Positions 1-64,000 of a stretch of 64,000 nucleotides of DNA are shown here, piece after piece; position 1 is the first letter of the stretch; the number at the start of each line of letters is the position of its first letter. The stretch is from Mesorhizobium sp. PAMC28654. GTDB lineage: Bacteria; Pseudomonadota; Alphaproteobacteria; Rhizobiales; Rhizobiaceae. The notes under the pieces were generated by a model that was not told the origin of the DNA, ran no database searches, and was given only the letters and a program-made list of their open reading frames with translations. Location: contig NZ_CP085135.1 of assembly GCF_020616515.1 (NCBI RefSeq), positions 5,317,001-5,381,000 on the forward strand. The letters run 5' to 3'. Position numbers and translations under genes: made by a program.

Positions 1-23
1 CAAGCGTCGTTCAACCAATACCG

Positions 24-791
24 CTATTCAATGAGGCCCAGCCGGAGCGCCTTGGCCACGGCCTGGTTCCGGTTGACCGCGTTGAGCTTCTGGGTGGACT
101 GGGTCAAGTACTGGTTGGCGGTATGGACCGAGAGCTTCAGCAGCCGTGCGATCTCCTCGCTGGTGTTGCCGTTGGCGGTCAGCTTCAGGCATTCGAGTTC
201 GCGCTTGGAGATCGACCGCACCCTGCCGACGTCGCCTGGACGGATGCGGGCAACCGCGGAAAACAGCGAAAAACAGCGCGCGTGAATTTCGTAGAGCATG
301 TCCTGCCGCAAGGCGATTTCCGAGCCCAGGAAGACGACCAGGCCGCACTGGCCACGATCCGCATGGACGGGAAAGGCGATACCGCTGGTGCCTGGCGCGA
401 GCGGAGACATCTGCTCCGTCCAGGAAAGATTGCGGAACACATCGGCCGAGCCGGTCAAGCCGTCATCCGTCCACCAGCGCGGTTCGGTCGACATGCCGGT
501 GTGGCGGACGATCTCCTCGCCATTGGCGCCCGAGATGAATTTCGTCGTGACCGCAACGCCGGGATAGTCCGAATCGAGGCATGGCACGAGACGTGCGCGC
601 TCGGGTGAAGGACTGACGAAGAACAGCCCGAATGCCGAAGCGTTGATGTCGACGGAGATCCAGCGGCACCGGCGCACGGCATCCGGAATCGTGACGGCAT
701 GATGCGGTTCGGAACCCGGCGGGAGCGCGTCAAAGAGGTTCTGTTCGGTGGACGGGGCTTCGGCTCCGTGCCTGACGTCAGCATGTTTCAA
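24..791 (-). CDS. LuxR-family transcriptional regulator (solo), first of a coupled pair
   Basis: 255-residue protein. The C-terminal ~65 residues form a typical GerE/LuxR helix-turn-helix (SKRELECLKLTANGNTSEEI, then the recognition-helix segment around HTANQYLTQ). The N-terminal ~170 residues have the size and layout of an autoinducer-binding domain but do not show an obvious canonical ligand-pocket signature. No luxI-type synthase is in the window, so this is a 'solo' LuxR. The start is TTG at 789-791, not ATG: the upstream gene's TGA stop overlaps it as TTGA, which argues for translational coupling and for this rare start. The next in-frame Met lies about 100 residues in and would destroy the sensor domain. 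Ligand and targets cannot be inferred. Confidence 0.85.
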   Translation of the reverse strand: MKHADVRHGAEAPSTEQNLFDALPPGSEPHHAVTIPDAVRRCRWISVDINASAFGLFFVSPSPERARLVPCLDSDYPGVAVTTKFISGANGEEIVRHTGMSTEPRWWTDDGLTGSADVFRNLSWTEQMSPLAPGTSGIAFPVHADRGQCGLVVFLGSEIALRQDMLYEIHARCFSLFSAVARIRPGDVGRVRSISKRELECLKLTANGNTSEEIARLLKLSVHTANQYLTQSTQKLNAVNRNQAVAKALRLGLIE

Positions 792-1498
792 ATGATGCCG
801 CTCCTGATTGCCGTCGCAATGGCCATGGCGCGGTTGCTGGCCGCGAATTTCTGGATGGCGTGGGTGATGTAGCTGTTGACGGTGTTCGACGAGACGCCAA
901 GGATGACCGCCACTTCATCGGTGGTCTTGCCTTCGGAGACCCAGAACAGACATTCGCGTTCGCGGTCGGACAGCGGGTCCTGCATGGCGGCGGCCGCGAT
1001 CAGCTGCGGAATGTGCGAGAGCGCGTAGCAGCATTTCAACTGCGCCTTCATCAGCGCCGGCCGGTCGATCCTGCCGGCCTCGGAGGCCGAAAACAGCGCG
1101 AACAGACGCTGGCGGCCGACATTCAGCCGCAGCGAATAGATTTCCGCGTGGCCGAGCACGTCGAGAAGACGCGCCTCCTCGCCGCTGACCAGGCCACCTG
1201 TATCAGGTGCCCGGGCAGCCACGAACGGTGTCGGCTGGATGCCGGGCGCCGCGGTGAGCATGCCTTGGGCAAGCCCTGCGATCAGCCTTTTGCCGATCAG
1301 CTCGATGGCGTCGAAGATCCAGTTGGAAGAAACGATGCGCGCGTCGTTGCGGTCCTGGTCATGGACGATGGCGACGAGCATGTAGCTGTCGGCGCCGATG
1401 TCGGCGGCAAGCTGCATGAAAAAGCTGGTGAGGTCGCCGCGCGACGCCAGGCGCGAGCCTGATGGGTCGGACTGAAGAAGGGCGGCGGGGCTGCTCAT
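788..1498 (-). CDS. LuxR-family transcriptional regulator (solo), second of a coupled pair
   Basis: 236 residues from the ATG at 1496-1498; a longer frame opens at a TTG at 1615, but its extra 39 residues look non-coding. The C-terminus carries a GerE helix-turn-helix (LSDRERECLFWVSEGKTTDE, then SSNTVNSYITHAIQKF). The N-terminal region resembles the autoinducer-binding fold in length only. It lies upstream of, and overlaps by 3 bases, the other LuxR gene, so the two are probably made from one mRNA in similar amounts and may act together or on each other. The two proteins share the architecture and the HTH layout but are clearly diverged, consistent with an old duplication. Confidence 0.83.
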   Translation of the reverse strand: MSSPAALLQSDPSGSRLASRGDLTSFFMQLAADIGADSYMLVAIVHDQDRNDARIVSSNWIFDAIELIGKRLIAGLAQGMLTAAPGIQPTPFVAARAPDTGGLVSGEEARLLDVLGHAEIYSLRLNVGRQRLFALFSASEAGRIDRPALMKAQLKCCYALSHIPQLIAAAAMQDPLSDRERECLFWVSEGKTTDEVAVILGVSSNTVNSYITHAIQKFAASNRAMAIATAIRSGII

Positions 1499-2099
1499 TT
1501 CAATGCTTTTGGCCGGAATCGATTCTGATGTCCGGATGCTGGCGTCACCAGCGGCCGAACTTGAACACGCGTTACTTTCACGAAGACACAACTCAAGGCG
1601 CGGAGCCGCACCCAATCGGACCGAATCCTTTCAGGGAACGCGAACCTGTCCGCGTCTGGTGCCGGAAAACTCCGGAACGTGAGACTTTGGGTGGTCGCCG
1701 CGCCCCCCGGCGGAACGGCTGATTCGGGTCTAATCTAACCCCAGTTGAATCCGACATCAAACACGAATTGACAGAATCGAATCTCATGGACTCGCGCCGA
1801 CTCGGGAAGGCAGATTTCAAGGGCCCGACGCGTTGCTGTCACGAGACAATCAATCCTGCCGCGGACGTGCCGTGTCGTCAGCTTATCGGTTGCGATAGAG
1901 CGTCGCGCCGCCATTTTAAGGTGCAGGGACGCGCTTCAAGACTTTTGAAATTGCCTGTTGTGCTGTCCGAAATCGATTCCGGTTTGCGCGTCGGTGCTAT
2001 AGGTTCCGGCCGCCGCAGCGGCGGGGAATCGTTGCGGTTTGCATGGTTTGGGGCGAGATCGGCCGCGTTGAGGCGCGGCCATCGGCAGGGGGTTTGACG
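1499..2099. other. Intergenic region between divergent genes; no gene seen
   Basis: About 600 bases separate the LuxR pair (minus) from the TMEM43-like gene (plus). Short frames on both strands here have no family resemblance or convincing ribosome binding site. It must hold the promoters for both directions. A run of C and G around 1700-1720 and an AT-richer stretch near 1735-1790 are visible, but I could not identify a defined promoter or operator. Confidence 0.5.
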
Positions 2100-3292
2100 A
2101 TGAGTGATTCATTTCGCGAGGTTACATCCGTCTCGTGGTTCGGGCGGATCAAGCGTGCGGTCGGCGGTCTGTTCGTGGGGCTGCTGCTGATCGTGCTGAT
2201 GGTGGCCGGTCTGTTCTGGAACGAGGGGCGCGCGGTGCAGACGGCGCGCTCGCTGGCGGAGGGCGCCGACGCCGTTGTCTCGGTCGATGCCAGCAGCGTC
2301 GATGCAGCCAATGACGGCAGGCTGGTCCACGCCACTGGCACCGTGACGGCAAGCAGCGGCCTTTCCGATCCGGATTTCGGCATCTCGGCGCAAGGGCTGC
2401 GGCTGTCGCGCGGCGTCGAGATGTACCAGTGGAAGGAGGAGCAGAAATCCGAGACCACCACCAAGCTCGGGGGCGGCGAGGAAACCGTGACCACCTACAG
2501 CTATTCGAAGGGGTGGGACGACCAGCCGATCGCGTCCTCGGGATTCAAAAAGCCGGACGGCCATGAAAATCCGCCGATGCAGATCAGGGGCAGGCAGTTC
2601 CAGATTCCGGTGGGCAAACTTGGCGCCTTCATGCTCGATCAGCCCGTGCTGGACCGGATCGAAGGCGATGAGGCGTTCGCGCTTTCGCCGGACCAGGCGG
2701 CTGCCATCGGCGGCGCGTATTCGGGAAACAAGCGGGTCAACGTCGTCGACGGCAAGATCTATCTCGGCGCCGACACCACGTCGCCGGCGATCGGCGACTA
2801 TCGCATCGGGTACGATCTGGCGCCGCTCGGCGTGGTCAGCGTCATCGCGCGCCAGAGCGGCGGCCAGTTCGCGCCCTACCAGACGGCGGCCGGCGACCCG
2901 TTGCTGATGGTGGACATGGGTGCCGTGCCGGCACAGAAGATGTTCGCCGACGCGGTCAGCGAAACACGCTGATCACCTGGCTGCTGCGCGCCGCCGGCCT
3001 GTTGCTGCTGACGATCGGCTTCGCCATGTTCCTCAGCCCGATCGGCGTGATCCTCGACGTCATCCCGTTCCTGGGCAGCGTCGCGCGGATGGGAACCGGG
3101 ATCATCGCCTTCTTCCTGGCGATCCTGGTTGGCACCACGACGATCGCCATCGCCTGGTTCTGGTATCGCCCGGTGCTGGCGGCAGGCATCCTGGCAGCCG
3201 GTGTGATCGCGGCGGCGGCCGTCTACTATCTCGGCCGCTCCCGCAAGGCAGCAGAGCCGATGTCCATGCCGAGCCCCAGCGCCGCGACCTGA
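2100..3292 (+). pseudogene. TMEM43-family membrane protein gene, frameshifted near the 3' end
   Basis: The first frame runs from ATG 2100 (GGCAGGGGG upstream) to a TGA at 2970-2972 and holds one N-terminal membrane helix (GLFVGLLLIVLMVAGLFW) followed by the long soluble region typical of TMEM43/DUF1625 proteins. The missing C-terminal part continues in the -1 frame from about 2960 to 3292: TWLLRAAGLLLLTIGFAMFL, then the family-typical segment around DVIPFLGSVARMG and two further membrane helices. Spliced together, the product is about 397 residues, the usual size with one N-terminal and several C-terminal helices. No classical slippery heptamer is visible at the junction (AGCGAAACACGCTGA), so a one-base indel or a sequence error is more likely than programmed frameshifting. 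The role of bacterial TMEM43 proteins is unknown. Confidence 0.75.
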
Positions 3293-3333
3293 CCTGACCC
3301 TTTTTCTCTATACGTTGGTCCGAAGTACGGGCT

Positions 3334-4365
3334 CTACCGATCCTCGAAACCGGTGAGCACGCCGACGGCGTTGATGCCGATCTCCTCGACGGCATAGCCG
3401 CCTTCCTGGACGAACAGCGTCGGCAGGCCGAGCTTGGCGATGCGGCGGCCGATCTTGGGGTAGTCGGGGCTCTTCAGCTTGAACTGGCTGATCGGGTCCT
3501 TCTCGAACGTATCGACACCGAGCGAGACAACGACGACATCCGGCGCATAGGCGGCAAGCTTGGCGCAGGCATCTTCCAGCGAGGCGTTCCAGGTGTCCCA
3601 GGTTGTGCCGAAGGGCATCGGGTAGTTGATGTTGAAGCCTTCGCCCGCGCCGGCGCCGCGTTCGTCGGCATGGCCGAGGAAGAACGGATATTCGACCATC
3701 GGGTCGCCGTGCAGGTTGATGACCTGGACGTCGGCGCGCTCGTAAAAGATTTCCTGCGTGCCGTTGCCATGGTGGTAGTCGACGTCGAGGATGGAGACAC
3801 GGCTGGCACCCTGGTCGCGAAACCATTGCGCGGCGACGGCGGCGTTGTTGATGTAGCAATAGCCGCCCATGAAGCCGGCTCCGGCATGGTGGCCGGGCGG
3901 GCGGCACAGCGCGAAAGCGGATGTCTCGCCGCCCTTGACCAGTCCGGCGGCGGTCAACGCCACGTCGTAGGAGGATTTGATCGCGGCCCAGGTGCCCTCG
4001 ACGAAGGTGGCGCCGCCATCGAAGGAATAGTAGCCGAGCAGGGCATCGATACGCTTTGGCGGCACGTCGCCGCGCAGGCCACGCGTCGGCCAGGTGAAGG
4101 GCATTGCCGACCCCTTGAAGCCGGCCTCTACCCACTGCGGCCAGACGGTCGGCAGGAAGTCTATATAGTCGGCCTTGTGGATACGCTTGGCGGCGGCAAG
4201 ATCATGCTCGACCGGTGCGATGATCGGGCCCAGCTTCTCGCTTTCGACGCGTGCCTTGATGAACTCCGCCCGCGAGGGCTTTTCGAAACCCGGCACGATG
4301 GCCGCGGTAACAAGTTCCATTTGGCCGGCATGTCCAGCATGAAGCGGCGAATAGACAGTCTTCAT
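3334..4365 (-). CDS. aphA: Acetylpolyamine amidohydrolase (histone-deacetylase superfamily)
   Basis: 343 residues, almost the same length as the characterised Mycoplana enzyme (about 341). It hydrolyses the acetyl group from N-acetylputrescine, acetylcadaverine or acetylspermidine, giving the free amine for catabolism. The key HDAC-fold residues are visible: the His pair H159-H160 in CRPPGHHAG, zinc ligands D196 and H198 in LDVDYHHGN, D285 in SLGVDTFEKD, and the transition-state Tyr Y324 in EGGYAVEE. The gene lies 23 bases downstream of a TetR regulator on the same strand, so they are probably co-transcribed and this gene is probably controlled by it. The divergent polyamine-type importer supports the substrate class. 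Cytoplasmic: no signal peptide. Confidence 0.9.
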   Translation of the reverse strand: MKTVYSPLHAGHAGQMELVTAAIVPGFEKPSRAEFIKARVESEKLGPIIAPVEHDLAAAKRIHKADYIDFLPTVWPQWVEAGFKGSAMPFTWPTRGLRGDVPPKRIDALLGYYSFDGGATFVEGTWAAIKSSYDVALTAAGLVKGGETSAFALCRPPGHHAGAGFMGGYCYINNAAVAAQWFRDQGASRVSILDVDYHHGNGTQEIFYERADVQVINLHGDPMVEYPFFLGHADERGAGAGEGFNINYPMPFGTTWDTWNASLEDACAKLAAYAPDVVVVSLGVDTFEKDPISQFKLKSPDYPKIGRRIAKLGLPTLFVQEGGYAVEEIGINAVGVLTGFEDR

Positions 4366-4388
4366 AAAATTCCTCTCGAAGTGCGAAA

Positions 4389-5042
4389 TTAGTCAAGATT
4401 GAGATAGGGGCTCACCAGGGCGAGCCACATGGTTTCCACATCGTCCTCGATGAGGTCGAAGGTCCTGCGATCTTTCTTCAGTCCCACAAGCCGGCAGACG
4501 TGCCCGACCTCCATCATCACCACGCCGAGCCGGCTGGCGATCTTGTCTTCAAGAGCCGGGTTCACATGCCGCAGCCATGCGGCGTAGAGGGCAATGATCT
4601 GGTCGTCATATTCGTTCTGGATCGGCCTGAGGTCGGCGTTGCCGGATATAGCCTCGATCACCGGCATCAGGCTGGCGTTTTCGAGATAGAGCCTGGAGGT
4701 GTCGATGAAGAGCTTGCGCACTTCGTGCCGAAACTCTTCGCGGTTGGTGGGCGGGGCGACCTTGATGCGCTTCGCGATCACCTCGGGAAAGGAAGACAGC
4801 CAGCGCCGGGCGAGGTCCAGAAGAATGGCTTCCTTGTTGGGAAAGTATTGGTAGAGCGAACCGACCGACAAGCCCGCGCGCTGCGCAATGGCGAGCGTCG
4901 TTGGTGTCCTGGTTCCTTGTTCCCGCGTCAAGATCAGCGCCGCGTCGAGAATCCTGTCGACCACCTTGCTTGACCGTTGTTGCCGCGGCTGCTTGCGCGG
5001 TTCGAGCGCTATCCTGGTTTTGCGGTCGAGACTGCGCTTCAC
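4389..5042 (-). CDS. TetR/AcrR-family transcriptional regulator
   Basis: 217 residues when started at the GTG at 5040-5042, which has a well-spaced GAGG about 8 bases upstream; a longer frame opens at 5147, but the added N-terminus is Cys/His/Pro-rich and unlike the family. Residues ~20-65 form the TetR DNA-binding domain (RILDAALILTREQGTRT, then LSVGSLYQYFPNKEAILLDL, a textbook recognition-helix motif). The C-terminus is an all-helical ligand domain of unknown specificity. The neighbours (acetylpolyamine amidohydrolase downstream; amidohydrolase and polyamine-type ABC genes divergent) suggest it senses an amine or acyl-amine and represses both directions. A candidate operator lies at 5132-5149. 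Confidence 0.88.
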   Translation of the reverse strand: MKRSLDRKTRIALEPRKQPRQQRSSKVVDRILDAALILTREQGTRTPTTLAIAQRAGLSVGSLYQYFPNKEAILLDLARRWLSSFPEVIAKRIKVAPPTNREEFRHEVRKLFIDTSRLYLENASLMPVIEAISGNADLRPIQNEYDDQIIALYAAWLRHVNPALEDKIASRLGVVMMEVGHVCRLVGLKKDRRTFDLIEDDVETMWLALVSPYLNLD

Positions 5043-5131
5043 TGCTTGATGTCCTCGTTCCCCGCCTGGTCCCAACACAAGCGCAGGGTGCTGCCCACAA
5101 TACATTCTAAATTCCGCATGTTGACAAACGC

Positions 5132-5149
5132 GAATGATTAGTCGCATTC
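5132..5149. promoter_or_regulatory. Candidate TetR operator in the divergent promoter region
   Basis: GAATGATTAGTCGCATTC is an 18-bp imperfect palindrome with perfect outer arms GAATG/CATTC, a common shape for TetR-family sites. It starts 6 bases downstream of a TTGACA hexamer at 5121-5126, so a bound repressor would block a plus-strand promoter. It also lies 90 bases upstream of the tetR GTG on the other strand. The assignment rests on symmetry and position only. Confidence 0.4.
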
Positions 5150-5158
5150 TTTATCCAC

Positions 5159-5197
5159 GCTGTCTTCAGGGATAACAAGGGGAATTTAGAAGACAGC
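5159..5197. repeat. 9-bp inverted repeat upstream of the amidohydrolase gene
   Basis: GCTGTCTTC (5159-5167) and GAAGACAGC (5189-5197) are perfect inverted copies with a 21-base spacer. The pair sits in the predicted 5' leader of the plus-strand gene at 5301. It could form an mRNA hairpin or be a binding site for a dimeric regulator. No T-tract follows, so it is not a simple terminator. Confidence 0.4.
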
Positions 5198-5300
5198 ACA
5201 CTGGATCAATCTTTGTCCCATGGCGTCATTCCAGAGGAGTGGCAGGTCGTTGGAGACAGGGTTGCCGGTCTTAGTCAGTCGTCAAAAGCGCGGAGTCGCG

Positions 5301-6977
5301 ATGTCTGTCACGGGTGCGGGTCACTATGCGGATCTGATCGTCATCAATGGTCACGTCCTGACCATGGACGATGACAATCCCGCCACCGAGGCCGTTGCCG
5401 TCAAGGACGGCGCCATCATCGCCGTCGGTAGCCGCGCCGCCATCGAAGAGCTCAAGGGACCGGCCACCAAGGTCATCGACGCCAAGGGCGGTTCGGTGGT
5501 CCCGGGCTTCATCGAAGCCCACATGCATCTGTTTTCGGGCGCGGCCGAGCTTGCCCATCTTCAGCTTGCTGGTGTTCATGGCTTCGAGGCGCTGCAAAAG
5601 GCTATCAGCGACTATGCGCCAACGCGGCCGGATGCGAAAATGCTGGTCGGGCAGGGTGTCGACTATACCGTGCTTGGCGACGAGCGGGTGACGCGCCACC
5701 ATCTCGACCAGATTCTGCCGGACCGGCCTTTCGTCATGGCCGCTCCTGATCATCACACAATGTGGGCCAACACCAAGGCGCTGGAAATGGCCGGCATTCT
5801 GCATGGCCGCACGCTTGGTCCGGGCAACGAGATCGTCATGGGTGACGATGGCCTGGCCGCTGGCGAACTGCGCGAGGGCGAAGCCTTCGGCCCGGTGCTC
5901 GATCTTGCCGGCGAAAGCCGGGTGCGGCTGGGGCTGTCGACTGGTGGCGAGCCGGACCCAATGCCGACGCCGGCGGAGCGCGCCGCCGACCGGGACATCA
6001 TGCGGCGCGGCCTCGCCTGGTGCGCGCGCCACGGCATCACCTCGATCCAGAATATGGATGGCAATCTCTATCAGCTCGAATTGCTGGCCGAGATCGAAGC
6101 CGAGGAAGGCTTGTCCTGCCGCGTCCAGATACCGTTCCACTACAAGAATTTCATGACGCTCGACATGCTGGAGAAGGCATCCGAGATGGCCAAGCGCTAC
6201 GACAGCGAATGGCTGTCGGGCATGGTCAAGGTGTTCTACGACGGCGTGCTGGATTCCTGGACAGCCGTCATGGTCGAGCCCTATGCGGACCGCCCGGACT
6301 GGGTGGGCGAGCCGCTGTTCACGCCGCAGCAGTTCATCCACCTGGCCGTTGCCATCGACAAGCGGGGGCTCCAGATCGCCGTGCACTCGATCGGCGACGG
6401 CGCCGTACGCGCTGTCCTCGACGGTTATGAGGCCGCGCAAAAGGCCAATGGCAAGCGCGACAGCCGGCACCGGGTCGAGCATATCGAAGTCACCACGACC
6501 GCCGATGTGCCGCGTTTCGCCGAGCTCGGCGTCATCGCGTCGATGCAGCCGCCGCACCCGCCAGGCGCCATGGACTTTCCGCTGGAGCCGACCGTGTCGC
6601 GCATCGGGCCGGCGCGCTGGCCGCTGAGCTATGCCTGGCGGACGCTGAAGGATGCCGGCGCGCATGTCGTCTTTGCTTCGGACTGGCCGGTGTCGCCGAT
6701 CGATCCGATCCTGGGCATCCAGGCGGCGGTGCTGCGCAAGCCATGGGCGCAGAGCGATCCGGACCAGAGTTTCTCGGTCCGTGAGTCGTTGGCGGCCTAT
6801 ACCGTTGAGGGCGCCTATGCCGAATTCGCCGAGCATCGCAAGGGCGCGCTGAGGCCGGGATACATGGCCGATCTGGTGGTGCTGTCGGCCGACATCGAGG
6901 CAATCGACCCCGAGATGATTCATCATGTGCGATCGCAGATCACGATCTGTGGCGGCAAAGTCACCCATCAGGCTTGA
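5301..6977 (+). CDS. Metal-dependent amidohydrolase, YtcJ/Amidohydro_3 type
   Basis: 558 residues from the ATG at 5301, which has GGAG at 5292; an in-frame upstream start at 5220 would add 27 unlikely residues. Features of the amidohydrolase superfamily are clear: the N-terminal beta-sandwich (ADLIVINGHVLTMDD, then VKDGAIIAVG), the first metal site EAHMHLF, a mid-barrel His in IAVHSIGDGA, a HRVEHIE motif, the Asp in FASDWPVSP, and the C-terminal return to the sandwich (GALRPGYMADLVVLS). YtcJ-type enzymes hydrolyse amide or carbamoyl bonds in small molecules, but individual substrates are mostly unknown. It heads a plus-strand run with a polyamine-type importer, so an N-acylated amine is a reasonable but unproven substrate. 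Confidence 0.85.
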   Translation: MSVTGAGHYADLIVINGHVLTMDDDNPATEAVAVKDGAIIAVGSRAAIEELKGPATKVIDAKGGSVVPGFIEAHMHLFSGAAELAHLQLAGVHGFEALQKAISDYAPTRPDAKMLVGQGVDYTVLGDERVTRHHLDQILPDRPFVMAAPDHHTMWANTKALEMAGILHGRTLGPGNEIVMGDDGLAAGELREGEAFGPVLDLAGESRVRLGLSTGGEPDPMPTPAERAADRDIMRRGLAWCARHGITSIQNMDGNLYQLELLAEIEAEEGLSCRVQIPFHYKNFMTLDMLEKASEMAKRYDSEWLSGMVKVFYDGVLDSWTAVMVEPYADRPDWVGEPLFTPQQFIHLAVAIDKRGLQIAVHSIGDGAVRAVLDGYEAAQKANGKRDSRHRVEHIEVTTTADVPRFAELGVIASMQPPHPPGAMDFPLEPTVSRIGPARWPLSYAWRTLKDAGAHVVFASDWPVSPIDPILGIQAAVLRKPWAQSDPDQSFSVRESLAAYTVEGAYAEFAEHRKGALRPGYMADLVVLSADIEAIDPEMIHHVRSQITICGGKVTHQA

Positions 6978-7099
6978 TGGCGCTGGGGGCTTGCTTTCTC
7001 GATTGGGATCGGCTGAGGTGGTCGGGCTGACCAGCTTTCGGGAACAATCAAACAACAATCAGACCTGCCCCCAACGGCAGGCTAAACAATGGGGTAATC

Positions 7100-8200
7100 G
7101 TGCCGGATCAACCGGGTAAGAATGCAATTGAAGTTCGTGGCGTCCGCAAGGTGTTCGGCACCGGCGAGGCGCAAGTGGCGGCTCTCGACACGGTTTCGGT
7201 GTCGATCCGCGAAAACGAGTTCTTCACGCTGCTCGGACCTTCCGGGTGTGGAAAGACGACTCTGCTCAGGCTGATCGCCGGCTTCGACTTTCCAAGTGCC
7301 GGCGAAATCCTGCTCCATGGTCAGGACATCGCCGTGCTGCCGCCATTCAAGCGGCCGGTCAACACCGTTTTCCAGTCCTACGCGCTGTTCCCGCACATGA
7401 CGGTGGCCGAGAATATCGGCTTCGGTCTGGAGATGCTGGGCAAGCCGAAGGCCGAGATCAAGGCGCGCGTCGCCGAGATGCTGAAGCTGGTCAAGATGGA
7501 AGCGCTGGCGGCTCGCCGCACCAGCCAGATCTCCGGCGGCCAGCAGCAGCGCGTGGCGCTGGCCCGGGCGCTGGCGCCGCAGCCGAAAGTGCTGCTGCTC
7601 GACGAACCGTTGTCGGCGCTCGACTACAAGCTGCGCAAGGACATGCAGATCGAGCTGAAGCGGCTGCAGAACGAGACCGGCATCACCTTCATCTTCGTCA
7701 CCCATGACCAGGAAGAAGCGCTGACGATGTCGGACCGCATCGCGGTGATGTCGTCGGGCAAGATCCTGCAGGTCGGCTCGCCGCGCGACATCTACGACCG
7801 GCCGGCCGAGCGGTTCGTCGCCGACTTCATCGGTGAATCGAACTTCCTCAAGGCCGATGTGGTGGGCGTGTCCGCTGGCAAGGCGACGGTGAAGCTGTCA
7901 TCGGGCGTGGAAATCCCGGCCACGCTGCCGGATGGCTTTACCCCGGACGGCAAGGTCACCATCGTGGTGCGCCCCGAACATTCGCAGTTGAGCGCGACCA
8001 GTTCCAGCGCCTCGCTTTCCGGCACGGTCGAGAACGTGGTCTATCTGGGCACGGACACCCATTTCCATCTTCGCCTTGATGATGGCGAACCCTTCATCGT
8101 GCGGCGGCAAAACAGCCGCGGCGTCGGCGACGGGATCGTGCAGGGCGGCAAGGTCGGCATCCTCATCGGTGGCGACGCCGCCCAGGTCCTGAAGGATTGA
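7100..8200 (+). CDS. Polyamine-type ABC transporter ATP-binding protein (PotA-like)
   Basis: 366 residues starting at GTG 7100 with GGGG 9 bases upstream. The nucleotide-binding domain has the Walker A motif GPSGCGKTT (residues 46-54), the signature [15 protein letters not shown], Walker [13 protein letters not shown] and the switch His in FVTHDQEEA. The C-terminal ~110 residues are a TOBE/OB-type regulatory domain as in PotA. It powers uptake through the two permeases that follow. Its stop overlaps the next gene's start region (TGATGATG), so the operon is tightly coupled. Family assignment is secure; the exact amine is not. Confidence 0.92.
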
Positions 8201-8202
8201 TG

Positions 8203-9123
8203 ATGGCGACTGCGGAAGAAGTCGCCAAAGCGGCGGAGCGGCGGGACATTCGTGACCGCTGGTTCCTGTCGGCGCCGGCGCTGTTGATCATTTTCTTGGC
8301 GGCGACCGGCCCGCTGCTGATCGTGCTGGTCTATTCGTTCCTGACGCCCGGCGCCTATGGCGACGTGAAGTGGCAATTCTCGCCCGACGCCTGGACATCG
8401 GTGCTGCTGGAACGCGATATTTTCGACGATACGCTTTCGCTCGCGGCGGCGCACGTCACCATCTTCCTGCGCTCGATCAAGCTTGCCGTCGTGACGACGA
8501 TCGCCACTTTGGCGCTTGGGTTCCCGACCGCCTATTTCATGGCGACGCGCAGCGAAAAGACCAGGGATCTCTGGCTGTTCCTGATCACCATTCCGTTCTG
8601 GACGAACCTGCTGATCCGCACCTTCGCGGTGCTGCAGATCATCCGCAACGAAGGCATCATCAACACGATCCTGCTCAAGCTCGGCATCATCTCGGCGCCG
8701 ATCCAGATCCTCTACACCGACACGGCGATCCTCATCGGCATGGCCTATGTCTATCTGCCGCTGATGGTGCTGCCGATCTACGCCAGCATGGAGAAGCTCG
8801 ATTTCCGGCTGGTGGAAGCGGGCTATGATCTCTACGCGACGCGCTTCAAGGTGCTGCGCAAGATCATCTTCCCGCTGGTCAAACCTGGCGTCATCGCGGG
8901 TTCCATCCTTGTCTTCATTCCCGCACTTGGCGCCTATGTGACGCCGAGCGTGCTGGGCGGTGGCAAGAACATGATGCTGTCCAACCTGATCGAATTGCAG
9001 TTCGGCCAAGGCCGTAACTGGCCACTGGGTTCAGCGCTGTCGATCACCGTCATGCTGATCGTCATGGTGGCGCTGCTTGCCTATGTGCGCAATGCCGGAA
9101 AGTCGGGGGTGCGTCATGGCTAG
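8203..9123 (+). CDS. Polyamine-type ABC transporter permease (PotB-like)
   Basis: 306 residues from the second of two adjacent ATGs (8203), which is better placed from AAGGA (8192-8196) than the one at 8200. Six predicted membrane helices, starting with SAPALLIIFLAATGPLLIVLV. The cytoplasmic EAA-type loop that docks on the ATPase is visible as EAGYDLYATRFKVLRKIIFPL. It pairs with the next permease to form the inner-membrane channel. The gene overlaps its downstream partner by 8 bases. Confidence 0.9.
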   Translation: MATAEEVAKAAERRDIRDRWFLSAPALLIIFLAATGPLLIVLVYSFLTPGAYGDVKWQFSPDAWTSVLLERDIFDDTLSLAAAHVTIFLRSIKLAVVTTIATLALGFPTAYFMATRSEKTRDLWLFLITIPFWTNLLIRTFAVLQIIRNEGIINTILLKLGIISAPIQILYTDTAILIGMAYVYLPLMVLPIYASMEKLDFRLVEAGYDLYATRFKVLRKIIFPLVKPGVIAGSILVFIPALGAYVTPSVLGGGKNMMLSNLIELQFGQGRNWPLGSALSITVMLIVMVALLAYVRNAGKSGVRHG

Positions 9124-9916
9124 CAACTTCTCCATCAAGCATCAGCCGGGATTCACCGCGATCGCGGCGACCTGTTTCGTGGTGCTCTATCTGCCGATAC
9201 TCGTGCTGGTCGTTTACGCCTTCAACGCGGCAAGCTCGACGTCCGAATGGGGCGGGTTTTCGCTCAGATGGTTCCAGTCGGCATGGCAGAATACGCAGGT
9301 CATCGACGCGACGCTGCGCTCCTTCCAGATCGGCGCCATCGCCGCGACGCTTGCCACGATCTGCGCCACCATGGCCGCGCTCGCCACCACGCGCACCGCT
9401 TCCTATCCCGGCCTCACCTTCAAATACGCGGCGATCAACCAGCCGCTGATGGTGCCCGAGATCGTCACCGGCGTGGCGCTGCTGATCTTCTTCTCGCGCA
9501 TCAAGATCTTCACCGGCTATTCCGGCCTCGGCTATCTGATCGCCGCGCACACGGCGTTCTGCATTCCCTTCGCCTATCTGCCGATCCGGGCGCGGCTGGA
9601 GAATATGGACCTGACGCTGGAACGCGCCGCCGCCGATCTCTACGCGACGCCGTGGAAGACCTTCCGGCGCATCACGCTGCCGCTTTTGTGGCCGGGCATC
9701 CTTGCCGGGCTGATGCTGGCCTTCGTCATCTCGCTTGATGATGTGGTCATCACCGAGTTCGTCAAGTCCGGCGGCCAGGATACGCTGCCGACCTACATGC
9801 TCGGCCAGATACGCCGCGGCATAACACCCGAGATCAACGCGATATCGACCGCCTTCCTGCTGCTTTCGGTCGCGATCGTCACGTTGTTTTTCATCATCAG
9901 CAGGAAACGAGACTGA
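9116..9916 (+). CDS. Polyamine-type ABC transporter permease (PotC-like)
   Basis: 266 residues from ATG 9116, inside the end of the previous permease gene; an upstream in-frame start at 9077 lies further inside that gene and is unlikely. Hydrophobic helices begin with AIAATCFVVLYLPILVLVVY. The EAA loop reads ERAAADLYATPWKTFRRITL, followed by PLLWPGILAGLML. As in potABCD operons, this second permease is shorter than the first. The next gene, a binding protein, begins 22 bases on. Confidence 0.9.
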   Translation: MASNFSIKHQPGFTAIAATCFVVLYLPILVLVVYAFNAASSTSEWGGFSLRWFQSAWQNTQVIDATLRSFQIGAIAATLATICATMAALATTRTASYPGLTFKYAAINQPLMVPEIVTGVALLIFFSRIKIFTGYSGLGYLIAAHTAFCIPFAYLPIRARLENMDLTLERAAADLYATPWKTFRRITLPLLWPGILAGLMLAFVISLDDVVITEFVKSGGQDTLPTYMLGQIRRGITPEINAISTAFLLLSVAIVTLFFIISRKRD

Positions 9917-9938
9917 ACCGACAATGGGAGCTAAAAAC

Positions 9939-10973
9939 ATGAACTGGAAGACAACAGCAACCGCCATGGGGTTGGCGTTGCTCGCCACGACGGGCCTCGC
10001 CCGCGCCGACGGCGTGCTGAACATCTACAATTGGGGCAACTACACCAGCCCCGACGTGATCAAGAAGTTCGAGGCCAAGTACAACGTCAAGGTCACGATC
10101 ACCGACTACGATTCGAACGATACGGCGCTCGCCAAGGTTCGCCAGGGCGGTACCGGCTTCGACATCGCGGTGCCTTCGCAGACCTACATTCCGATCTGGA
10201 TCAAGGAAGGCCTCATCCAGGAGACCGATCCGGGCAAGATGGAAAACTTCAAGAACGTGGCGGCGGATTGGGCCAATCCCGATTTCGACCCAGGCCGCAA
10301 ATACAGCGTTCCGTGGGCTTGGGGTACGATCGGCGTCGTCGTCAACACCGACGCCTACAAGGGCCCGGCCAATACATGGGGCATCGTCTTCAACACGCCG
10401 GACGAGCTGAAGGGCAAGGTCAACGTCGTTCCCGAAATGGGCGACGTGATGTTCGCCGCGATCAAGTATGTCGGCGGCCAGCAGTGCACGGACGACAAGG
10501 TTGTGCTGAAGAAGGTGCGTGACCTCTTGGTGGCGGCCAAGCCGAACTGGATCGCCATGGAATACAACACCATCGAGAAGATGGGCGCCGGCGACTTCAA
10601 GGCGACCAGCGACTGGAATGGTTCGGCGCTGCGCCAGCGGCTGGCCAACCCGGCCATCCACTTCAACTATCCGAAGGAAGGCTATGGCCTGTGGAGCGAC
10701 AACGTGGTCGTTCTGAAGGAAGCCAAGAACGTCGAGAACGCCAAGCTGTTCCAGAACTTCATCATGGATCCGGAAAACGCGGCGGGTCTCTCGGCCTTCC
10801 ATCGCTACGCCAACGCCATCACCGGTTCGGACAAGTTCATGCCAGCCGACATGAAGGATGCGCCGGAAGTCGTCATTCCGGCCGAAGACAAGCCGCTTGG
10901 CGAGTTGCAGAAGATGTGCCCGCCGGAAACCCAGGAACTCTACACCAAGATCTGGACCGAGCTGCAGAAGTAA
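9939..10973 (+). CDS. Polyamine-type ABC transporter substrate-binding protein, copy 1 (PotD/PotF-like)
   Basis: 344 residues from ATG 9939, chosen because GGGAG at 9926-9930 is well spaced from it; a second ATG at 9924 overlaps that site. Residues 1-23 are a Sec signal peptide ending ...GLARA before DGVLNIYNWGNYTSPDVIKK, the usual start of mature PotD-family proteins. Periplasmic; it delivers substrate to the permeases just upstream. The Trp/Tyr/Asp-rich segments (YDSNDTALAKV, WIKEGLIQ, SVPWAWGT) are those lining polyamine pockets in the family. It is closely similar along its whole length to the next gene, indicating a recent tandem duplication. Confidence 0.9.
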   Translation: MNWKTTATAMGLALLATTGLARADGVLNIYNWGNYTSPDVIKKFEAKYNVKVTITDYDSNDTALAKVRQGGTGFDIAVPSQTYIPIWIKEGLIQETDPGKMENFKNVAADWANPDFDPGRKYSVPWAWGTIGVVVNTDAYKGPANTWGIVFNTPDELKGKVNVVPEMGDVMFAAIKYVGGQQCTDDKVVLKKVRDLLVAAKPNWIAMEYNTIEKMGAGDFKATSDWNGSALRQRLANPAIHFNYPKEGYGLWSDNVVVLKEAKNVENAKLFQNFIMDPENAAGLSAFHRYANAITGSDKFMPADMKDAPEVVIPAEDKPLGELQKMCPPETQELYTKIWTELQK

Positions 10974-11002
10974 GCTTCGCGCGTTCTACCAACATCATCG
11001 CG

Positions 11003-11030
11003 GCCGGGATCGATAAAGATCGATCCCGGC
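11003..11030 (+). promoter_or_regulatory. Strong intercistronic hairpin after binding-protein copy 1
   Basis: GCCGGGATCGAT, loop AAAG, ATCGATCCCGGC: a perfect 12-bp stem with a 4-base loop, 30 bases after the stop of the first binding protein. No T-run follows, so it is more like an mRNA 3'-end stabiliser or pause hairpin than an intrinsic terminator. Such elements often allow binding proteins to be made in excess over permeases. Confidence 0.6.
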
Positions 11031-11093
11031 TGATCACCAGCGTCTTATCTGCGCTTTTGCAGAAGACGTCACAGGTAAAAAGGGAATATTGCC

Positions 11094-12128
11094 GTGAATT
11101 TGAAATTGTCCGCCGCCACGGCGGCCCTGGCCCTGTTGGCCGCAACCAGCTTCGCTCATGCCGATGGTGCGCTCAACATCTACAATTGGGGTAACTACAC
11201 CAGCCCCGACGTCATCAAGAAGTTCGAGGAGAAGTACCAGGTCAAGGTGACGATCACCGACTACGACTCCAACGACACGGCACTCGCCAAGGTGCGCCAG
11301 GGCGGCAGCGGCTTCGACGTCGCCGTTCCCTCGCAGACCCACCTGCCGATCTGGATCAAGGAAGGGCTTTTGCTCGAGACCAATCCGGGCGGCATGGAGA
11401 ACGCCAAGAACATCGCGCCTGAATGGGCCAATCCCGAATTCGATCCCGGCCGCAAATATTCCGTGCCGTGGGCTTGGGGAACGGTCGGCACCGTCGTCAA
11501 CACCAGCACCTACAAGGGCGATATCAACACCTGGGGGATCATCTTCAACACGCCTGACGAGCTGAAGGGCAAGGTCAATGTCGTTCCTGAAATGAAGGAC
11601 GTCATGACCGCTGCGATCCGCTATGTCGGCGGCGAGCAGTGCACGGCTGACAGGGACGTGCTGAAGAAGGCGCGTGACCTGCTGGTTGCGGCCAAGCCGA
11701 ACTGGGTCGCGATGGAATACAGCGCCATCGACAAGATGAAGGCCGGCGATTTCCAGGCCTCCACCACCTGGAACGGGGCGGGACTGCGCATCCGGCTGGC
11801 GCGCCCCGAAGTCCACTTCGGCTATCCGAAGGAAGGTTTCACCTACTGGAGCGACAACGTCGTCGTGCTGAAGGACGCCAAGAACGTCGAGAACGCCAAG
11901 CTGTTCCAGAACTTCATCATGGACCCCGAGATCGCGGCCGGGCTTTCCGCCTATCACCGCTATGCGAACGGCATCGCCGGGTCGGAGAAGTTCATGCCGG
12001 CGGAGATGAAGGACGCACCCGAGATCATCATTCCGGAGGCCAGCAAGCCGCATGGCACGATGGCCATGATGTGCGCGGCGGAGACCGATGCGATCTACAC
12101 CAAAATCTGGACCGAGCTGCAGAAGTAA
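11094..12128 (+). CDS. Polyamine-type ABC transporter substrate-binding protein, copy 2 (PotD/PotF-like)
   Basis: 344 residues starting at GTG 11094 with AAAAAGGGA upstream. It has a signal peptide (NLKLSAATAALALLAATSFA, cleaved near AHA-DG) and then the same mature start as copy 1 (GALNIYNWGNYTSPDVIKK). The length is identical to copy 1 and the sequence is very similar throughout, with differences at scattered positions such as TYIPIWIKEGLIQ versus THLPIWIKEGLLL. Two binding proteins feeding one importer would broaden the substrate range or tune affinity. Periplasmic. Confidence 0.9.
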   Translation: MNLKLSAATAALALLAATSFAHADGALNIYNWGNYTSPDVIKKFEEKYQVKVTITDYDSNDTALAKVRQGGSGFDVAVPSQTHLPIWIKEGLLLETNPGGMENAKNIAPEWANPEFDPGRKYSVPWAWGTVGTVVNTSTYKGDINTWGIIFNTPDELKGKVNVVPEMKDVMTAAIRYVGGEQCTADRDVLKKARDLLVAAKPNWVAMEYSAIDKMKAGDFQASTTWNGAGLRIRLARPEVHFGYPKEGFTYWSDNVVVLKDAKNVENAKLFQNFIMDPEIAAGLSAYHRYANGIAGSEKFMPAEMKDAPEIIIPEASKPHGTMAMMCAAETDAIYTKIWTELQK

Positions 12129-12139
12129 GCCGACCATCA

Positions 12140-12167
12140 GAGCCTGGCACCGGCTGGTGCCGGGCTC
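12140..12167 (+). promoter_or_regulatory. Strong intercistronic hairpin after binding-protein copy 2
   Basis: GAGCCTGGCACC, loop GGCT, GGTGCCGGGCTC: a 12-bp stem with one G-T wobble and a 4-base loop, 12 bases after the stop codon. It has the same geometry (12-bp stem, 4-base loop) as the hairpin after copy 1 but a different sequence, so the shape rather than the sequence has been kept. No T-run follows. Confidence 0.55.
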
Positions 12168-12190
12168 TCCCATTTCAGGCTGGTGATGCC

Positions 12191-13387
12191 ATGAGTTCCT
12201 ACCGCAACAGCGACCCGCTACCGCCGATCATGCAGGGCTCGCCGCCAACCATGGTGCCGCCGAAGCTCGACTGGGACCGTGCACCCTGGAATCGCTGGGC
12301 CTTCCAGCATATCCGCGAAATCCTGCCGACCGTCGAGGTCTGGCGCGGCAGCGGCCATCGCCACCGCTTTGAGCGGACCGAGGTCGATCTCGACGCGCTG
12401 CCAGTAAGTGACAGCGCCGGCGCCGCCACGACGCTGGCCGGGCTGCTCGACGAGACTTATACCGACGGCTTCCTTGTGCTCAAGGACGGCAAGATCGCCT
12501 ATGAGCGCTATTCCAACGGCATGACCGACCGGTCGCTGCACCTGTCGCAGTCGATGGCGAAGTCGATCACCGGCTCGGTGTTCGGCATATTGGTCGGGCG
12601 CGGCCTGATCGATCCGGCGCTGCCGGTAACAAACTACCTGCCGGAACTCAGCGTGACCGGATGGGCCGGCGCCAGCGTGCGGCACGTGCTGGACATGACG
12701 ACCGGCGTGCGCTTTTCCGAGGCGTATACCGACCGCTATTCGGACATCGGCCAGGTCGATGTCGCGACCGGCTGGAAGCCAGTGCCGCCCGGCAGCGATC
12801 CGGATTTTCGCTGGCCGGCGCATATGTATGAGGTGATCCTCGGGCTCAAGGATACGGTCCGGCCGCATGGCGCGGCGTTCGAATATCGCTCGATCGAGAC
12901 CGACGTGCTCGCCTTCATCATGGAGCGGGTAACCGGCAAGCGGCTGGCGCAACTGGTTTCGGAAGAGCTCTGGCAAAAGCTCGGCGCCGAGGAAAGCGCT
13001 TGTTTCACCGTCGACAGCGCCGGCTACGCGCTTGCCGATGGTGGCTTCAACGCGACGCTGCGCGACTATGGCCGCTTCGGCCAGCTGATCCTCGACAATG
13101 GGCGCGGTATCGTGCCGGCCGAATGGATCGAGGCAACGCGCACCGGCAGGCACGGGCCGGATTTCAGTTCGAGCCTGCCCGAAGGCAGCTACCGCAACCA
13201 GTTCTGGATCGAGAATCCCAGCTCGCGCGCGCTGATGTGCCGGGGCGTGTTCGGGCAGATGATCCATATCGACTGGAACACAGGAATGGTCGTGGTGAAG
13301 CTTTCGACCTGGCCGGATTTCAGCAATGTCGCCTATTCGGTGGCGACGGTGAAAGCCGTGCATGCCATCGCCGCCGCCCTGGCCTGA
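12191..13387 (+). CDS. Serine hydrolase, class C beta-lactamase / NylB-like fold, first copy
   Basis: 398 residues from ATG 12191. The active-site Ser-x-x-Lys is S121-M-A-K124 (QSMAKSITGS) and the Tyr motif is Y232-R-S, spaced as in class C beta-lactamases, esterases and 6-aminohexanoate-dimer hydrolases. No signal peptide is seen, so it is probably cytoplasmic, which speaks against a role in antibiotic resistance or the cell wall. It follows the importer genes on the same strand and is followed by a second member of the same family, so an amide- or ester-hydrolysing role on the imported compound is plausible. The substrate is unknown. Confidence 0.8.
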   Translation: MSSYRNSDPLPPIMQGSPPTMVPPKLDWDRAPWNRWAFQHIREILPTVEVWRGSGHRHRFERTEVDLDALPVSDSAGAATTLAGLLDETYTDGFLVLKDGKIAYERYSNGMTDRSLHLSQSMAKSITGSVFGILVGRGLIDPALPVTNYLPELSVTGWAGASVRHVLDMTTGVRFSEAYTDRYSDIGQVDVATGWKPVPPGSDPDFRWPAHMYEVILGLKDTVRPHGAAFEYRSIETDVLAFIMERVTGKRLAQLVSEELWQKLGAEESACFTVDSAGYALADGGFNATLRDYGRFGQLILDNGRGIVPAEWIEATRTGRHGPDFSSSLPEGSYRNQFWIENPSSRALMCRGVFGQMIHIDWNTGMVVVKLSTWPDFSNVAYSVATVKAVHAIAAALA

Positions 13388-13434
13388 GCCCAGAAAAGAC
13401 CAAGTCCTAAAAACGAGACCCGGAAGGAACCGCC

Positions 13435-14616
13435 ATGACCGGCAAGACCGCGTTCGAAACCCGATATGGCTTTGCCCGCAACAAGGTGCAGCTCGCCAAC
13501 TGGCGCGAAAACCCGTTCAACCGTTGGTCGTTCCAGAACCTCGGCGAACTGGTGCCGACCGCGCGCATTGCGGCAGCATCGGGCGCCAGCGAGGCCCCCG
13601 CGAAGGATCTGGGCGGACTGCTCAACGAAAAGGTCGCCATTTCCGGCGGCACCGAGACCGTGACCGGCTTTCTTGCGCGCTCCAGCACCGATGCGCTGAC
13701 GATCATGAAAGGCGGCAAGCTCGTCGGCGACTGGTTCGCGCCGCATATGGATTTCGGCGCGCGTCACATCGTCTTTTCGGTCAGCAAGTCGCTGACCGCC
13801 ATCGTCGCTGGGATACTGGAGGGCGAGGGCGTTTTCGATCCGGAAGCCCCGGTGGCCAGGTACATTCCGGAAGCCGCCAGCTCGGCCTATGGCGATGCGA
13901 CGGCGCGGCACGTGCTGGACATGACGGTCAGCCTCGATTTCGAGGAAGCCTATCTCGATCCGGAAAGCGCCTTTGCCCGCTATCGTCGCGCCACGCTGTG
14001 GAATCCGGGCGGCGGCAGTGAAAGCCTGCGCGAGTTTCTGCTGACCTTGCAGCGCCTTGCCGAACCGCATGGCCAGACCTTCCGCTACCGCTCGCCCAAT
14101 TCCGACCTGCTCGGCCTGCTGCTCGAACGCGCGTCGGGCCAGCGCTTCACCGACCTGATGCGCGACAAGCTTTGGCAGCCGCTGGGTGCGGTCAGCGAAG
14201 CATCGGTGGGTGTCGACATGGAAGGCACGGCGCGCACCGCCGGTGGCATTTCGGTGACGCCGCGCGATCTGGCCCGCGTCGGCGAGATGATGCGGCAGGG
14301 CGGCATGGCCAATGGCCGCCGCGTCGTGCCGCAGGCCTGGGTCGAGGACACGACCAGCACCGGCGGCAGTTCGGATGCCTGGCAGCGTGGCACGATGGTG
14401 CCGCTGTTTCCGCAAGGCCGTTACCGCAACAAATGGTACCAGTCGGGCAAGCCGAGCGGCGCCTATTGCGGCATCGGCATCCACGGCCAGTGGCTCTATG
14501 TCGACCCGAAGGCGGAAGTGGTGATCGCCAAGATGTCGTCACAGCCGGAGCCTGTCGACGACCCGCTGGATATCGAGATCGTCGCGTTCTTCGAGGGGCT
14601 GACCCAACTGGTCTGA
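13435..14616 (+). CDS. Serine hydrolase, class C beta-lactamase / NylB-like fold, second copy
   Basis: 393 residues from ATG 13435 with AAGGA 8 bases upstream. The Ser-x-x-Lys motif is S115-V-S-K118 (VFSVSKSLTA) and the Tyr motif Y218-R-S-P-N. Both this and the preceding protein share the family block ATARHVLDMT/ASVRHVLDMT and the C-terminal GxYRNxxW segment, but are clearly diverged, so the duplication is old. No signal peptide. Last gene of the apparent amine-uptake and hydrolysis run; the next gene (tex) is housekeeping. Confidence 0.8.
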   Translation: MTGKTAFETRYGFARNKVQLANWRENPFNRWSFQNLGELVPTARIAAASGASEAPAKDLGGLLNEKVAISGGTETVTGFLARSSTDALTIMKGGKLVGDWFAPHMDFGARHIVFSVSKSLTAIVAGILEGEGVFDPEAPVARYIPEAASSAYGDATARHVLDMTVSLDFEEAYLDPESAFARYRRATLWNPGGGSESLREFLLTLQRLAEPHGQTFRYRSPNSDLLGLLLERASGQRFTDLMRDKLWQPLGAVSEASVGVDMEGTARTAGGISVTPRDLARVGEMMRQGGMANGRRVVPQAWVEDTTSTGGSSDAWQRGTMVPLFPQGRYRNKWYQSGKPSGAYCGIGIHGQWLYVDPKAEVVIAKMSSQPEPVDDPLDIEIVAFFEGLTQLV

Positions 14617-14742
14617 CTGCTCTGAGGGTCCCAGCTCGGCTCGCTTTCTTGTGGACTTGTCCCGCCGGTCAAAACGCGGCGGTTGGCGGAGCTGTCGTCA
14701 GCGCCTATGGTCGCCGCTCTTTTCGACAGCAGCGGGAACGAC

Positions 14743-17070
14743 ATGGCATCCGACATCAGACGCATCGCAGCGATCATCGCCACCGAGATCACCGCACGGC
14801 CCGAGCAGGCCGCCGCGGCGATCCAACTGCTGGACGAGGGTGCGACGGTGCCGTTCGTGGCGCGCTACCGCAAGGAAGTCACCGGCGGGCTTGATGACAC
14901 GCAACTGCGCCTGCTTGCCGAGCGGCTTGCCTATCTGCGTGAACTGGATGCCCGCCGCGACACAATCCTGGGTTCCATCCGCGAGCAGGGCAAACTGACG
15001 GCAGAGCTCGAGACGAAGATCATCACAGCCGTCACCAAAGCGGAACTGGAAGACATCTACCTGCCCTACAAGCCCAAGCGCCGCACCAAGGCCGAGATCG
15101 CCAGGGAGCGCGGGCTGGGTCCGCTGGCGGAGGCCATTCTTGGCAACCGTTCGCTCGTGCCCGCCGAGCTGGCCTCGGCCTATGTCAGCGAGGAGGTTGT
15201 TGACACCAAGGCCGCGCTCGACGGCGCGCGCGACATCCTGTCCGAGCAGTTCGCCGAAAATGCCGATCTGGTCGGCAAGCTGCGGGCCTACATGAAGGAG
15301 CGCGCCTTCATGCGCGCCAGGGTCGTCGACGGCAAGCAGGAGGCTGGCGCGAAATTTTCCGACTATTTCGACCATTTCGAGCGCTGGGCCACGGTGCCCA
15401 GCCATCGTGCGCTGGCCATGCTGCGTGGCCGCAACGAGGAAGTGCTGTCGCTGGACATCGACGTCGATGCTGACGACACGTCACCGGTGAAGCCGGTCGA
15501 GCGGATGATCGCCAATGCCTATGCCATTGGTGGGAGCCTGCCGGGCGACCGCTGGCTGATGGATGTCGCCGGCTGGACCTGGCGCATAAAACTGTCGCTG
15601 CACCTGACGCTCGACCTGATGCGCGACCTGCGCGAGCGCTCCGAAGAGGAGGCGATCCATGTCTTCGCCCGCAACCTAAAGGACCTGCTGCTGGCCGCGC
15701 CCGCCGGCTCGCGCGCCACGATGGGGCTCGACCCGGGCATCCGCACAGGCGTCAAGGTGGCGGTGGTCGACGGAACCGGCAAGGTGCTGACGACGACGAC
15801 GGTCTATCCGTTTCCGCCCAGGAACGATGTGCGCGGAACGCAGGCCGAACTCGCCAAGCTCATCCGCCTGCACAAGGTCGAGCTGATTTCCATCGGCAAC
15901 GGCACTGGCAGCCGCGAGACGGAGAAGCTGGTGGCGGACATGCTGTCCGATATGCCGGCGGATGGCGGCCCCAAGCCGCTCAAGGTGATCGTCAGCGAAG
16001 CCGGCGCGTCGGTCTATTCCGCGTCGGCAACGGCGGCGGCCGAGTTTCCCGACCTCGACGTGTCGCTGCGCGGCGCTGTCTCGATCGCGCGGCGCCTGCA
16101 GGATCCGCTGGCCGAACTGGTCAAGATCGAACCCAAGTCGATCGGCGTCGGCCAGTATCAGCACGATGTCGACCAGTACCGGCTCGGCCGCTCACTGGAA
16201 GCGGTGGTCGAGGACGCGGTCAACGCGGTCGGCGTCGATCTCAACACGGCTTCGGCGCCGCTGCTGGCGCGGGTCTCGGGCCTCGGCGCGTCGCTCGCCG
16301 ACGCCATCGTCGCGCATCGCGACGCCACTGGCCCGTTCGCCAGCCGGAAGGAACTGCTCAAGGTGCCACGGCTCGGACCGCGCGCGTTCGAACAATCCGC
16401 CGGATTCCTGCGCATCGCCAATGGCAGCGAGCCGCTCGATGCCTCGTCCGTGCATCCGGAAGCCTATGGCGTCGCCAAGAAGATCGTGGCGGCCTGCGGG
16501 CGCGACGTCCGTTCGCTGATGGGCGACAGCGCCGCACTCAAGGCGCTCGATCCACGCGTCTTCGTCGACGAGCGTTTCGGCCTGCCGACGGTGCGCGACA
16601 TCCTGGCGGAGCTGGAAAAGCCGGGCCGCGATCCGCGCCCCGGTTTCAAGACGGCGACCTTCGCCGACGGCGTCGATGACATCAAGGATTTGAAGCCGGG
16701 GATGCTCCTGGAGGGCACGGTGACCAATGTCGCCGCCTTCGGCGCTTTCGTCGATATTGGCGTCCACCAGGATGGGCTGGTGCATGTCTCGCAATTGGCC
16801 GACCGTTTCATCAAGGATGCGCATGAGATCGTGAAGGCCGGTGACGTGGTGAAAGTGCGCGTCGTCGAGGTCGACATCAAGCGCAAGCGCATCGCCCTTT
16901 CGATGCGCAAGGATGGTGGCGAGGGCGGCGGTGCATCGAGAGGCGGACCGCGTGACAATGGTGGCGGAAAGCCCGCGCCGCGTTCGCCGGCGCCGCAGCG
17001 CCAGCCGGAACGACCAGCACAGCAGGGAGCGTTTGGTGCCGCACTGGCGGATGCGCTGAAACGGAAGTAG
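14743..17070 (+). CDS. tex: Tex-family RNA-binding transcription accessory protein
   Basis: 775 residues from ATG 14743; an in-frame start at 14683 adds 20 poor residues. Domain order is that of Tex: N-terminal helical region (residues 1-~190, with the conserved [19 protein letters not shown]), an RNase H-like YqgF domain beginning [17 protein letters not shown], helix-hairpin-helix repeats ([40 protein letters not shown]), and a C-terminal S1 domain ([20 protein letters not shown]). A Gly/Pro/Arg-rich tail of about 50 residues follows. Tex binds RNA and RNA polymerase-associated complexes; its precise role is still unclear. Cytoplasmic, unrelated to the preceding cluster. Confidence 0.95.
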
Positions 17071-17982
17071 CTACCACGCCAGAACAGCCGGCTCCTTCTC
17101 AACCTGGCCCAACAGCCAATCACGAAAACTCGCGACCGGCGGATGGCCGCGCTTGTCGTGTGGCACGACCAGGTAATAGGCGCTGCGGCTTTGCATCGGC
17201 CGGCCCCGTGTGGGCACGAGCTGGCCGCGCTGCAACTCGCCGGCGATGAGTATCTGCGGCAATAGCGCCACGCCGAGCCCGGCCATGCAGGCCTGCGCTG
17301 CCGTGCCGAACTGCTCGAACTGCATGCCCGGTCCGGTCGGCGCGCTCAGGCCCTCATATTCGAACCACTCGGTCCATGCACCGGGGCGCGTCGCCATGTG
17401 CAAGAGCGGCTGGCGGCCGATATCGGCCGGCGTGGCGATGGCACGGCCGACGAGGAATTCGGGCGAGGCCACCGGCGCCACGGTCTCATGCACCAGCAGC
17501 GTGGAATCGGCATCCGGCCAGTCCGGCAGGCCGTAGTGGATGGCGGCGTCCAGCCTTTCCCGGGTGAAGTCGAAGCGGCCAACACGGGTGACGAAGTTGA
17601 TGGTGATATCGGGGTTGTTTTCGACGAAACCAGGGATCATCGGCATCAGCCAGCGCGTGCCGAAGGTCGGCAATATGGCCAGGTTGAGAATGCCAACATG
17701 CCGATTGCTCATCAATCCAAGGGCTGCGTCGCGCAGTTGCCCGAGTGCCGAACGCACTGCTTCCGCATAGATTTCGCCAGCGACTGACAGCCGGACATTG
17801 CGGCTATCACGCTCAAACAGCCGGCGACCGAACTGGTCTTCCAGCAGCTTGATCTGCCGGCTTACGGCCCCCTGGGTCAGGTCTAGCTCCTGGGCCGCGG
17901 CGGTGAAACTGCCCAGACGCGCCACCGCCTCGAAGGCGGCAAGCGCGCTGATATTCGGCAAAAGGCGGCGCTGGACGCTCAT
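17071..17982 (-). CDS. LysR-family transcriptional regulator, GcvA-like; probable regulator of gcdH
   Basis: 303 residues. The N-terminal winged helix-turn-helix (LAAFEAVARLGSFTAAAQEL, then TQGAVSRQIKLLEDQFGRRL) is of the GcvA/AmpR type and is followed by an inducer-binding domain of normal length. The gene is divergent from the glutaryl-CoA dehydrogenase gene with 157 bases between them, the arrangement known for gcdR-gcdH in other proteobacteria, so it probably activates that gene in response to glutarate or a related metabolite. It converges tail to tail with tex, the two stop codons abutting. Confidence 0.88.
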   Translation of the reverse strand: MSVQRRLLPNISALAAFEAVARLGSFTAAAQELDLTQGAVSRQIKLLEDQFGRRLFERDSRNVRLSVAGEIYAEAVRSALGQLRDAALGLMSNRHVGILNLAILPTFGTRWLMPMIPGFVENNPDITINFVTRVGRFDFTRERLDAAIHYGLPDWPDADSTLLVHETVAPVASPEFLVGRAIATPADIGRQPLLHMATRPGAWTEWFEYEGLSAPTGPGMQFEQFGTAAQACMAGLGVALLPQILIAGELQRGQLVPTRGRPMQSRSAYYLVVPHDKRGHPPVASFRDWLLGQVEKEPAVLAW

Positions 17983-18139
17983 AATTCATTACTAACACTC
18001 ATGGATTGGTGAGGCAATTTCGTTTGATTTTCTCGGACCGGAGGCCGATAAGCCGGGGCAATTCAGGATTTTTGTCTGTGCATGTTCCCTAGGATCGCTG
18101 ATAGTTTTGGGGCGACACGCATGAATTTGGGAGAGAGCC

Positions 18140-19336
18140 ATGGCCGGCGACAAGAATGCATTCGTCTGGGAAGATCCGTTCCTGTTCGAGGATCAGCTGT
18201 CGGAAGACGAGCGCATGATGCGCGACGCGGCGGCCAGTTTTGCCGCCGACAAGCTCGCGCCGCGCATCGAAGAGGCCTATCTCAACGAGACCGCCGATCC
18301 GTCGATCTTCCGTGAGATGGGCGAGGCCGGCCTGCTCGGCATCACCATCCCAGAGGAATATGGCGGGCTCGGCTCGAATTACGTGACCTATGGTCTGGTC
18401 GCGCGCGAAATCGACCGCATCGATTCCGGCTACCGCTCGATGATGTCAGTGCAGTCGTCGCTGGTGATGTATCCGATCCATGCCTATGGGTCGGAAGAAC
18501 AGCGCAAGAAGTACCTGCCCAAGCTCGCCAGCGGCGAATGGATCGGCTGCTTCGGCTTGACCGAGCCGGATGCCGGCTCCGATCCGGGCGGCATGAAGAC
18601 GCGCGCCGAGAAGACCGCCAACGGCTACAGGCTGACCGGCTCGAAGATGTGGATTTCCAACGCGCCGATCGCCGACGTCTTCGTGGTGTGGGCGAAGTTG
18701 AAGGGCGAGAACGGCAAGGACGAGATCCGCGGCTTCGTGCTGGAAAAGGGCATGAAGGGTCTTTCGGCACCGAAGATCGGCGGCAAGCTCAGCCTGCGCG
18801 CGTCGATCACCGGTGAAGTGGTGATGGAAGGCGTCGAAGTCGGTGAAGATGCGCTGCTGCCCAACGTCTCCGGCCTGAAGGGCCCGTTCGGCTGCCTCAA
18901 CCGCGCCCGCTACGGCATTTCCTGGGGCGTCATGGGCGTTGCCGAGGATTGCTGGTTCCGCGCCCGCCAATATGGTCTCGACCGCAAGCAGTTCGGCAAG
19001 CCGCTGGCCGGCACGCAGCTGTACCAGAAGAAGCTCGCCGACATGCAGACCGAGATTGCGCTCGGCCTGCAGGCATCGTTGCGCGTCGGGCGGTTGATGG
19101 ATGAGGGCAAGATGGCCCCGGAGATGATCTCGATCGTCAAGCGCAACAATTGCGGCAAGGCGCTCGATATCGCCCGCCAGGCCCGCGACATGCATGGCGG
19201 CAACGGCATCCAGATCGGCTACCACGTCATGCGCCACGCGCAGAACCTGGAGACCGTCAACACCTACGAGGGCACGCATGACGTGCACGCGCTGATCCTG
19301 GGACGGGCACAGACGGGGATACAGGCGTTTTTCTGA
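18140..19336 (+). CDS. gcdH: Glutaryl-CoA dehydrogenase (acyl-CoA dehydrogenase family)
   Basis: 398 residues, the family's usual length. It oxidises and decarboxylates glutaryl-CoA to crotonyl-CoA using FAD, a step in lysine, tryptophan and glutarate catabolism. The sequence shows the acyl-CoA dehydrogenase blocks [19 protein letters not shown] and [17 protein letters not shown] (FAD/substrate face), the GCDH-type [15 protein letters not shown], and the catalytic Glu E377 in [20 protein letters not shown] 18140 has GGGAGAG just upstream. The divergent LysR gene and, elsewhere in the window, an alpha-aminoadipic semialdehyde dehydrogenase fit lysine breakdown. Confidence 0.93.
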
Positions 19337-19349
19337 GCTGTGTCGATAT

Positions 19350-19465
19350 TTAGATGATGCCGGCCTGCAAATAGCGGCTTCCTGCGCTTCCGGTGCTCAC
19401 GTACTTTAAGTACGCTCCGCTCCGGTTCTCGGTATCAGCCATTTTCGGCTCGGCCTGACCTGAAT
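19350..19465. repeat. Long imperfect palindrome, probable intergenic repeat element
   Basis: A hairpin of roughly 100 bases centred at 19407. The centre CGTACTTTAAGTACG (19400-19414) is a perfect palindrome around one base; outward, GCGCTTCCGGTGCTCA pairs imperfectly with GCTCCGCTCCGGTTCTC, and GGCCTGCAAATAGC with GGCTCGGCC. It lies just after gcdH, where it may terminate or stabilise transcripts. The layout is that of dispersed palindromic intergenic elements common in Rhizobiales; a second copy is not present in this window. Confidence 0.5.
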
Positions 19466-19589
19466 CTCAACACGCCTTAAGCCGGCCATGGTTCTTTAAT
19501 TTAGGTGCACCGCAACATCCGCTTGGAGATTGGCGGCCAGATGTGTCAGGGTTCAGCGAATTGGTTTAAACGCTGAATTCCGGGGCCCC

Positions 19590-22500
19590 ATGGCAATTCT
19601 GGCAGCCGTCTATCACCTGACCCACTACAAATACGACCGGCCGGTGGTTCTCGGCCCCCAGGTTATCAGGCTGCAGCCGGCGCCTCACTCCCGCACCAAG
19701 GTGCTCAGCCATTCGCTGAAGGTCGAGCCGGCCAATCACTTCGTCAATCTGCAGCAGGACCCCTACGGTAACTTCCTCGCCCGCTTCGTCTTTCCCGAAC
19801 CGGTGACGGAGCTGAAGATCGAGGTCGACCTCGTCGCCGACATGACGGTCTACAATCCGTTCGATTTCTTCGTCGAGCCGTCGGCGGAGATCTTTCCGTT
19901 CGAATATCCCGAAGACATCAGGGACGATCTGACGATCTACCGGACACCGGAGCCAGCGGGTCCGCTGCTGTCGGCCTTCCTGAAGACCATCGATCGCCAA
20001 CCGACCAACACCGTCAATTTCGTCGTCGACCTCAATGCCCGGCTGCAGCGCGAGATCGCCTACATCGTGCGCTTGGAAACGGGCGTGTTCTCGCCGGAGG
20101 AGACGCTGGCCGCGGCCAAGGGATCGTGCCGCGATTCAAGCTGGCTGCTGGTGCAGATCCTGCGCAATCTCGGCATTGCCGCGCGGTTCGTCTCCGGCTA
20201 CCTGATCCAGTTGAAGCCGGATCTCGTCGCGCTCGACGGCCCGCCGGGCACCGCCGTCGATTTCACCGATCTGCACGCCTGGTGCGAGGTGTATCTGCCG
20301 GGAGCCGGCTGGATTGGTTTCGATCCGACCTCGGGCCTGCTCACCGGCGAAAGCCATGTGCCGCTGGCGGCGACACCGCATTTCCGCAATGCCGCGCCGA
20401 TTTCCGGCATGGCGAGCTTCGCCAATGTCGAGTTCGGCTTCGAGATGCGTGTCGACCGCATCGCCGAGCATCCGCGCATCACCAAACCGTTCTCCGATGA
20501 AAGCTGGCTGGCGCTCGACGCGCTCGGCAACAAGGTCGATGCCGTGCTCAAGGCCGGGGATGTGCGCCTCACGATGGGCGGCGAGCCGACCTTCGTTTCG
20601 ATCGACGATTTCGAGTCCGCGGAGTGGAACACCGCCGCCGTCGGGCCGACCAAGCGCGAAAAGGCCGATGCGCTGATCCGCCGGCTGCGCGAACGCTTCG
20701 CGCCAGGCGGCTTCCTGCATTACGGCCAGGGCAAATGGTATCCGGGCGAGAGCCTGCCACGCTGGACCTTTTCGCTCTACTGGCGCGCCGATGGCGAGCC
20801 GGTATGGAGAGACCCGTCGCTGATCGCCCATGAAAAGAGCGAGTCTGATATCGGTCCGCAGCAGGCCGAGAGCTTGCTCACCGCTATTGCCGGCGAACTC
20901 GGCATCGAAAAGGCCATGGTCAGCGAAGCCTATGAGGATCCGGCCGAATGGCTGCTCAAGGAAGGCAAGCTGCCCGACAATGTCGATCCGTCCAATTCGA
21001 AGCTGGAAGACCCGGAAGAGCGCAGCCGCATGGCAAAGGTGTTCGAACGCGGGCTGACGAAGCCGTCGGGCTATGTGCTGCCGGTGCAGCGCTGGAACAG
21101 CCAGGCCTCGGGGCCGCGCTGGCGCTCTGAAAAATGGAAGACGCGGCGCGGCCGGCTGTTCCTGGTGCCCGGCGATTCACCAGTTGGCTATCGTCTGCCG
21201 CTGGGCACGTTGCCCTATGTGCCGCCGGCGCAATTCCCCTACATCGTGCCGGTCGATCCGTCGCTGCCGCGCGGACCGCTGCCGGCGCGCGAAGCCATCT
21301 TGCCCACCGCGGCTCCAACAGAACTGGAAGGCGCCGATGAAATGGCGCGCCGCCAGCAGGCGGTGTCGTTCACCGCCGCGACTGGCCAACAGGACCGGGT
21401 CGAGCAGGAGATCACCGAGATCGGCGGCGCGGTGCGCACCGCGCTTTCGGTCGAGCCACGCGACGGGCGGCTCTGCGTGTTCATGCCCGGTCGAGGCCCT
21501 GGAGGATTATCTCGAACTCGTTGCCGCGGCTGAAAACGCGGCAAAGGCAATCGGCCTGCCCGTCCATATCGAGGGCTATGGGCCGCCACACGATCCGCGC
21601 CTTAACGTCATCCGCGTAGCTCCGGATCCGGGCGTCATCGAGGTCAACATCCATCCCGCCGCCAATTGGCAGGATTGCGTGGCGACGACGACGGCTGTCT
21701 ATGAGGAGGCGCGGCAGACGCGGCTTGGCGCAGACAAGTTCATGATCGACGGCCGTCACACCGGCACCGGCGGCGGCAACCATGTCGTTGTCGGCGGCGC
21801 GACGCCCAACGACAGCCCGTTCCTGCGCCGGCCCGATCTGTTGAAGAGCCTGGTGCTGCAATGGCAGCGGCGTCCATCCTTGTCCTATCTGTTCTCCGGC
21901 CTGTTCATCGGCCCGACCAGCCAGGCGCCGCGTTTTGACGAGGCCAGGCATGACTCGCTCTACGAACTCGAAATCGCCATGGCGCAGGTGCCACATCCCG
22001 ATCAAGGCAATGCGCCATTGCCGTGGCTGGTCGACCGGCTGTTCCGCAACCTTTTGACCGACGTCACCGGGAATACGCACCGTTCGGAAATCTGCATCGA
22101 CAAGCTGTTTTCGCCGGATGGCCCAACCGGCCGGCTGGGGCTGGTCGAGTTCCGTGGCTTCGAGATGCCGCCCAATGCGCGCATGAGCCTGGCGCAGCAG
22201 CTCTTGGTCCGCGCTATTATTGCCCGCGCGTGGAAAAACCCGCTCGACGGCCGCTTCGTGCGCTGGGGCACATCGCTGCATGACCGTTTCATGCTGCCGC
22301 ACTATGTCTGGGCCGATTTCCTCGACGTGCTCGACGACCTCAAGCTCAATGGTTTTGAGTTCCGCCCCGAATGGTTCGACGCCCAGCTCGAATTCCGCTT
22401 TCCCTTCTGCGGCGAGGTCCAGCACGCTGGCATCAAGCTGGAACTGCGCCAGGCGCTGGAGCCGTGGCATGTCATGGGCGAGCAGGGCGCGATTGGCGGC

Positions 22501-22947
22501 ACGGTACGCTTCGTCGATTCCTCGGTCGAGCGGCTGCAGGTGAAGACCGAGGGGTTGAACCCCGAGCGTCATGCCATCGTCTGCAATGGGCGCATTGTGC
22601 CGATGCGGGTGACGGACAACCGCGAGGTCGCGGTGGCCGGCGTGCGCTTCAAGGCCTGGCAGCCGGCATCAGGCCTGCATCCGGCGCTTCCGGTCAACAC
22701 GCCGCTCGTCTTCGATATATATGACCGTTGGTCGGGCCGGGCTGTCGGTGGCTGCGTCTATCATGTCGCTCATCCCGGCGGCCGCAGCTACGACACATTT
22801 CCGGTCAATGGCAACGAAGCGGAGGCGCGGCGGCTCGCCCGCTTCGAGCCGCGTGGCCATACACCGTCCGGTTATGTGCCGCACAGCGAAGAACCCGCTG
22901 AAGATTTCCCGATGACCCTTGACCTCAGGCGCCCTCCAAGACTCTGA
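19590..22947 (+). pseudogene. Transglutaminase / DUF2126 protein gene, frameshifted in the middle
   Basis: The first frame (ATG 19590 to stop 21531-21533) encodes a transglutaminase-like N-terminal half: a beta-sandwich start (YHLTHYKYDRPVVLGPQVIR), the catalytic Cys in KGSCRDSSWLLVQILRNLGI and the catalytic His in DLHAWCEVYLPGAGW. The second frame resumes at about 21490 ([20 protein letters not shown]) and runs to 22947, carrying the DUF2126 region. The break lies in ATGCCCGGTCGAG; two missing bases in a CCGCCGGTCGAG-like sequence would explain it. The restored protein would be about 1118 residues, normal for this fusion. The product is thought to work with the ATP-grasp/alpha-E and transglutaminase partners encoded downstream in making or modifying a peptide. 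If the shift is real, that function is lost. Confidence 0.82.
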
Positions 22948-22953
22948 TCGACG

Positions 22954-25356
22954 ATGGCAAAGGGGAATCACAAGAAGGTACGCGGCAAGCCGCACAATCT
23001 GCTGGAGCACTACCGGCCGATCGACGGCGTCGTCGACGAGATGGTCGACGCCTCTGGCAATCCCCGCCCGGTCTGGAAGCACTTCATCGAAGCGCTTGAG
23101 GCACTGGGGCCGGAAAAACTCGGCCAGCGCTTTGCTCGCGCCGACCAGTATCTTCGCGATGCCGGCGTCTACTACCGCGTCTATGACAAGGCCGGCGCCG
23201 AGAGGGAATGGCCGCTGGCGCATGTTCCCGTGCTCATAGGCGAAAAGGAATGGGCCGACATCAGCGCCGGGCTCGTACAGCGCGCGGAATTGTTCGAGGA
23301 CACGGTCGCCGATATATACGGGCCGAACCAGCTCATCGAAAAGGGCATCCTGCCGGCCCGGCTGATCGCGGCCAGCCCCGAATATCTGCGGCCCATCGTC
23401 GGCACCATGCCGGCCAGCGGCCATTTCCTGCATTTCTGTGCCTTCGAACTCGGGCGTGGTCCGGACGGCCAGTGGTGGGTTCTGGGCGATCGCACGCAGG
23501 CGCCGTCAGGCGCCGGCTTCGCGCTCGAAAACCGCGTCGCCACCACACGTGCGCTCTCCGACATTTATGGCGAGATGCACGTCCATCGCCTCGCCGGCTT
23601 CTTCCGCCGCTTTCGCGACGCGCTGATCGGCATGGCCAAGGAATCCGAAGGTCGTGTCGCGATCCTCACGCCGGGGCCGCTCAACGAAACCTACTATGAA
23701 CACGCCTACATCGCCCGCTATCTCGGCATCATGCTGCTCGAGGGCGAAGACCTGACAGTTTCCGGTGGCAAGCTAATGGTGCGCACCGTGTCCGGCCTGA
23801 TGCCGGTCAGCGTGTTGTGGCGGCGGCTTGATGCCGCCTTCGCCGATCCGCTCGAACTGCGTCCGGATTCGCAGATCGGCACGCCGGGGCTGGTCGAGGC
23901 GATCCGCCAGGGCGCAGTTTCGACTGTCAACGCGCTGGGTTCCGGCCTGATGGAGACACGGGCGCTGCTCGCATTCCTGCCGAAGATCGCGCGCGCCTTG
24001 CGGGGCGAAGAGCTTCTGCTGCCGAGCGTCGCGACGTGGTGGTGCGGGCAGGAAACCGAACGCGAGCACGTGCTGGCCAATCTCGACCGCATGGTGGTCG
24101 GCCCCGCGCTGTCGACGCGGTTGGCCTTCGAGGATGACGACCAGACCCGGCTTGGCTCCACGCTGTCCGCGCAGGAACGAGCTGAACTCATCGCTGGGAT
24201 CGAACGCAGTGGCGGCGACTTTGTCGGCCAGGAAGCGGTGACGCTTTCGACCACGCCCGTCTATGCCGACGGCAGGCTGGAGCCGCGGCCGGCGAGCCTG
24301 CGCGTCTATCTGGCACGGACGCCCGGGGGCTGGACGGTGATGCCCGGCGGTTTTGCCCGCGTCGGCCTGTCGCTCGACCCGACCGCCATCGCCATGCAGC
24401 GCGGCGGCCATGCGGCGGATGTCTGGGTGGTCAGCGAAAAGCCGGTGGAGCGCGAGACGCTGCTGCCGCAGGAGGGCGACAGCTTCACCCGCACCCGGCC
24501 GGGCAGCCTGCCCAGCCGGGCGGCCGAGAACCTGACCTGGCTCGGCCGCTACATCGAGCGCTCGGAAGACACGGTGCGCATCCTGCGCGCCTATCATGTG
24601 CGGCTGGCCGAGACCTCCGATCCCAAGATGCCGCTGCTTACCGACATCAGGGATTATCTCGACCCCTTCGGCATCGACGTTGATTCGGCCATCCCGTCCG
24701 GGCTGATCGGCACGCTGGACAGCGCCGTCTACAGCGCCGGCCAGATTCGCGACCGTTTCTCGCCCGATGGCTGGCTGGCGTTGAAGGATCTGTCGAAGAC
24801 CATCCATCAGTTCGCGACCACCGTGGCGCCCGGCGACGACGCGACCAGGGCGATGACGGTGATATTGCGCAAACTCGCCGGTTTTTCCGGCCTGCTGCAC
24901 GAGAATATGTACCGCTTCGCGGGCTGGCGCTTCCTCGAGATCGGCCGACGCCTGGAGCGCGGCATCCAGATCGCCCGCACACTGGCCCGGCTGACCAGCG
25001 CCAAGGCGCCGGACGGCGCCCTCGACATGATGCTGGAGATCGGCGACAGCGTCATGACCCATCGGCGGCAATATCCCGTGCAGGCCGGTCGGCGCACGGT
25101 GATCGATCTCCTGGCGCTCGATCCGCTCAACCCGCGCTCCATCCTGTTCCAGCTGGAAAGGCTGAAGGCCGAAATCGCGCTGTTGCCGGCGGTTGGCGGA
25201 GAAGGGCACATGTCGACGGCGGCAAAGGAAATCCTGCAGCTCAACACGCAGATCGCCATCAAGGAGCCGGCGGACATGACGACAAAGGCGCTGGATGATC
25301 TCGCCTATGAGATTGGCGGCCTCTACAACAGCCTCGCCAAAGCCTATTTCGGGTAA
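22954..25356 (+). CDS. Circularly permuted ATP-grasp protein fused to an alpha-E domain
   Basis: 800 residues starting at ATG 22954, 6 bases after the DUF2126 frame ends. The N-terminal ~480 residues match the circularly permuted ATP-grasp type 2 (DUF404/DUF407) family (VYYRVYDKAGAEREWPLAHV; ARYLGIMLLEGEDLTVSGGK), an ATP-dependent carboxylate-amine ligase fold. After about residue 510 an all-helical alpha-E (DUF403) domain begins at SRAAENLTWLGRYIERSEDT. In many genomes these domains are separate genes; here they are fused. Genome context in the literature links them to transglutaminase-like proteins in a predicted peptide synthesis or modification pathway; no product is known. Confidence 0.88.
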   Translation: MAKGNHKKVRGKPHNLLEHYRPIDGVVDEMVDASGNPRPVWKHFIEALEALGPEKLGQRFARADQYLRDAGVYYRVYDKAGAEREWPLAHVPVLIGEKEWADISAGLVQRAELFEDTVADIYGPNQLIEKGILPARLIAASPEYLRPIVGTMPASGHFLHFCAFELGRGPDGQWWVLGDRTQAPSGAGFALENRVATTRALSDIYGEMHVHRLAGFFRRFRDALIGMAKESEGRVAILTPGPLNETYYEHAYIARYLGIMLLEGEDLTVSGGKLMVRTVSGLMPVSVLWRRLDAAFADPLELRPDSQIGTPGLVEAIRQGAVSTVNALGSGLMETRALLAFLPKIARALRGEELLLPSVATWWCGQETEREHVLANLDRMVVGPALSTRLAFEDDDQTRLGSTLSAQERAELIAGIERSGGDFVGQEAVTLSTTPVYADGRLEPRPASLRVYLARTPGGWTVMPGGFARVGLSLDPTAIAMQRGGHAADVWVVSEKPVERETLLPQEGDSFTRTRPGSLPSRAAENLTWLGRYIERSEDTVRILRAYHVRLAETSDPKMPLLTDIRDYLDPFGIDVDSAIPSGLIGTLDSAVYSAGQIRDRFSPDGWLALKDLSKTIHQFATTVAPGDDATRAMTVILRKLAGFSGLLHENMYRFAGWRFLEIGRRLERGIQIARTLARLTSAKAPDGALDMMLEIGDSVMTHRRQYPVQAGRRTVIDLLALDPLNPRSILFQLERLKAEIALLPAVGGEGHMSTAAKEILQLNTQIAIKEPADMTTKALDDLAYEIGGLYNSLAKAYFG

Positions 25357-25423
25357 GCAGGTTCCGAAAAAGTGTCGCACGGTTTTGCGACAAGAACCTG
25401 CGCCAAGACAAGAAAAGTAGCGC

Positions 25424-26308
25424 ATGCTTTACGACATCAGGCTTCATCTTCATTACGACTACGCTGCGGCGGCTGGCGGTGGCCGCCACCAGGTGCGCGT
25501 GCTGCCGTCGACGATTGCTGGCATTCAGCGCGTCATCGCCGCGTCGCTGTCTTTCGCGCCGGCGCCCAACGAACGTTCGGATTTTTCCGACTTCTTCGGC
25601 AACAATGTCACCTCGATCGCCTTTCGCGATGCGCATGATGAACTCGACATCAGGATGAGCGCGCGCGTGTCCGTGTCGCGGCCGGAACCGGGGCTCGACG
25701 TGTCGCCCGACATTCGCCGGCTCCGGCAGGAACTCGGCGCGGTGCGGTCGCTGTCACCTGCTTCGCCGCATCACTTTCTGGCCGCGAGCGCGCATTCGAG
25801 CATCGACGCCGCGATCACCGCCTATGCGCAGGACAGCGCCAAGGGCTCCACCGTGGGCACGGCGATCGATCTGTGCAACCGCATCCACCACGATTTCACC
25901 TATGACGGCGACGCAACCACGGTTCGAACCAAAGCCAGCGATGCCTTCAGGCTGAAACGCGGCGTATGCCAGGATTTCTCGCACATCATGATCGCCGGCT
26001 TGCGCGGGCTCGGCATTCCAGCCGGCTATGTCAGCGGCTTCCTGCGCACCATCCCGCCGAAGGGCAAGCCCCGGCTCGAAGGCGCCGACGCCATGCATGC
26101 CTGGGTGAAGGTCTGGTGCGGCCGTGATGCGGGCTGGCAGGAGTTCGATCCGACCAACGGCATGCGGGCCAGCAACGACCATATCACCGTCGGCTTCGGT
26201 CGCGACTATTCGGACGTGGCGCCCATCGTTGGCGTTCTCAAGACCACGGGCGGGCAGGTGGGCGAGCAAGCGGTCGACGTGATCCCCGTCGTGCTTGAAA
26301 AGGCGTGA
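25424..26308 (+). CDS. Transglutaminase-like cysteine protease-fold protein
   Basis: 294 residues. The N-terminal ~110 residues are the bacterial transglutaminase N-terminal beta-sandwich (MLYDIRLHLHYDYAAAAGGG). The core shows the catalytic Cys in LKRGVCQDFSHIMIAGLRGL, the His in DAMHAWVKVWCG and the Asp in EFDPTNGMRAS. Third gene of the ligase/transglutaminase island, 67 bases after the previous stop. These proteins usually act as peptidases or amide-bond exchangers rather than as protein cross-linkers. No signal peptide. Confidence 0.88.
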   Translation: MLYDIRLHLHYDYAAAAGGGRHQVRVLPSTIAGIQRVIAASLSFAPAPNERSDFSDFFGNNVTSIAFRDAHDELDIRMSARVSVSRPEPGLDVSPDIRRLRQELGAVRSLSPASPHHFLAASAHSSIDAAITAYAQDSAKGSTVGTAIDLCNRIHHDFTYDGDATTVRTKASDAFRLKRGVCQDFSHIMIAGLRGLGIPAGYVSGFLRTIPPKGKPRLEGADAMHAWVKVWCGRDAGWQEFDPTNGMRASNDHITVGFGRDYSDVAPIVGVLKTTGGQVGEQAVDVIPVVLEKA

Positions 26309-26433
26309 CGTGCTGAAACCCGAGACCGCACAGAGATTGCTTCTCAAAATGGAGTGCGGCGGTTATCTTGTATTCGTACGGGGGACAAACTGCCAACGCA
26401 TGTATATGACGCGGACACGCGGAGTTCGTCGTA

Positions 26434-27372
26434 TTGAAATCAGTCAGCATCATCATCCCTGCCCATGATGCAGCGGCAACCATAGCGGGAACGCTGGCGT
26501 CGCTTCGTGCAGAGATCGAAATTATCGGCGAGATTTTGCTGGTCGACGATGCCTCGTCGGACGGGACGGCGGCGGTTGCGCAGAATGCAGCCGCGCAGTT
26601 GGGACTTCCGCTGCGCGTGCTGCCGGCCAGTTGCCGTGACGCGGGCGCTGCCCGCAACCTTGGCTTGGCGGAAGCGCGGTGTCCATGGATATACATGATC
26701 GACGCCGACGACCTGCATATCGAGGGCGGCCTTCGATCCCTGCTGCTTCGGTCGGAAGCCCAGCCAAAGGCGCAGATGATCGTCGGCGGCTTCCGGCGAC
26801 GGGTCAATGGCAAGGATCGGCAGATCAAGGTGCCCGGCGGCTACACGACCGCCTGTCTCGCAAACGCTTTGGCCTATGTGAGAGGCGATATCCGATCGGT
26901 CGCCGTGGGCAGCGTACTGGCGTCCCGAATCGCCATAGGCGACACGAGGTTCCCGGTCGGACTGGCCTATGATGAAGACACGCTTTTCTGGGCGCGGTTG
27001 ATGAGCAAGGCGTCACTCGCCATGATCTCGCAACCCGTGATGATCTATGAGGTTTCGCCGGAGCGATCCGACAATCGGTTCACGATCAAATCGGTACGAC
27101 GCTTCCTGGACTGGCGCCGGGAACTGCGCACGCTTACCGATTGCGGTATTCCGAAATCGGCGCTCAAGACAAGGGAAGGGCTCGTTGCCCTGAAGATTGC
27201 CCGGGTCCACTACGCGCGCGGCGATCTGGAGACCGCGGCACGATTCCTGACTGTTGCGGCGGCGGCGCCGAAAGCGAGATCGGAAGCCTGGCGCTGCCTG
27301 CGTTATCAGTTCAAGCTCGCGGCACGCCGGCGGTTCTCCATCCCGAAAGTCCACCTGCGAAGCGCTCTATAG
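26434..27372 (+). CDS. Family 2 glycosyltransferase
   Basis: 312 residues, starting at TTG 26434 (GGAG 9 bases upstream). The GT-A fold is evident: SVSIIIPAHDAAATIAGTLA at the N-terminus, the nucleotide-binding LLVDDASSDGTA, GAARNLGLAEARCPW, and a DxD-type motif IDADD. The C-terminal ~90 residues are basic and helical. It transfers a sugar from a nucleotide-sugar to an unknown acceptor (polysaccharide, lipid or protein). No membrane segment. Flanking genes are not sugar-related, so no pathway can be assigned. Confidence 0.85.
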   Translation: MKSVSIIIPAHDAAATIAGTLASLRAEIEIIGEILLVDDASSDGTAAVAQNAAAQLGLPLRVLPASCRDAGAARNLGLAEARCPWIYMIDADDLHIEGGLRSLLLRSEAQPKAQMIVGGFRRRVNGKDRQIKVPGGYTTACLANALAYVRGDIRSVAVGSVLASRIAIGDTRFPVGLAYDEDTLFWARLMSKASLAMISQPVMIYEVSPERSDNRFTIKSVRRFLDWRRELRTLTDCGIPKSALKTREGLVALKIARVHYARGDLETAARFLTVAAAAPKARSEAWRCLRYQFKLAARRRFSIPKVHLRSAL

Positions 27373-27472
27373 CTTCGGTCCACGAGGTTCACATCCCGGC
27401 CCGGTTTCGCGAGGCGAGGGAACCAGCGGGCGGCAAGCAGCTTATCCATGGGAAAATTCTCATGGAGGAAGC

Positions 27473-28546
27473 ATGCTTGACAGGGCAGGGTCGCCGTTCG
27501 CTGGGGAGGCCGCGCCGAAGAACGGGGCGCAGGCTTGCGCCGGTCGAGCCTCGTTGGCCTATGTCAGTGATGCCGAGCCTGGTATTCGCCGCCTGCGTGC
27601 CGGAAAAGGGTTCACGTACAAGGCTCCCGACGGTCGGACCGTGGGCAAAAGCACTGTTGATCGTATCAGGGCGATCGTCATTCCACCGGCCTGGACGGAT
27701 GTATGGATTTCGCCCGATGCCGACGGTCATATTCAGGCCACCGGCAGGGATCAGCGCGGGCGCAAGCAATATCGCTATCATCCGCAATGGGCTGATGTGC
27801 GCGATGGCGCCAAATATTCGAGCCTGATCGCCTTTGCCGAAAGCCTCCCCGAATTGCGGCGCCGGATCGATGCCGATCTGCGCCGCCATGGCCTGCCGTT
27901 CGAAAGGGTCGTCGCGGCAATCGTCTGGCTGCTCGACAACACGATGATCCGGGTCGGCAACGCAGCCTACGCCCGCGACAACAAGAGTTTCGGGCTGACC
28001 ACGCTGCGCGACCGCCATGTCAGTATCGAGGGGTCAAGCCTGCGCTTCGCCTTCAAGGGCAAGTCCGGCAAGGAATGGAAACTGAAACTGGTCGATCGCC
28101 GCATCGCCCGGATCGTGCGCGACGCCCAGGACCTGCCGGGCCAGAAGCTGTTCCAGTACCTAGACGAAGACGGGAACCGGCACCCGGTGCGGTCGGACGA
28201 TGTCAACCGCTACATCCGGGACGCCGTCGGCCCGGATTTCAGTTCCAAGCATTTCCGGACCTGGGGCGGTACCATCCATGCCGCGTCCCTGTTTGCGCGG
28301 ACGGACCTGCCCGATAGTCGGGGGCAACAGAAAAGAGTGATGAACAGCACCATCGACAAGGTTGCCGAACGGCTCGGCAACACGCGCGCCGTATGCCGCA
28401 AATGCTATATCCATCCGCAAGTCTTCGAGGCTTGGACCGAGGGGCGATTGCTCGACGAGATGATGGATGCGAACTGGACTTGCTTCGGTAAAGTGGAGAG
28501 CGGGTTGCTCATTCGGCGGCGTTTCGCTCGAACTGCATCGGGCTGA
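27473..28546 (+). CDS. Type IB DNA topoisomerase, C-terminal end replaced by IS3 sequence
   Basis: 357 residues from ATG 27473 with GGAGGA 4 bases upstream. A bacterial (poxvirus-like) topoisomerase IB, which relaxes supercoils through a 3'-phosphotyrosyl intermediate. Motifs include the N-terminal clamp region (RIRAIVIPPAWTDVWISPDA), the catalytic domain (NTMIRVGNAAYARDN; SSKHFRTWGGT with R262) and the nucleophile Y312 in CRKCYIHPQ. After N334 an IS3 element enters; the frame runs 23 codons into it. Removing the IS and one copy of the AAC duplication restores 25 native codons (beginning RHKRSIDGL) to a stop at 29790-29792. All catalytic residues are upstream of the insertion, so activity may survive. 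Confidence 0.88.
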   Translation: MLDRAGSPFAGEAAPKNGAQACAGRASLAYVSDAEPGIRRLRAGKGFTYKAPDGRTVGKSTVDRIRAIVIPPAWTDVWISPDADGHIQATGRDQRGRKQYRYHPQWADVRDGAKYSSLIAFAESLPELRRRIDADLRRHGLPFERVVAAIVWLLDNTMIRVGNAAYARDNKSFGLTTLRDRHVSIEGSSLRFAFKGKSGKEWKLKLVDRRIARIVRDAQDLPGQKLFQYLDEDGNRHPVRSDDVNRYIRDAVGPDFSSKHFRTWGGTIHAASLFARTDLPDSRGQQKRVMNSTIDKVAERLGNTRAVCRKCYIHPQVFEAWTEGRLLDEMMDANWTCFGKVESGLLIRRRFARTASG

Positions 28547-29369
28547 TGTAGTCGAGCGCGGAATGCCGCCGGATGGGATTGTAGAAGCCGTCGATATATC
28601 GGGCAATGGCGGCTTGGGCATCGGCGCGGGTAAGGAAAGAGGTGCGCCAGATCAGTTCAGTTTTCAGCGTCTTGAAGAATGTTTCGACCATGGCGTTATC
28701 AAAGCAATTGCCCTTGCCTGACATTGAGATGATGACGCCGGCGGCACGCAATTCGGCTTGGTAGTCGATAGAACAATATTGGCTGCCGCGGTCGGAGTGG
28801 TGAATGAGGCCGGGTTCCGGCTGCCGCATGACGAACGCCTTGTTGAGCGCTGCCAGAGCCAGGCTGCGGTGTAGCCGGTTGCCAGCAGCCCAGCCAACGA
28901 CCTTGCGGGCAAACAGATCGATGACGACAGCAAGGTACAACCAGCCCTCCCGCGTCCAGATGTAGGAGATGTCGGCACCCCATTTCTGGTTGGGACCAGT
29001 GGCGGCAAAATCCTGGTCGATGACATTGGGGGCAACCGGAAAGGCGTGTTCGCTGTCCGTCGTGCGCTTGAACCGCCGCTTCTGTCTTGCCTGGAGGCCA
29101 TTCTCCCGCATCAGACGCGCCGTTCGTCGCCGGCCAATGGCAAAGCCATTGTCTTGCAGTTCCCGCGTCATGCGCGGGCTACCATAGGTTCCGTTCGACA
29201 GCGCGAACGACGATCGCACATGCGCCAGCATTATCATGTCGTCGCGCTGCCGGCGGCACGCCGGCCGGCGCCCCCAGGCAAAGTAGCCGCTCGGGCTGAC
29301 ACCCAGCGTCGCGCACAAACGGTCCACAGGGAAATCCTTCTTCGCCTGGTCGATGAGCGCGAACCTCAC
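28509..29369 (-). CDS. IS3-family transposase OrfB (DDE integrase core)
   Basis: 286 residues, full length. Catalytic DDE residues: Asp in KWGADISYIWT, Asp in HHSDRGSQY and Glu in NAMVETFFKTLK. An HTH_21 region (YGSPRMTRELQDNGFAIGRR) precedes the rve core. The start overlaps orfA; in this family OrfAB is often produced by frameshifting, but no A6G-type slippery site is obvious, so coupling at GTGA may be used. The stop lies close to the left terminal repeat. Confidence 0.92.
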   Translation of the reverse strand: MRFALIDQAKKDFPVDRLCATLGVSPSGYFAWGRRPACRRQRDDMIMLAHVRSSFALSNGTYGSPRMTRELQDNGFAIGRRRTARLMRENGLQARQKRRFKRTTDSEHAFPVAPNVIDQDFAATGPNQKWGADISYIWTREGWLYLAVVIDLFARKVVGWAAGNRLHRSLALAALNKAFVMRQPEPGLIHHSDRGSQYCSIDYQAELRAAGVIISMSGKGNCFDNAMVETFFKTLKTELIWRTSFLTRADAQAAIARYIDGFYNPIRRHSALDYISPMQFERNAAE

Positions 29370-29659
29370 CGACTTCCCTCCTTGACGAAAAAAGCCGTCG
29401 CCCGTTTCAAGATATCCCGCTCCTGCCGAAGGATTTCATTCTCCCGCCGCAGCCGTTTCAATTCAGCGGCGACATCAGCATCAGGCGGACGCCCAGGATC
29501 GCCCATCTCACGATCCAGCTGCCGACCCATCCATCGCGTCAGCGTCGAGAAACCAACACCAAGATCCTCCGCGATCTGCCGCTTCGTCCGACCGCTCGTT
29601 CGCACAAGGCCAACCGCCTCCGCCTTGAACGCATCCGTAAACTGTCTCTGTTTCGTCAT
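29366..29659 (-). CDS. IS3-family transposase OrfA
   Basis: 97 residues. An N-terminal helix-turn-helix of the HTH_Tnp_1 type (RQFTDAFKAEAVGLVRTSGR, then RQIAEDLGVGFSTLTRW) binds the IS ends, followed by a leucine-zipper-like coiled coil (LKRLRRENEILRQERDILKR). Its TGA overlaps the GTG start of orfB as GTGA. Confidence 0.92.
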   Translation of the reverse strand: MTKQRQFTDAFKAEAVGLVRTSGRTKRQIAEDLGVGFSTLTRWMGRQLDREMGDPGRPPDADVAAELKRLRRENEILRQERDILKRATAFFVKEGSR

Positions 29660-29714
29660 CGAGGTCGCCTTTCATCAGAAGGAAACTCTCCACTTTTTCG
29701 GGGCAAGTCCAAAC

Positions 29715-29792
29715 AGGCACAAGCGGTCGATAGATGGTCTCGACGATGAAGAGGCGCTGGCTCTAAGATGGCTCAGGGCCCGGGAGGGCTGA
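29715..29792 (+). pseudogene. Displaced 3' end of the topoisomerase IB gene
   Basis: 25 codons plus a stop, in frame with the topoisomerase gene once the IS3 element and one AAC are removed. The peptide begins RHKRSIDGL and ends LRWLRAREG. It has no start of its own and is presumably not translated. Confidence 0.8.
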
Positions 29793-29850
29793 CTGAAGCT
29801 CAGATCGAGCTCCGATGCCTCGCAGGTGGAGGATTTTTTTATCGACGCCA

Positions 29851-29877
29851 TGTCGGGATCGGTCCTACTGTTTCGTC
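29851..29877 (+). promoter_or_regulatory. Candidate ECF42-type promoter for the YCII/sigma operon
   Basis: TGTCGG (29851-29856), a 17-base spacer and CGTC (29874-29877), 24 bases before the ATG of the YCII gene. This resembles the TGTCGA / CGTC-like motif reported for ECF42 sigma factors, which usually drive their own operons. The sequence match is my reading; no start site is known here. Confidence 0.55.
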
Positions 29878-29901
29878 CTTTGATCGAGAAAAGGACTGAC
29901 C

Positions 29902-30276
29902 ATGCTCTACGCCATCCTCTGCTACGCCTCCGAAGACGTCGTCTGCTCCTGGAGCAAGGAACAGGACGACGAGGTGATGGCCAATCTCCTCGACGTCCAG
30001 GAAAAATATGCTCAAGCGGGCCGGCTTGGCCCGGTGGCGCGGCTGCTGCCGACGACGGCGGCGACGACACTGAGGAAAGTCAAGGGTGAGGCTGTCGTCA
30101 TCGACGGGCCGTTTGCCGAGACCAAGGAACAGTTTCTCGGCTTCTACACGCTCGAATGCGCCGATCTCGACGAGGCTGTCGAGTTCGCGCGCGAACTGTC
30201 CGAGGTCAATCCGAGCGGCGGTTCCTATGAGATACGGCCGGTTTCCATCTTCAATCCCGCCAGGGTTCCAGCATGA
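29902..30276 (+). CDS. YCII-related (DGPF-domain) protein, ECF42 partner
   Basis: 124 residues. The YCII fold is shown by MLYAILCYASEDVV at the N-terminus, a central helix region and the family's signature IDGPFAETKEQFLGFYTLEC. AAAGGAC lies just before ATG 29902. Its stop overlaps the sigma-factor start (ATGA), the standard arrangement of ECF42 loci, in which one or more DGPF/YCII genes lie next to and are transcribed by the sigma factor. Biochemical role unknown. Cytoplasmic. Confidence 0.9.
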   Translation: MLYAILCYASEDVVCSWSKEQDDEVMANLLDVQEKYAQAGRLGPVARLLPTTAATTLRKVKGEAVVIDGPFAETKEQFLGFYTLECADLDEAVEFARELSEVNPSGGSYEIRPVSIFNPARVPA

Positions 30277-31547
30277 CCGAACTCGCCTGGATCAGCACGG
30301 CGATCAGCACGGCGCGCCCTCAGGCGATGGGCGCGCTGCTGCGTTATTTTCGTGATCTCGATGCGGCCGAGGAAGCCTTTCAGGATGCCTGTCTCAAGGC
30401 GTTGAAGAACTGGCCGCAGAACGGACCGCCGCGCGATCCGGCCGCCTGGCTGATCTTTGTTGGCCGCAACAGCGGCATCGATGCGGTGCGCAAACGCGCC
30501 AAGCAGGCGCCGATGCCGGAAGAGGATCAGATCTCTGACCTCGAAGATGCCGAAAGCGATATCGCCGAACGGCTTGACGGCGCGCATTACCGCGATGACA
30601 TCCTGCGGCTGCTGTTCATCTGCTGCCATCCGGACCTGCCGGCGACGCAGCAGATCGCGGTGGCGCTGCGCATCGTCTCCGGCCTCACGGTCAAGCAGAT
30701 CGCGCGTGCCTTCCTCGTCGGTGAAAGCGCCATGGAGCAACGCATCACCCGTGCCAAGGCGCGCATCGCGGACGCCGGCGTGCCGTTCGAGACGCCAGGA
30801 GCGGTCGAGCGTTCCGAACGGCTCGCTGCCGTGGCCGCCATGGTCTATCTGATCTTCAACGAGGGTTATTCGACCAACAGCGGCGAAGCGCCTGCCCGTG
30901 CGCCGCTGTGCGAGGAAGCGATAAGGCTGGCCCGTTTGCTGCTGCGGCTGTTCCAGACCGAGGCCGAAATCATGGGGCTGACGGCGCTGCTGCTTCTCCA
31001 GCACGCCCGTGCCCCGGCGCGCTTCGATGAAAACGGCGAGATCGTGCTGCTCGAGGTCCAGGATCGCAGCCTGTGGAGCCGCAAGATGATCGACGAAGGG
31101 CTGGCGCTGGTCGACAAGGCTTTGCGTCATCGCAAGCCCGGCCCCTATCAGGTGCAGGCGGCGATCGCGGCGCTGCACGCGCGCGCCGTGCAGGCCGACG
31201 ACACCGACTGGGTGGAAATAGACCTGCTCTACGGTCTGCTCGAGCAGATGCAGCCCTCGCCGGTGATCACCCTCAACCGCGCGGTCGCGGTTTCCAAGGT
31301 GCGCGGACCCGAGGCGGCGCTCGCCATGATCGAACCGCTGGAGCAGAGGCTGTCCGGCTATTTCCACTTCTTCGGTCTCAAGGGCGGCTTGCTGATGCAG
31401 CTTGGCCGGGGCGAGGAGGCGCGCATCGCCTTCGACCGTGCCATCGCACTTGCCAACACCGCCGCCGAGGCTGCCCATATCCGGATGCATATCGACCGGC
31501 TGATGAAGGAAGGTGCCGCGACGGGCACAGCCCAGACGGCGCACTGA
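30273..31547 (+). CDS. ECF RNA polymerase sigma factor, group ECF42, with C-terminal extension
   Basis: 424 residues, twice the length of a minimal ECF factor. Region sigma2 lies at ~15-85 (LLRYFRDLDAAEEAFQDACL; PRDPAAWLIFVGRNSGIDAV) and sigma4 at ~115-170 (ALRIVSGLTVKQIARAFLVG). A long C-terminal helical extension follows (DUF6596/TPR-like, ending in repeats such as KGGLLMQLGRGEEARIAFDR), which in ECF42 proteins is required for activity. No anti-sigma gene is next to it, as expected for this group. It probably transcribes the YCII gene and itself from the motif at 29851-29877. Confidence 0.92.
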   Translation: MTELAWISTAISTARPQAMGALLRYFRDLDAAEEAFQDACLKALKNWPQNGPPRDPAAWLIFVGRNSGIDAVRKRAKQAPMPEEDQISDLEDAESDIAERLDGAHYRDDILRLLFICCHPDLPATQQIAVALRIVSGLTVKQIARAFLVGESAMEQRITRAKARIADAGVPFETPGAVERSERLAAVAAMVYLIFNEGYSTNSGEAPARAPLCEEAIRLARLLLRLFQTEAEIMGLTALLLLQHARAPARFDENGEIVLLEVQDRSLWSRKMIDEGLALVDKALRHRKPGPYQVQAAIAALHARAVQADDTDWVEIDLLYGLLEQMQPSPVITLNRAVAVSKVRGPEAALAMIEPLEQRLSGYFHFFGLKGGLLMQLGRGEEARIAFDRAIALANTAAEAAHIRMHIDRLMKEGAATGTAQTAH

Positions 31548-31723
31548 ACCCCACCTGGCTCAATCCTGCCGTCCAACCTTGGACCATGCCGGGGTGGCGA
31601 TCTCTCCCCCAAACGAGTAATGCCAATCCATCAACGCGCCTCGCATGCCCATGGGCACCGTGAAGGCATGGCGCAAGGCTTTGGCCGAGGCCATATAAGC
31701 GGCAGGATCTGAAAGGGATGAAC

Positions 31724-33238
31724 ATGACGATAGCGAAGGAAACGGCCGGGCTTCTGGGCAAGCTTGGTGTTGCCGGTGATGTGCTCGAGGGTGGCGACCT
31801 GATCGTGAAGAGCCCGGTGACGGGCGAGAAGATCGCGGCGCTGAAGACGATTTCGCCGGCCGATGCGGCGAGGGCGATCGACGGCGCCCACAAGGCGTTC
31901 CAGGCGTGGCGGATGGTGCCGGGCCCCAGGCGCGGCGAACTGGTGCGGCTGCTGGGCGAAGAACTGCGCGCCCACAAGGCCGAACTCGGCCGCCTGGTGT
32001 CGATCGAGGTCGGCAAGATACCGTCCGAGGGCCTGGGCGAAGTCCAGGAGATGATCGACATCTGCGATTTCGCCGTGGGTCTGTCGCGCCAGCTCTATGG
32101 CCTGACCATCGCCACCGAGCGTCCCGGACATCGCATGATGGAAACCTGGCATCCGCTGGGCGTCGTCGGTGTCATCTCGGCCTTCAATTTTCCCGTAGCG
32201 GTATGGTCGTGGAATACGGCACTTGCCCTGGTCTGCGGCGATGCGGTGGTGTGGAAGCCGTCGGAGAAGACGCCGCTGACCGCATTGGCCTGCGCGGCGA
32301 TCTTTGCGCGCGCGGTCAAGCGTTTTGGTTCGGATGCGCCCGATGGCCTGGTCTCGGTGCTGATCGGTGATCGCGCCGTCGGCGAGATCCTGGTCGATCA
32401 CCCGAAAGTGCCGCTGGTCTCGGCCACCGGTTCGACGCGCATGGGCCGTGATGTCGGTCCGCGCCTGGCCAAGCGCTTTGCCCGTGCCGTGCTGGAGCTT
32501 GGCGGCAACAATGCCGGCATTGTCTGCCCGACCGCCGATCTCGACATGGCGTTGCGCGCCATTGCCTTCGGCGCCATGGGCACGGCCGGACAGCGCTGCA
32601 CGACGCTGCGCCGCCTGTTCGTCCATGACAGCGTCTACGACCAGCTCGTTCCCCGCCTGAAGAAGGCCTATCAGAGCGTCTCCGTCGGCAATCCGCTGGA
32701 GACCACGTCGCTGGTCGGTCCGCTGATCGACAAGGCCGCCTTCGACGCCATGCGGAAGGCGATCACCGAAGCCACCGCCCATGGCGGCAAGGTGACCGGC
32801 GGCACGCGGGTCGAGAATGGTCATCCCGATGCCTATTACGTTCATCCGGCGCTGGTCGAGATGCCCAAACAGGTATCGCCGGTGACCGAAGAGACCTTCG
32901 CGCCGATCCTCTATGTGATGAAGTATTCCGATTTCGACGCGGTGCTTGACGAGCACAATGCGGTGGGTGCCGGCCTTTCCTCGTCGATCTTCACGCGCGA
33001 CCTGCAGGAATCCGAGCGCTTCCTTGGCGTCGACGGTTCGGACTGCGGCATCGCCAATGTCAACATCGGCACGTCCGGCGCCGAGATCGGCGGCGCGTTC
33101 GGTGGCGAGAAGGAGACGGGCGGCGGCCGTGAATCAGGTTCCGACGCCTGGAAGGCCTATATGCGCCGCGCCACCAACACGGTGAACTACTCCAAGGCGC
33201 TGCCACTTGCCCAGGGCGTCTCGTTCGACATCGAGTGA
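31724..33238 (+). CDS. amaB: Alpha-aminoadipic semialdehyde / piperideine-6-carboxylate dehydrogenase (ALDH7 family)
   Basis: 504 residues from ATG 31724, better spaced from AAAGGG than the ATG at 31718. It oxidises aminoadipic semialdehyde, in equilibrium with piperideine-6-carboxylate, to alpha-aminoadipate with NAD(P)+ in lysine/pipecolate catabolism. ALDH residues: the cofactor site around AFNFPVAVWSWN, general base E258 in LELGGNNAG, and nucleophile C292 in TAGQRCTT. The NNAGIV block and the C-terminal GGAFGGEKETGGGRESGSDAWK are typical of ALDH7/AASADH. It stands alone as a transcription unit; glutaryl-CoA dehydrogenase at 18 kb handles another lysine branch. Confidence 0.88.
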   Translation: MTIAKETAGLLGKLGVAGDVLEGGDLIVKSPVTGEKIAALKTISPADAARAIDGAHKAFQAWRMVPGPRRGELVRLLGEELRAHKAELGRLVSIEVGKIPSEGLGEVQEMIDICDFAVGLSRQLYGLTIATERPGHRMMETWHPLGVVGVISAFNFPVAVWSWNTALALVCGDAVVWKPSEKTPLTALACAAIFARAVKRFGSDAPDGLVSVLIGDRAVGEILVDHPKVPLVSATGSTRMGRDVGPRLAKRFARAVLELGGNNAGIVCPTADLDMALRAIAFGAMGTAGQRCTTLRRLFVHDSVYDQLVPRLKKAYQSVSVGNPLETTSLVGPLIDKAAFDAMRKAITEATAHGGKVTGGTRVENGHPDAYYVHPALVEMPKQVSPVTEETFAPILYVMKYSDFDAVLDEHNAVGAGLSSSIFTRDLQESERFLGVDGSDCGIANVNIGTSGAEIGGAFGGEKETGGGRESGSDAWKAYMRRATNTVNYSKALPLAQGVSFDIE

Positions 33239-33288
33239 GGAGATGACTACGCCGGGGCGGCTGCATGGCCGCCCTGGTCTGTTTCCGC

Positions 33289-34149
33289 TCAATCGCTTTT
33301 TGGAAAAGCGTCCGAGAAGGCCGCATCGATGATGGCCAGCTTCACGGCTTGGGCGGCCATGTATTCCTGGTAGAAATCGCTGGACACCCACATCACCGAA
33401 TTGCCGCGCTGGCCGAGCCAGCCGATGCTGCCGAGTTCTTCCGCGGCGCGCAATTTGCGCGTCAGGTGGGTTCGCGAGAGCTTGAGCCAGTTCGCGAAGT
33501 CGCCGATCGAGAGCACACCAGTCGGAATCTGGCTGAGGCCGGCATTGTCGGGATCGACGCCCGATATCAGCCAATCCATGACGACGCCGCCATTGTTCAG
33601 CCAGGTGAACAGCGAGAAAGTCCGTTTGGGCTCGCGCACCGGATTTGACGATAGCAGGCCGTCGGCCACCAGCGGCTGCAATCGGGCAAGTCCGTCGGGC
33701 CGGGCAAGGAAGGTGGCCAGCCGGTTCGCGCCATCAAGGCTGTCCAGCGTTTGCAGATGCGCAAGGACCCAGCCGGTCACCACTTCCAGCGAGGCCGCGA
33801 CCGGCTGCAGGGGGCGGATACGGCCGTCCTGGGTCGAGGGCAGTAGCTCAATGAAGTTGTAGTGCAGCATCTCCTTGACGAAGGCGTCGGCTGTGTTGCG
33901 GCTGGCCACGGAATTCTGCCGGATCGCGTCGATGAAACGCGCCATCGTGAGCTCCTTGCGGTAATCGTCGGGCTCCCGCCTGAAATGCAGGGCAAGACCG
34001 ATATGGGCCATCAGCCAGCGTTGTTGGGTGGCGAACACCGAGGAAAGCCGCGGGTTTGTCGCATAGATCTGGTTCATCGCTTGCGCCTGCGCCCGCACAC
34101 AGCGATGTAATGCCGGGTGGGCGGCAATATCTTCCAAGGTCAGCGTCAT
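33289..34149 (-). CDS. Uncharacterised DNA-binding protein, tandem paralog A
   Basis: 286 residues of no family I can name. The N-terminal ~200 residues are helical, with conserved blocks FATQQRWLMAHIGLALHFRR, ASRNTADAFVKEMLHY and RPLQPVAASLEVVTGWVLAH. Residues ~205-260 look like a winged helix-turn-helix (SIGDFANWLKLSRTHLTRKL, then RGNSVMWVS). It is roughly 60% identical by eye to the gene at 34379-35242, in the same orientation with 229 bases between them, so this is a tandem duplication. GGGGGAGA directly precedes the ATG. A TGTGTCCAGACGT motif lies 67 bases upstream in both copies. A transcriptional regulator is likely; target and signal are unknown. Confidence 0.7.
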   Translation of the reverse strand: MTLTLEDIAAHPALHRCVRAQAQAMNQIYATNPRLSSVFATQQRWLMAHIGLALHFRREPDDYRKELTMARFIDAIRQNSVASRNTADAFVKEMLHYNFIELLPSTQDGRIRPLQPVAASLEVVTGWVLAHLQTLDSLDGANRLATFLARPDGLARLQPLVADGLLSSNPVREPKRTFSLFTWLNNGGVVMDWLISGVDPDNAGLSQIPTGVLSIGDFANWLKLSRTHLTRKLRAAEELGSIGWLGQRGNSVMWVSSDFYQEYMAAQAVKLAIIDAAFSDAFPKSD

Positions 34150-34215
34150 TCTCCCCCGCTGCTGTCAGCTTCAATGCTGTGAAGACGCAGAATCACATTT
34201 TCAGCCTTCTACGCC

Positions 34216-34228
34216 TGTGTCCAGACGT
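34216..34228 (-). promoter_or_regulatory. Conserved 13-bp motif upstream of paralog A
   Basis: TGTGTCCAGACGT on the plus strand (ACGTCTGGACACA in the sense of the gene), 67 bases before the ATG. The same 13 bases occur 67 bases before the ATG of paralog B, with a TTTTCAGCCT next to both. It may be an operator, for instance for autoregulation, or a promoter element retained after duplication. Confidence 0.5.
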
Positions 34229-34378
34229 CGGTCGCCAATAGTGGGTGAGTGTATGCAGTCGGAGGAGTTTACAAAAGCGACTCATCGTGTCGGTGAATTC
34301 AGAACCGCTTGGCTCTTTGTCCCGAAGTCATTCCGAGCCTGGACTTGTCCTGTGCCTCTTTCTGGATTGGTCCGTTTC

Positions 34379-35242
34379 TCAGCTGCCCTGTGACGGGGGG
34401 AAACAGGCCTCGAACGCACTGTCGACAATGGCCAGTTTGGCGGCCTGAACGGTCATGTATTCTTCATAGAACCGGCGCGACAGCCACATGACCGAATGAC
34501 CGCGTTCGCCAAGCCAGCCAACGCTGCCGAGATCCTCGGCGGTGCGCAGCTTGCGGCCAAGGTGAGTTCGCGAGAGCTTGAGCCATCTGGCGAAGTCTCC
34601 AATCGAAACGACGCTGGTCGGAATCCGCTCCAGGCCGGCATGGCCTGGATCAATGCCCGACATCAGCCAATCCATGACGATGCCGCCATTGTTGAGCCAG
34701 ATGAACAGGGAAAAGGTCTGGTTGGGTTCGCGTACCGGCTTTGAGGCAAGCAGGCCGTCAGCCACCAGCGGCTGTAGTCTGGCCAGCATGCCGGGCTGTT
34801 CAAGGAAGCTGGCCAGCCGGTCGCCACCGTCGATATGATCCAGCGTCCGCAGATGGGCCAGAACCCAGCCCGTGAATGTCCGCACGGTGGCCGCCGTCGG
34901 CTGCAATGGGTGCGTGCGGCCATCCCCGCCCGCCGCGTATTCGGCAATGTTGTAGTGCAGCATCTCCTTGATGAAGGCGTCAGCCGTGTTGCGGCTGGCC
35001 ACATCGTGACGATGCACGACCTCGATGAAACGCGATACCGTCAGCTCCTTGCGACGGTCGCTCGGATCGCGCCTGAAATGCATCGAAAGGCCTATATGGC
35101 CCATCAACCAACGCTGCTGCGTGGCAAAAATAGAGGCCAGCCGAGGGCTGTCTTCAAAGATTCGGATCAGTGCCAGCGACTGCTCCTGAACGTAGCGATG
35201 CAACGCCGGATGGCTGGCAATGTCTTCCAAGTTCAGCGTCAT
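34379..35242 (-). CDS. Uncharacterised DNA-binding protein, tandem paralog B
   Basis: 287 residues from the ATG at 35240-35242 (CAGGAGA immediately upstream); an in-frame start 7 codons earlier is possible but would not align with the paralog. Domain layout is as in paralog A: a helical N-terminal part (FATQQRWLMGHIGLSMHFRR; ASRNTADAFIKEMLHY) and a C-terminal winged helix-turn-helix (SIGDFARWLKLSRTHLGRKL, then RGHSVMWLS). The region between the blocks has diverged more than the HTH, suggesting that both copies may still recognise related DNA but differ in what they sense. Function unknown. Confidence 0.7.
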   Translation of the reverse strand: MTLNLEDIASHPALHRYVQEQSLALIRIFEDSPRLASIFATQQRWLMGHIGLSMHFRRDPSDRRKELTVSRFIEVVHRHDVASRNTADAFIKEMLHYNIAEYAAGGDGRTHPLQPTAATVRTFTGWVLAHLRTLDHIDGGDRLASFLEQPGMLARLQPLVADGLLASKPVREPNQTFSLFIWLNNGGIVMDWLMSGIDPGHAGLERIPTSVVSIGDFARWLKLSRTHLGRKLRTAEDLGSVGWLGERGHSVMWLSRRFYEEYMTVQAAKLAIVDSAFEACFPPSQGS

Positions 35243-35308
35243 TCTCCTGGTGTTCGGACTCAACTCCGACGGCGGGGTCTCGTTCCCCTTTTTTCAGCCT
35301 GCGACACA

Positions 35309-35321
35309 TGTGTCCAGACGT
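35309..35321 (-). promoter_or_regulatory. Conserved 13-bp motif upstream of paralog B
   Basis: TGTGTCCAGACGT on the plus strand, identical to 34216-34228 and at the same 67-base distance from its gene's ATG. The sequence between motif and ATG is much less conserved, which argues that the motif itself is under selection. Confidence 0.5.
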
Positions 35322-35542
35322 ACCAAATGCGGAGAATAGGCCCAGCCCAGGCGTGGCTCCCTTCACGACTGGTGCAACGTCAAGCTCGCCAAATGCCTGG
35401 AAAACCGGTCCCAATAATAGCAACCCAAGGGGCCAGTGATCTGCAAGAGGACGGGGGTGGCTGCCGCCTGCGTCGCGGCGTCGGCCAGGCAGGGAACGCC
35501 GATGTCGGTCGAGGCAAGGCGCCTTGGCTGCGGCATGTCCTT

Positions 35543-36988
35543 CTATGACGGGGGCGCCGAACCCGCGACAACCACGGGCACGGGCGCGGGCTTGTTCCAA
35601 CCGCCGCCCAGCGCCTGGAAAAGGCTGGTCGCCGCAAGAGCGCGGTTCAGGCGAACCTGTACCAATGAGGACTCGGCGGAGAAAAGCGTCTGTTCCGTCT
35701 GCAGGACGGTGACCAGGTTGACCGTGCCCCCGTTCAATTGCGCCTCGGCCACCTGGAAGGCCTTGCGGGCGTTGGTCACGACGTCGTTTTGCAGCCGCAT
35801 CTGGATCGTGGTCTGTTCGAGCGCAACCAGCGCCATCTCCACATCCGCGAAGGCCGACAGCACCGCCTTGCGGTAGGCCTGCAGGTCTTGCAACTGCACG
35901 CCGCTCGCCTGTTTCAACTCACTCTTCAGCAGATTGCCGTCAAGGATCGGCTGCGCCAGGCTGGCGGCAAGTGTGTAGTACCAGGCGCCTGGGCCGAACA
36001 GCGAGGAGAGCGCCGCGCTCTGGAAACCCGTCGTGCCGGTCAGCTGGATCTGCGGCAGGAAGGCCGCGCGTGCGGACTCGACGCTGAAGTTGGACGCGGC
36101 AAGCTGCGCCTCGGCCTGGCGGATATCGGGCCGCTGGACCAGAAGCTCCGAGGGCAGGCCGGGGGTCACGCGCGGTATGGATATGCGCGACAGGCTCTGG
36201 CCACGCACGTTGAAGTCGGCGGGCGCGCGCGCCACCAGCACGGCGATCGCGGCGATGTTCTGGCGGCGCGTCACCTCCAGCGGAGGGATCGAGGCTCGCA
36301 CGGTCGCGACCAATGCCGCCTGCTGCGAAACATCGAGCTGCGTTGTCGTGCCGCCGGCGAGCTGCTTCTGGATAAGATTGAGGATGCGCGTCGAGGCGGC
36401 GAGATTGTCGCGCGCCACCTTGATCTGGTCCTGGGCGGCCAGGATCTGGAAGTAGGTGTTGGCGACCGCGACGGTGGTGCTGAGGGCTACGACCTCGCGG
36501 TTGTAGCGGCTGGCCAGCGCGTTCTTCTCGGCCGCGTATAGCGTTGCGCGGTTCTTCCCCCAGAAATCGAGCATGTAACTCGCCGAGAGGCCGAGATTGA
36601 ACTGGTTGTTGTTGCTTCCCTGCTGGCGCAGCCGCTCGGCCGACGCGCCGGCCGACAGGCTCGGCAGCAGCGGCGCGCCGGCGACGCCGGCCTGGGCTTC
36701 GGCCTGGATAATCTGCGCCACCGCCACCGCGATGTCGAGATTGGAGGCCTGGGCCTGCTCGACCAAGCCGGTCAGTTCCTCGGAACGGAAGCCGCGCCAC
36801 CAGTCCAGTGACGGAACGGCCGCATCGGGATGGCGTGGGCCATTGCCGTAAGCCGCCGGAACCTCCAATGCGGCGTCGGGATGCTCGGTGCCGAGGACGC
36901 AGCCCGACAGGCCAAGCCCGATCAGGCCGATTAGCGACAACCGACATAGTCGGGAGCCAGTGTGGACTTGCCGGTGTCTCAGGCCCAT
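35543..36988 (-). CDS. Outer-membrane efflux lipoprotein, NodT/OprM family
   Basis: 481 residues. A lipoprotein signal with lipobox LSGC (SLIGLIGLGLSGCVLGTEHP) places it in the outer membrane. Two OEP repeats are visible, each with the periplasmic helical-barrel pattern (LVEQAQASNLDIAVAVAQII; RPDIRQAEAQLAASNFSVES). It forms the outer-membrane exit duct for the RND pumps encoded just upstream: the RND gene's stop ends 1 base before this ATG, and GGGAGAG serves as ribosome site. Last gene of the four-gene efflux operon. Confidence 0.92.
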   Translation of the reverse strand: MGLRHRQVHTGSRLCRLSLIGLIGLGLSGCVLGTEHPDAALEVPAAYGNGPRHPDAAVPSLDWWRGFRSEELTGLVEQAQASNLDIAVAVAQIIQAEAQAGVAGAPLLPSLSAGASAERLRQQGSNNNQFNLGLSASYMLDFWGKNRATLYAAEKNALASRYNREVVALSTTVAVANTYFQILAAQDQIKVARDNLAASTRILNLIQKQLAGGTTTQLDVSQQAALVATVRASIPPLEVTRRQNIAAIAVLVARAPADFNVRGQSLSRISIPRVTPGLPSELLVQRPDIRQAEAQLAASNFSVESARAAFLPQIQLTGTTGFQSAALSSLFGPGAWYYTLAASLAQPILDGNLLKSELKQASGVQLQDLQAYRKAVLSAFADVEMALVALEQTTIQMRLQNDVVTNARKAFQVAEAQLNGGTVNLVTVLQTEQTLFSAESSLVQVRLNRALAATSLFQALGGGWNKPAPVPVVVAGSAPPS

Positions 36989-36989
36989 C

Positions 36990-39900
36990 TCACTCTCCCG
37001 GTTGTGCGGTTGGCTGCCACGGACGCCACGACCGAGAACGCAACCGCCGGCACCAGCTCCCGAATCGGTCGACGTAGATGTAGATGACCGGAGTCGTATA
37101 GAGGGTCAGAATCTGGCTCAGGATCAAGCCTCCGACGATGGCTATCCCCAGGGGTTGGCGCAGTTCGCTGCCTTCGCCAAGGCCGATGGCAAGCGGCACG
37201 GCACCAAACAGCGCCGCCATGGTCGTCATCATGATCGGGCGGAAGCGCAGCAGGCACGCCTGGTAGATGGCGTCATGCGCCGATTTGCCCTCGCCGCGCT
37301 CGGCCGCCAGCGCGAAGTCGATCATCATGATCGCATTCTTCTTGACGATGCCGATGAGCAGGATGACGCCGATGAGCGCCATGATGGAAAACTCGATGTT
37401 GAACAGCGACAGGGCTAGCAGCGCACCGACGCCGGCCGAGGGCAGGGTGGAGAGAATGGTCAGCGGATGCGCGTAGCTTTCGTAGAGGATGCCGAGCACG
37501 ACATAGACAGCGATGAGCGCGGCAAGGATCAGCAGCGGCTGGTCGGAGAGCGAATCCTGGAACACCTTGGCCGTGCCCTGGAAGCTGCCGTGGATGGTGC
37601 TGGGCACGCCGATGCGATCCGCCGCCTCGTTGATCGCGGCCACGCCGTCGCTGAGCGCCACGCCCGGTGCAAGGTTGAAGGAGAGCGTCGTGGCCACGAA
37701 CAGCCCCTGGTGGTTGACGGCAAGCGGCGTGCTGCCTGGGCCATAGCTCGCCACTGTCGAGAGCGGCACCATCGTCTCGTTGCTGGTGCTAACGGCGGAG
37801 CCGGTCGAGGCTGAGGACTTGCCGGTGCTGGTGATGGAGTTGGTGGCCTGGTTGCGCGCCGCATCCGCCGCGATCGAGGTCGCGCTGCTGGACTGTCCGG
37901 GCGCGACGAACGTGCCGGCGACCGCGTTGCTCGACTGTGAGCCCTGCACGGATCCGCCCGACGTGCTGACATAGACCTGTTTCAGCGCCTCGGGGCTCTG
38001 CCAGTACTGCGGCGCCACCTCCATGATGACGTGGTACTGGTTGCGCGCCACATAGATGGTGGACACCTGGCGCTGGCCGAACGCATCGTAGAGCGTGTTG
38101 TCGATCTGGCTCACGGTGATGCCGAGGCGTGAGGCGGTATCGCGGTCGATGACGACATCGGCCTCCAGTCCCTTGTTCTGCTGGTCCGAGTTGACGTCGG
38201 TGAGCCTGGGCTCGGTCTGCAACGCGGCGGCGAGTTTCGGCGCCCATTCCGCCAACTCGTCGAAACTGTCGCCCTGCATGGTGTATTGGTATTGCGCGTT
38301 CGATTGCCGCCCGCCGACGCGGATGTCCTGCACCGCCTGCAGGAACAGCGTGGCACCGGGCACCACGGCGAGCTGGCGCCGCAGCCGGCCGATCACCTGG
38401 TCGGCTGAAACGCCGCGCTCGGCCCGCGGCTTCAGCGACACGAACATGAAGCCGGAATTGGTCTGGCCGCCGCCAGTGAAGCCGACCGCCGCGTCGACGG
38501 CCGGGTCCTTGCTGACGATGGCGGAGAACTGGCTGAGCTTCTGCGACATCGACTGGAAGGATGTCGCCTGGTCGGCCTGGATCGAGCCGGTCAGCCGTCC
38601 GGTATCCTGCTGCGGGAAGAAGCCCTTGGGGATGGTGACGTAGAGATAGCCATTGAGGCAGAGCGTCGCCAGCAGCACCGCCATGATCAGCAAGGGATTG
38701 TCCAGCGCCCAGGAGAGCGAGCGGCGGTAGCCGTTCAGCATGGCGTCGAAGACGCGCTCGCTGAAACGGTAGAGCCGGCCATGCACGCGGCCCTTCTCGC
38801 TGCGCAGCAGCAGCGAACACATCATCGGCGTCGTGGTCAGCGAGATGGCCAGCGACACCAGGATCGCGGCCGACAGAGTGACGGCGAATTCGCGAAACAG
38901 CCGGCCGATGATGCCGCCCATGAGCAGGATGGGAATGAAGACGGCGATGAGCGAAATGCTCATCGACAGCACGGTGAAGCCGACTTCCTGCGCGCCCTTG
39001 ATCGCCGCCTGCATGCGGCCCATGCCGGCCGAGGTGTAGCGCGAGATGTTCTCCAGCATGACGATGGCGTCGTCGACGACAAAGCCGGTGGCGACGGTCA
39101 GCGCCATCAGCGACAGATTGTCGATGCTGAAGCCGAGCAGGTACATGACGGCCAGCGTGCCGACCAGCGACACCGGCACCGCCACGATCGGCACCAGCGC
39201 CGAGCGCACGTCGCGCAGGAAGGCGAAGACGACGAGGATGACCAGGCCGATGGCGATCATCAGCGTCTGCCCGACCTCGAGCAGCGAGGCCCGGATGGTC
39301 GTCGAGCGGTCGACGGCCATTGACAGGTCGATGGCCGGCGAGATCGAGGCTCGCAATGATGGCAGCAGCGCTTTCACGCGGTCCACCGTCGCGATGATGT
39401 TGGCGTTGGGCGACCGGTTGAGGATGATCAGCACCCCCGGCTTGCCGTTCGCCAGTCCGGCATTGCGGATGTTCTCGACGGAATCATTGACCTGTCCGAC
39501 ATCGGAGAGCCGGATAGGCGCGCCGTTGCGATAGGCGACGATCAGTGACCGGTAGGCATCGGCCTGGCTCGCCTGGTCGTTGGCATAGATCTGATAGCGC
39601 TGCGTGCCGACATCGATGGCGCCCTTGGGACTGTGAGCGTTGGCGGATGCGAGTGCGGCGCGCACGTCCTCCAGTCCGATGCCGTAATTGTAGAGGGCCT
39701 GCGGGATGAGTTCGACGCGCACCGCCGGCAGCGAACTGCCGCCGACCGACACCTCGCCGATGCCGTCGACCTGGGCCAGCTTCTGCGCCAGCACCGTGCT
39801 CGCGGCGTCGTAGATCTGGCCCTTGGAGAGCGTGTCGGAGGTCAGCGTCAGAATGAGGATCGGGGCGTCGGCCGGATTGACCTTGCGATAGGTGGGGTTG

Positions 39901-40274
39901 GAACGCAGGCTCGACGGCAGGTCGGCGCGGGCGGCGTTGATCGCCGCCTGGACGTCGCGTGCCGCGCCGTCGATGTCGCGGTCGAGGCCGAACTGCAAGG
40001 TGATGCGCGCGCTGCCGACGCTTGAGGACGACGTCATCTCGTTGACGTCAGCGATTTCGCCGAGATGCCGTTCGAGCGGGCTCGCCACCGTGTTGGCCAC
40101 GACCTGCGGACTGGCGCCGGGCAGCGAGGCCTGCACCGAGATCACCGGGTAGTCGACCTCGGGCAGCGGCGCCACCGGCAGTTGCGGGTAGGCCACCAGA
40201 CCGGCGGCCAACAGGCCGAAGGTCAGCAGGATCGTCGCCACGGGCCTCCGGATGAAGGGCGCCGACAGGTTCAT
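36990..40274 (-). CDS. RND efflux transporter, inner-membrane subunit 2 (MdtC-like)
   Basis: 1094 residues, about 60 longer than typical. It begins [20 protein letters not shown], the standard RND start, and has 12 membrane helices with the proton-relay region in TM4 ([20 protein letters not shown]) and two large periplasmic domains. About residues 770-835 form a Ser/Thr/Ala/Asn-rich low-complexity insertion (for example [20 protein letters not shown]) that MdtC relatives lack. It pairs with the other RND subunit, as MdtB and MdtC form a heteromultimer in E. coli. Its start overlaps the stop of the upstream RND gene by 4 bases. Confidence 0.92.
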
Positions 40275-43200
40275 GGCGCGGCGTCCGCCTCGGAAAGATC
40301 CGTCTGGATGCCGCCGAAGCGGGCGGCAAGACGATCGAACCAGAGATAGATGACCGGCGTCGTGAACAGGGTGAGCAACTGGCTAAGCAGCAGGCCGCCG
40401 ACGATGGTGACGCCGAGCGGGTGGCGCAGTTCCGAGCCGACGCCGGTGCCGAGCATCAGCGGCAGCGCGCCGAGCATCGCCGCCAGCGTCGTCATCAGGA
40501 TCGGGCGGAAGCGCAGCAGGCAGGCCTGGTAGATGGCGTCGCGTGGCGCCTTGCCTTCGTTGCGCTGCGCGTCGAGCGCGAAGTCGATCATCATGATGGC
40601 GTTCTTCTTGACCACGCCGATCAGCAGGATGATGCCGATGATCGAGATGATGGTCAGGTCCTCGCCGGCGATCATCAGCGCCAGCAAGGCGCCGATGCCG
40701 GCCGAAGGCAGCGTCGACAGGATGGTGATGGGATGGATGAAGCTCTCATAGAGCACGCCCAGCACGATGTAGACGGTGACCACCGCCGCCAGGACCAGGA
40801 ACAGCGTGTTGCTGAGCGAGGCCTGGAAGGCGCGCGCGGCGCCCTGGAAGGTGGTGATCACGCTGAGCGGCATGCCGATGTCGCTCTGCGCCTGCTGGAT
40901 CGCGGTGACCGCTTCGCCCAGCGACGCACCGGGCGCCAGGTTGAACGAAAAGGTGGTGGCCGGGAATTGCCCCATATGGGTGATCTGGAGCGGCGCGGTG
41001 TCGACATGGGTTTTAGCGACCACGGCAAGCGGCACCGGAGCGCCGCCGGTCGAGGAGGGCAGGTAGACCGAGGACAGCGCGCGCAGCGAATCCTGCAGGG
41101 ATGGATCCGCTTCCAGGATGACCCGGTATTGGCTGGAGGTGGTGAAGATGGTCGAGACGATGCGCTGGCCGAAGGCGTCGTAGAGGGCGTTGTCGATTGT
41201 CGCCGGCGTGATGCCGAAACGCGCGGCCTGGTCACGGTCGATGTCGACGAATACGGCAAGGCCGGCGTCCGACAGGTCGCTGGCGACGTCGGCAAGCTGC
41301 GGCAGTTTGTTCAGCTTGGCGAGCAGCTTTGGCGTCCATTGCGTCAGCTCGTCCGAATTGGCGTCCTGCAGCACGAATTGGTATTGCGTTCGGCTGACTG
41401 TGCCGTCGATGGTGAGGTCCTGCACCGGCTGCAGATAGAGGGTGATGCCCGCCATCGAGGCCGTGGCCTGCTTCAGGCGGTCGATGACCGCGGTGATATC
41501 GGCGGTGCGCTGTTCGTGCGGCTTGAGGTTGATCAGGATGCGGCCGACATTGAGCGTGGTGTTGGTGCCGTCGACGCCGATGAAGGATGACAGGCTGTCG
41601 ACATCGGGATCCTTGAGGATCACAGCCGCCAGTTTCTGCTGCCGCTCCGCCATCGAGGCATAGGATACCGACTGCGGCGCCTCGGTGATGGCCTGGATGA
41701 CGCCGGTATCCTGCACGGGGAAGAACCCCTTGGGGATGACGATGTAGAGCGCCGCCGTGAGGACCAGCGTGAACGCCGCCACCAGCAGCATCAGCGTCTG
41801 CCGGTCGAGCACCCAGGTCAGCGCGTGGCCGTAACCCCGGATCACCCAGTCGAAGAACTGGCGGCTGCCGCGCTGGAGCGCGTTCTCGCGCACCGCCGAC
41901 AATGGCTTGAGCAGCTTGGCGCAGGCCATCGGCACCAGGGTCAGCGACACCACGGCCGAAATCAGGATGGTGGTGGCGAGCGTGATGGAGAATTCGCGGA
42001 ACAGCCGGCCGACGACATCGCCCATGAACAGCAGCGGGATCAGCACTGCGATCAGCGAGACGGTCAGCGATATGATGGTGAAGCCGATCTGCTCGGAGCC
42101 CTTCAGCGCCGCTTCCAGGGGCGTGTCGCCTTCCTCGATGTAGCGCGCGATGTTCTCGATGACGACGATGGCGTCGTCGACGACGAAGCCGGTGGCGATG
42201 GTCAGCGCCATCAGCGAGAGATTGTCGAGGCTGAAGCCGAACAGATACATGACGCCCAGCGTGCCGACCAGCGACAGCGGCACCGACAGGCTCGGGATCA
42301 GCGTGGCGCGCGCGCTGCGCAGGAAAACGAAGATGACCAGCACGACCAGCATGATCGCCAGCGTCAGCTCGTATTCGACGTCGCGCACAGAAGCGCGGAT
42401 GGTGGTGGTGCGGTCGGTCAGCACCGCCACGTCGACGGAGCTTGGCAGCGATGCCTGCAGTTGCGGCAGCAGGGATTTGATGCGGTCGACCACCTCGATG
42501 ACGTTGGCGCCGGGCTCGCGCTGGATGTTGACGATGATGGCCGGCGTGGTGTTCATCCAGGCCGCCAGCTTGTTGTTCTCGGTGCCGTCGATGATCGAGG
42601 CGACATCGCTCAGCCGCACCGGTGCGCCGTTCTTGTAGGCGATGATCAGCGACCGGTATTCGTCCGCGCTCTTCAGCTGGTCATTGGCATTGATCGTATA
42701 GGCTCGCGATGGGCCGTCGAAATTGCCCTTGGGCGTGTTGACGTTGGCGTTGCCCAATGTCGTGCGCAGGTCGTCGAGGTTGAGGCCGTAGGCGGCGAGC
42801 CGGCGCGGATCAGCCTGGACGCGCACGGCCGGACGCTGGCCGCCGCTGAGGCTGACCAGGCCGACGCCCGCCAACTGGGAGATCTTCTGCGCCAGCCTGG
42901 TATCGGCGAGCTGCTGGACATCGCGCAGCGGCATGGTGGCCGAGGTCAGGCCAAGTGCCAGCACCGGCGCGTCGGCGGGATTGACCTTGGCGTAGATGGG
43001 CGGCGCTGGCAGATCGGCCGGCAGCAGGTTGCCGGCGGCATTGATGGCAGCCTGGACTTCCTGTTCGGCGACATCGAGCGAGATCGCCAGGCTGAATTGC
43101 AGCGTGATGACAGAGGAACCGGCCGAACTCACCGAGTTCATCTGGTTGAGGTTGGCGATCTGTCCGAGCTGGACTTCCAGCGGCGCCGTGACCGAGGAGG

Positions 43201-43378
43201 TCATCACATCCGGGCTCGCGCCCGGATAAAAGGTCTGCACCTGGATGGTCGGATAATCGACTTCGGGCAGCGCCGACACCGGCAGATAGCGATAGGCCAG
43301 CATGCCGGACAGCATGATTGCAACCATGAAAAGCGATGTCGCCACGGGCCTGAGAATGAAGGCTCTCGACGGGCTCAT
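40271..43378 (-). CDS. RND efflux transporter, inner-membrane subunit 1 (MdtB-like)
   Basis: 1035 residues, normal length for MdtB. N-terminus [22 protein letters not shown]4 proton-relay segment [20 protein letters not shown]; conserved [17 protein letters not shown] proton-driven drug/metal/bile-salt-class exporter; the natural substrate is unknown. It overlaps the membrane-fusion gene upstream and the second RND gene downstream by 4 bases each, so translation is coupled. Confidence 0.92.
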
Positions 43379-44754
43379 TGCTGCTGACCGGTCTCCGAAT
43401 GGCGATGCTTGCGGCCCTGGCCCTTGTGCTTGGTCGCATCGCCGGGGCTCTGATCATCCGCTGGCTGCTGTCCCGTTGGTGGCGCCTGCGCCGGTGTCTG
43501 TGCTGGCGTCTGCGTCTGTCCTGGCGTTTGCGTCGGTGTATGCGCTTGTGTGGGTGGCTGCGCCGATGCCGCCGGCTGGCCGTCCTGCTGCAGGTTGATC
43601 TTGGCGCCGTCGCGGAGCTTGTCGGCGCCATCGACCACAATGCGGTCGCCAGGGTTGAGACCCGAGAGCACCTCGATGCGCTCGCCATTGGTCACGCCAA
43701 GGGTGATCTTGCGCACCGAGACGGTGTTGTCGGCGTCCACAAGATACACGAAGGTGCCGGGCACGCCGCGCTGTACTGCGGCGGTCGGCGCGATCGCCAC
43801 ATCCTTGTGCTGGTCGACCAGAAGCTCGATGTTGACGAACTGGTTGGGGAAAAGATTGCGCGCTTCGTTGGTGAAGGCGGCCCGCAGCTTGATAGTTCCG
43901 GTGCTGGCGTCGATCTGGCTGTCGAAGGTCTGCAGCTGGCCATCCGCGAGTTTGGTCTTGCCGGTTCGGTCCATCGCGGTGGTGGGCAAAGTGGCGCCCT
44001 GCTGCATGCGCTGCGCGATAGCCTGAAGTTGATCCTCCGGCACGGTGAAGATCACGCTGATCGGCTGGATCTGGGTGATGACGACAATGCCATTGGCGTC
44101 GCCCGGCGTGACGTAATTGCCTTCGTCAACCTGACGAAGGCCCGCCCGCCCATCGACAGGCGCCAGGATGCGGCAATAGCCGAGATTGACGTTGGCTGCC
44201 TGTATCAGTGCCTTGTCGATGGAGATCGTGGCTTCGTTCTGTGCGACAAGGGCGACCTGCGTGTCCAGCGTCTGGCGCGGCACGGCGTTCTGGGTCGCCA
44301 GCCCCTGGTAGCGCGCGAGATCGACCTGCGCGCCCTTGAGAAGCGCCTGGTCGCGATCCAGCTGGGCCTGTGCCTGGGCAAGCGCGGCCTGGTAGGGGCG
44401 AGGATCGATCTGCGCGAGCAGGTCGCCTTTCTTGACGTCCTGGCCTTCCTTGAAGTTCACTTGGATGAGCGGTCCGCTGATCTGCGACTTGACCGTAACG
44501 GTGGCAAGCGAGGTGACCGTGCCGAGCGCATCGACGGTGACGTTGATCGTACCCTTCTCGACGGCTGCCGTGCCGACCGACATCGGCTGTGCATTTCTTC
44601 TGTTGCCCGGTTGTTTGTCGGCGACCTGGGGCCGCTGATAGAGATACGCGCCCGTGGCCGCGACGACCAGCAGGAAGATCACCCAGGCAATCCAGCCGCG
44701 CGAGCGCCGCCGCACCGCGACCTTCACCTTCGGCAATTCCAGATTCTGATCCAT
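43375..44754 (-). CDS. RND efflux membrane-fusion (periplasmic adaptor) protein, MdtA-like
   Basis: 459 residues from the ATG at 44752-44754; an upstream frame adds 17 unlikely residues. One N-terminal membrane anchor ([20 protein letters not shown]), then the adaptor domains: lipoyl ([20 protein letters not shown]), alpha-hairpin ([20 protein letters not shown]), second lipoyl half ([20 protein letters not shown]) and beta-barrel. The last ~60 residues are Gln/Thr/Pro repeats ([16 protein letters not shown]) ending in a basic tail, an unusual disordered extension. First gene of the operon; it bridges the RND pumps to the outer-membrane duct. Confidence 0.9.
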
Positions 44755-44979
44755 GGCAACGATCTTCGGTCCCTTCGCCAACCCATATGGCCGAAATCGA
44801 ACCAAGTCGAATTAACAGTTGGACAGGTTCAACCGCTGCCCGGGTGCGTTGTTCCGCACCCTATGATTGCATCGGGCAACCATAGGGAGTGCCATGGTTT
44901 CGGTCAATGTCGTGCAGACGTCGGAAGCCGGCCGTGGCTTCCTGTCAACAGCAAGCCACGGCCAGGCAGGATACCGAAC

Positions 44980-45249
44980 TTATTGCGCGGTCGTGGCGGG
45001 CTGTTGCGGCGTTGCGGCTGGCTGTTGTTGCATCTCCTGCTGCTTCTTCAGCTTGGCCGCGGCCACCTGCTTCTTGTGAAGATGATGGCCGGCAACGCAT
45101 CCGCCGACCGCACCGAGCACCGCGTGATGGCCGGCGTAGTGGCCGGCCACCGCGCCGGCGGCGCCGCCTGTCAGGCAGCCGATTGCCTGCGCCTGATTGC
45201 TCGCACCAACCAAAGCGAGAATTGCAGATGCGAGAAGGATCTTTTTCAT
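44980..45249 (-). CDS. Small exported glycine-zipper protein
   Basis: 89 residues from the ATG at 45247-45249 (GAGG about 8 bases upstream). Residues 1-22 are a signal peptide (KKILLASAILALVGASNQAQ, cleaved near AQA). The mature part is a glycine zipper (GGAAGAVAGHYAGHHAVLGA, then VGGCVAGHH) followed by a Lys/Gln/Pro-rich tail. Proteins of this kind associate with the envelope, but the role of this one is unknown. It lies upstream of the efflux operon on the same strand with 225 bases between. Confidence 0.78.
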   Translation of the reverse strand: MKKILLASAILALVGASNQAQAIGCLTGGAAGAVAGHYAGHHAVLGAVGGCVAGHHLHKKQVAAAKLKKQQEMQQQPAATPQQPATTAQ

Positions 45250-45453
45250 GGGGGCCTCACCAAATCCGTGTTTGCTCCGGCCCTGCACACGGGGATCGTG
45301 CACTTCGCGGCGACAAGAACCGGTGCCTTCATGAAGTCCGACCGATTCTTGGCTTAAATGCGGCGCAGGGTTTTGGCACACTTGGCGTGCCGGGCGGTCA
45401 AGGCCGGCATCGGAAGATTTTCCCGGCATGGAACTTTGTCGGGGCGATAGCGT

Positions 45454-45756
45454 TCAACTACCAGATCGCTTCCCTTCGCGATCTTCTCTTATCCCACCTA
45501 AAGTGCCCCGCGGGCTCAAACCGGCGGGGCTTTTTTGTGATTGCTGAGTTTGTGATTGCTGGGGCGGTGAGGGGTTTTTCGCCCTGATTGGCAAGTTGAT
45601 CACCGTCGCCGAAGGGCGGCTGTATTCAGCGACCGCCACGGCTTCGATCAGCAGATCGAGCGCCTCCCGCGTCTTGCTGCTGGTCTCGTCATCACCGTGG
45701 AGCGCATCGTAGGCGCGCTCGAGATGGATGCGTGCGGCCGAGAATTCGCTTTTCAT
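45454..45756 (-). CDS. Hypothetical protein, small, helical N-terminus
   Basis: 100 residues from the ATG at 45754-45756, with a good GGAGGG 6 bases upstream; a longer frame to 45903 has no such site. Residues 1-55 are predicted helical (FSAARIHLERAYDALHGDDE, then REALDLLIEAVAVAEYS). The rest is Ser/Gln/Pro-rich low complexity and lies opposite the plus-strand terminator and candidate sRNA, so the true C-terminus may be dispensable. Not recognised as a known family; no signal or membrane segment. Confidence 0.55.
   Translation of the reverse strand: MKSEFSAARIHLERAYDALHGDDETSSKTREALDLLIEAVAVAEYSRPSATVINLPIRAKNPSPPQQSQTQQSQKSPAGLSPRGTLGGIREDREGKRSGS
45461..45536 (+). ncRNA. Candidate trans-acting small RNA
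   Basis: Plus-strand sequence with the architecture of a bacterial sRNA, between and opposite two minus-strand genes. Stem-loop 1 is AGATCGC (45463-45469), pyrimidine loop TTCCCTTC, GCGATCT (45478-45484). An unpaired pyrimidine-rich stretch TCTCTTATCCCACCT follows, then a terminator hairpin with six Ts (45505-45536). Pyrimidine-rich loops that can pair with Shine-Dalgarno sequences are usual in rhizobial sRNAs. No plus-strand protein gene precedes the terminator, which would otherwise be unexplained. No clear promoter was located, so the 5' end is uncertain. Confidence 0.4.
45505..45536 (+). terminator. Intrinsic terminator on the plus strand
   Basis: GCCCCGC (45505-45511), 12-base loop, GCGGGGC (45524-45530), then TTTTTT. 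A strong GC stem with a T-tract, oriented for plus-strand transcription, although the nearest annotated genes are on the minus strand. Confidence 0.75.
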
Positions 45757-45910
45757 CGTTTCCCTCCGTGATCCCGCGCTAATACACAGTGGCGTGTCGA
45801 TGGAAACGAAGCGCCAATATCCACAGTTGGATTTGAGTAAAATCCGCCAGGTCCTGGAATCCCCGGGTGTCCGCCGAGACGATTCGGCGGAGAACGCCGG
45901 CATTTTTGCT

Positions 45911-46711
45911 CTAAAGGCGGACGAAAGCCCTCAGCGGCAAGTGGTCGGAGGCAACCCGTGAAAGCGGCGTGTCATGCGCTTCCACGGCCGAGATCATCCC
46001 GTGCCGATTGGCCATGATGCGATCGAGCGCAAGCAGCGGCAGGTTCGACGGGAAGGTGGGGACGGCTGGCGGCAATGGACCAAATGTCGTGTGCAGCGTG
46101 TTCAGTGAGGAGCGGTTTCCGAGCCGCCACTCGTTGAGATCGCCGAGCAGCAGTGTCGGCGTCTCGTCCGGGCTGTTCATGATGTCCAGAACCACGCCGG
46201 CCTGCTGGGAACGGGAGCGGCGCAGCAATCCGAGATGAGCAGCGATGACGCGCAGGGTCCGGTTTCCGTCCAGGTCGATTTCCGCCACCACCGCGCCGCG
46301 CGGTTCCAGTCCCGGAAGCCTGATCTGATGCACGTCGCGAACGACACCCTTCTTGAACAGCAGGACATTGCCGTGCCAGCCGTGCCCCTTGCCATTGGCC
46401 GAGATCGGCACCGGCACCAGACCAGTGTCGGATTCCAGCCGGGACAGGTCGAGAAGCCCGTCGCGATCGCCGAAGCGGTTGTCCGCTTCCTGCAACGCTA
46501 TGACATCCGGGTCGATTTCGCGGATGACGCGGCTGGTTCGCTCGGGATCGAACCGCCTGTCGAGGCCAATGCATCTGTGGACATTGTAGGAGGCAACCAG
46601 CGTTCCGGTCGTGCCCGTCCGCTTGGGCGAGCTGGCGTTTGCCTTTTGCATCCTCCTGTCGCGAATGGAGAGAAGCATGCTTGCCGGGAGGCTACGTCCA
46701 GTTCTCTGCAT
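45911..46711 (-). CDS. Endonuclease/exonuclease/phosphatase-family protein
   Basis: 266 residues from the ATG at 46709-46711; two later in-frame ATGs are possible starts. EEP-fold blocks are in order: VASYNVHRCIG, the metal-binding Glu in DVIALQEADNRFG, RVIAAHLGLLRRSR, LLLGDLNEW (active-site Asp-Asn) and SDHLPL (active-site His). Substrate is unknown: such proteins cleave DNA, phospholipids or phosphoinositides. Rhizobial genomes often have this type next to a phospholipase D-like gene in one operon; here an IS630 separates it from the one at 47.9-49.3 kb. Confidence 0.85.
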   Translation of the reverse strand: MQRTGRSLPASMLLSIRDRRMQKANASSPKRTGTTGTLVASYNVHRCIGLDRRFDPERTSRVIREIDPDVIALQEADNRFGDRDGLLDLSRLESDTGLVPVPISANGKGHGWHGNVLLFKKGVVRDVHQIRLPGLEPRGAVVAEIDLDGNRTLRVIAAHLGLLRRSRSQQAGVVLDIMNSPDETPTLLLGDLNEWRLGNRSSLNTLHTTFGPLPPAVPTFPSNLPLLALDRIMANRHGMISAVEAHDTPLSRVASDHLPLRAFVRL

Positions 46712-46834
46712 GTCCCTGCTGTTCGTCCTCGCTGCGTTCAGGATTTGACCTGGCTATACTGAAATAGGCTCTGTCGGTGAATGTTCCATGTCTTAACCGG
46801 GCGAGGCTCTCAAAAGAGCTAGAGCAGAATCTGA

Positions 46835-47401
46835 TCATTCCGGCTCATATCCTGTTGCGGCGAAGTAGTTGGCGCACTCGGTTGGTGTGAAGCAAGGCAG
46901 TGCGGCGCTGATGGTATCCCACAATTCCGCGACGGTTCGTGCGGCGGCTTTGCGTAGAATCGATTTCAGCTTGGAAAAGGCGTTCTCGATCGGGTTGAAG
47001 TCGGGGGAATAGGGCGGGAGGAACATCATCCTTGCGCCGGTTGCTTCGATCGCCACACGGGCGGCTGCGCTTTTGTGCGCCGGCAGGTTGTCGAGGATCA
47101 CGACATCGTCGGGCCGCAGCGTCGGCACGAGAACCTGCTCGACATAGGCGACAAACCATTCGCCAGTCATCGGGCCGTCCAGGACCATTGGCGCGGTCAT
47201 GCCAGTGAGGCGCAGGGCGCCGGTGAACGTCGTCGTCTTCCAATGGCCATGCGGGATTGGCGATCGGCACCGCATCCCGCGCTTCGTGCGCCCCCGCAGT
47301 CGAGCCATCTTTGTCGAGGCTCCGGTCTCGTCGATGAAGACCAGATGCTCGGGATCAAGATCGGGCTGGGCGTCGAACCAGGCGTTTCGTCGCGCCGCCA
47401 C
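46835..47401 (-). CDS. IS630 transposase, C-terminal frame (DDE catalytic part)
   Basis: 188 residues as an isolated frame; functionally it continues the preceding frame through the A8 run. It holds the DDE core: Asp in LVFIDETGASTKMARLRG, Asp in VVILDNLPAHK and Glu in SPDFNPIENAFSKLKS, so catalytic residues are complete. It may be translated only after slippage at the A-tract. Confidence 0.85.
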   Translation of the reverse strand: MAARRNAWFDAQPDLDPEHLVFIDETGASTKMARLRGRTKRGMRCRSPIPHGHWKTTTFTGALRLTGMTAPMVLDGPMTGEWFVAYVEQVLVPTLRPDDVVILDNLPAHKSAAARVAIEATGARMMFLPPYSPDFNPIENAFSKLKSILRKAAARTVAELWDTISAALPCFTPTECANYFAATGYEPE

Positions 47402-47783
47402 GTCTGGCCGCTCCTGCTCGCTGGCGTGCGCCGTTTTTTTTGAAGGTCATGGAGTGACGATCGAGAAACCGCCAGATCGTGCTCGTCGCAAACGACGCGC
47501 CATGCTCCTGTCGCAGCAACTCGGCGAGTTCGACCAGCGTGATGTCCACCCGCCTCTCGATCGCCGCCAGGATGATGTCGCGATACGCTTCAACGCGGTG
47601 GGACCGCCTGTCGCCGCCCTGCGGCTTTGCGCAGGTGGCTCCGGTCTCGCGCCATTCCCGGACCCAACGCACCGAGCTTGCCGCCGCCACGCCAAATCGC
47701 GCCGCTGCCGCCCGTCGCGACAGGCCGCCATCAACCGCTGCGACCACCCGAGCCCGCAAATCTTCCGATAAGGATTTCGCCAT
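47355..47783 (-). CDS. IS630 transposase, N-terminal frame (helix-turn-helix part)
   Basis: 142 residues; the first ~120 are the DNA-binding half (MAKSLSEDLRARVVAAVDGG, then LSRRAAAARFGVAAASSVRW and a second HTH around LVELAELLRQEHGASFATST). At a run of eight A (47436-47443 on the plus strand as T8) the frame departs from the family consensus MTFKK-TAHASEQER. Seven A would keep one frame, so either slippage at the homopolymer or a mutation separates the two halves. Confidence 0.82.
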   Translation of the reverse strand: MAKSLSEDLRARVVAAVDGGLSRRAAAARFGVAAASSVRWVREWRETGATCAKPQGGDRRSHRVEAYRDIILAAIERRVDITLVELAELLRQEHGASFATSTIWRFLDRHSMTFKKNGARQRAGAARRGGATKRLVRRPARS

Positions 47784-47874
47784 GCCATGCCGGCCTCCGA
47801 ATCCAGCAGATATGCTGAATCAGATTTCCAATCCCAACGAAACCCCTATCGATTCTATCCGCTCGGATTTTGCT

Positions 47875-49335
47875 CTAGAGATAGGGCGAGCCAAGCCATA
47901 GCAGCCGATCCAGCAGACGGATGACGAATGGCCGGGCCCTCAGCGCCTCGAGGGTTACGGGCGTGGCCGACGCCATGGCCGACCCGATCCGGTCTTCAAT
48001 CTGCGCGGCAAAGCCGGCGTCGAGAACCTCCAGGTCGATCTCAAAGTTCAGCCGCAGCGATCGGGCGTCTAGATTGGAGGAGCCGACATAGGCCCATACG
48101 CCGTCGATCGAAAGCAGCTTCGAATGATCGAAGGCGCCATTCGCGCGCCAGATGCGGCAATAATTCTTCAGGATCTGGTCGAACTGCGCGGTCATCGCAC
48201 GATCGACGAGGAACAGGTTGTTGACCGCCGGCACCACGACATCGATCTCGACGCCGCGCCTGGCCGCTGTCGTCAGCGCACTGATCAGTTCCCGGTCGGG
48301 CAGGAAATAGGGCGACATGATGCGGATCGATTTGCGGGCGACCGAGAAGGCGCCGATCAGCAGTTTGTGGTTCGTTTCGATGCTGCCGTCGGGGCCGGAG
48401 GCTACCGCCCGCGCCATCATCGGCAGGCCAGGGGCCGGCGAAAGCGGTGCTATCAGCCACTCGTCGCCCTTGAGCGGCTCGTTGGTGGCGAAGCGCCAGT
48501 CCCCGGCGGCGATCGAAAACAGGTCGGCCACGACCGGCCCGGTGACGTGAAAATGCGTGTCGTGGGCAGCGGCGGCGCCGACAAGCTCGGCCGAGAACGC
48601 CTTGCGGATGTTCATCCCGCCGGTAAAGGCAACCGCGCCGTCGATCACCAGGATTTTCCGGTGTGTCCTCAGATTGGCATAGGGCAGGCGCAGTCCCATG
48701 ACGATGTTGCCGTTGAAGAGGGCGGCGGTGACATTGGCGTCGCGCAGATGGCCGAGAATGCTGGGGACGGAGTAGCGGGCGCCGACCGCATCGATCAGCA
48801 CGCGCACGCTGACGCCGCGCCGCACAGCCTCGGCGAGCGCCTCGACGAAAAGCAGGCCGACGGTGTCATTGTCGAAGATGTATGTTTCAAGCAGGATGCT
48901 GCGCCGCGCGCCGCCAATCGCCGCGCACATGGCGGAATACGCCTCGTCACCCGTCCTCAAGACCGCAATTGCGTTTCCCGGGGTCAGGGCACGCCGCGCC
49001 ACCCTGTCGCCCAGTATCTTCAGGCCGGTGAAGCGCGGGCCATATTGCTCGATGACCAGGTTTTCGGCGGCCTCGGTGCGAAGCGCTTCGGCGGACGTTC
49101 CGCTGCCTGGAAGCAGGCGCTGCGCGCTGATCGACGCGCGACGAATGCGATTGATGCCCGCCACCGCATAGACCAGCACGCCGATGATCGGCGACAAGAG
49201 CATGACGCCGACCCACCCGGTGGCCGAGCGCACGTCCTCCTTGGTCATGGCGGCATGCGCGATGCCTACGGTCGCCATGACCACCGAGATGATCGCGAGA
49301 ATCTGAGGCCAGTGAGTCGCCAGTGTCTGCCACAT
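47875..49335 (-). CDS. Cardiolipin synthase-like phospholipase D-family protein
   Basis: 486 residues from the ATG at 49333-49335; the longer frame to 49587 is not protein-like. Two N-terminal membrane helices (ILAIISVVMATVGIAHAAM; WVGVMLLSPIIGVLVYAVAG), then two PLD half-domains with HKD motifs: THRKILVIDGAVAFTGG and DHSKLLSIDGVWAYVGSSN. This matches ClsA-type cardiolipin synthases, which join two phosphatidylglycerols at the inner membrane. The IS630 element sits exactly at its stop codon but leaves the protein complete (ending GSPYL). Confidence 0.85.
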   Translation of the reverse strand: MWQTLATHWPQILAIISVVMATVGIAHAAMTKEDVRSATGWVGVMLLSPIIGVLVYAVAGINRIRRASISAQRLLPGSGTSAEALRTEAAENLVIEQYGPRFTGLKILGDRVARRALTPGNAIAVLRTGDEAYSAMCAAIGGARRSILLETYIFDNDTVGLLFVEALAEAVRRGVSVRVLIDAVGARYSVPSILGHLRDANVTAALFNGNIVMGLRLPYANLRTHRKILVIDGAVAFTGGMNIRKAFSAELVGAAAAHDTHFHVTGPVVADLFSIAAGDWRFATNEPLKGDEWLIAPLSPAPGLPMMARAVASGPDGSIETNHKLLIGAFSVARKSIRIMSPYFLPDRELISALTTAARRGVEIDVVVPAVNNLFLVDRAMTAQFDQILKNYCRIWRANGAFDHSKLLSIDGVWAYVGSSNLDARSLRLNFEIDLEVLDAGFAAQIEDRIGSAMASATPVTLEALRARPFVIRLLDRLLWLGSPYL

Positions 49336-49459
49336 GGCCAAGACTATCGAGCGACCGGCTGCAGAACGCAATGCAATGCAACGCATCACGCTTCGCGTTG
49401 AGGCAGAAGCGACGCGGCTTGGAAGCCGCGGCCGATTCTGGGATCGTCCTCTCGGACCT

Positions 49460-51070
49460 TCAGTCCTGACGCAGGAAGGCGGCGTCCTCGCGCAGCACGA
49501 CAACGGTTGGCCTCTCGGCGGAGAAGCCGTCGCGTATTGCGGCTTCCAGTTCGGCGGTGCTTTGTGGGCTGGCGGTGAGACAGCCATAGGCTTCGGCGAG
49601 CTTGATGAAATCCGGATTGTGCTGGTTGACGCCGATGGTGGGGATGTCGCGGGCGATCATGCCGTCGCGGATCTGCGCGAGGCTGTCATTGTTCCAGAGC
49701 AGCACGACCAGCGGCAGCTTCTGCTCAACCGCGGTGCCGAGTTCCTGCAGCGTGAACTGGAAGCCGCCGTCACCGACGATCGCCATCACCGGCTGGTCCG
49801 GCGCCGCGATCTGTCCACCGATCGCCGCCGGCAAGGCATAGCCCAGCGTGCCGTAGCCTGCCGGGAAGAACCATTGTTTCGGCCTTTCTGTGGGAAAGAA
49901 GGCATACCCGGTATAGGCGAGCTGCGTCATGTCGGTGTAGACGACGCCATCGGCGGGCAGGGCGCGGCGCAGCGCGTCCAATACCTTGACGTGCTTGCGT
50001 TCCAGCGGGGTCAGTGCGGCCCGCTCGGTTGCCCGGACATTGGCGATTTCGTTCGAACCGTTGAAGCCACCGGCAGTGGCCTGGGGCAGGGCGGACAGGA
50101 TCATGTCGATCGCTTCGCTCGAATCGGCATGCAGCGCCACCGTCGTGTCATAGTCGCGAGCGAGAGCCGCCGCGTCGATGTCAATGCGGATGATCTTGCC
50201 GGTCATCGGCAGGGGACCGTCCAGCCAGATGTCGGGCTCCGCCAGCTCCGTGCCGATGCAAAGCACGACATCGGCGGAGGCGATCAGAGCCTGCGTGGCC
50301 GGCCGGTCCAGCGTGGCTTCCAGCGCGAGCGGATGCGAATCCGGGATCGCGCCCTTGCCGGCAATGGTCGGCACGACGGCGGCGCCCACCGTTTCCGCCA
50401 GCTTGCGTAATCTGTCGCTGGCGCCGAGACTGCCACCACCGGCGATGATCACCGGCCGCCTGGCGGACGCGAGCAGCTTTGCTGCCTCCAACGCATCCTC
50501 CGCGACAGGCGCCGGGCGGCCGCGCGCGGTGCGCCGCGTCACCGGCTTGTCGTCCATCGCCTTGAACACGTCGAGCGGAATGGAAATGTGCACGGGTCGC
50601 GGACGTCCGGTCTCGAATACGGCGAACGCGCGCGCCACCAGTTCGCGCACTTGCTCCGGATCGGAGGCGATCGCGGAAAACGCCGTCAGCGGCGCGGTCA
50701 CCTGTGACTGGTCCGTGATTTCATGCAGGCGCCCGCGCCCCATGCCGAGATCCTTGTTGGCGGCGACGCTCGAAATCAGCAGCACCGGCACGCTGTCCGA
50801 ATACGCCTGGCCGAGCGGGGTGGCGGCATTGGTGACACCTGGCCCCGAGATCAGCAGGCAGACGCCAGGGCGGCCGGACATGCGGGCATAGCCGTCGGCC
50901 ATGAAGCCGGCGCCCTGCTCATGGCGCACGCCGATGTGGCGGATGCCGGCGGCATTCATGCCGCGATAGGCTTCCAGCGTGTGGACGCCGGGCATGCCGA
51001 AGACCGTATCCACCCCATAGGCTCGCAAGAGCTGCATCAGCCGGCTGCCACAGGAAATCGCGTCGGACAT
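49460..51070 (-). CDS. ThDP-dependent decarboxylase, 5-guanidino-2-oxopentanoate decarboxylase-like
   Basis: 536 residues from the ATG at 51068-51070 with AAGAGA upstream. A three-domain acetolactate-synthase-fold enzyme: the pyrimidine-binding domain with catalytic Glu E51 in RHEQGAGFMADGYAR, a central domain with PVIIAGGGSLGAS, and the diphosphate domain with the GDG...N motif (VGDGGFQFTLQELG, then LWNND). The best fit I know is the AruI-type decarboxylase of the arginine transaminase pathway, which makes 4-guanidinobutanal; other ThDP lyases remain possible. Last gene of the gntR-led operon, 22 bases after the aldolase. Confidence 0.75.
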   Translation of the reverse strand: MSDAISCGSRLMQLLRAYGVDTVFGMPGVHTLEAYRGMNAAGIRHIGVRHEQGAGFMADGYARMSGRPGVCLLISGPGVTNAATPLGQAYSDSVPVLLISSVAANKDLGMGRGRLHEITDQSQVTAPLTAFSAIASDPEQVRELVARAFAVFETGRPRPVHISIPLDVFKAMDDKPVTRRTARGRPAPVAEDALEAAKLLASARRPVIIAGGGSLGASDRLRKLAETVGAAVVPTIAGKGAIPDSHPLALEATLDRPATQALIASADVVLCIGTELAEPDIWLDGPLPMTGKIIRIDIDAAALARDYDTTVALHADSSEAIDMILSALPQATAGGFNGSNEIANVRATERAALTPLERKHVKVLDALRRALPADGVVYTDMTQLAYTGYAFFPTERPKQWFFPAGYGTLGYALPAAIGGQIAAPDQPVMAIVGDGGFQFTLQELGTAVEQKLPLVVLLWNNDSLAQIRDGMIARDIPTIGVNQHNPDFIKLAEAYGCLTASPQSTAELEAAIRDGFSAERPTVVVLREDAAFLRQD

Positions 51071-51092
51071 TTTTATCTCTTTCTCTTCAGGT

Positions 51093-51812
51093 TCATTTCG
51101 CGGCGTCGGCGAGGCCGGACAGGATGGCACCATACTCGTCGGCAACGACGAGCAGACCGGCGCCGAGCTCCAGCGCGACCGTTCGCTCGGTTCGCGTCCA
51201 GGCCGGCATGATCCACGGCTTGCCCGCGGCGCTTGCCGCGGCGGCGATGCGCCGGATGGCCGCCTTGTCTTCGTCGGTGTTGCGATAGGCGCCGCGCCCG
51301 CTGTCCAGCGACAGGTCGCTCGGGCCGACGAACACGCCGTCGACCGTCGGCAACGCCAGGATGGCTTCGACGTCGTTCAGCGCGGCCGCCGACTCGATCA
51401 TCGGATAGCAGCGCGTGCCGATGTTTTCGCGCTCATAGTAGTCGGGCGAGACGACATTGTAGCGGGCAGGACGCGTGCCGGAAAAACTGCGATTGCCGAG
51501 CGGCGGGTATTTTGCCGAAAGCGTGACCTTGCGCGCATGTTCGAGGTCGCCGATATGCGGAATGATGACGCTGTCGCAGCCCATGTCGAGCGCCTGCTGG
51601 ATGGGGATCGCTTCAGGCCCGAGCACCTTGGCGTGCATTTTCATGCCCAGCGCCTTGCCGAGCGCGACGATGCGGTCGGTGGCCTCGAGGTCGAAGAGGC
51701 CGTGCTCGATGTCGAGCACGATATGCCGGTAGCCGATGTCATGGGCGATCTCCATCATCGCCTGATGCGGGGTCGACAGCCAGACGGCGAAATCATCGAT
51801 CTGCTCAGCCAT
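51093..51812 (-). CDS. HpcH/HpaI-family aldolase
   Basis: 239 residues, a TIM-barrel class II pyruvate-type aldolase. Family motifs: LDIEHGLFDLEAT near the N-terminus, a metal-binding Glu in YPMIESAAALNDVEAI and Asp in FVGPSDLSLDSG. It splits or forms 2-keto-3-hydroxy acids releasing pyruvate or a related enolate. It overlaps the RraA-like gene by 8 bases and precedes the ThDP decarboxylase, so it probably acts in the same catabolic route. Substrate unknown. Confidence 0.88.
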   Translation of the reverse strand: MAEQIDDFAVWLSTPHQAMMEIAHDIGYRHIVLDIEHGLFDLEATDRIVALGKALGMKMHAKVLGPEAIPIQQALDMGCDSVIIPHIGDLEHARKVTLSAKYPPLGNRSFSGTRPARYNVVSPDYYERENIGTRCYPMIESAAALNDVEAILALPTVDGVFVGPSDLSLDSGRGAYRNTDEDKAAIRRIAAAASAAGKPWIMPAWTRTERTVALELGAGLLVVADEYGAILSGLADAAK

Positions 51813-52500
51813 GCGGCGCCTGGTCCTTCTTGTTGCGTTCGGCGATCATGCCGTCGATGTCCACGAGATCCTGCAGGCGTGCACCGGCCTCGATTTTTCG
51901 TACCCAGCTGCCTTCATCCTCCTGGTCGAACAGCGCCACGGACGTCACGCCCTCGACCTGATTGGGCGGCAGCACGAGGATGCCGCAATCGTCGGCGAGC
52001 ACCGCGTCACCAGGGTTGACGGCGACGCCGCCGCAACTGACGGGAATGTTGAAGCCGCCACCCAGATTGAGCAGCTTGGTGGTGATCGGCGACACGCCAC
52101 GAGCCCAGGTCGGCACGCCGGCGGCGCGGATGGCGGCGGGGTCGGTGACGACGCCATCGATGATGACGCCCGCGAGGCCGCGCACCTTGGCCACCGCCGC
52201 CATGAAGCCGCCCCACGGCGCATGCCGCTCATCGCCGGCACGGTCGATCACCAGTATGTCGCCTGGCCGCACGCGGTCCATCGCGTAATAGAGCAGCGTG
52301 GAATCGGCGCCGGGGATCGACACCGTCACAGCGGTTCCGGCAACGCGGACGCCGTCGATCAGCGGCCGGATGTCGGTGCGCATGAAGCGGTCGTGGAGAT
52401 AATGACCGACGGTCGCGGCTTCGACCTTTGCAAGACGCTCGACCAGCGAGCGATCGAGCAAGGGAGGGATCTGTTCGATCCTGTAGGAACGTATGCTCAT
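51805..52500 (-). CDS. RraA-like / 4-hydroxy-4-methyl-2-oxoglutarate aldolase-family protein
   Basis: 231 residues from the ATG at 52498-52500 (AGGA 8 bases upstream); the longer frame to 52695 runs into the ABC ATPase gene. Conserved RraA/HMG-aldolase features: an alpha/beta sandwich with RPGDILVIDRAGDERHAPWG, GVIIDGVVTDPAAIRAAGVP (the metal-binding Asp and Arg region) and DAVLADDCGILVLPP. Most relatives of this kind are aldolases or decarboxylases of keto acids, not RNase E regulators. It lies between the importer genes and the aldolase. Confidence 0.85.
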   Translation of the reverse strand: MSIRSYRIEQIPPLLDRSLVERLAKVEAATVGHYLHDRFMRTDIRPLIDGVRVAGTAVTVSIPGADSTLLYYAMDRVRPGDILVIDRAGDERHAPWGGFMAAVAKVRGLAGVIIDGVVTDPAAIRAAGVPTWARGVSPITTKLLNLGGGFNIPVSCGGVAVNPGDAVLADDCGILVLPPNQVEGVTSVALFDQEDEGSWVRKIEAGARLQDLVDIDGMIAERNKKDQAPHG

Positions 52501-52508
52501 CAAATATC

Positions 52509-53627
52509 CTAGTCTTTCAGGAGGTGAATGGCTGCCGAGGGGCAGGAGACCGTGACCGGTTGCCCGATGGCGACCGTATCCGCGCCGTCGGCGTTGCGCG
52601 CGCGTACGGTAATGGTTTCTCCGCTGGCGAGACGGACGGCATAAAGCCGGTCGGTGCCGATGTAGACGGTTCCGGCGACCGACCCGGCGAAGCATGTGGC
52701 CGCGGATCCGGCGGGCGAGGCAAAGCTCAATGCTTCGGGGCGGACGGCGAGGGTGCAGGATTGATCGACATCGAACCTCCTGTCCGCGCGCAGCGAAAAG
52801 GCGGCGCCGCCGGCCTCGACTTCGAAAAGGCCGTCGCGCTTGCCGCTTACCGTGGCCGCCAGCATGTTCATGTCGCCGATGAAGCCGGCGGTGAAGCGAT
52901 CCGCGGGACGTTCGTAGATGCCGATGGGATCGTCGACCTGCCGCACCAGGCCTGCGCTCATGACCGCAATGCGGTCCGACATGGTCAGCGCTTCTTCCTG
53001 GTCGTGGGTCACGAAGACGAAGGTGATGCCCAGCCTGCGCTGCATCTCCTTCACCTCGAGCTGCATCTCGCGCCGCAGTTTCAGGTCCAGTGCGCCGAAA
53101 GGTTCGTCGAGCAGGAGTACGGACGGCTCATTGACGAGGGCGCGCGCCAGCGCCACGCGCTGCTGCTGGCCGCCCGACAATTCCGACGGCTTGCGCTTGG
53201 CAGCGTGGCGCATGCGGACTAGGTCTAGCGCGGCGCAGACCCGGTCACCGCAGTCCGCGCGCGGCACGCGTTTGACCGCCAGGCCGAAGGCGACATTGTC
53301 CTCGACGCTCAGATGCGGGAACAGCGCGTAACTCTGGAAGACCGTGTTCACGTTGCGCAGATGCGCCGGAAGGTCGGAGACATCCTGGCCCTGCAGCAGA
53401 ATCCTGCCCTTGGTTGGTGTCTCGAAGCCGGCGATCATGCGCAGCGTCGTCGTCTTGCCGCAGCCGGACGGACCGAGGAACGTGAAGAACTCACCCGTCG
53501 CGATGGTCAGGTTCATGTCGTCGACAGCCAGTTGGCCTGACGCTCTGTCGAACGCCTTGCTGACGCCGATCAACTCGATCGCCGGGCGGCCCGTGGCGCC
53601 CGCGAGGGTTTTCTGCTTGATGGTCAT
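52509..53627 (-). CDS. Polyamine/amine-type ABC transporter ATP-binding protein, second system
   Basis: 372 residues with Walker [10 protein letters not shown], signature [17 protein letters not shown], Walker B VLLLDEPFGALD and switch [11 protein letters not shown]; a TOBE domain occupies the C-terminal ~100 residues. It is a PotA relative of the ATPase at 7.1 kb but diverged from it, and belongs to a separate operon. It energises the two permeases encoded upstream in the same transcript. Confidence 0.92.
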   Translation of the reverse strand: MTIKQKTLAGATGRPAIELIGVSKAFDRASGQLAVDDMNLTIATGEFFTFLGPSGCGKTTTLRMIAGFETPTKGRILLQGQDVSDLPAHLRNVNTVFQSYALFPHLSVEDNVAFGLAVKRVPRADCGDRVCAALDLVRMRHAAKRKPSELSGGQQQRVALARALVNEPSVLLLDEPFGALDLKLRREMQLEVKEMQRRLGITFVFVTHDQEEALTMSDRIAVMSAGLVRQVDDPIGIYERPADRFTAGFIGDMNMLAATVSGKRDGLFEVEAGGAAFSLRADRRFDVDQSCTLAVRPEALSFASPAGSAATCFAGSVAGTVYIGTDRLYAVRLASGETITVRARNADGADTVAIGQPVTVSCPSAAIHLLKD

Positions 53628-53702
53628 CTACAAATCCGGCTTGTTGCGATGCGGCTCCAGGCCAGGCGGCAGGAGCCGCCAGGCTTTTCGCGGTTCGGCC
53701 CG

Positions 53703-54731
53703 CTATTGCGCCGTTTTCACCTTCGTCCAGCCGTCCTGGTAGAGTTTCGTGGCATCGCCGGTGTCGAGGATGAAGTCGACTTTCTTGAGCGAATCCGCCG
53801 GCGGATAAATCGCTACGTTGCCGGAAACCTCCTTCGGCAACAGCGCCTTGGCGGCGTCGATCACCGTTGCCGATTTGCTGAGATTGGCTGCCTTGGCGGC
53901 GACCTCCGGTCGCATGATATAGTCGATGAACTTGTGGGCGGCATCGACATTCCTGGCGCTCTTGGGGATCGCAAATCCGTCGATCCACATCGAGCCACCC
54001 TCTTGCGGGATCACGTAGCGCACATTCGGGCTCTCGCTGAGGATCTGCGTGATGTTGCCATTCCAGGCCTCGACGATGCAAGCTTCGCCGGACGCCACCA
54101 GCTCGGCGAAGTTGGTGCTGTTGTAGCCGCCGAGCACTTTCTTCTGCTCGATCAGCGATTGCGTCGCCTTTTCGATCTCGGCCGCGTTCGTGGTGCCCGC
54201 CCGGAAGCCGTTGACCTGGAGGCCGACGATATAGGCGGCCAGCATGTTGTCCAGCATGTAGACGCGGCCTTGATACTGGGGGTCCCACATCGCCTTCCAA
54301 CTGGTGATCGGCTGCTTCACGCAATCGGTGTTGTAGGCGAGCCCGGTGGTGCCCCAGATGTAAGGCACGGAGTATTTCTGGCCGGCATCGTAGGAGACGT
54401 TCTTGAAGTCCGCCGAAAGGTTGGAGAGATTGGGTATCTTGGAATGGTCGAGTTCCTGCAACAGCCCCTGCTTCGACAAGACCTGCACGGTGTACTGGCT
54501 TGGCTCGATCAGGTCGAAGCCCGAGGCGCCCGCGGAGAGCTTGGCCATCATGGTCTCGTTGGAATCGTAGGTGTCCATCGTCGTGGCAATGCCGGTTTCC
54601 TTGGCGAAATCGTCGACGATTTCCTGCGGCAACTCGCTTGCCCAGGCGTATATGTGCAGTTCCTCGGCGGAGGCGGCCAGGCTGGCAGCCAGCAGCGCCG
54701 TGGTGGCGAGAAGCAGTTTGTATTTCATCAT
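53703..54731 (-). CDS. Polyamine/amine-type ABC transporter substrate-binding protein, second system
   Basis: 342 residues with a signal peptide (KYKLLLATTALLAASLAASA). The mature protein starts EELHIYAWASELPQEIVDDF, as in PotD-type proteins. Pocket-region segments such as TYDSNETMMAKL and SVPYIWGTTGLAYN match the family, but it is clearly different from the two binding proteins at 10-12 kb. The operon's arginine-like catabolic genes suggest a guanidino or polyamine ligand. Start at ATG 54729-54731 with AAGGGG 8 bases upstream. Confidence 0.9.
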   Translation of the reverse strand: MMKYKLLLATTALLAASLAASAEELHIYAWASELPQEIVDDFAKETGIATTMDTYDSNETMMAKLSAGASGFDLIEPSQYTVQVLSKQGLLQELDHSKIPNLSNLSADFKNVSYDAGQKYSVPYIWGTTGLAYNTDCVKQPITSWKAMWDPQYQGRVYMLDNMLAAYIVGLQVNGFRAGTTNAAEIEKATQSLIEQKKVLGGYNSTNFAELVASGEACIVEAWNGNITQILSESPNVRYVIPQEGGSMWIDGFAIPKSARNVDAAHKFIDYIMRPEVAAKAANLSKSATVIDAAKALLPKEVSGNVAIYPPADSLKKVDFILDTGDATKLYQDGWTKVKTAQ

Positions 54732-54766
54732 GGCAGTTCCCCTTTGTTTTGGGCGCGTCTAGCGGC

Positions 54767-55552
54767 CTAGCGCACCGTCTTTAGATAGCGTCCCAGCACC
54801 AGCAGGATCGCCAGCACGTTGACGCCGATGAGAATGGTGCCGAGCGCGTTGATCTTGGGAGTGAGCCCTGTCTTGAGCATCGCGTAGATCTGGATCGGCA
54901 GCGGCGTCGTTCCGACGCCTGACACGAAGGTCGACATGACGAAGTTGTCGAAGGAAATGACAAGCGAAAGCAGGACCGCGGACAGTATGGCGGGCGCCAG
55001 CAGCGGCAGCGTGACGCGCATGAAGATCTGCGCGCTGTTGGCGCCGAGATCCGCGGCCGCCTCGTCGAGACGGGGGTCCAGTCCGGCCGCGGCGGCGCGC
55101 ACGATAAGGAAGGTGAACGGCGCCGAAACAAGCGTGTGTCCGGCGACCAGCGTGGAATAGCCCAGTGTGACGCCCGACCAGACGGTGGCAACCAGCAGCC
55201 CGACCGCCAGCACGATCTCGGGCAGAACCAATGGCGCGATCAGGACGGTGGAGAACAGGTTCTTGGCGGGGAATTTCCGCTTTACAACCGCGAGCGCAGC
55301 GCTGGTGCCGATCACCGTGCTCAACAGCGCCGAGATGGACGCCACGAAGGCGCTGACCTTGATGCTTGCCTGCAAACCACGGTCGCTGAAGACCTGCGCG
55401 TACCAGTCGAGCGAGAACCCGGTCCAGACCACCGTGGAGCGGCCGCTGTTGAACGAATAGACGACCAGGATCACCAACGGCGCGAACAGGAATACATAGC
55501 CGGCGAATGTCAGTACGGGCACGAACAGCGATGACGGTCGGAATCTTGTCAT
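54767..55552 (-). CDS. ABC transporter permease, PotC-like, second system
   Basis: 261 residues. Hydrophobic start LFVPVLTFAGYVFLFAPLVI, about six helices, and the EAA loop DEAAADLGANSAQIFMRVTL preceding PLLAPAILSAVLL. It overlaps the preceding permease gene by 4 bases (ATGA) and is followed 35 bases later by the binding protein. Confidence 0.9.
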   Translation of the reverse strand: MTRFRPSSLFVPVLTFAGYVFLFAPLVILVVYSFNSGRSTVVWTGFSLDWYAQVFSDRGLQASIKVSAFVASISALLSTVIGTSAALAVVKRKFPAKNLFSTVLIAPLVLPEIVLAVGLLVATVWSGVTLGYSTLVAGHTLVSAPFTFLIVRAAAAGLDPRLDEAAADLGANSAQIFMRVTLPLLAPAILSAVLLSLVISFDNFVMSTFVSGVGTTPLPIQIYAMLKTGLTPKINALGTILIGVNVLAILLVLGRYLKTVR

Positions 55553-56406
55553 GCCCGCGCCGCCTCGACCCGGCTGAGCAGCCGCATGTAGAAGACGATC
55601 ACCACCGACGACAGCACCAGCATCACCACCGACACGGCCGCACCGAGCGGGATGTTGCGAAATTCGAGGAACAGCTGAACGATCAGATTGCCGAGAATGA
55701 TGCTCTTGCCGCCGCCGAGCAGAACGGGAATGGCATAGACGCCCATGGCCGGCACGAACACGAACAGGATCGCCGCCATGACGCCGGGCAGCGAAAGCGG
55801 AAAAGTTACCCGCCAGAACGCCTCCAAAGGGCTGGCGCCGAGGTCGTTGGCGGCCTCGATCAGGCGGCGGTCGATGCTGTTCAGCGAAGCATAGATCGGC
55901 AGAACGGTGGTCGGCAGGAAGGCATAGAGCATGCCGACCAGCACCGCCGGATAGGTGCCGATCATGCGGATGGGCTCATCGACAATTCCAACTCCAGTCA
56001 GAATTCCATTGAGCGTGCCGTTGCGGCCGAGCAGCACCATCCAGCTCGACATGCGGATCATGAAATCGACCCAGAACGGAATGAGCAGCAGCGCCAGCAG
56101 CAGAGTGGCATAGCGACCGGCGCGAAAGACGATGAAATAGGCGATCGGGTAGCCAAGCAGGACCGAGATTGCCGTCGAGGCGAAGGCAAGGCGCAGCGAA
56201 TTGAGGAAGATCGGCAGGTAGGTCGCCTGGAACAGCTCGCGGTAGCTGTCAAGCGTGAAGCCGGTGACGACAGCGCCATAGGCGTCGCGCCCGGCGAAGC
56301 TGTAGGCGACGACGATGAACAGCGGAATGGCCAGCAGCAGCACGGCCATGATCAGCGAAGGAGCGAGCATCGCCAGCGTGGTCAGGCTGTATGCTCGCTG
56401 GCTCAT
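55549..56406 (-). CDS. ABC transporter permease, PotB-like, second system
   Basis: 285 residues from the ATG at 56404-56406, 1 base after the gntR stop; a frame start at 56460 lies inside gntR and is unlikely. Helices start with LTTLAMLAPSLIMAVLLLAI. The EAA loop reads EAANDLGASPLEAFWRVTFP. First transporter gene of the operon. Confidence 0.9.
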   Translation of the reverse strand: MSQRAYSLTTLAMLAPSLIMAVLLLAIPLFIVVAYSFAGRDAYGAVVTGFTLDSYRELFQATYLPIFLNSLRLAFASTAISVLLGYPIAYFIVFRAGRYATLLLALLLIPFWVDFMIRMSSWMVLLGRNGTLNGILTGVGIVDEPIRMIGTYPAVLVGMLYAFLPTTVLPIYASLNSIDRRLIEAANDLGASPLEAFWRVTFPLSLPGVMAAILFVFVPAMGVYAIPVLLGGGKSIILGNLIVQLFLEFRNIPLGAAVSVVMLVLSSVVIVFYMRLLSRVEAARA

Positions 56407-56407
56407 C

Positions 56408-57097
56408 TCATGCCTCCGTCGTCTGCCTTGCGGGCGGCACCTTGGCGGGGCGCACCACATCCACCACCCCGCTGATCGTCAGGTGATCGCGCATGGCCCG
56501 CTCGGCGCGATCGGGATCATGCGCTTCCAGCGCCGAGCGGATGGCATCGAAATTGTCGAGCTCGTCCTGCATCAACGTTACCGGCATATGCGAGACGTAG
56601 AGGCTGCGCACGGACAGCGCGTAGAGGCGCGTCAAGGCCTGGGCGAGATAATGGTTGCCGCTCGCCTGTGCCACGAGCCGATGCATGCGTTCGTCGATGC
56701 CGAGATGCCAGTTTATGTCCGGCTGTCGCTCGTCCACTCCGGCCCGTGCCTCCGACATCAGCGCAGCGAACTCGGCAAGCTGCGCCTGCGTGATGCGCAC
56801 GGCAGCCATCCGCACGGAAAGGATTTCCGACTGCAGGCGGAATTCATGCAGGTGGAAGAAGTCGGAAGCCGATGTCGCCGACACGAAATAGCCGCGCTGC
56901 GGCACCGACAGGACGAGGTCCTCCTGCGCGAGACGCTGCAGTGCCTCCCGCAGCGGTGTGCGCCCGACCGAGAGCATTTCCATGCATTCACGTTCGTTGA
57001 TCGGCGAGCCGGGTTTCAAATCGGCGCGAATGATGGCGGTCCGCAGCCCCTCATAGGCGGTGTCGCTTTGGCGTTTCTTGGGTGCGCTTGCGAGCAT
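56408..57097 (-). CDS. GntR-family regulator, FadR/FCD subfamily
   Basis: 229 residues. An N-terminal winged helix-turn-helix (AYEGLRTAIIRADLKPGSPI; LSVGRTPLREALQRLAQEDL, the GntR signature) followed by an FCD domain with the metal/ligand His and Arg positions in NWHLGIDERMHRLVAQASGN. It heads an eight-gene operon encoding an amine importer and keto-acid-processing enzymes. A 26-bp palindrome lies 10 bases before its ATG, so autorepression is very likely; inducer probably the imported compound or a keto-acid derivative. Confidence 0.92.
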   Translation of the reverse strand: MLASAPKKRQSDTAYEGLRTAIIRADLKPGSPINERECMEMLSVGRTPLREALQRLAQEDLVLSVPQRGYFVSATSASDFFHLHEFRLQSEILSVRMAAVRITQAQLAEFAALMSEARAGVDERQPDINWHLGIDERMHRLVAQASGNHYLAQALTRLYALSVRSLYVSHMPVTLMQDELDNFDAIRSALEAHDPDRAERAMRDHLTISGVVDVVRPAKVPPARQTTEA

Positions 57098-57106
57098 TGG
57101 TTGCCA

Positions 57107-57132
57107 TATATCGAAAATATATTTTCAATATA
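57107..57132. promoter_or_regulatory. GntR operator: 26-bp near-perfect palindrome
   Basis: The core GAAAATATATTTTC (57113-57126) is a perfect palindrome; arms TATATC and AATATA extend it to 26 bp with one mismatched pair. It is centred 23 bases before the gntR ATG, within an AT-rich stretch where the -10 region or transcription start would lie. Bound GntR dimers here would block the whole operon. Confidence 0.75.
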
Positions 57133-57434
57133 CAATCGCAGGAGCGGTGGCCTGTCAACCCTCCGCCTGTTCGAAAAGGGCCGCGGCCGATAGGCGGCCG
57201 GAGCCACCCGATTGTCAGAAGCTGCTGGGTATTGGATCATCAGCCCCCTTCATCCTCAGCAAGGGCTGAGGTCATGGGTTGGCTGTTCGTGCGCCCGGCA
57301 AGAGTGGTTGTGGGAATGCCGCATTGCTCGCAGCCGTCAGCGACGAGCCTGATTCGAAAGATGCCAGTTTGGTGGAGATAGGCGCCTTGAAGACGCCCTT
57401 CAGCGGAACTGAAGTCCGCCGGTCGGCCCGGGTT
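57133..57434. other. Intergenic, no gene seen
   Basis: About 300 bases between the gntR operator and the stop of the virK-like gene. Both neighbouring genes are on the minus strand. It must contain the upstream part of the gntR promoter and any terminator of the virK-like gene; I saw no hairpin with a T-tract and no convincing reading frame. Confidence 0.45.
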
Positions 57435-58409
57435 CTAGCCGGAGCAGGCCGGCTTGGGCAAAAGCCGGCTACCCGCCTCCCAGAAAGCCAGCTTGGCTTG
57501 TTCGCGTTTGTTCGCGACTTGCGCGTCTGGGGCCGACTTTATGGGCAGGCGGAAACCGAACGGCGCGGCCGGCTCGCCGCCGCGCTCAATCCAGTAATCA
57601 TCCATGTTCACATGCATCATCCGCCGGCGCTTGCGGCGGCGCTGGTTGATGACGTGTCTGGCGTTGGAAACCGCCATGAAATGCCCGCTGCTGACGTTTG
57701 AAACCAATCCCTGCAGGATGAGCAGTACGGCATCCTTGGGTCGCAGGCCGCCGAGGCACCGGGTTGCCGTGATGAGCGCGCGTTTGGCATCGGTTGCCTT
57801 CGGCCCCTGCATGCCGCCGATTGCCACGCTGCTGCCGGTGTAGCCGGATCGGACAAAGATGAAGCCGGCCGTGCACAAGGTGTAGCCGTCCCGCGCCCGC
57901 GAAAGCCTCAGGGCGAAAACACCCTCGTGGCGGCTGCCGCAATGATCGGCGAGCAGCAGATGGATCCTGTAGCTTTCGCTTCGTCCTTCCACCATCCCCA
58001 CGTCCATGGCATCTCCACGCCACAGCGCTCGCAGGACTTCGGGCGCCAATACTTCGCCTGCGATGCGGAAGTGATTGGTAAGCAGTTTCAGCCTGTCGCA
58101 CGCCGAGGCGCCGTGGATGAAAAAGGTTCCCAGGGATTTGCGCAGCAGATCATCGTGCGGGCATCCCAATGCGTTCCGCCTGGCGAAGTTGCCGAGGAAC
58201 GTCAGCCAGTTCAGAGTCATGGCTGGGCGGACAAGGAAACGCAGGCAAAAGACGACCGACCGTTTGAGCGTCATGCGGCTTCCCAGCCCCAGCACCTGAC
58301 GCCATATGGGAGAAGGCTCCGACCTGACTGGCGTTGGCGGGGCCTGATTGCCTGGGCATGATGCGTCCTCGACAAGCGAGCAATACACGATGCCTGCCGA
58401 GGCATGCAT
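57435..58409 (-). CDS. VirK/YbjX (DUF535) family protein
   Basis: 324 residues from the ATG at 58407-58409 (GGAAG upstream); the size then agrees with E. coli YbjX (about 320). The family's C-terminal block is clear: GHFMAVSNARHVINQRRRKR followed by MMHVNMDDYWIERGGE, and the central region has HEGVFALRLSRARDGYTLCT. VirK of Salmonella is linked to survival in host cells and resistance to antimicrobial peptides; a biochemical activity is not known. It may relate to envelope stress, consistent with its neighbour, a BaeS-like kinase gene. Confidence 0.78.
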   Translation of the reverse strand: MHASAGIVYCSLVEDASCPGNQAPPTPVRSEPSPIWRQVLGLGSRMTLKRSVVFCLRFLVRPAMTLNWLTFLGNFARRNALGCPHDDLLRKSLGTFFIHGASACDRLKLLTNHFRIAGEVLAPEVLRALWRGDAMDVGMVEGRSESYRIHLLLADHCGSRHEGVFALRLSRARDGYTLCTAGFIFVRSGYTGSSVAIGGMQGPKATDAKRALITATRCLGGLRPKDAVLLILQGLVSNVSSGHFMAVSNARHVINQRRRKRRRMMHVNMDDYWIERGGEPAAPFGFRLPIKSAPDAQVANKREQAKLAFWEAGSRLLPKPACSG

Positions 58410-58660
58410 GTCGGAATCGAGCTTCCAGCTGGGTGGCAAGGCGTTTTTCCCTCGGACTGATTGCGCCGCAAGAGATGAAGCGAGACATCTCGGCCGTGCT
58501 TTGCCCAAGGCCTGTCAAGAAATGGCGGAGAAACCCTCTGGATATCGTGCGCGACGATGCGGCATCATTCATCTCACACAGACCGCGCGTCGCGACGGGC
58601 CGCGTCAGCGTTCAGGAAGACTTGGAAACCCGCTTGGATATCAGCAGGACAGCGCGAGCC

Positions 58661-59806
58661 TCAGGTCTCGGAATCGCATGGCAACACGATCGTGATCGAG
58701 GCGCCGCCACCCTCCCTTTGGTCGAGCTGGAGCCTGCCGTCATGGGCTCTTGCGATGGCCTCGACCACCGAAAGACCAAGGCCGGTGCCGCCGGTCGTAC
58801 GCGACCTCGAGGGATCGCCGGTGATGAACATGCCGAATGGGGAACGACGGAAAACGTCGTCGGGTAGACCCGGCCCCCGGTCCAGTATGCGGACAAACAC
58901 CTCGTGATCGCCGAGGCGTCCGGTTTCGCACCGCATGACGCCGCCGGAGGCGGCGTAGCGGCAGCAGTTTTCGACCAGCGCCAGCATTGCCTGGCGCAGT
59001 CGCAATGGATCCGCCTTCGTCCGTGCGGGGTCGAGATCGGACTCGATCGTCATGCCCGCCGCCGCGAGAAGTGGTCGTGCCGAATCAATGAGCCTTTCCG
59101 CTTGCAGGGCGAGATCGATGCGGCTGCGCTCGGTCACCAGTTGCTGGGCTGTCGCCAGCGACAGCATCCGCAGGTCCTCGACCAGCCGCGCCAGTCCTTC
59201 AGCTTGTGAAAGAAGAAGGCGAAGCCGGCTCTCCTCGAGCGGGAAGACACCGTCGAGCATGCCCTGGATCGTGCCTTGCAGGACGGTGAGGGGGGTGCGC
59301 AGTTCGTGTGCGACCGCCATCGTATTGAAGCGCAGCCTCTTTTCCATGTTGTCGAGATCGGCTGCAAGCGCGTTGAACGTATCGGTCAGCGTCGCGATCT
59401 CGCTGGCGCCCTTGCCCATGGGGATGCGCACGGAGAAATCGCCTCGGCGCAAGTCCTCGGTGGCCAAGGTCAGGATTTCGAGCGGGCGGCTGATGCGTCG
59501 CGCCAGCCAATAGCCGATCAGGCCGCAGAGGACGGCGGCCAGGAGGCTGAACCCTATGATCGATACGTAGAGACGCGCATTGCCCGCGTCATTGAAGGCG
59601 GGCAACTGGGCGACGAACTGCATCAAGTCGTCCTGGTTCGGTGCTCTGCCTGTCGAGATGTCGCGATAGGCCTGGCTGAGCCGGGATGGCAATTTGTCGA
59701 GAAGCTCGTTCTCGATCCGGTCCGAATACCAGCTTATTCCAGCATAGGTGATGGCGATGCTGAGCAGCAGCATGGCGACAATCGTCAAAGCCGTCAGTAT
59801 AGCGCG
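58661..59806 (-). pseudogene. BaeS-like sensor histidine kinase gene, main part cut off from its start by IS21
   Basis: Encodes all of a BaeS-type kinase except its first 13-14 residues: first membrane helix (TIVAMLLLSIAITYAGISWY), short periplasmic domain, second helix (LYVSIIGFSLLAAVLCGLIG), HAMP, the phospho-acceptor His in MAVAHELRTPLTVL, N-box LVENCCRYA and the ATP lid GGTGLGLSVVEAIA. The native start (62471-62473) and codons 1-13 are on the other side of the IS21. Joining the two parts across a shared CGCG gives a continuous frame. A TTG at 59786-59788 might still start a 375-residue protein that begins just before the first helix, so partial function is possible. Confidence 0.85.
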
Positions 59807-59847
59807 ACGATCTGGATGAGACGTGAGCGGCGATCTGGATGAGATTC

Positions 59848-60737
59848 TCAGGTCGCGGTCACGTGCAAATTATCATGCTGATTGTCGCTGGCAAGGCCTT
59901 CATCTATTTCTGATTGCCGCTCCGCGACAAGTTCGTGTTTGTTCTTGATTGTCGCGTAAGAGGCTGGCCTGCCGCGCTGGCGTTTGGCTTCCATGGCGGA
60001 TCTGCGCCGGTAGCTTTCGACGTTCATCTCGAAGATCGTTGCGTGGTGAACAAGTCGGTCCACTGCGGCGAGGGTCATGGCGGGGTCCGGAAAGATTCTG
60101 TTCCATTCTCCGAAGGGCTGATTGGCGGTGATCATGATGGAACGCCGCTCATATCTTGCGCAGATGAGTTCGAAGAGCACGCTCGTTTCGGCCTGGTCCT
60201 TGGTGACGTAGGCCAGATCGTCGAGGATGAGCAGATCGAACTTGTCGAGCTTGGCGATGGCGGCTTCGAGCTGCAGCTCTCGCCGCGCGATCTGGAGCTT
60301 CTGCACGAGATCGGTGGTTCGGGCGAACTGCACGCGCCAGCCGTTCTCAATGAGGGCGAGTCCGATCGCTGCCGCAAGATGCGACTTTCCGCCACCGGGT
60401 GGGCCGAACAACAGGATATTGGCGCCCTTGGCGAGCCAGCTGTCACCGGCGGTCATGGCCATGACCTGGGCCTTGGAGACCATGGGTACGGCGTCGAAGG
60501 CGAAGCTGTCGAGCGTCTTTCCGGGCGGCAGATGCGCTTCGGCCAGATGCCGTTCGATCCTGCGATGTGCCCGTTCGGCCAGCTCATGCTCGGCGATGGC
60601 CGAGAGGAACCGGGCGGCGGGCCACCCCTCTCTATCGGCCTGCTCGGCAAATTGCGCCCAGAGCGTCTTGATCGTCGGTAGCCGGAGTTCGTTGAGCATG
60701 ATGCCGAGGCGGGCTTCGTCGATGGTGTGGGCGTTGC

Positions 60738-60741
<4 letters not shown>
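59848..60741 (-). CDS. istB: IS21 helper ATPase IstB
   Basis: 297 residues, full length. AAA+ ATPase of the DnaC/IstB type: Walker A FGPPGGGKSHLA, Walker B LLILDDLAYV, and sensor region MITANQPFGEWNRIFPD. It assists the IstA transposase in target selection. It overlaps the end of istA by 4 bases. Confidence 0.94.
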
Positions 60742-62286
<1,545 letters not shown>

Positions 62287-62327
62287 CTACCGGGCCGACC
62301 GCGATCATAAGACGCTGAAAAATTGCG

Positions 62328-62388
62328 CGGCGGCGGGGGTGTAACTCCGGTCGGGCTACGCCCTCCCTTCGTCACACCCCCGCCGCCG
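62328..62388. repeat. 15-bp perfect stem within the IS21 right end
   Basis: CGGCGGCGGGGGTGT (62328-62342) and ACACCCCCGCCGCCG (62374-62388) are perfect inverted repeats around a 31-base loop. It lies between the IS end and istA. It could shield istA from outside transcription or act as a structural signal. Confidence 0.6.
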
Positions 62389-62430
62389 AGTCTCATCCTG
62401 ATTGACGCTGAGTCTCACCTTGTTTGTCGC

Positions 62431-62473
62431 CGCGCACCGTCAGAGTGCTGAGCGAGAGACGGCGCCGTTTCAT
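62431..62473 (-). pseudogene. Displaced start of the baeS-like kinase gene
   Basis: ATG at 62471-62473 overlaps the response-regulator stop (ATGA) and encodes MKRRRLSLSTLTV before the IS21 element. Across the CGCG duplication the frame continues as RAILTALTIV in the main part of the gene. This is the normal coupling of a BaeR/BaeS pair. Confidence 0.78.
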
Positions 62474-63165
62474 CGCGGCTTGCCAAAGCGATAGCCGACG
62501 CCGCGCACCGAACTCAGATAGTCGGTGGCGCCCAGATGGCCCAGCTTGTGCCTCAGATTGGCGATATGGGTGTCGACGGTGCGGACCAGTGCATCGCTGT
62601 CGGGCAGGCAGGCGTCGAGAATGTCGGAGCGGTCGAAGGCGTGCGTCGGCCGGCGGATCATATAGGCAAGAATGCGGAACTCGCTCAACGTCAGCGGCAG
62701 CGACGCCCGCTTCGCGCCGGTGGTGACGAATGCCGAATGGGCGTCGAGGTCCACCTCGATGTTGTCGTGGCTGAGCACCGTGTTGGCGCCGCCGCCGCGC
62801 GTGCGCCGCAGGACGGCATTGACGCGGGCCACCACTTCCTGCGGGTTGAACGGCTTGACGACATAGTCGTCGGCGCCGAGGCGCAGGCCCGACAAGCGGT
62901 CGATATCCTCGGCGAGCGCCGTCACCATGATCGCCGGCGTATTCCCCTCGCGCCGCAGCCGCGCCAGGACTTCAAATCCATCAAGGCGCGGTATGCGCAC
63001 GTCGAGCAGAACCAGATCGGGCGAAAGCACCTTGTGATGCTGAAGCGCGGTTTCGCCGTCCGCGGCGCGCACCGTCCTGAACCCGTCACGTACAAGATAT
63101 GCGTCCAGGATATGCGCGATTTCCGGCTCGTCTTCCACCACCAGGATGAGACCCTTGTCGATCAT
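62470..63165 (-). CDS. OmpR-family response regulator, BaeR-like
   Basis: 231 residues from the ATG at 63163-63165, which has GGGAG 8 bases upstream; a second ATG at 63180 is less well placed. Receiver domain with acidic pocket VVEDEPE, phospho-acceptor D55 in LVLLDVRIPRLDG, Thr in MVTALAEDIDRL and Lys in DDYVVKPFNPQEVVARV, the last closely resembling BaeR. The C-terminal winged helix ends RTVDTHIANLRHKL and SVRGVGYRF. BaeSR in E. coli controls mdtABC efflux genes; an MdtABC-like operon is present here at 36-45 kb. Confidence 0.9.
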   Translation of the reverse strand: MIDKGLILVVEDEPEIAHILDAYLVRDGFRTVRAADGETALQHHKVLSPDLVLLDVRIPRLDGFEVLARLRREGNTPAIMVTALAEDIDRLSGLRLGADDYVVKPFNPQEVVARVNAVLRRTRGGGANTVLSHDNIEVDLDAHSAFVTTGAKRASLPLTLSEFRILAYMIRRPTHAFDRSDILDACLPDSDALVRTVDTHIANLRHKLGHLGATDYLSSVRGVGYRFGKPR

Positions 63166-63180
63166 TGGCAAAGCTCCCAT

Positions 63181-63675
63181 TCAGCGCCCGTGCGGTGCCT
63201 TATGCGGTGGAAATCCGGCCCTGCCAATTCCCGGTGGTCAGCAGGCGGGGTGAAAGCGCTGGTCCACGCAGGATACGCGCCGTATCTCCGCGAATTCTTG
63301 ACAAACCTCGAGAGTTGGGCGCGCCATCTCTTCCCGAGAGGCGGCAACTCACCGTGCAGGTTTCACTTCCGGCGCCGGTCTGGTGGAACGGAACGACGGC
63401 CGACGCGATCAAGGACGGCATGGAGTACCGCATGGCAGCCGAGATCGCGTGGCGCGCCAGCCATGATAGCCTGAAAATTGTGGCGAGCTGGATGCAGTGG
63501 TGGTGATAGGGTATAAATATTATCTTAAGCTATGTGTGAAAGCATGCCCGCACAAATAATATGCTTGAGCAATCGGATAGATGAAAGAATACATATCCGA
63601 AGGTCCTGTTGATGTTAGGCAGGCGAGACGAATATTCTTCGGTACGATGAGTTCGGCATTGCTCTCGTCTCAATT
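63181..63675. other. Intergenic region with falling GC content; no secure gene
   Basis: About 500 bases upstream of the response regulator. To about 63500 the DNA is GC-rich with a plus-strand frame (to 63506) that lacks any family resemblance. After that it becomes AT-rich (for example TATAAATATTATCTTAAG near 63510) and resembles a promoter or foreign segment leading to the gene at 63676. Confidence 0.45.
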
Positions 63676-64000
63676 ATGTATTTTTTTTCGAAAATTATGA
63701 TAGGCTTATATTCATTCACTCCTGTATTTTTTCTGTCATGGGTGTTTATAGCTATTTCGATTTACTGCAGGTTTCGTAAGATGCTGGCCATGAGCGCGGC
63801 ATTGGAAGTTGTTGGCTTCGGTATCCTTATTACAGTGCCTTTGCTCGTTCTGTCGTACATAGTGATATCGTTCGATTTTCCTCTTGCCGACGGAAAATTG
63901 GCGTCGATGGATAGCGCTCTAGGATTCGACTGGCATGGCTTCATCCGCTTCGTTGATGCTCGCCCTCTATTGTCTCGAGTTCTTTTAGAGGCCTACCAAA
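63676..64000 (+). CDS. Probable PAP2-superfamily membrane protein, N-terminal part (runs off the window)
   Basis: The frame is open from ATG 63676 (a second in-frame ATG is at 63697) to the window edge, 108 codons. It starts with hydrophobic helices (GLYSFTPVFFLSWVFIAIS; VVGFGILITVPLLVLSYIVI) and then ADGKLASMDSALGFDWHGF, followed by RFVDARPLLSRVLLEAY. Segments of the type 'D..L..MD..LGFDW..F' followed by a short amphipathic stretch precede the catalytic region in PAP2 (Aur1-like) phosphatases, so this is probably one; the catalytic motifs lie beyond the edge. Codon use is more AT-rich than in the rest of the window, suggesting transfer. Confidence 0.5.
   Translation, partial: MYFFSKIMIGLYSFTPVFFLSWVFIAISIYCRFRKMLAMSAALEVVGFGILITVPLLVLSYIVISFDFPLADGKLASMDSALGFDWHGFIRFVDARPLLSRVLLEAYQ

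Follow-up and report, generated by a model that had tools for sequence, protein, structure and literature searches.

A conserved gene cluster of Mesorhizobium sp. PAMC28654 is probably (probability about 0.6) a salvage island under TetR control that serves N-acylated di- and polyamines together with related amine amides; these conjugates would enter whole and be cleaved in the cytosol. The cluster occupies positions 3334 to 14616 of the window, the 64,000-nucleotide stretch of DNA that was analysed. The acetylpolyamine amidohydrolase (APAH), TetR regulator, YtcJ-type amidohydrolase, PotABC, two binding proteins and two serine hydrolases (SH1 and SH2) that an earlier note on this DNA had listed were all found in place (Table 1). 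The start of SH1 lies at 12191, compared with 12071 in the longest open reading frame (ORF). No RNA family at gathering score and no tRNA were found in the window, and there is no polyamine-oxidising gene within its cluster.

Table 1. Features of the amine-amide cluster, in window coordinates
Feature	Position	Strand	Basis
APAH (acetylpolyamine amidohydrolase; HDAC-superfamily zinc deacetylase)	3334..4365	-	PF00850, solved relatives, motifs
TetR-family regulator, longest ORF	4389..5147	-	TetR_N at residues 66-111
Operator-like near-palindrome AAACGCGAATGATTAGTCGCATT, candidate TetR site	5126..5148	no strand	conserved in TetR-YtcJ gap
YtcJ-type metal-dependent amidohydrolase (Amidohydro_3)	5301..6977 (longest ORF from 5220)	+	PF07969; start from codon-based caller
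PotA-type ABC ATPase	7100..8200	+	TIGR01187
PotB-type permease	8200..9123	+	best NCBIfam match PotB
PotC-type permease	9116..9916	+	best NCBIfam match PotC
Periplasmic binding protein 1, PotD/PotF type	9939..10973	+	NCBIfam match, PotD residues
Periplasmic binding protein 2, tandem relative of binding protein 1	11094..12128	+	NCBIfam match, PotD residues
SH1, NylB-like serine hydrolase	12191..13387	+	best solved relative NylB
SH2, second NylB-like serine hydrolase	13435..14616	+	best solved relative NylB

The arrangement recurs in many genomes, which indicates that it is not due to chance. YtcJ, PotA, PotB, PotC and SH1 occur together in 80/80 named loci (the best 80 of 394 SH1 relatives, found via SH1), with APAH and SH2 in 79 each; these loci are close kin, since 77 are titled Mesorhizobium. 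The locus survey comprised 49 places, 48 of them outside the window genome, and the 40 regions taken covered 41 of these. A further 20 regions gave PotABC with SH1 in 12, PotC, a binding protein and SH1 on one short contig (L203), and neither arrangement in 7, while another six regions gave PotABC with SH1 once; SH1 also lies beside the importer in loci from families other than its own. The comparison set held 51 loci from 27 genera and five families (55 minus L195, L203, L281 and L297, which had no PotB match). APAH, YtcJ and PotABC co-occur in 38 of them; APAH is missing near the cluster in 10 and YtcJ in 12, some of these possibly being short stretches, and APAH was entered by hand from coordinates for 11 loci, 7 of which show it directly elsewhere. 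A further 20 regions were chosen by hand rather than drawn; SH1 is absent from all of these stretches, while 18 carry a binding protein alongside APAH, YtcJ and PotABC. The core of APAH, YtcJ and importer is the most stable part of the neighbourhood. Restriction to this strain, which the earlier note had named as grounds for giving up its interpretation, does not hold for a neighbourhood that is seen in all 80 named loci and whose core recurs in 38 of the 51 comparison loci, and the coupling that it proposed between an amine-type importer and several probable amide hydrolases is conserved well beyond the strain.

APAH matches Hist_deacetyl (PF00850, 2.3e-63). Among solved structures its closest relatives, 9gkz, 6phr and 3q9b, are APAHs, and the top match, to an APAH, reaches 7.5e-132. 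The motifs RPPGHHA and EGGY are present in 35/35 relatives, and DVDxHHGNGTQ and LG[VA]DT in 34/35 each. The gene product shows the zinc-site motifs of the HDAC type, resembles solved APAHs overall and is classed as an acetylpolyamine amidohydrolase, for which deacetylation of acetylpolyamines is predicted. The enzyme family is identical to that of PA0321 and PA1409 of Pseudomonas aeruginosa, which presumably have polyamine-transport genes nearby. These two were reported to be predominantly true acetylpolyamine amidohydrolases, and the passages of that paper considered here mention no NylB-like or YtcJ partners for them, in contrast with the present cluster (PMC4784309).

YtcJ matches Amidohydro_3 (PF07969, 6.3e-118) and carries the HxH, K, H, H and D residues of YtcJ-type amidohydrolases. 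By alignment columns, the putative metal site is kept at H74 and H76 in 36 of 37 relatives and at K310, H362, H394 and D461 in all 37, whereas stricter text patterns for these residues matched 13 to 37 of the 37. We know of no characterised member of the exact subgroup of this protein. Its Pfam family is shared with N-substituted formamide deformylase, an aminoacylase and a metal-dependent bile salt hydrolase, and includes deaminases and others as well. Passages of a preprint count several amide-cutting enzymes among the characterised members (PMC13081902), and part of another report describes a Pseudomonas putida ytcJ mutant and calls the function of ytcJ unknown (PMC8766522).

The importer is of the polyamine type to different degrees in its different subunits. 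PotA exceeds the cut-off of the polyamine ATPase subfamily (TIGR01187, 389.4 bits versus 355.6). The permeases have PotB (1.4e-69) and PotC (1e-59) as their best NCBIfam matches, at 234.7 and 202.3 bits, below the equivalog cut-offs of 348 and 326, and both binding proteins have PotF/PotD models as theirs, at 130-133 bits, below cut-offs of 582-636. Because PotB, PotC and the binding proteins fall below these curated cut-offs, the cargo may be another cation. In the alignment, the binding proteins keep W34, Y37, W229, W255, D257 and Y293 of PotD, which we take to be polyamine contacts; of ten putative contact positions six are identical, with D168 replaced by E and E171 by D. The window has two tandem binding-protein genes, compared with a single one in the clusters of most relatives. 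In addition, a different block of PotB, PotC and binding protein is present in 28 of 80 Mesorhizobium loci, and the cargo may therefore differ among strains.

Both serine hydrolases have the 6-aminohexanoate-dimer hydrolase NylB as best solved relative (SH1, 1.2e-61; SH2, 2e-70), and no signal peptide is visible in SH1. Six SH1 residues (Ser121-x-x-Lys124, Tyr179, Asp190, Tyr232 and Asp283) are invariant in 17 aligned orthologues. The catalytic residues of NylB (Ser112-x-x-Lys115, Tyr170 and Tyr215) are found in 35/35 SH1 rows linked to Pot importers and in SH2 in 15/15 rows, and in 22/22 of an overlapping set, which upholds the earlier assignment of both proteins to the NylB type. The two differ at the specificity positions. 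At NylB position 181, all 35 Pot-linked SH1 sequences have Asp and SH2 has Arg (15/15, and 22/22 in the overlapping set). At the position of Asn266, SH1 has Asp in 33/35 rows and Cys or Ser in the other two, and SH2 combines its Arg with Ala in 22/22. Asp181 and Asn266 were reported to be important for linear-dimer hydrolysis in the part of PMC7019077 considered here, and neither SH1 nor SH2 carries both. Since Asn266 is replaced, SH1 is classed as NylB-like and not as a dimer hydrolase itself, and, to judge from the Asp of SH1 against the Arg of SH2, their preferred substrates probably differ in charge.

These SH1 residues also occur away from polyamine-type importers. SH1 relatives linked to dipeptide-type importers have Asp at 181 in 10/11 rows and at 266 in 9/11, and those beside neither importer type have Asp at 181 in 16/27. 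The Pot-linked rows do not form one clade, with 10 changes on the tree, at least six of them forced by well-supported branches. SH1 and SH2 lie on separate branches, and SH2 was rejected as a recent tandem duplicate of SH1; the placement of NylB is unsure because long branches join it to the SH2 side. A beta-lactamase function found no support, the best curated models scoring 21.9 bits for SH1 (BlaEC) and 31.5 bits for SH2 (blaLHK) against cut-offs of 850.

SH1, SH2, an amidase-signature enzyme and an N-carbamoylputrescine amidase (AguB) vary around the core, occurring singly, together or not at all. Six of the best 20 SH1 loci have no SH2, and four of these carry the amidase; other loci have SH2 alone, amidase with AguB, AguB alone or no slot hydrolase. 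These enzymes were counted by identity thresholds, from 44% for SH2, so that the diverged SH2 copies at 45-48% (L290, L291 and L294) are less sure. AguB, an enzyme of agmatine degradation, joins the cluster in several relatives, and all four tested exceed the N-carbamoylputrescine amidase cut-off (TIGR03381, 424-468 bits versus 410); nothing in the window genome does. The amidase and AguB, as further amide or ureide hydrolases, strengthen the earlier claim of several amide hydrolases. A pathway with a fixed set of eight or nine genes, as had been read from the window, is rejected, given that the hydrolases beyond APAH and YtcJ are variable and the core consists of these two, PotABC and a binding protein.

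This variability bears on a simpler explanation, in which the cluster takes up and deacylates plain acetylpolyamines, with carbamoyl- and formyl-amines, and SH1 and SH2 are unrelated esterase- or peptidase-like hydrolases parked in the operon. APAH is the clearest enzyme of the set, and the core exists without SH1 and SH2, 6 of the 51 comparison loci having none of the four slot hydrolases. We nevertheless consider this explanation rather unlikely, as SH1 lies by the importer throughout the named loci, which were found via SH1, and in other families too, its catalytic residues are invariant in 35/35 rows, and the amidase is often present where SH2 is missing.

About as unlikely is that the cluster is a natural, nylonase-like oligoamide operon, a special case of the salvage island, in which SH1 would, like NylB, cut linear amides from the amino end, the amidase of relatives would play the part of NylA in opening cyclic or capped forms, and the importer would carry short cationic oligoamides. 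SH1 retains Asp181 and the NylB catalytic residues. The amidase (PF01425, 4.1e-87 in one member) keeps the amidase-signature residues K82, S157, S158 and S181 in 18/18 and belongs to the superfamily of NylA, the 6-aminohexanoate-cyclic-dimer hydrolase (8e-38), and its pairing with a NylB-like enzyme recurs beside dipeptide-type importers. Against this, the amidase comes closest to an aryl acylamidase among solved structures (3.8e-56), Asn266 has become Asp in most SH1 rows, SH2 is unlike NylB at both positions, cores without SH1 are common, and the window's own cluster has no amidase. Linear oligoamides may be among the substrates.

The nylA/nylB/nylC systems of Arthrobacter and Agromyces resemble the cluster through the NylB-like SH1 and SH2 and the NylA-superfamily amidase of relatives, and also in that importer genes (Opp) lie near nylB/nylC according to passages of PMC7019077. 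They differ from it in that the importer here is of the polyamine type and that Asn266 is replaced in SH1, and Asp181 and Asn266 in SH2. A parallel in pairing, which favors both the salvage island and the oligoamide operon, is an engineered and evolved P. putida in which the polyamine ABC transporter PP_0411-4 and a cytosolic NylB allowed the dimers and trimers of 6-aminohexanoate to be used for growth (PMC11879879, in the parts considered). Against the salvage island, that strain grew fast on the dimer only with a mutated binding protein. There the pairing was built by engineering and laboratory evolution, whereas the similar pairing of the present cluster looks native and conserved. Among open-licence texts, none joined acetylpolyamine amidohydrolase with 6-aminohexanoate-dimer hydrolase or treated 6-aminohexanoate with Tyr170 and Asn266; by title, none of those listed concerned the cluster, and those on 6-aminohexanoate and Mesorhizobium were off topic. 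The portion of the main text of PMC10858056 considered here mentions neither Mesorhizobium, Rhizobium nor polyamine, and that of PMC11532494 has one operon passage without mention of rhizobia.

Utilisation of hydroxycinnamoyl-polyamines, which the earlier note had put forward, is very improbable and found no specific support. The hosts are plant associated by name, and the nearest solved structure to the amidase of relatives is an aryl acylamidase, but this amidase is absent from the window's cluster, and the charged residues of SH1 and SH2 at the Asp181 position would better suit charged acyl parts. Of the earlier interpretation, the importer-hydrolase coupling and the NylB type are supported, and the fixed pathway and, specifically, these conjugates are not. 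The least probable reading is that the cluster degrades hydroxamate siderophores, for example desferrioxamine B, an amide-linked diamine chain, with SH1, a serine hydrolase conserved in Mesorhizobium, as the serine amide hydrolase of M. loti. Desferrioxamine B far exceeds a PotD ligand in size, and all five TonB-dependent receptors that pass the cut-off in the window genome lie over 1 Mb away from the cluster, with none nearer. In favor of this reading, passages of PMC10866069, citing Zaya et al. 1998, report that M. loti uses a serine protease to hydrolyse the amide bonds of desferrioxamine B.

The control of the cluster was assessed from the gap between TetR and YtcJ. The start of the long TetR ORF is probably placed too far upstream, because its helix-turn-helix begins at residue 66, the codon-based caller places the start at 4964, and the near-palindrome AAACGCGAATGATTAGTCGCATT covers the first codons. 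This near-palindrome is a candidate TetR operator. It has one site in the 6.7-Mb genome at up to one mismatch, compared with three matches for the reversed control pattern, and its presence upstream of YtcJ tracks that of TetR across loci. The comparison used the 100 of 114 loci with a YtcJ match and enough preceding sequence; 44 rows have no TetR, of which 42 are usable after removal of L043, where TetR lies right at the edge of the stretch, and L113, where the contig begins inside the cluster and there is no true upstream sequence. A TTGACA at 5121-5126 overlaps the left end of the near-palindrome, although a promoter scan of 5000-5400 gave no sigma-70 promoter before YtcJ.

For the salvage island that we favor, the gene content and its conservation, the retained catalytic and metal-site residues, the joint occurrence of TetR and the putative operator, and the exchange of hydrolases were observed; substrates, transport direction, induction and division of labour are inferred. 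The binding proteins and PotABC would bring conjugates in whole, and cytosolic hydrolases of different folds, one per acyl cap, would free the amine. APAH would remove acetyl caps and YtcJ a further acyl cap, while SH1 would act on amides with an amino group on the acyl part and SH2 on those with a carboxylate there. SH1, SH2, the amidase and N-carbamoylputrescine amidase would form a swappable set that widens the range of conjugates, and the freed amines would pass to general polyamine catabolism encoded elsewhere in the genome.

To our knowledge, the natural role of NylB-type enzymes is open, nylon being synthetic. A conserved native operon that joins them to a polyamine-type importer makes this question testable with a few compounds, helped by the opposite charges at the NylB specificity position of the two proteins. 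A more specific and doubtful proposal is that NylB-type and amidase-signature hydrolases are native to polyamine-importer operons of Hyphomicrobiales, with SH1 cleaving cationic-acyl and SH2 anionic-acyl amides. If true, the ancestry of nylon-oligomer hydrolysis would lie in natural amine-amide salvage, and natural linear oligoamides, perhaps desferrioxamine fragments among them, would be usable by Mesorhizobium. The cluster suggests a natural job for NylB-like enzymes in recovering amines from conjugates and hints at naturally occurring sets of importer and hydrolases for polyamide oligomers, and N-acyl amines would be a class of nutrients that soil and nodule bacteria may use.

Each gene that the earlier note had named in the cluster was found where it had been placed, in a genome that forms a single contig of 6.70 Mb. 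Comparison with relatives, including solved structures, showed clear membership of the acetylpolyamine amidohydrolase (APAH) family for the first of these genes. For the two serine hydrolases, SH1 and SH2, the nearest solved relative is the 6-aminohexanoate-dimer hydrolase NylB rather than a beta-lactamase. Inspection by eye revealed a signal peptide on both binding proteins and none visible on SH1 or SH2.

Location of the cluster and of associated features (window positions unless another source is named)
Feature	Location	Strand	Remarks
Window	5,317,001-5,381,000 of the contig		
LuxR-type HTH regulators (two, one family-tested) and TMEM43 protein	24-2972		Upstream of APAH; position kept in many relatives
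Cluster	3334-14616	APAH, TetR (-); YtcJ, PotABC, two binding proteins, SH1, SH2 (+)	
Region around palindrome covered by promoter scan	5000-5400		No promoter found
Conserved near-palindrome	5126-5148		TetR-YtcJ gap; consensus AAAyGCGAmTAATTAkTCGCrTTT
Second ABC importer, of similar type	49460-57097	-	TOBE-domain ATPase, binding protein, two permeases; accompanied by GntR regulator, TPP enzyme, HpcH/HpaI aldolase and RraA-like protein, all (-)
Aldehyde dehydrogenase gene in one relative (L046)	L046, 3108-4535	-	Adjoins APAH
SH2 paralogue in the window genome (L008)	G000:C1:2002003-2003175		52% identical; directly after an ABC permease and ATPase with the look of an amino-acid-type importer (by eye)

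The neighbourhood is conserved beyond this strain, on which the earlier note had made its proposal depend. An SH1 homologue at 1e-80 is present in 41 of the 297 genomes of the same family. PotA, PotB, PotC, a binding protein and SH1 occur together in all 20 of the best loci outside the window genome, with YtcJ, the metal-dependent amidohydrolase, immediately upstream in 19 and APAH adjacent in 18 (14 within the stretch and 4 from the coordinates of the genome-wide APAH search). The 80 named loci, which are the best 80 of 394 SH1 relatives and were located via SH1 (77 are titled Mesorhizobium), all carry YtcJ, PotABC and SH1; APAH and SH2 were each found in 79, TetR in 51 and an amidase in 7. 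In other genera and families, PotABC stood beside SH1 in 12 of 20 places fetched, with a truncated version in one more, and in 1 of 6 further places, that one belonging to another order of the class; the arrangement thins out at greater distance from the host. At one locus (L196, genome G609), the SH1 match has an internal stop and the PotA match is in two pieces, which reflects decay or assembly error.

The earlier picture of a conserved importer accompanied by hydrolases held, with one main revision: APAH, YtcJ and the importer make up the most stable unit, to which the remaining hydrolases, SH1 and SH2 included, are exchangeable additions. Indeed, this core recurs with varying hydrolases, both in 38 of 51 comparison loci (27 genera, 5 families) and, together with a binding protein, in 18 of 20 regions hand-picked from the APAH and YtcJ genome listings. 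At the cut-offs used, APAH (118/297 genomes) and YtcJ (91/297) are both commoner than SH1, which was found in 0 of the 20 hand-picked stretches. The 18 regions hold SH2 (5), SH2 with the N-carbamoylputrescine amidase AguB (3), the amidase with AguB (2), AguB (2) or none of these hydrolases (6). AguB is part of the cluster in several loci, and all four relatives tested scored over the TIGR03381 cut-off. Six of the top loci lack SH2, and in four of these an amidase-signature enzyme of 475 to 478 residues lies beside SH1; two loci have both SH2 and this enzyme, and the amidase is what usually fills this place in other families.

The aldehyde dehydrogenase of L046 has a betaine-aldehyde dehydrogenase as its best model, below cut-off, and is matched by aminobutyraldehyde models too; it is a possible next step for the released amines. 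In one other family (L190, L191, L193, L194 and L198), the cluster adjoins genes that by eye resemble histidine-utilisation genes; an SDR oxidoreductase gene recurs before PotA as well.

Alignment with NylB, whose numbering is used here, showed that Ser112, Lys115, Tyr170, Asp181 and Tyr215 are kept in all 35 SH1 rows with PotABC-type importer genes beside them (Pot-linked), and that Asn266 is replaced by Asp in 33 of these. SH2 retains the catalytic residues, with Asp181 replaced by Arg and Asn266 by Ala in 15 of 15 rows and in 22 of 22 of an overlapping set. In NylB, Asp181 contacts the acyl half of the substrate at its amino end; from this we infer that SH1, with Asp, would prefer an acyl part bearing an amino group, and SH2, with Arg, one bearing a carboxylate. 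Both Asp181 and Asn266 are named as important for linear-dimer hydrolysis in PMC7019077. Asp is also frequent at 181 in SH1 relatives beside dipeptide-type importers (10/11 rows, with Asp at 266 in 9/11) and in those with neither importer (16/27), which counts against linking this SH1 residue to polyamines as such. As for the other hydrolases, 36 or 37 of 37 relatives share the HxH, K, H, H and D residues of YtcJ, and the amidase has its Lys-Ser-Ser residues in 18 of 18.

In a tree of 94 rows built by a quick method, SH1 and SH2 fall on separate branches. The Pot-linked label requires 10 changes, against 31.4 on average after shuffling (none of 500 shuffles was as low), a clustering inflated by close copies; Pot-linked rows do not form one clade, and a group with dipeptide-type importers sits among them. 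SH1-like hydrolases beside a dipeptide-type ABC importer were seen on the R. leguminosarum plasmid pRL9b2 (L233) and at L063-L067, L070 and L207, with an amidase between hydrolase and importer in L233 and in five of the other seven; a C45 peptidase and an RpiR regulator also accompany the plasmid copy. On the Mesorhizobium plasmid pMspAR02c (L232), an SH1-like hydrolase is found with an ABC importer and succinate-semialdehyde dehydrogenase, dapA-like and hydantoinase genes.

Both binding proteins share W34, Y37, W229, W255, D257 and Y293 of E. coli PotD, and in both D168 is replaced by E and E171 by D; these are residues that we take to be polyamine contacts. A different PotB-PotC-binding protein block was observed in 28 of 80 Mesorhizobium loci (L082-L161) and in L045. 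Its mean identity to the window is 58, 53 and 50 percent, respectively (range, 49-59%), while at the same loci PotA (80 percent) and SH1 (84 percent; range for both, 78-88%) and, less so, YtcJ (75 percent) stay close, so that the cargo-choosing part of the importer was apparently swapped in one piece.

All 56 TetR-bearing loci carry the 16-base core of the near-palindrome between TetR and YtcJ with no more than 3 mismatches, a presence that is partly circular because the motif was derived from them. Among the 42 usable rows without TetR (44 minus L043, with TetR at the stretch edge, and L113, without upstream sequence), one had 3 mismatches and 41 had at least 4; the information lies mainly in this absence, with the reservation that kinship makes the loci interdependent. 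The genome holds one site with at most 1 mismatch, and a reversed control pattern matches three times, so the rarity of the palindrome alone is no evidence.

The best-supported reading is that N-acyl amines and related amides would be imported and then cleaved in the cytosol. A precedent for pairing such an importer with a NylB-type enzyme is an engineered P. putida strain, described in PMC11879879, that can grow on dimers and trimers of 6-aminohexanoate thanks to a polyamine ABC transporter and NylB in the cytosol; to grow fast it needed additional mutations, of which one lay in the binding protein of the transporter. The Pfam family of YtcJ includes N-substituted formamide deformylase, aminoacylase and metal-dependent bile salt hydrolases (preprint, PMC13081902), which makes an amide substrate plausible for YtcJ. 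Natural oligoamides as substrates would be a special case of this import and cleavage of amides, so the odds of the two readings overlap. Degradation of desferrioxamine B is an unlikely reading: a serine protease of M. loti is reported to cleave the amide bonds of this compound (PMC10866069, citing Zaya et al. 1998), but the five TonB-dependent receptors over cut-off in the window genome all lie more than 1 Mb from the cluster. Hydroxycinnamoyl-polyamines, suggested in the earlier note, gained no specific support.

No prior description of the cluster was found in the open-licence literature searched for NylB/6-aminohexanoate, APAH, polyamine and Mesorhizobium topics. The cluster is real, conserved and coherent; its families were already known, and what is new is that they are combined, that the hydrolases are exchanged and that SH1 and SH2 carry opposite charges.
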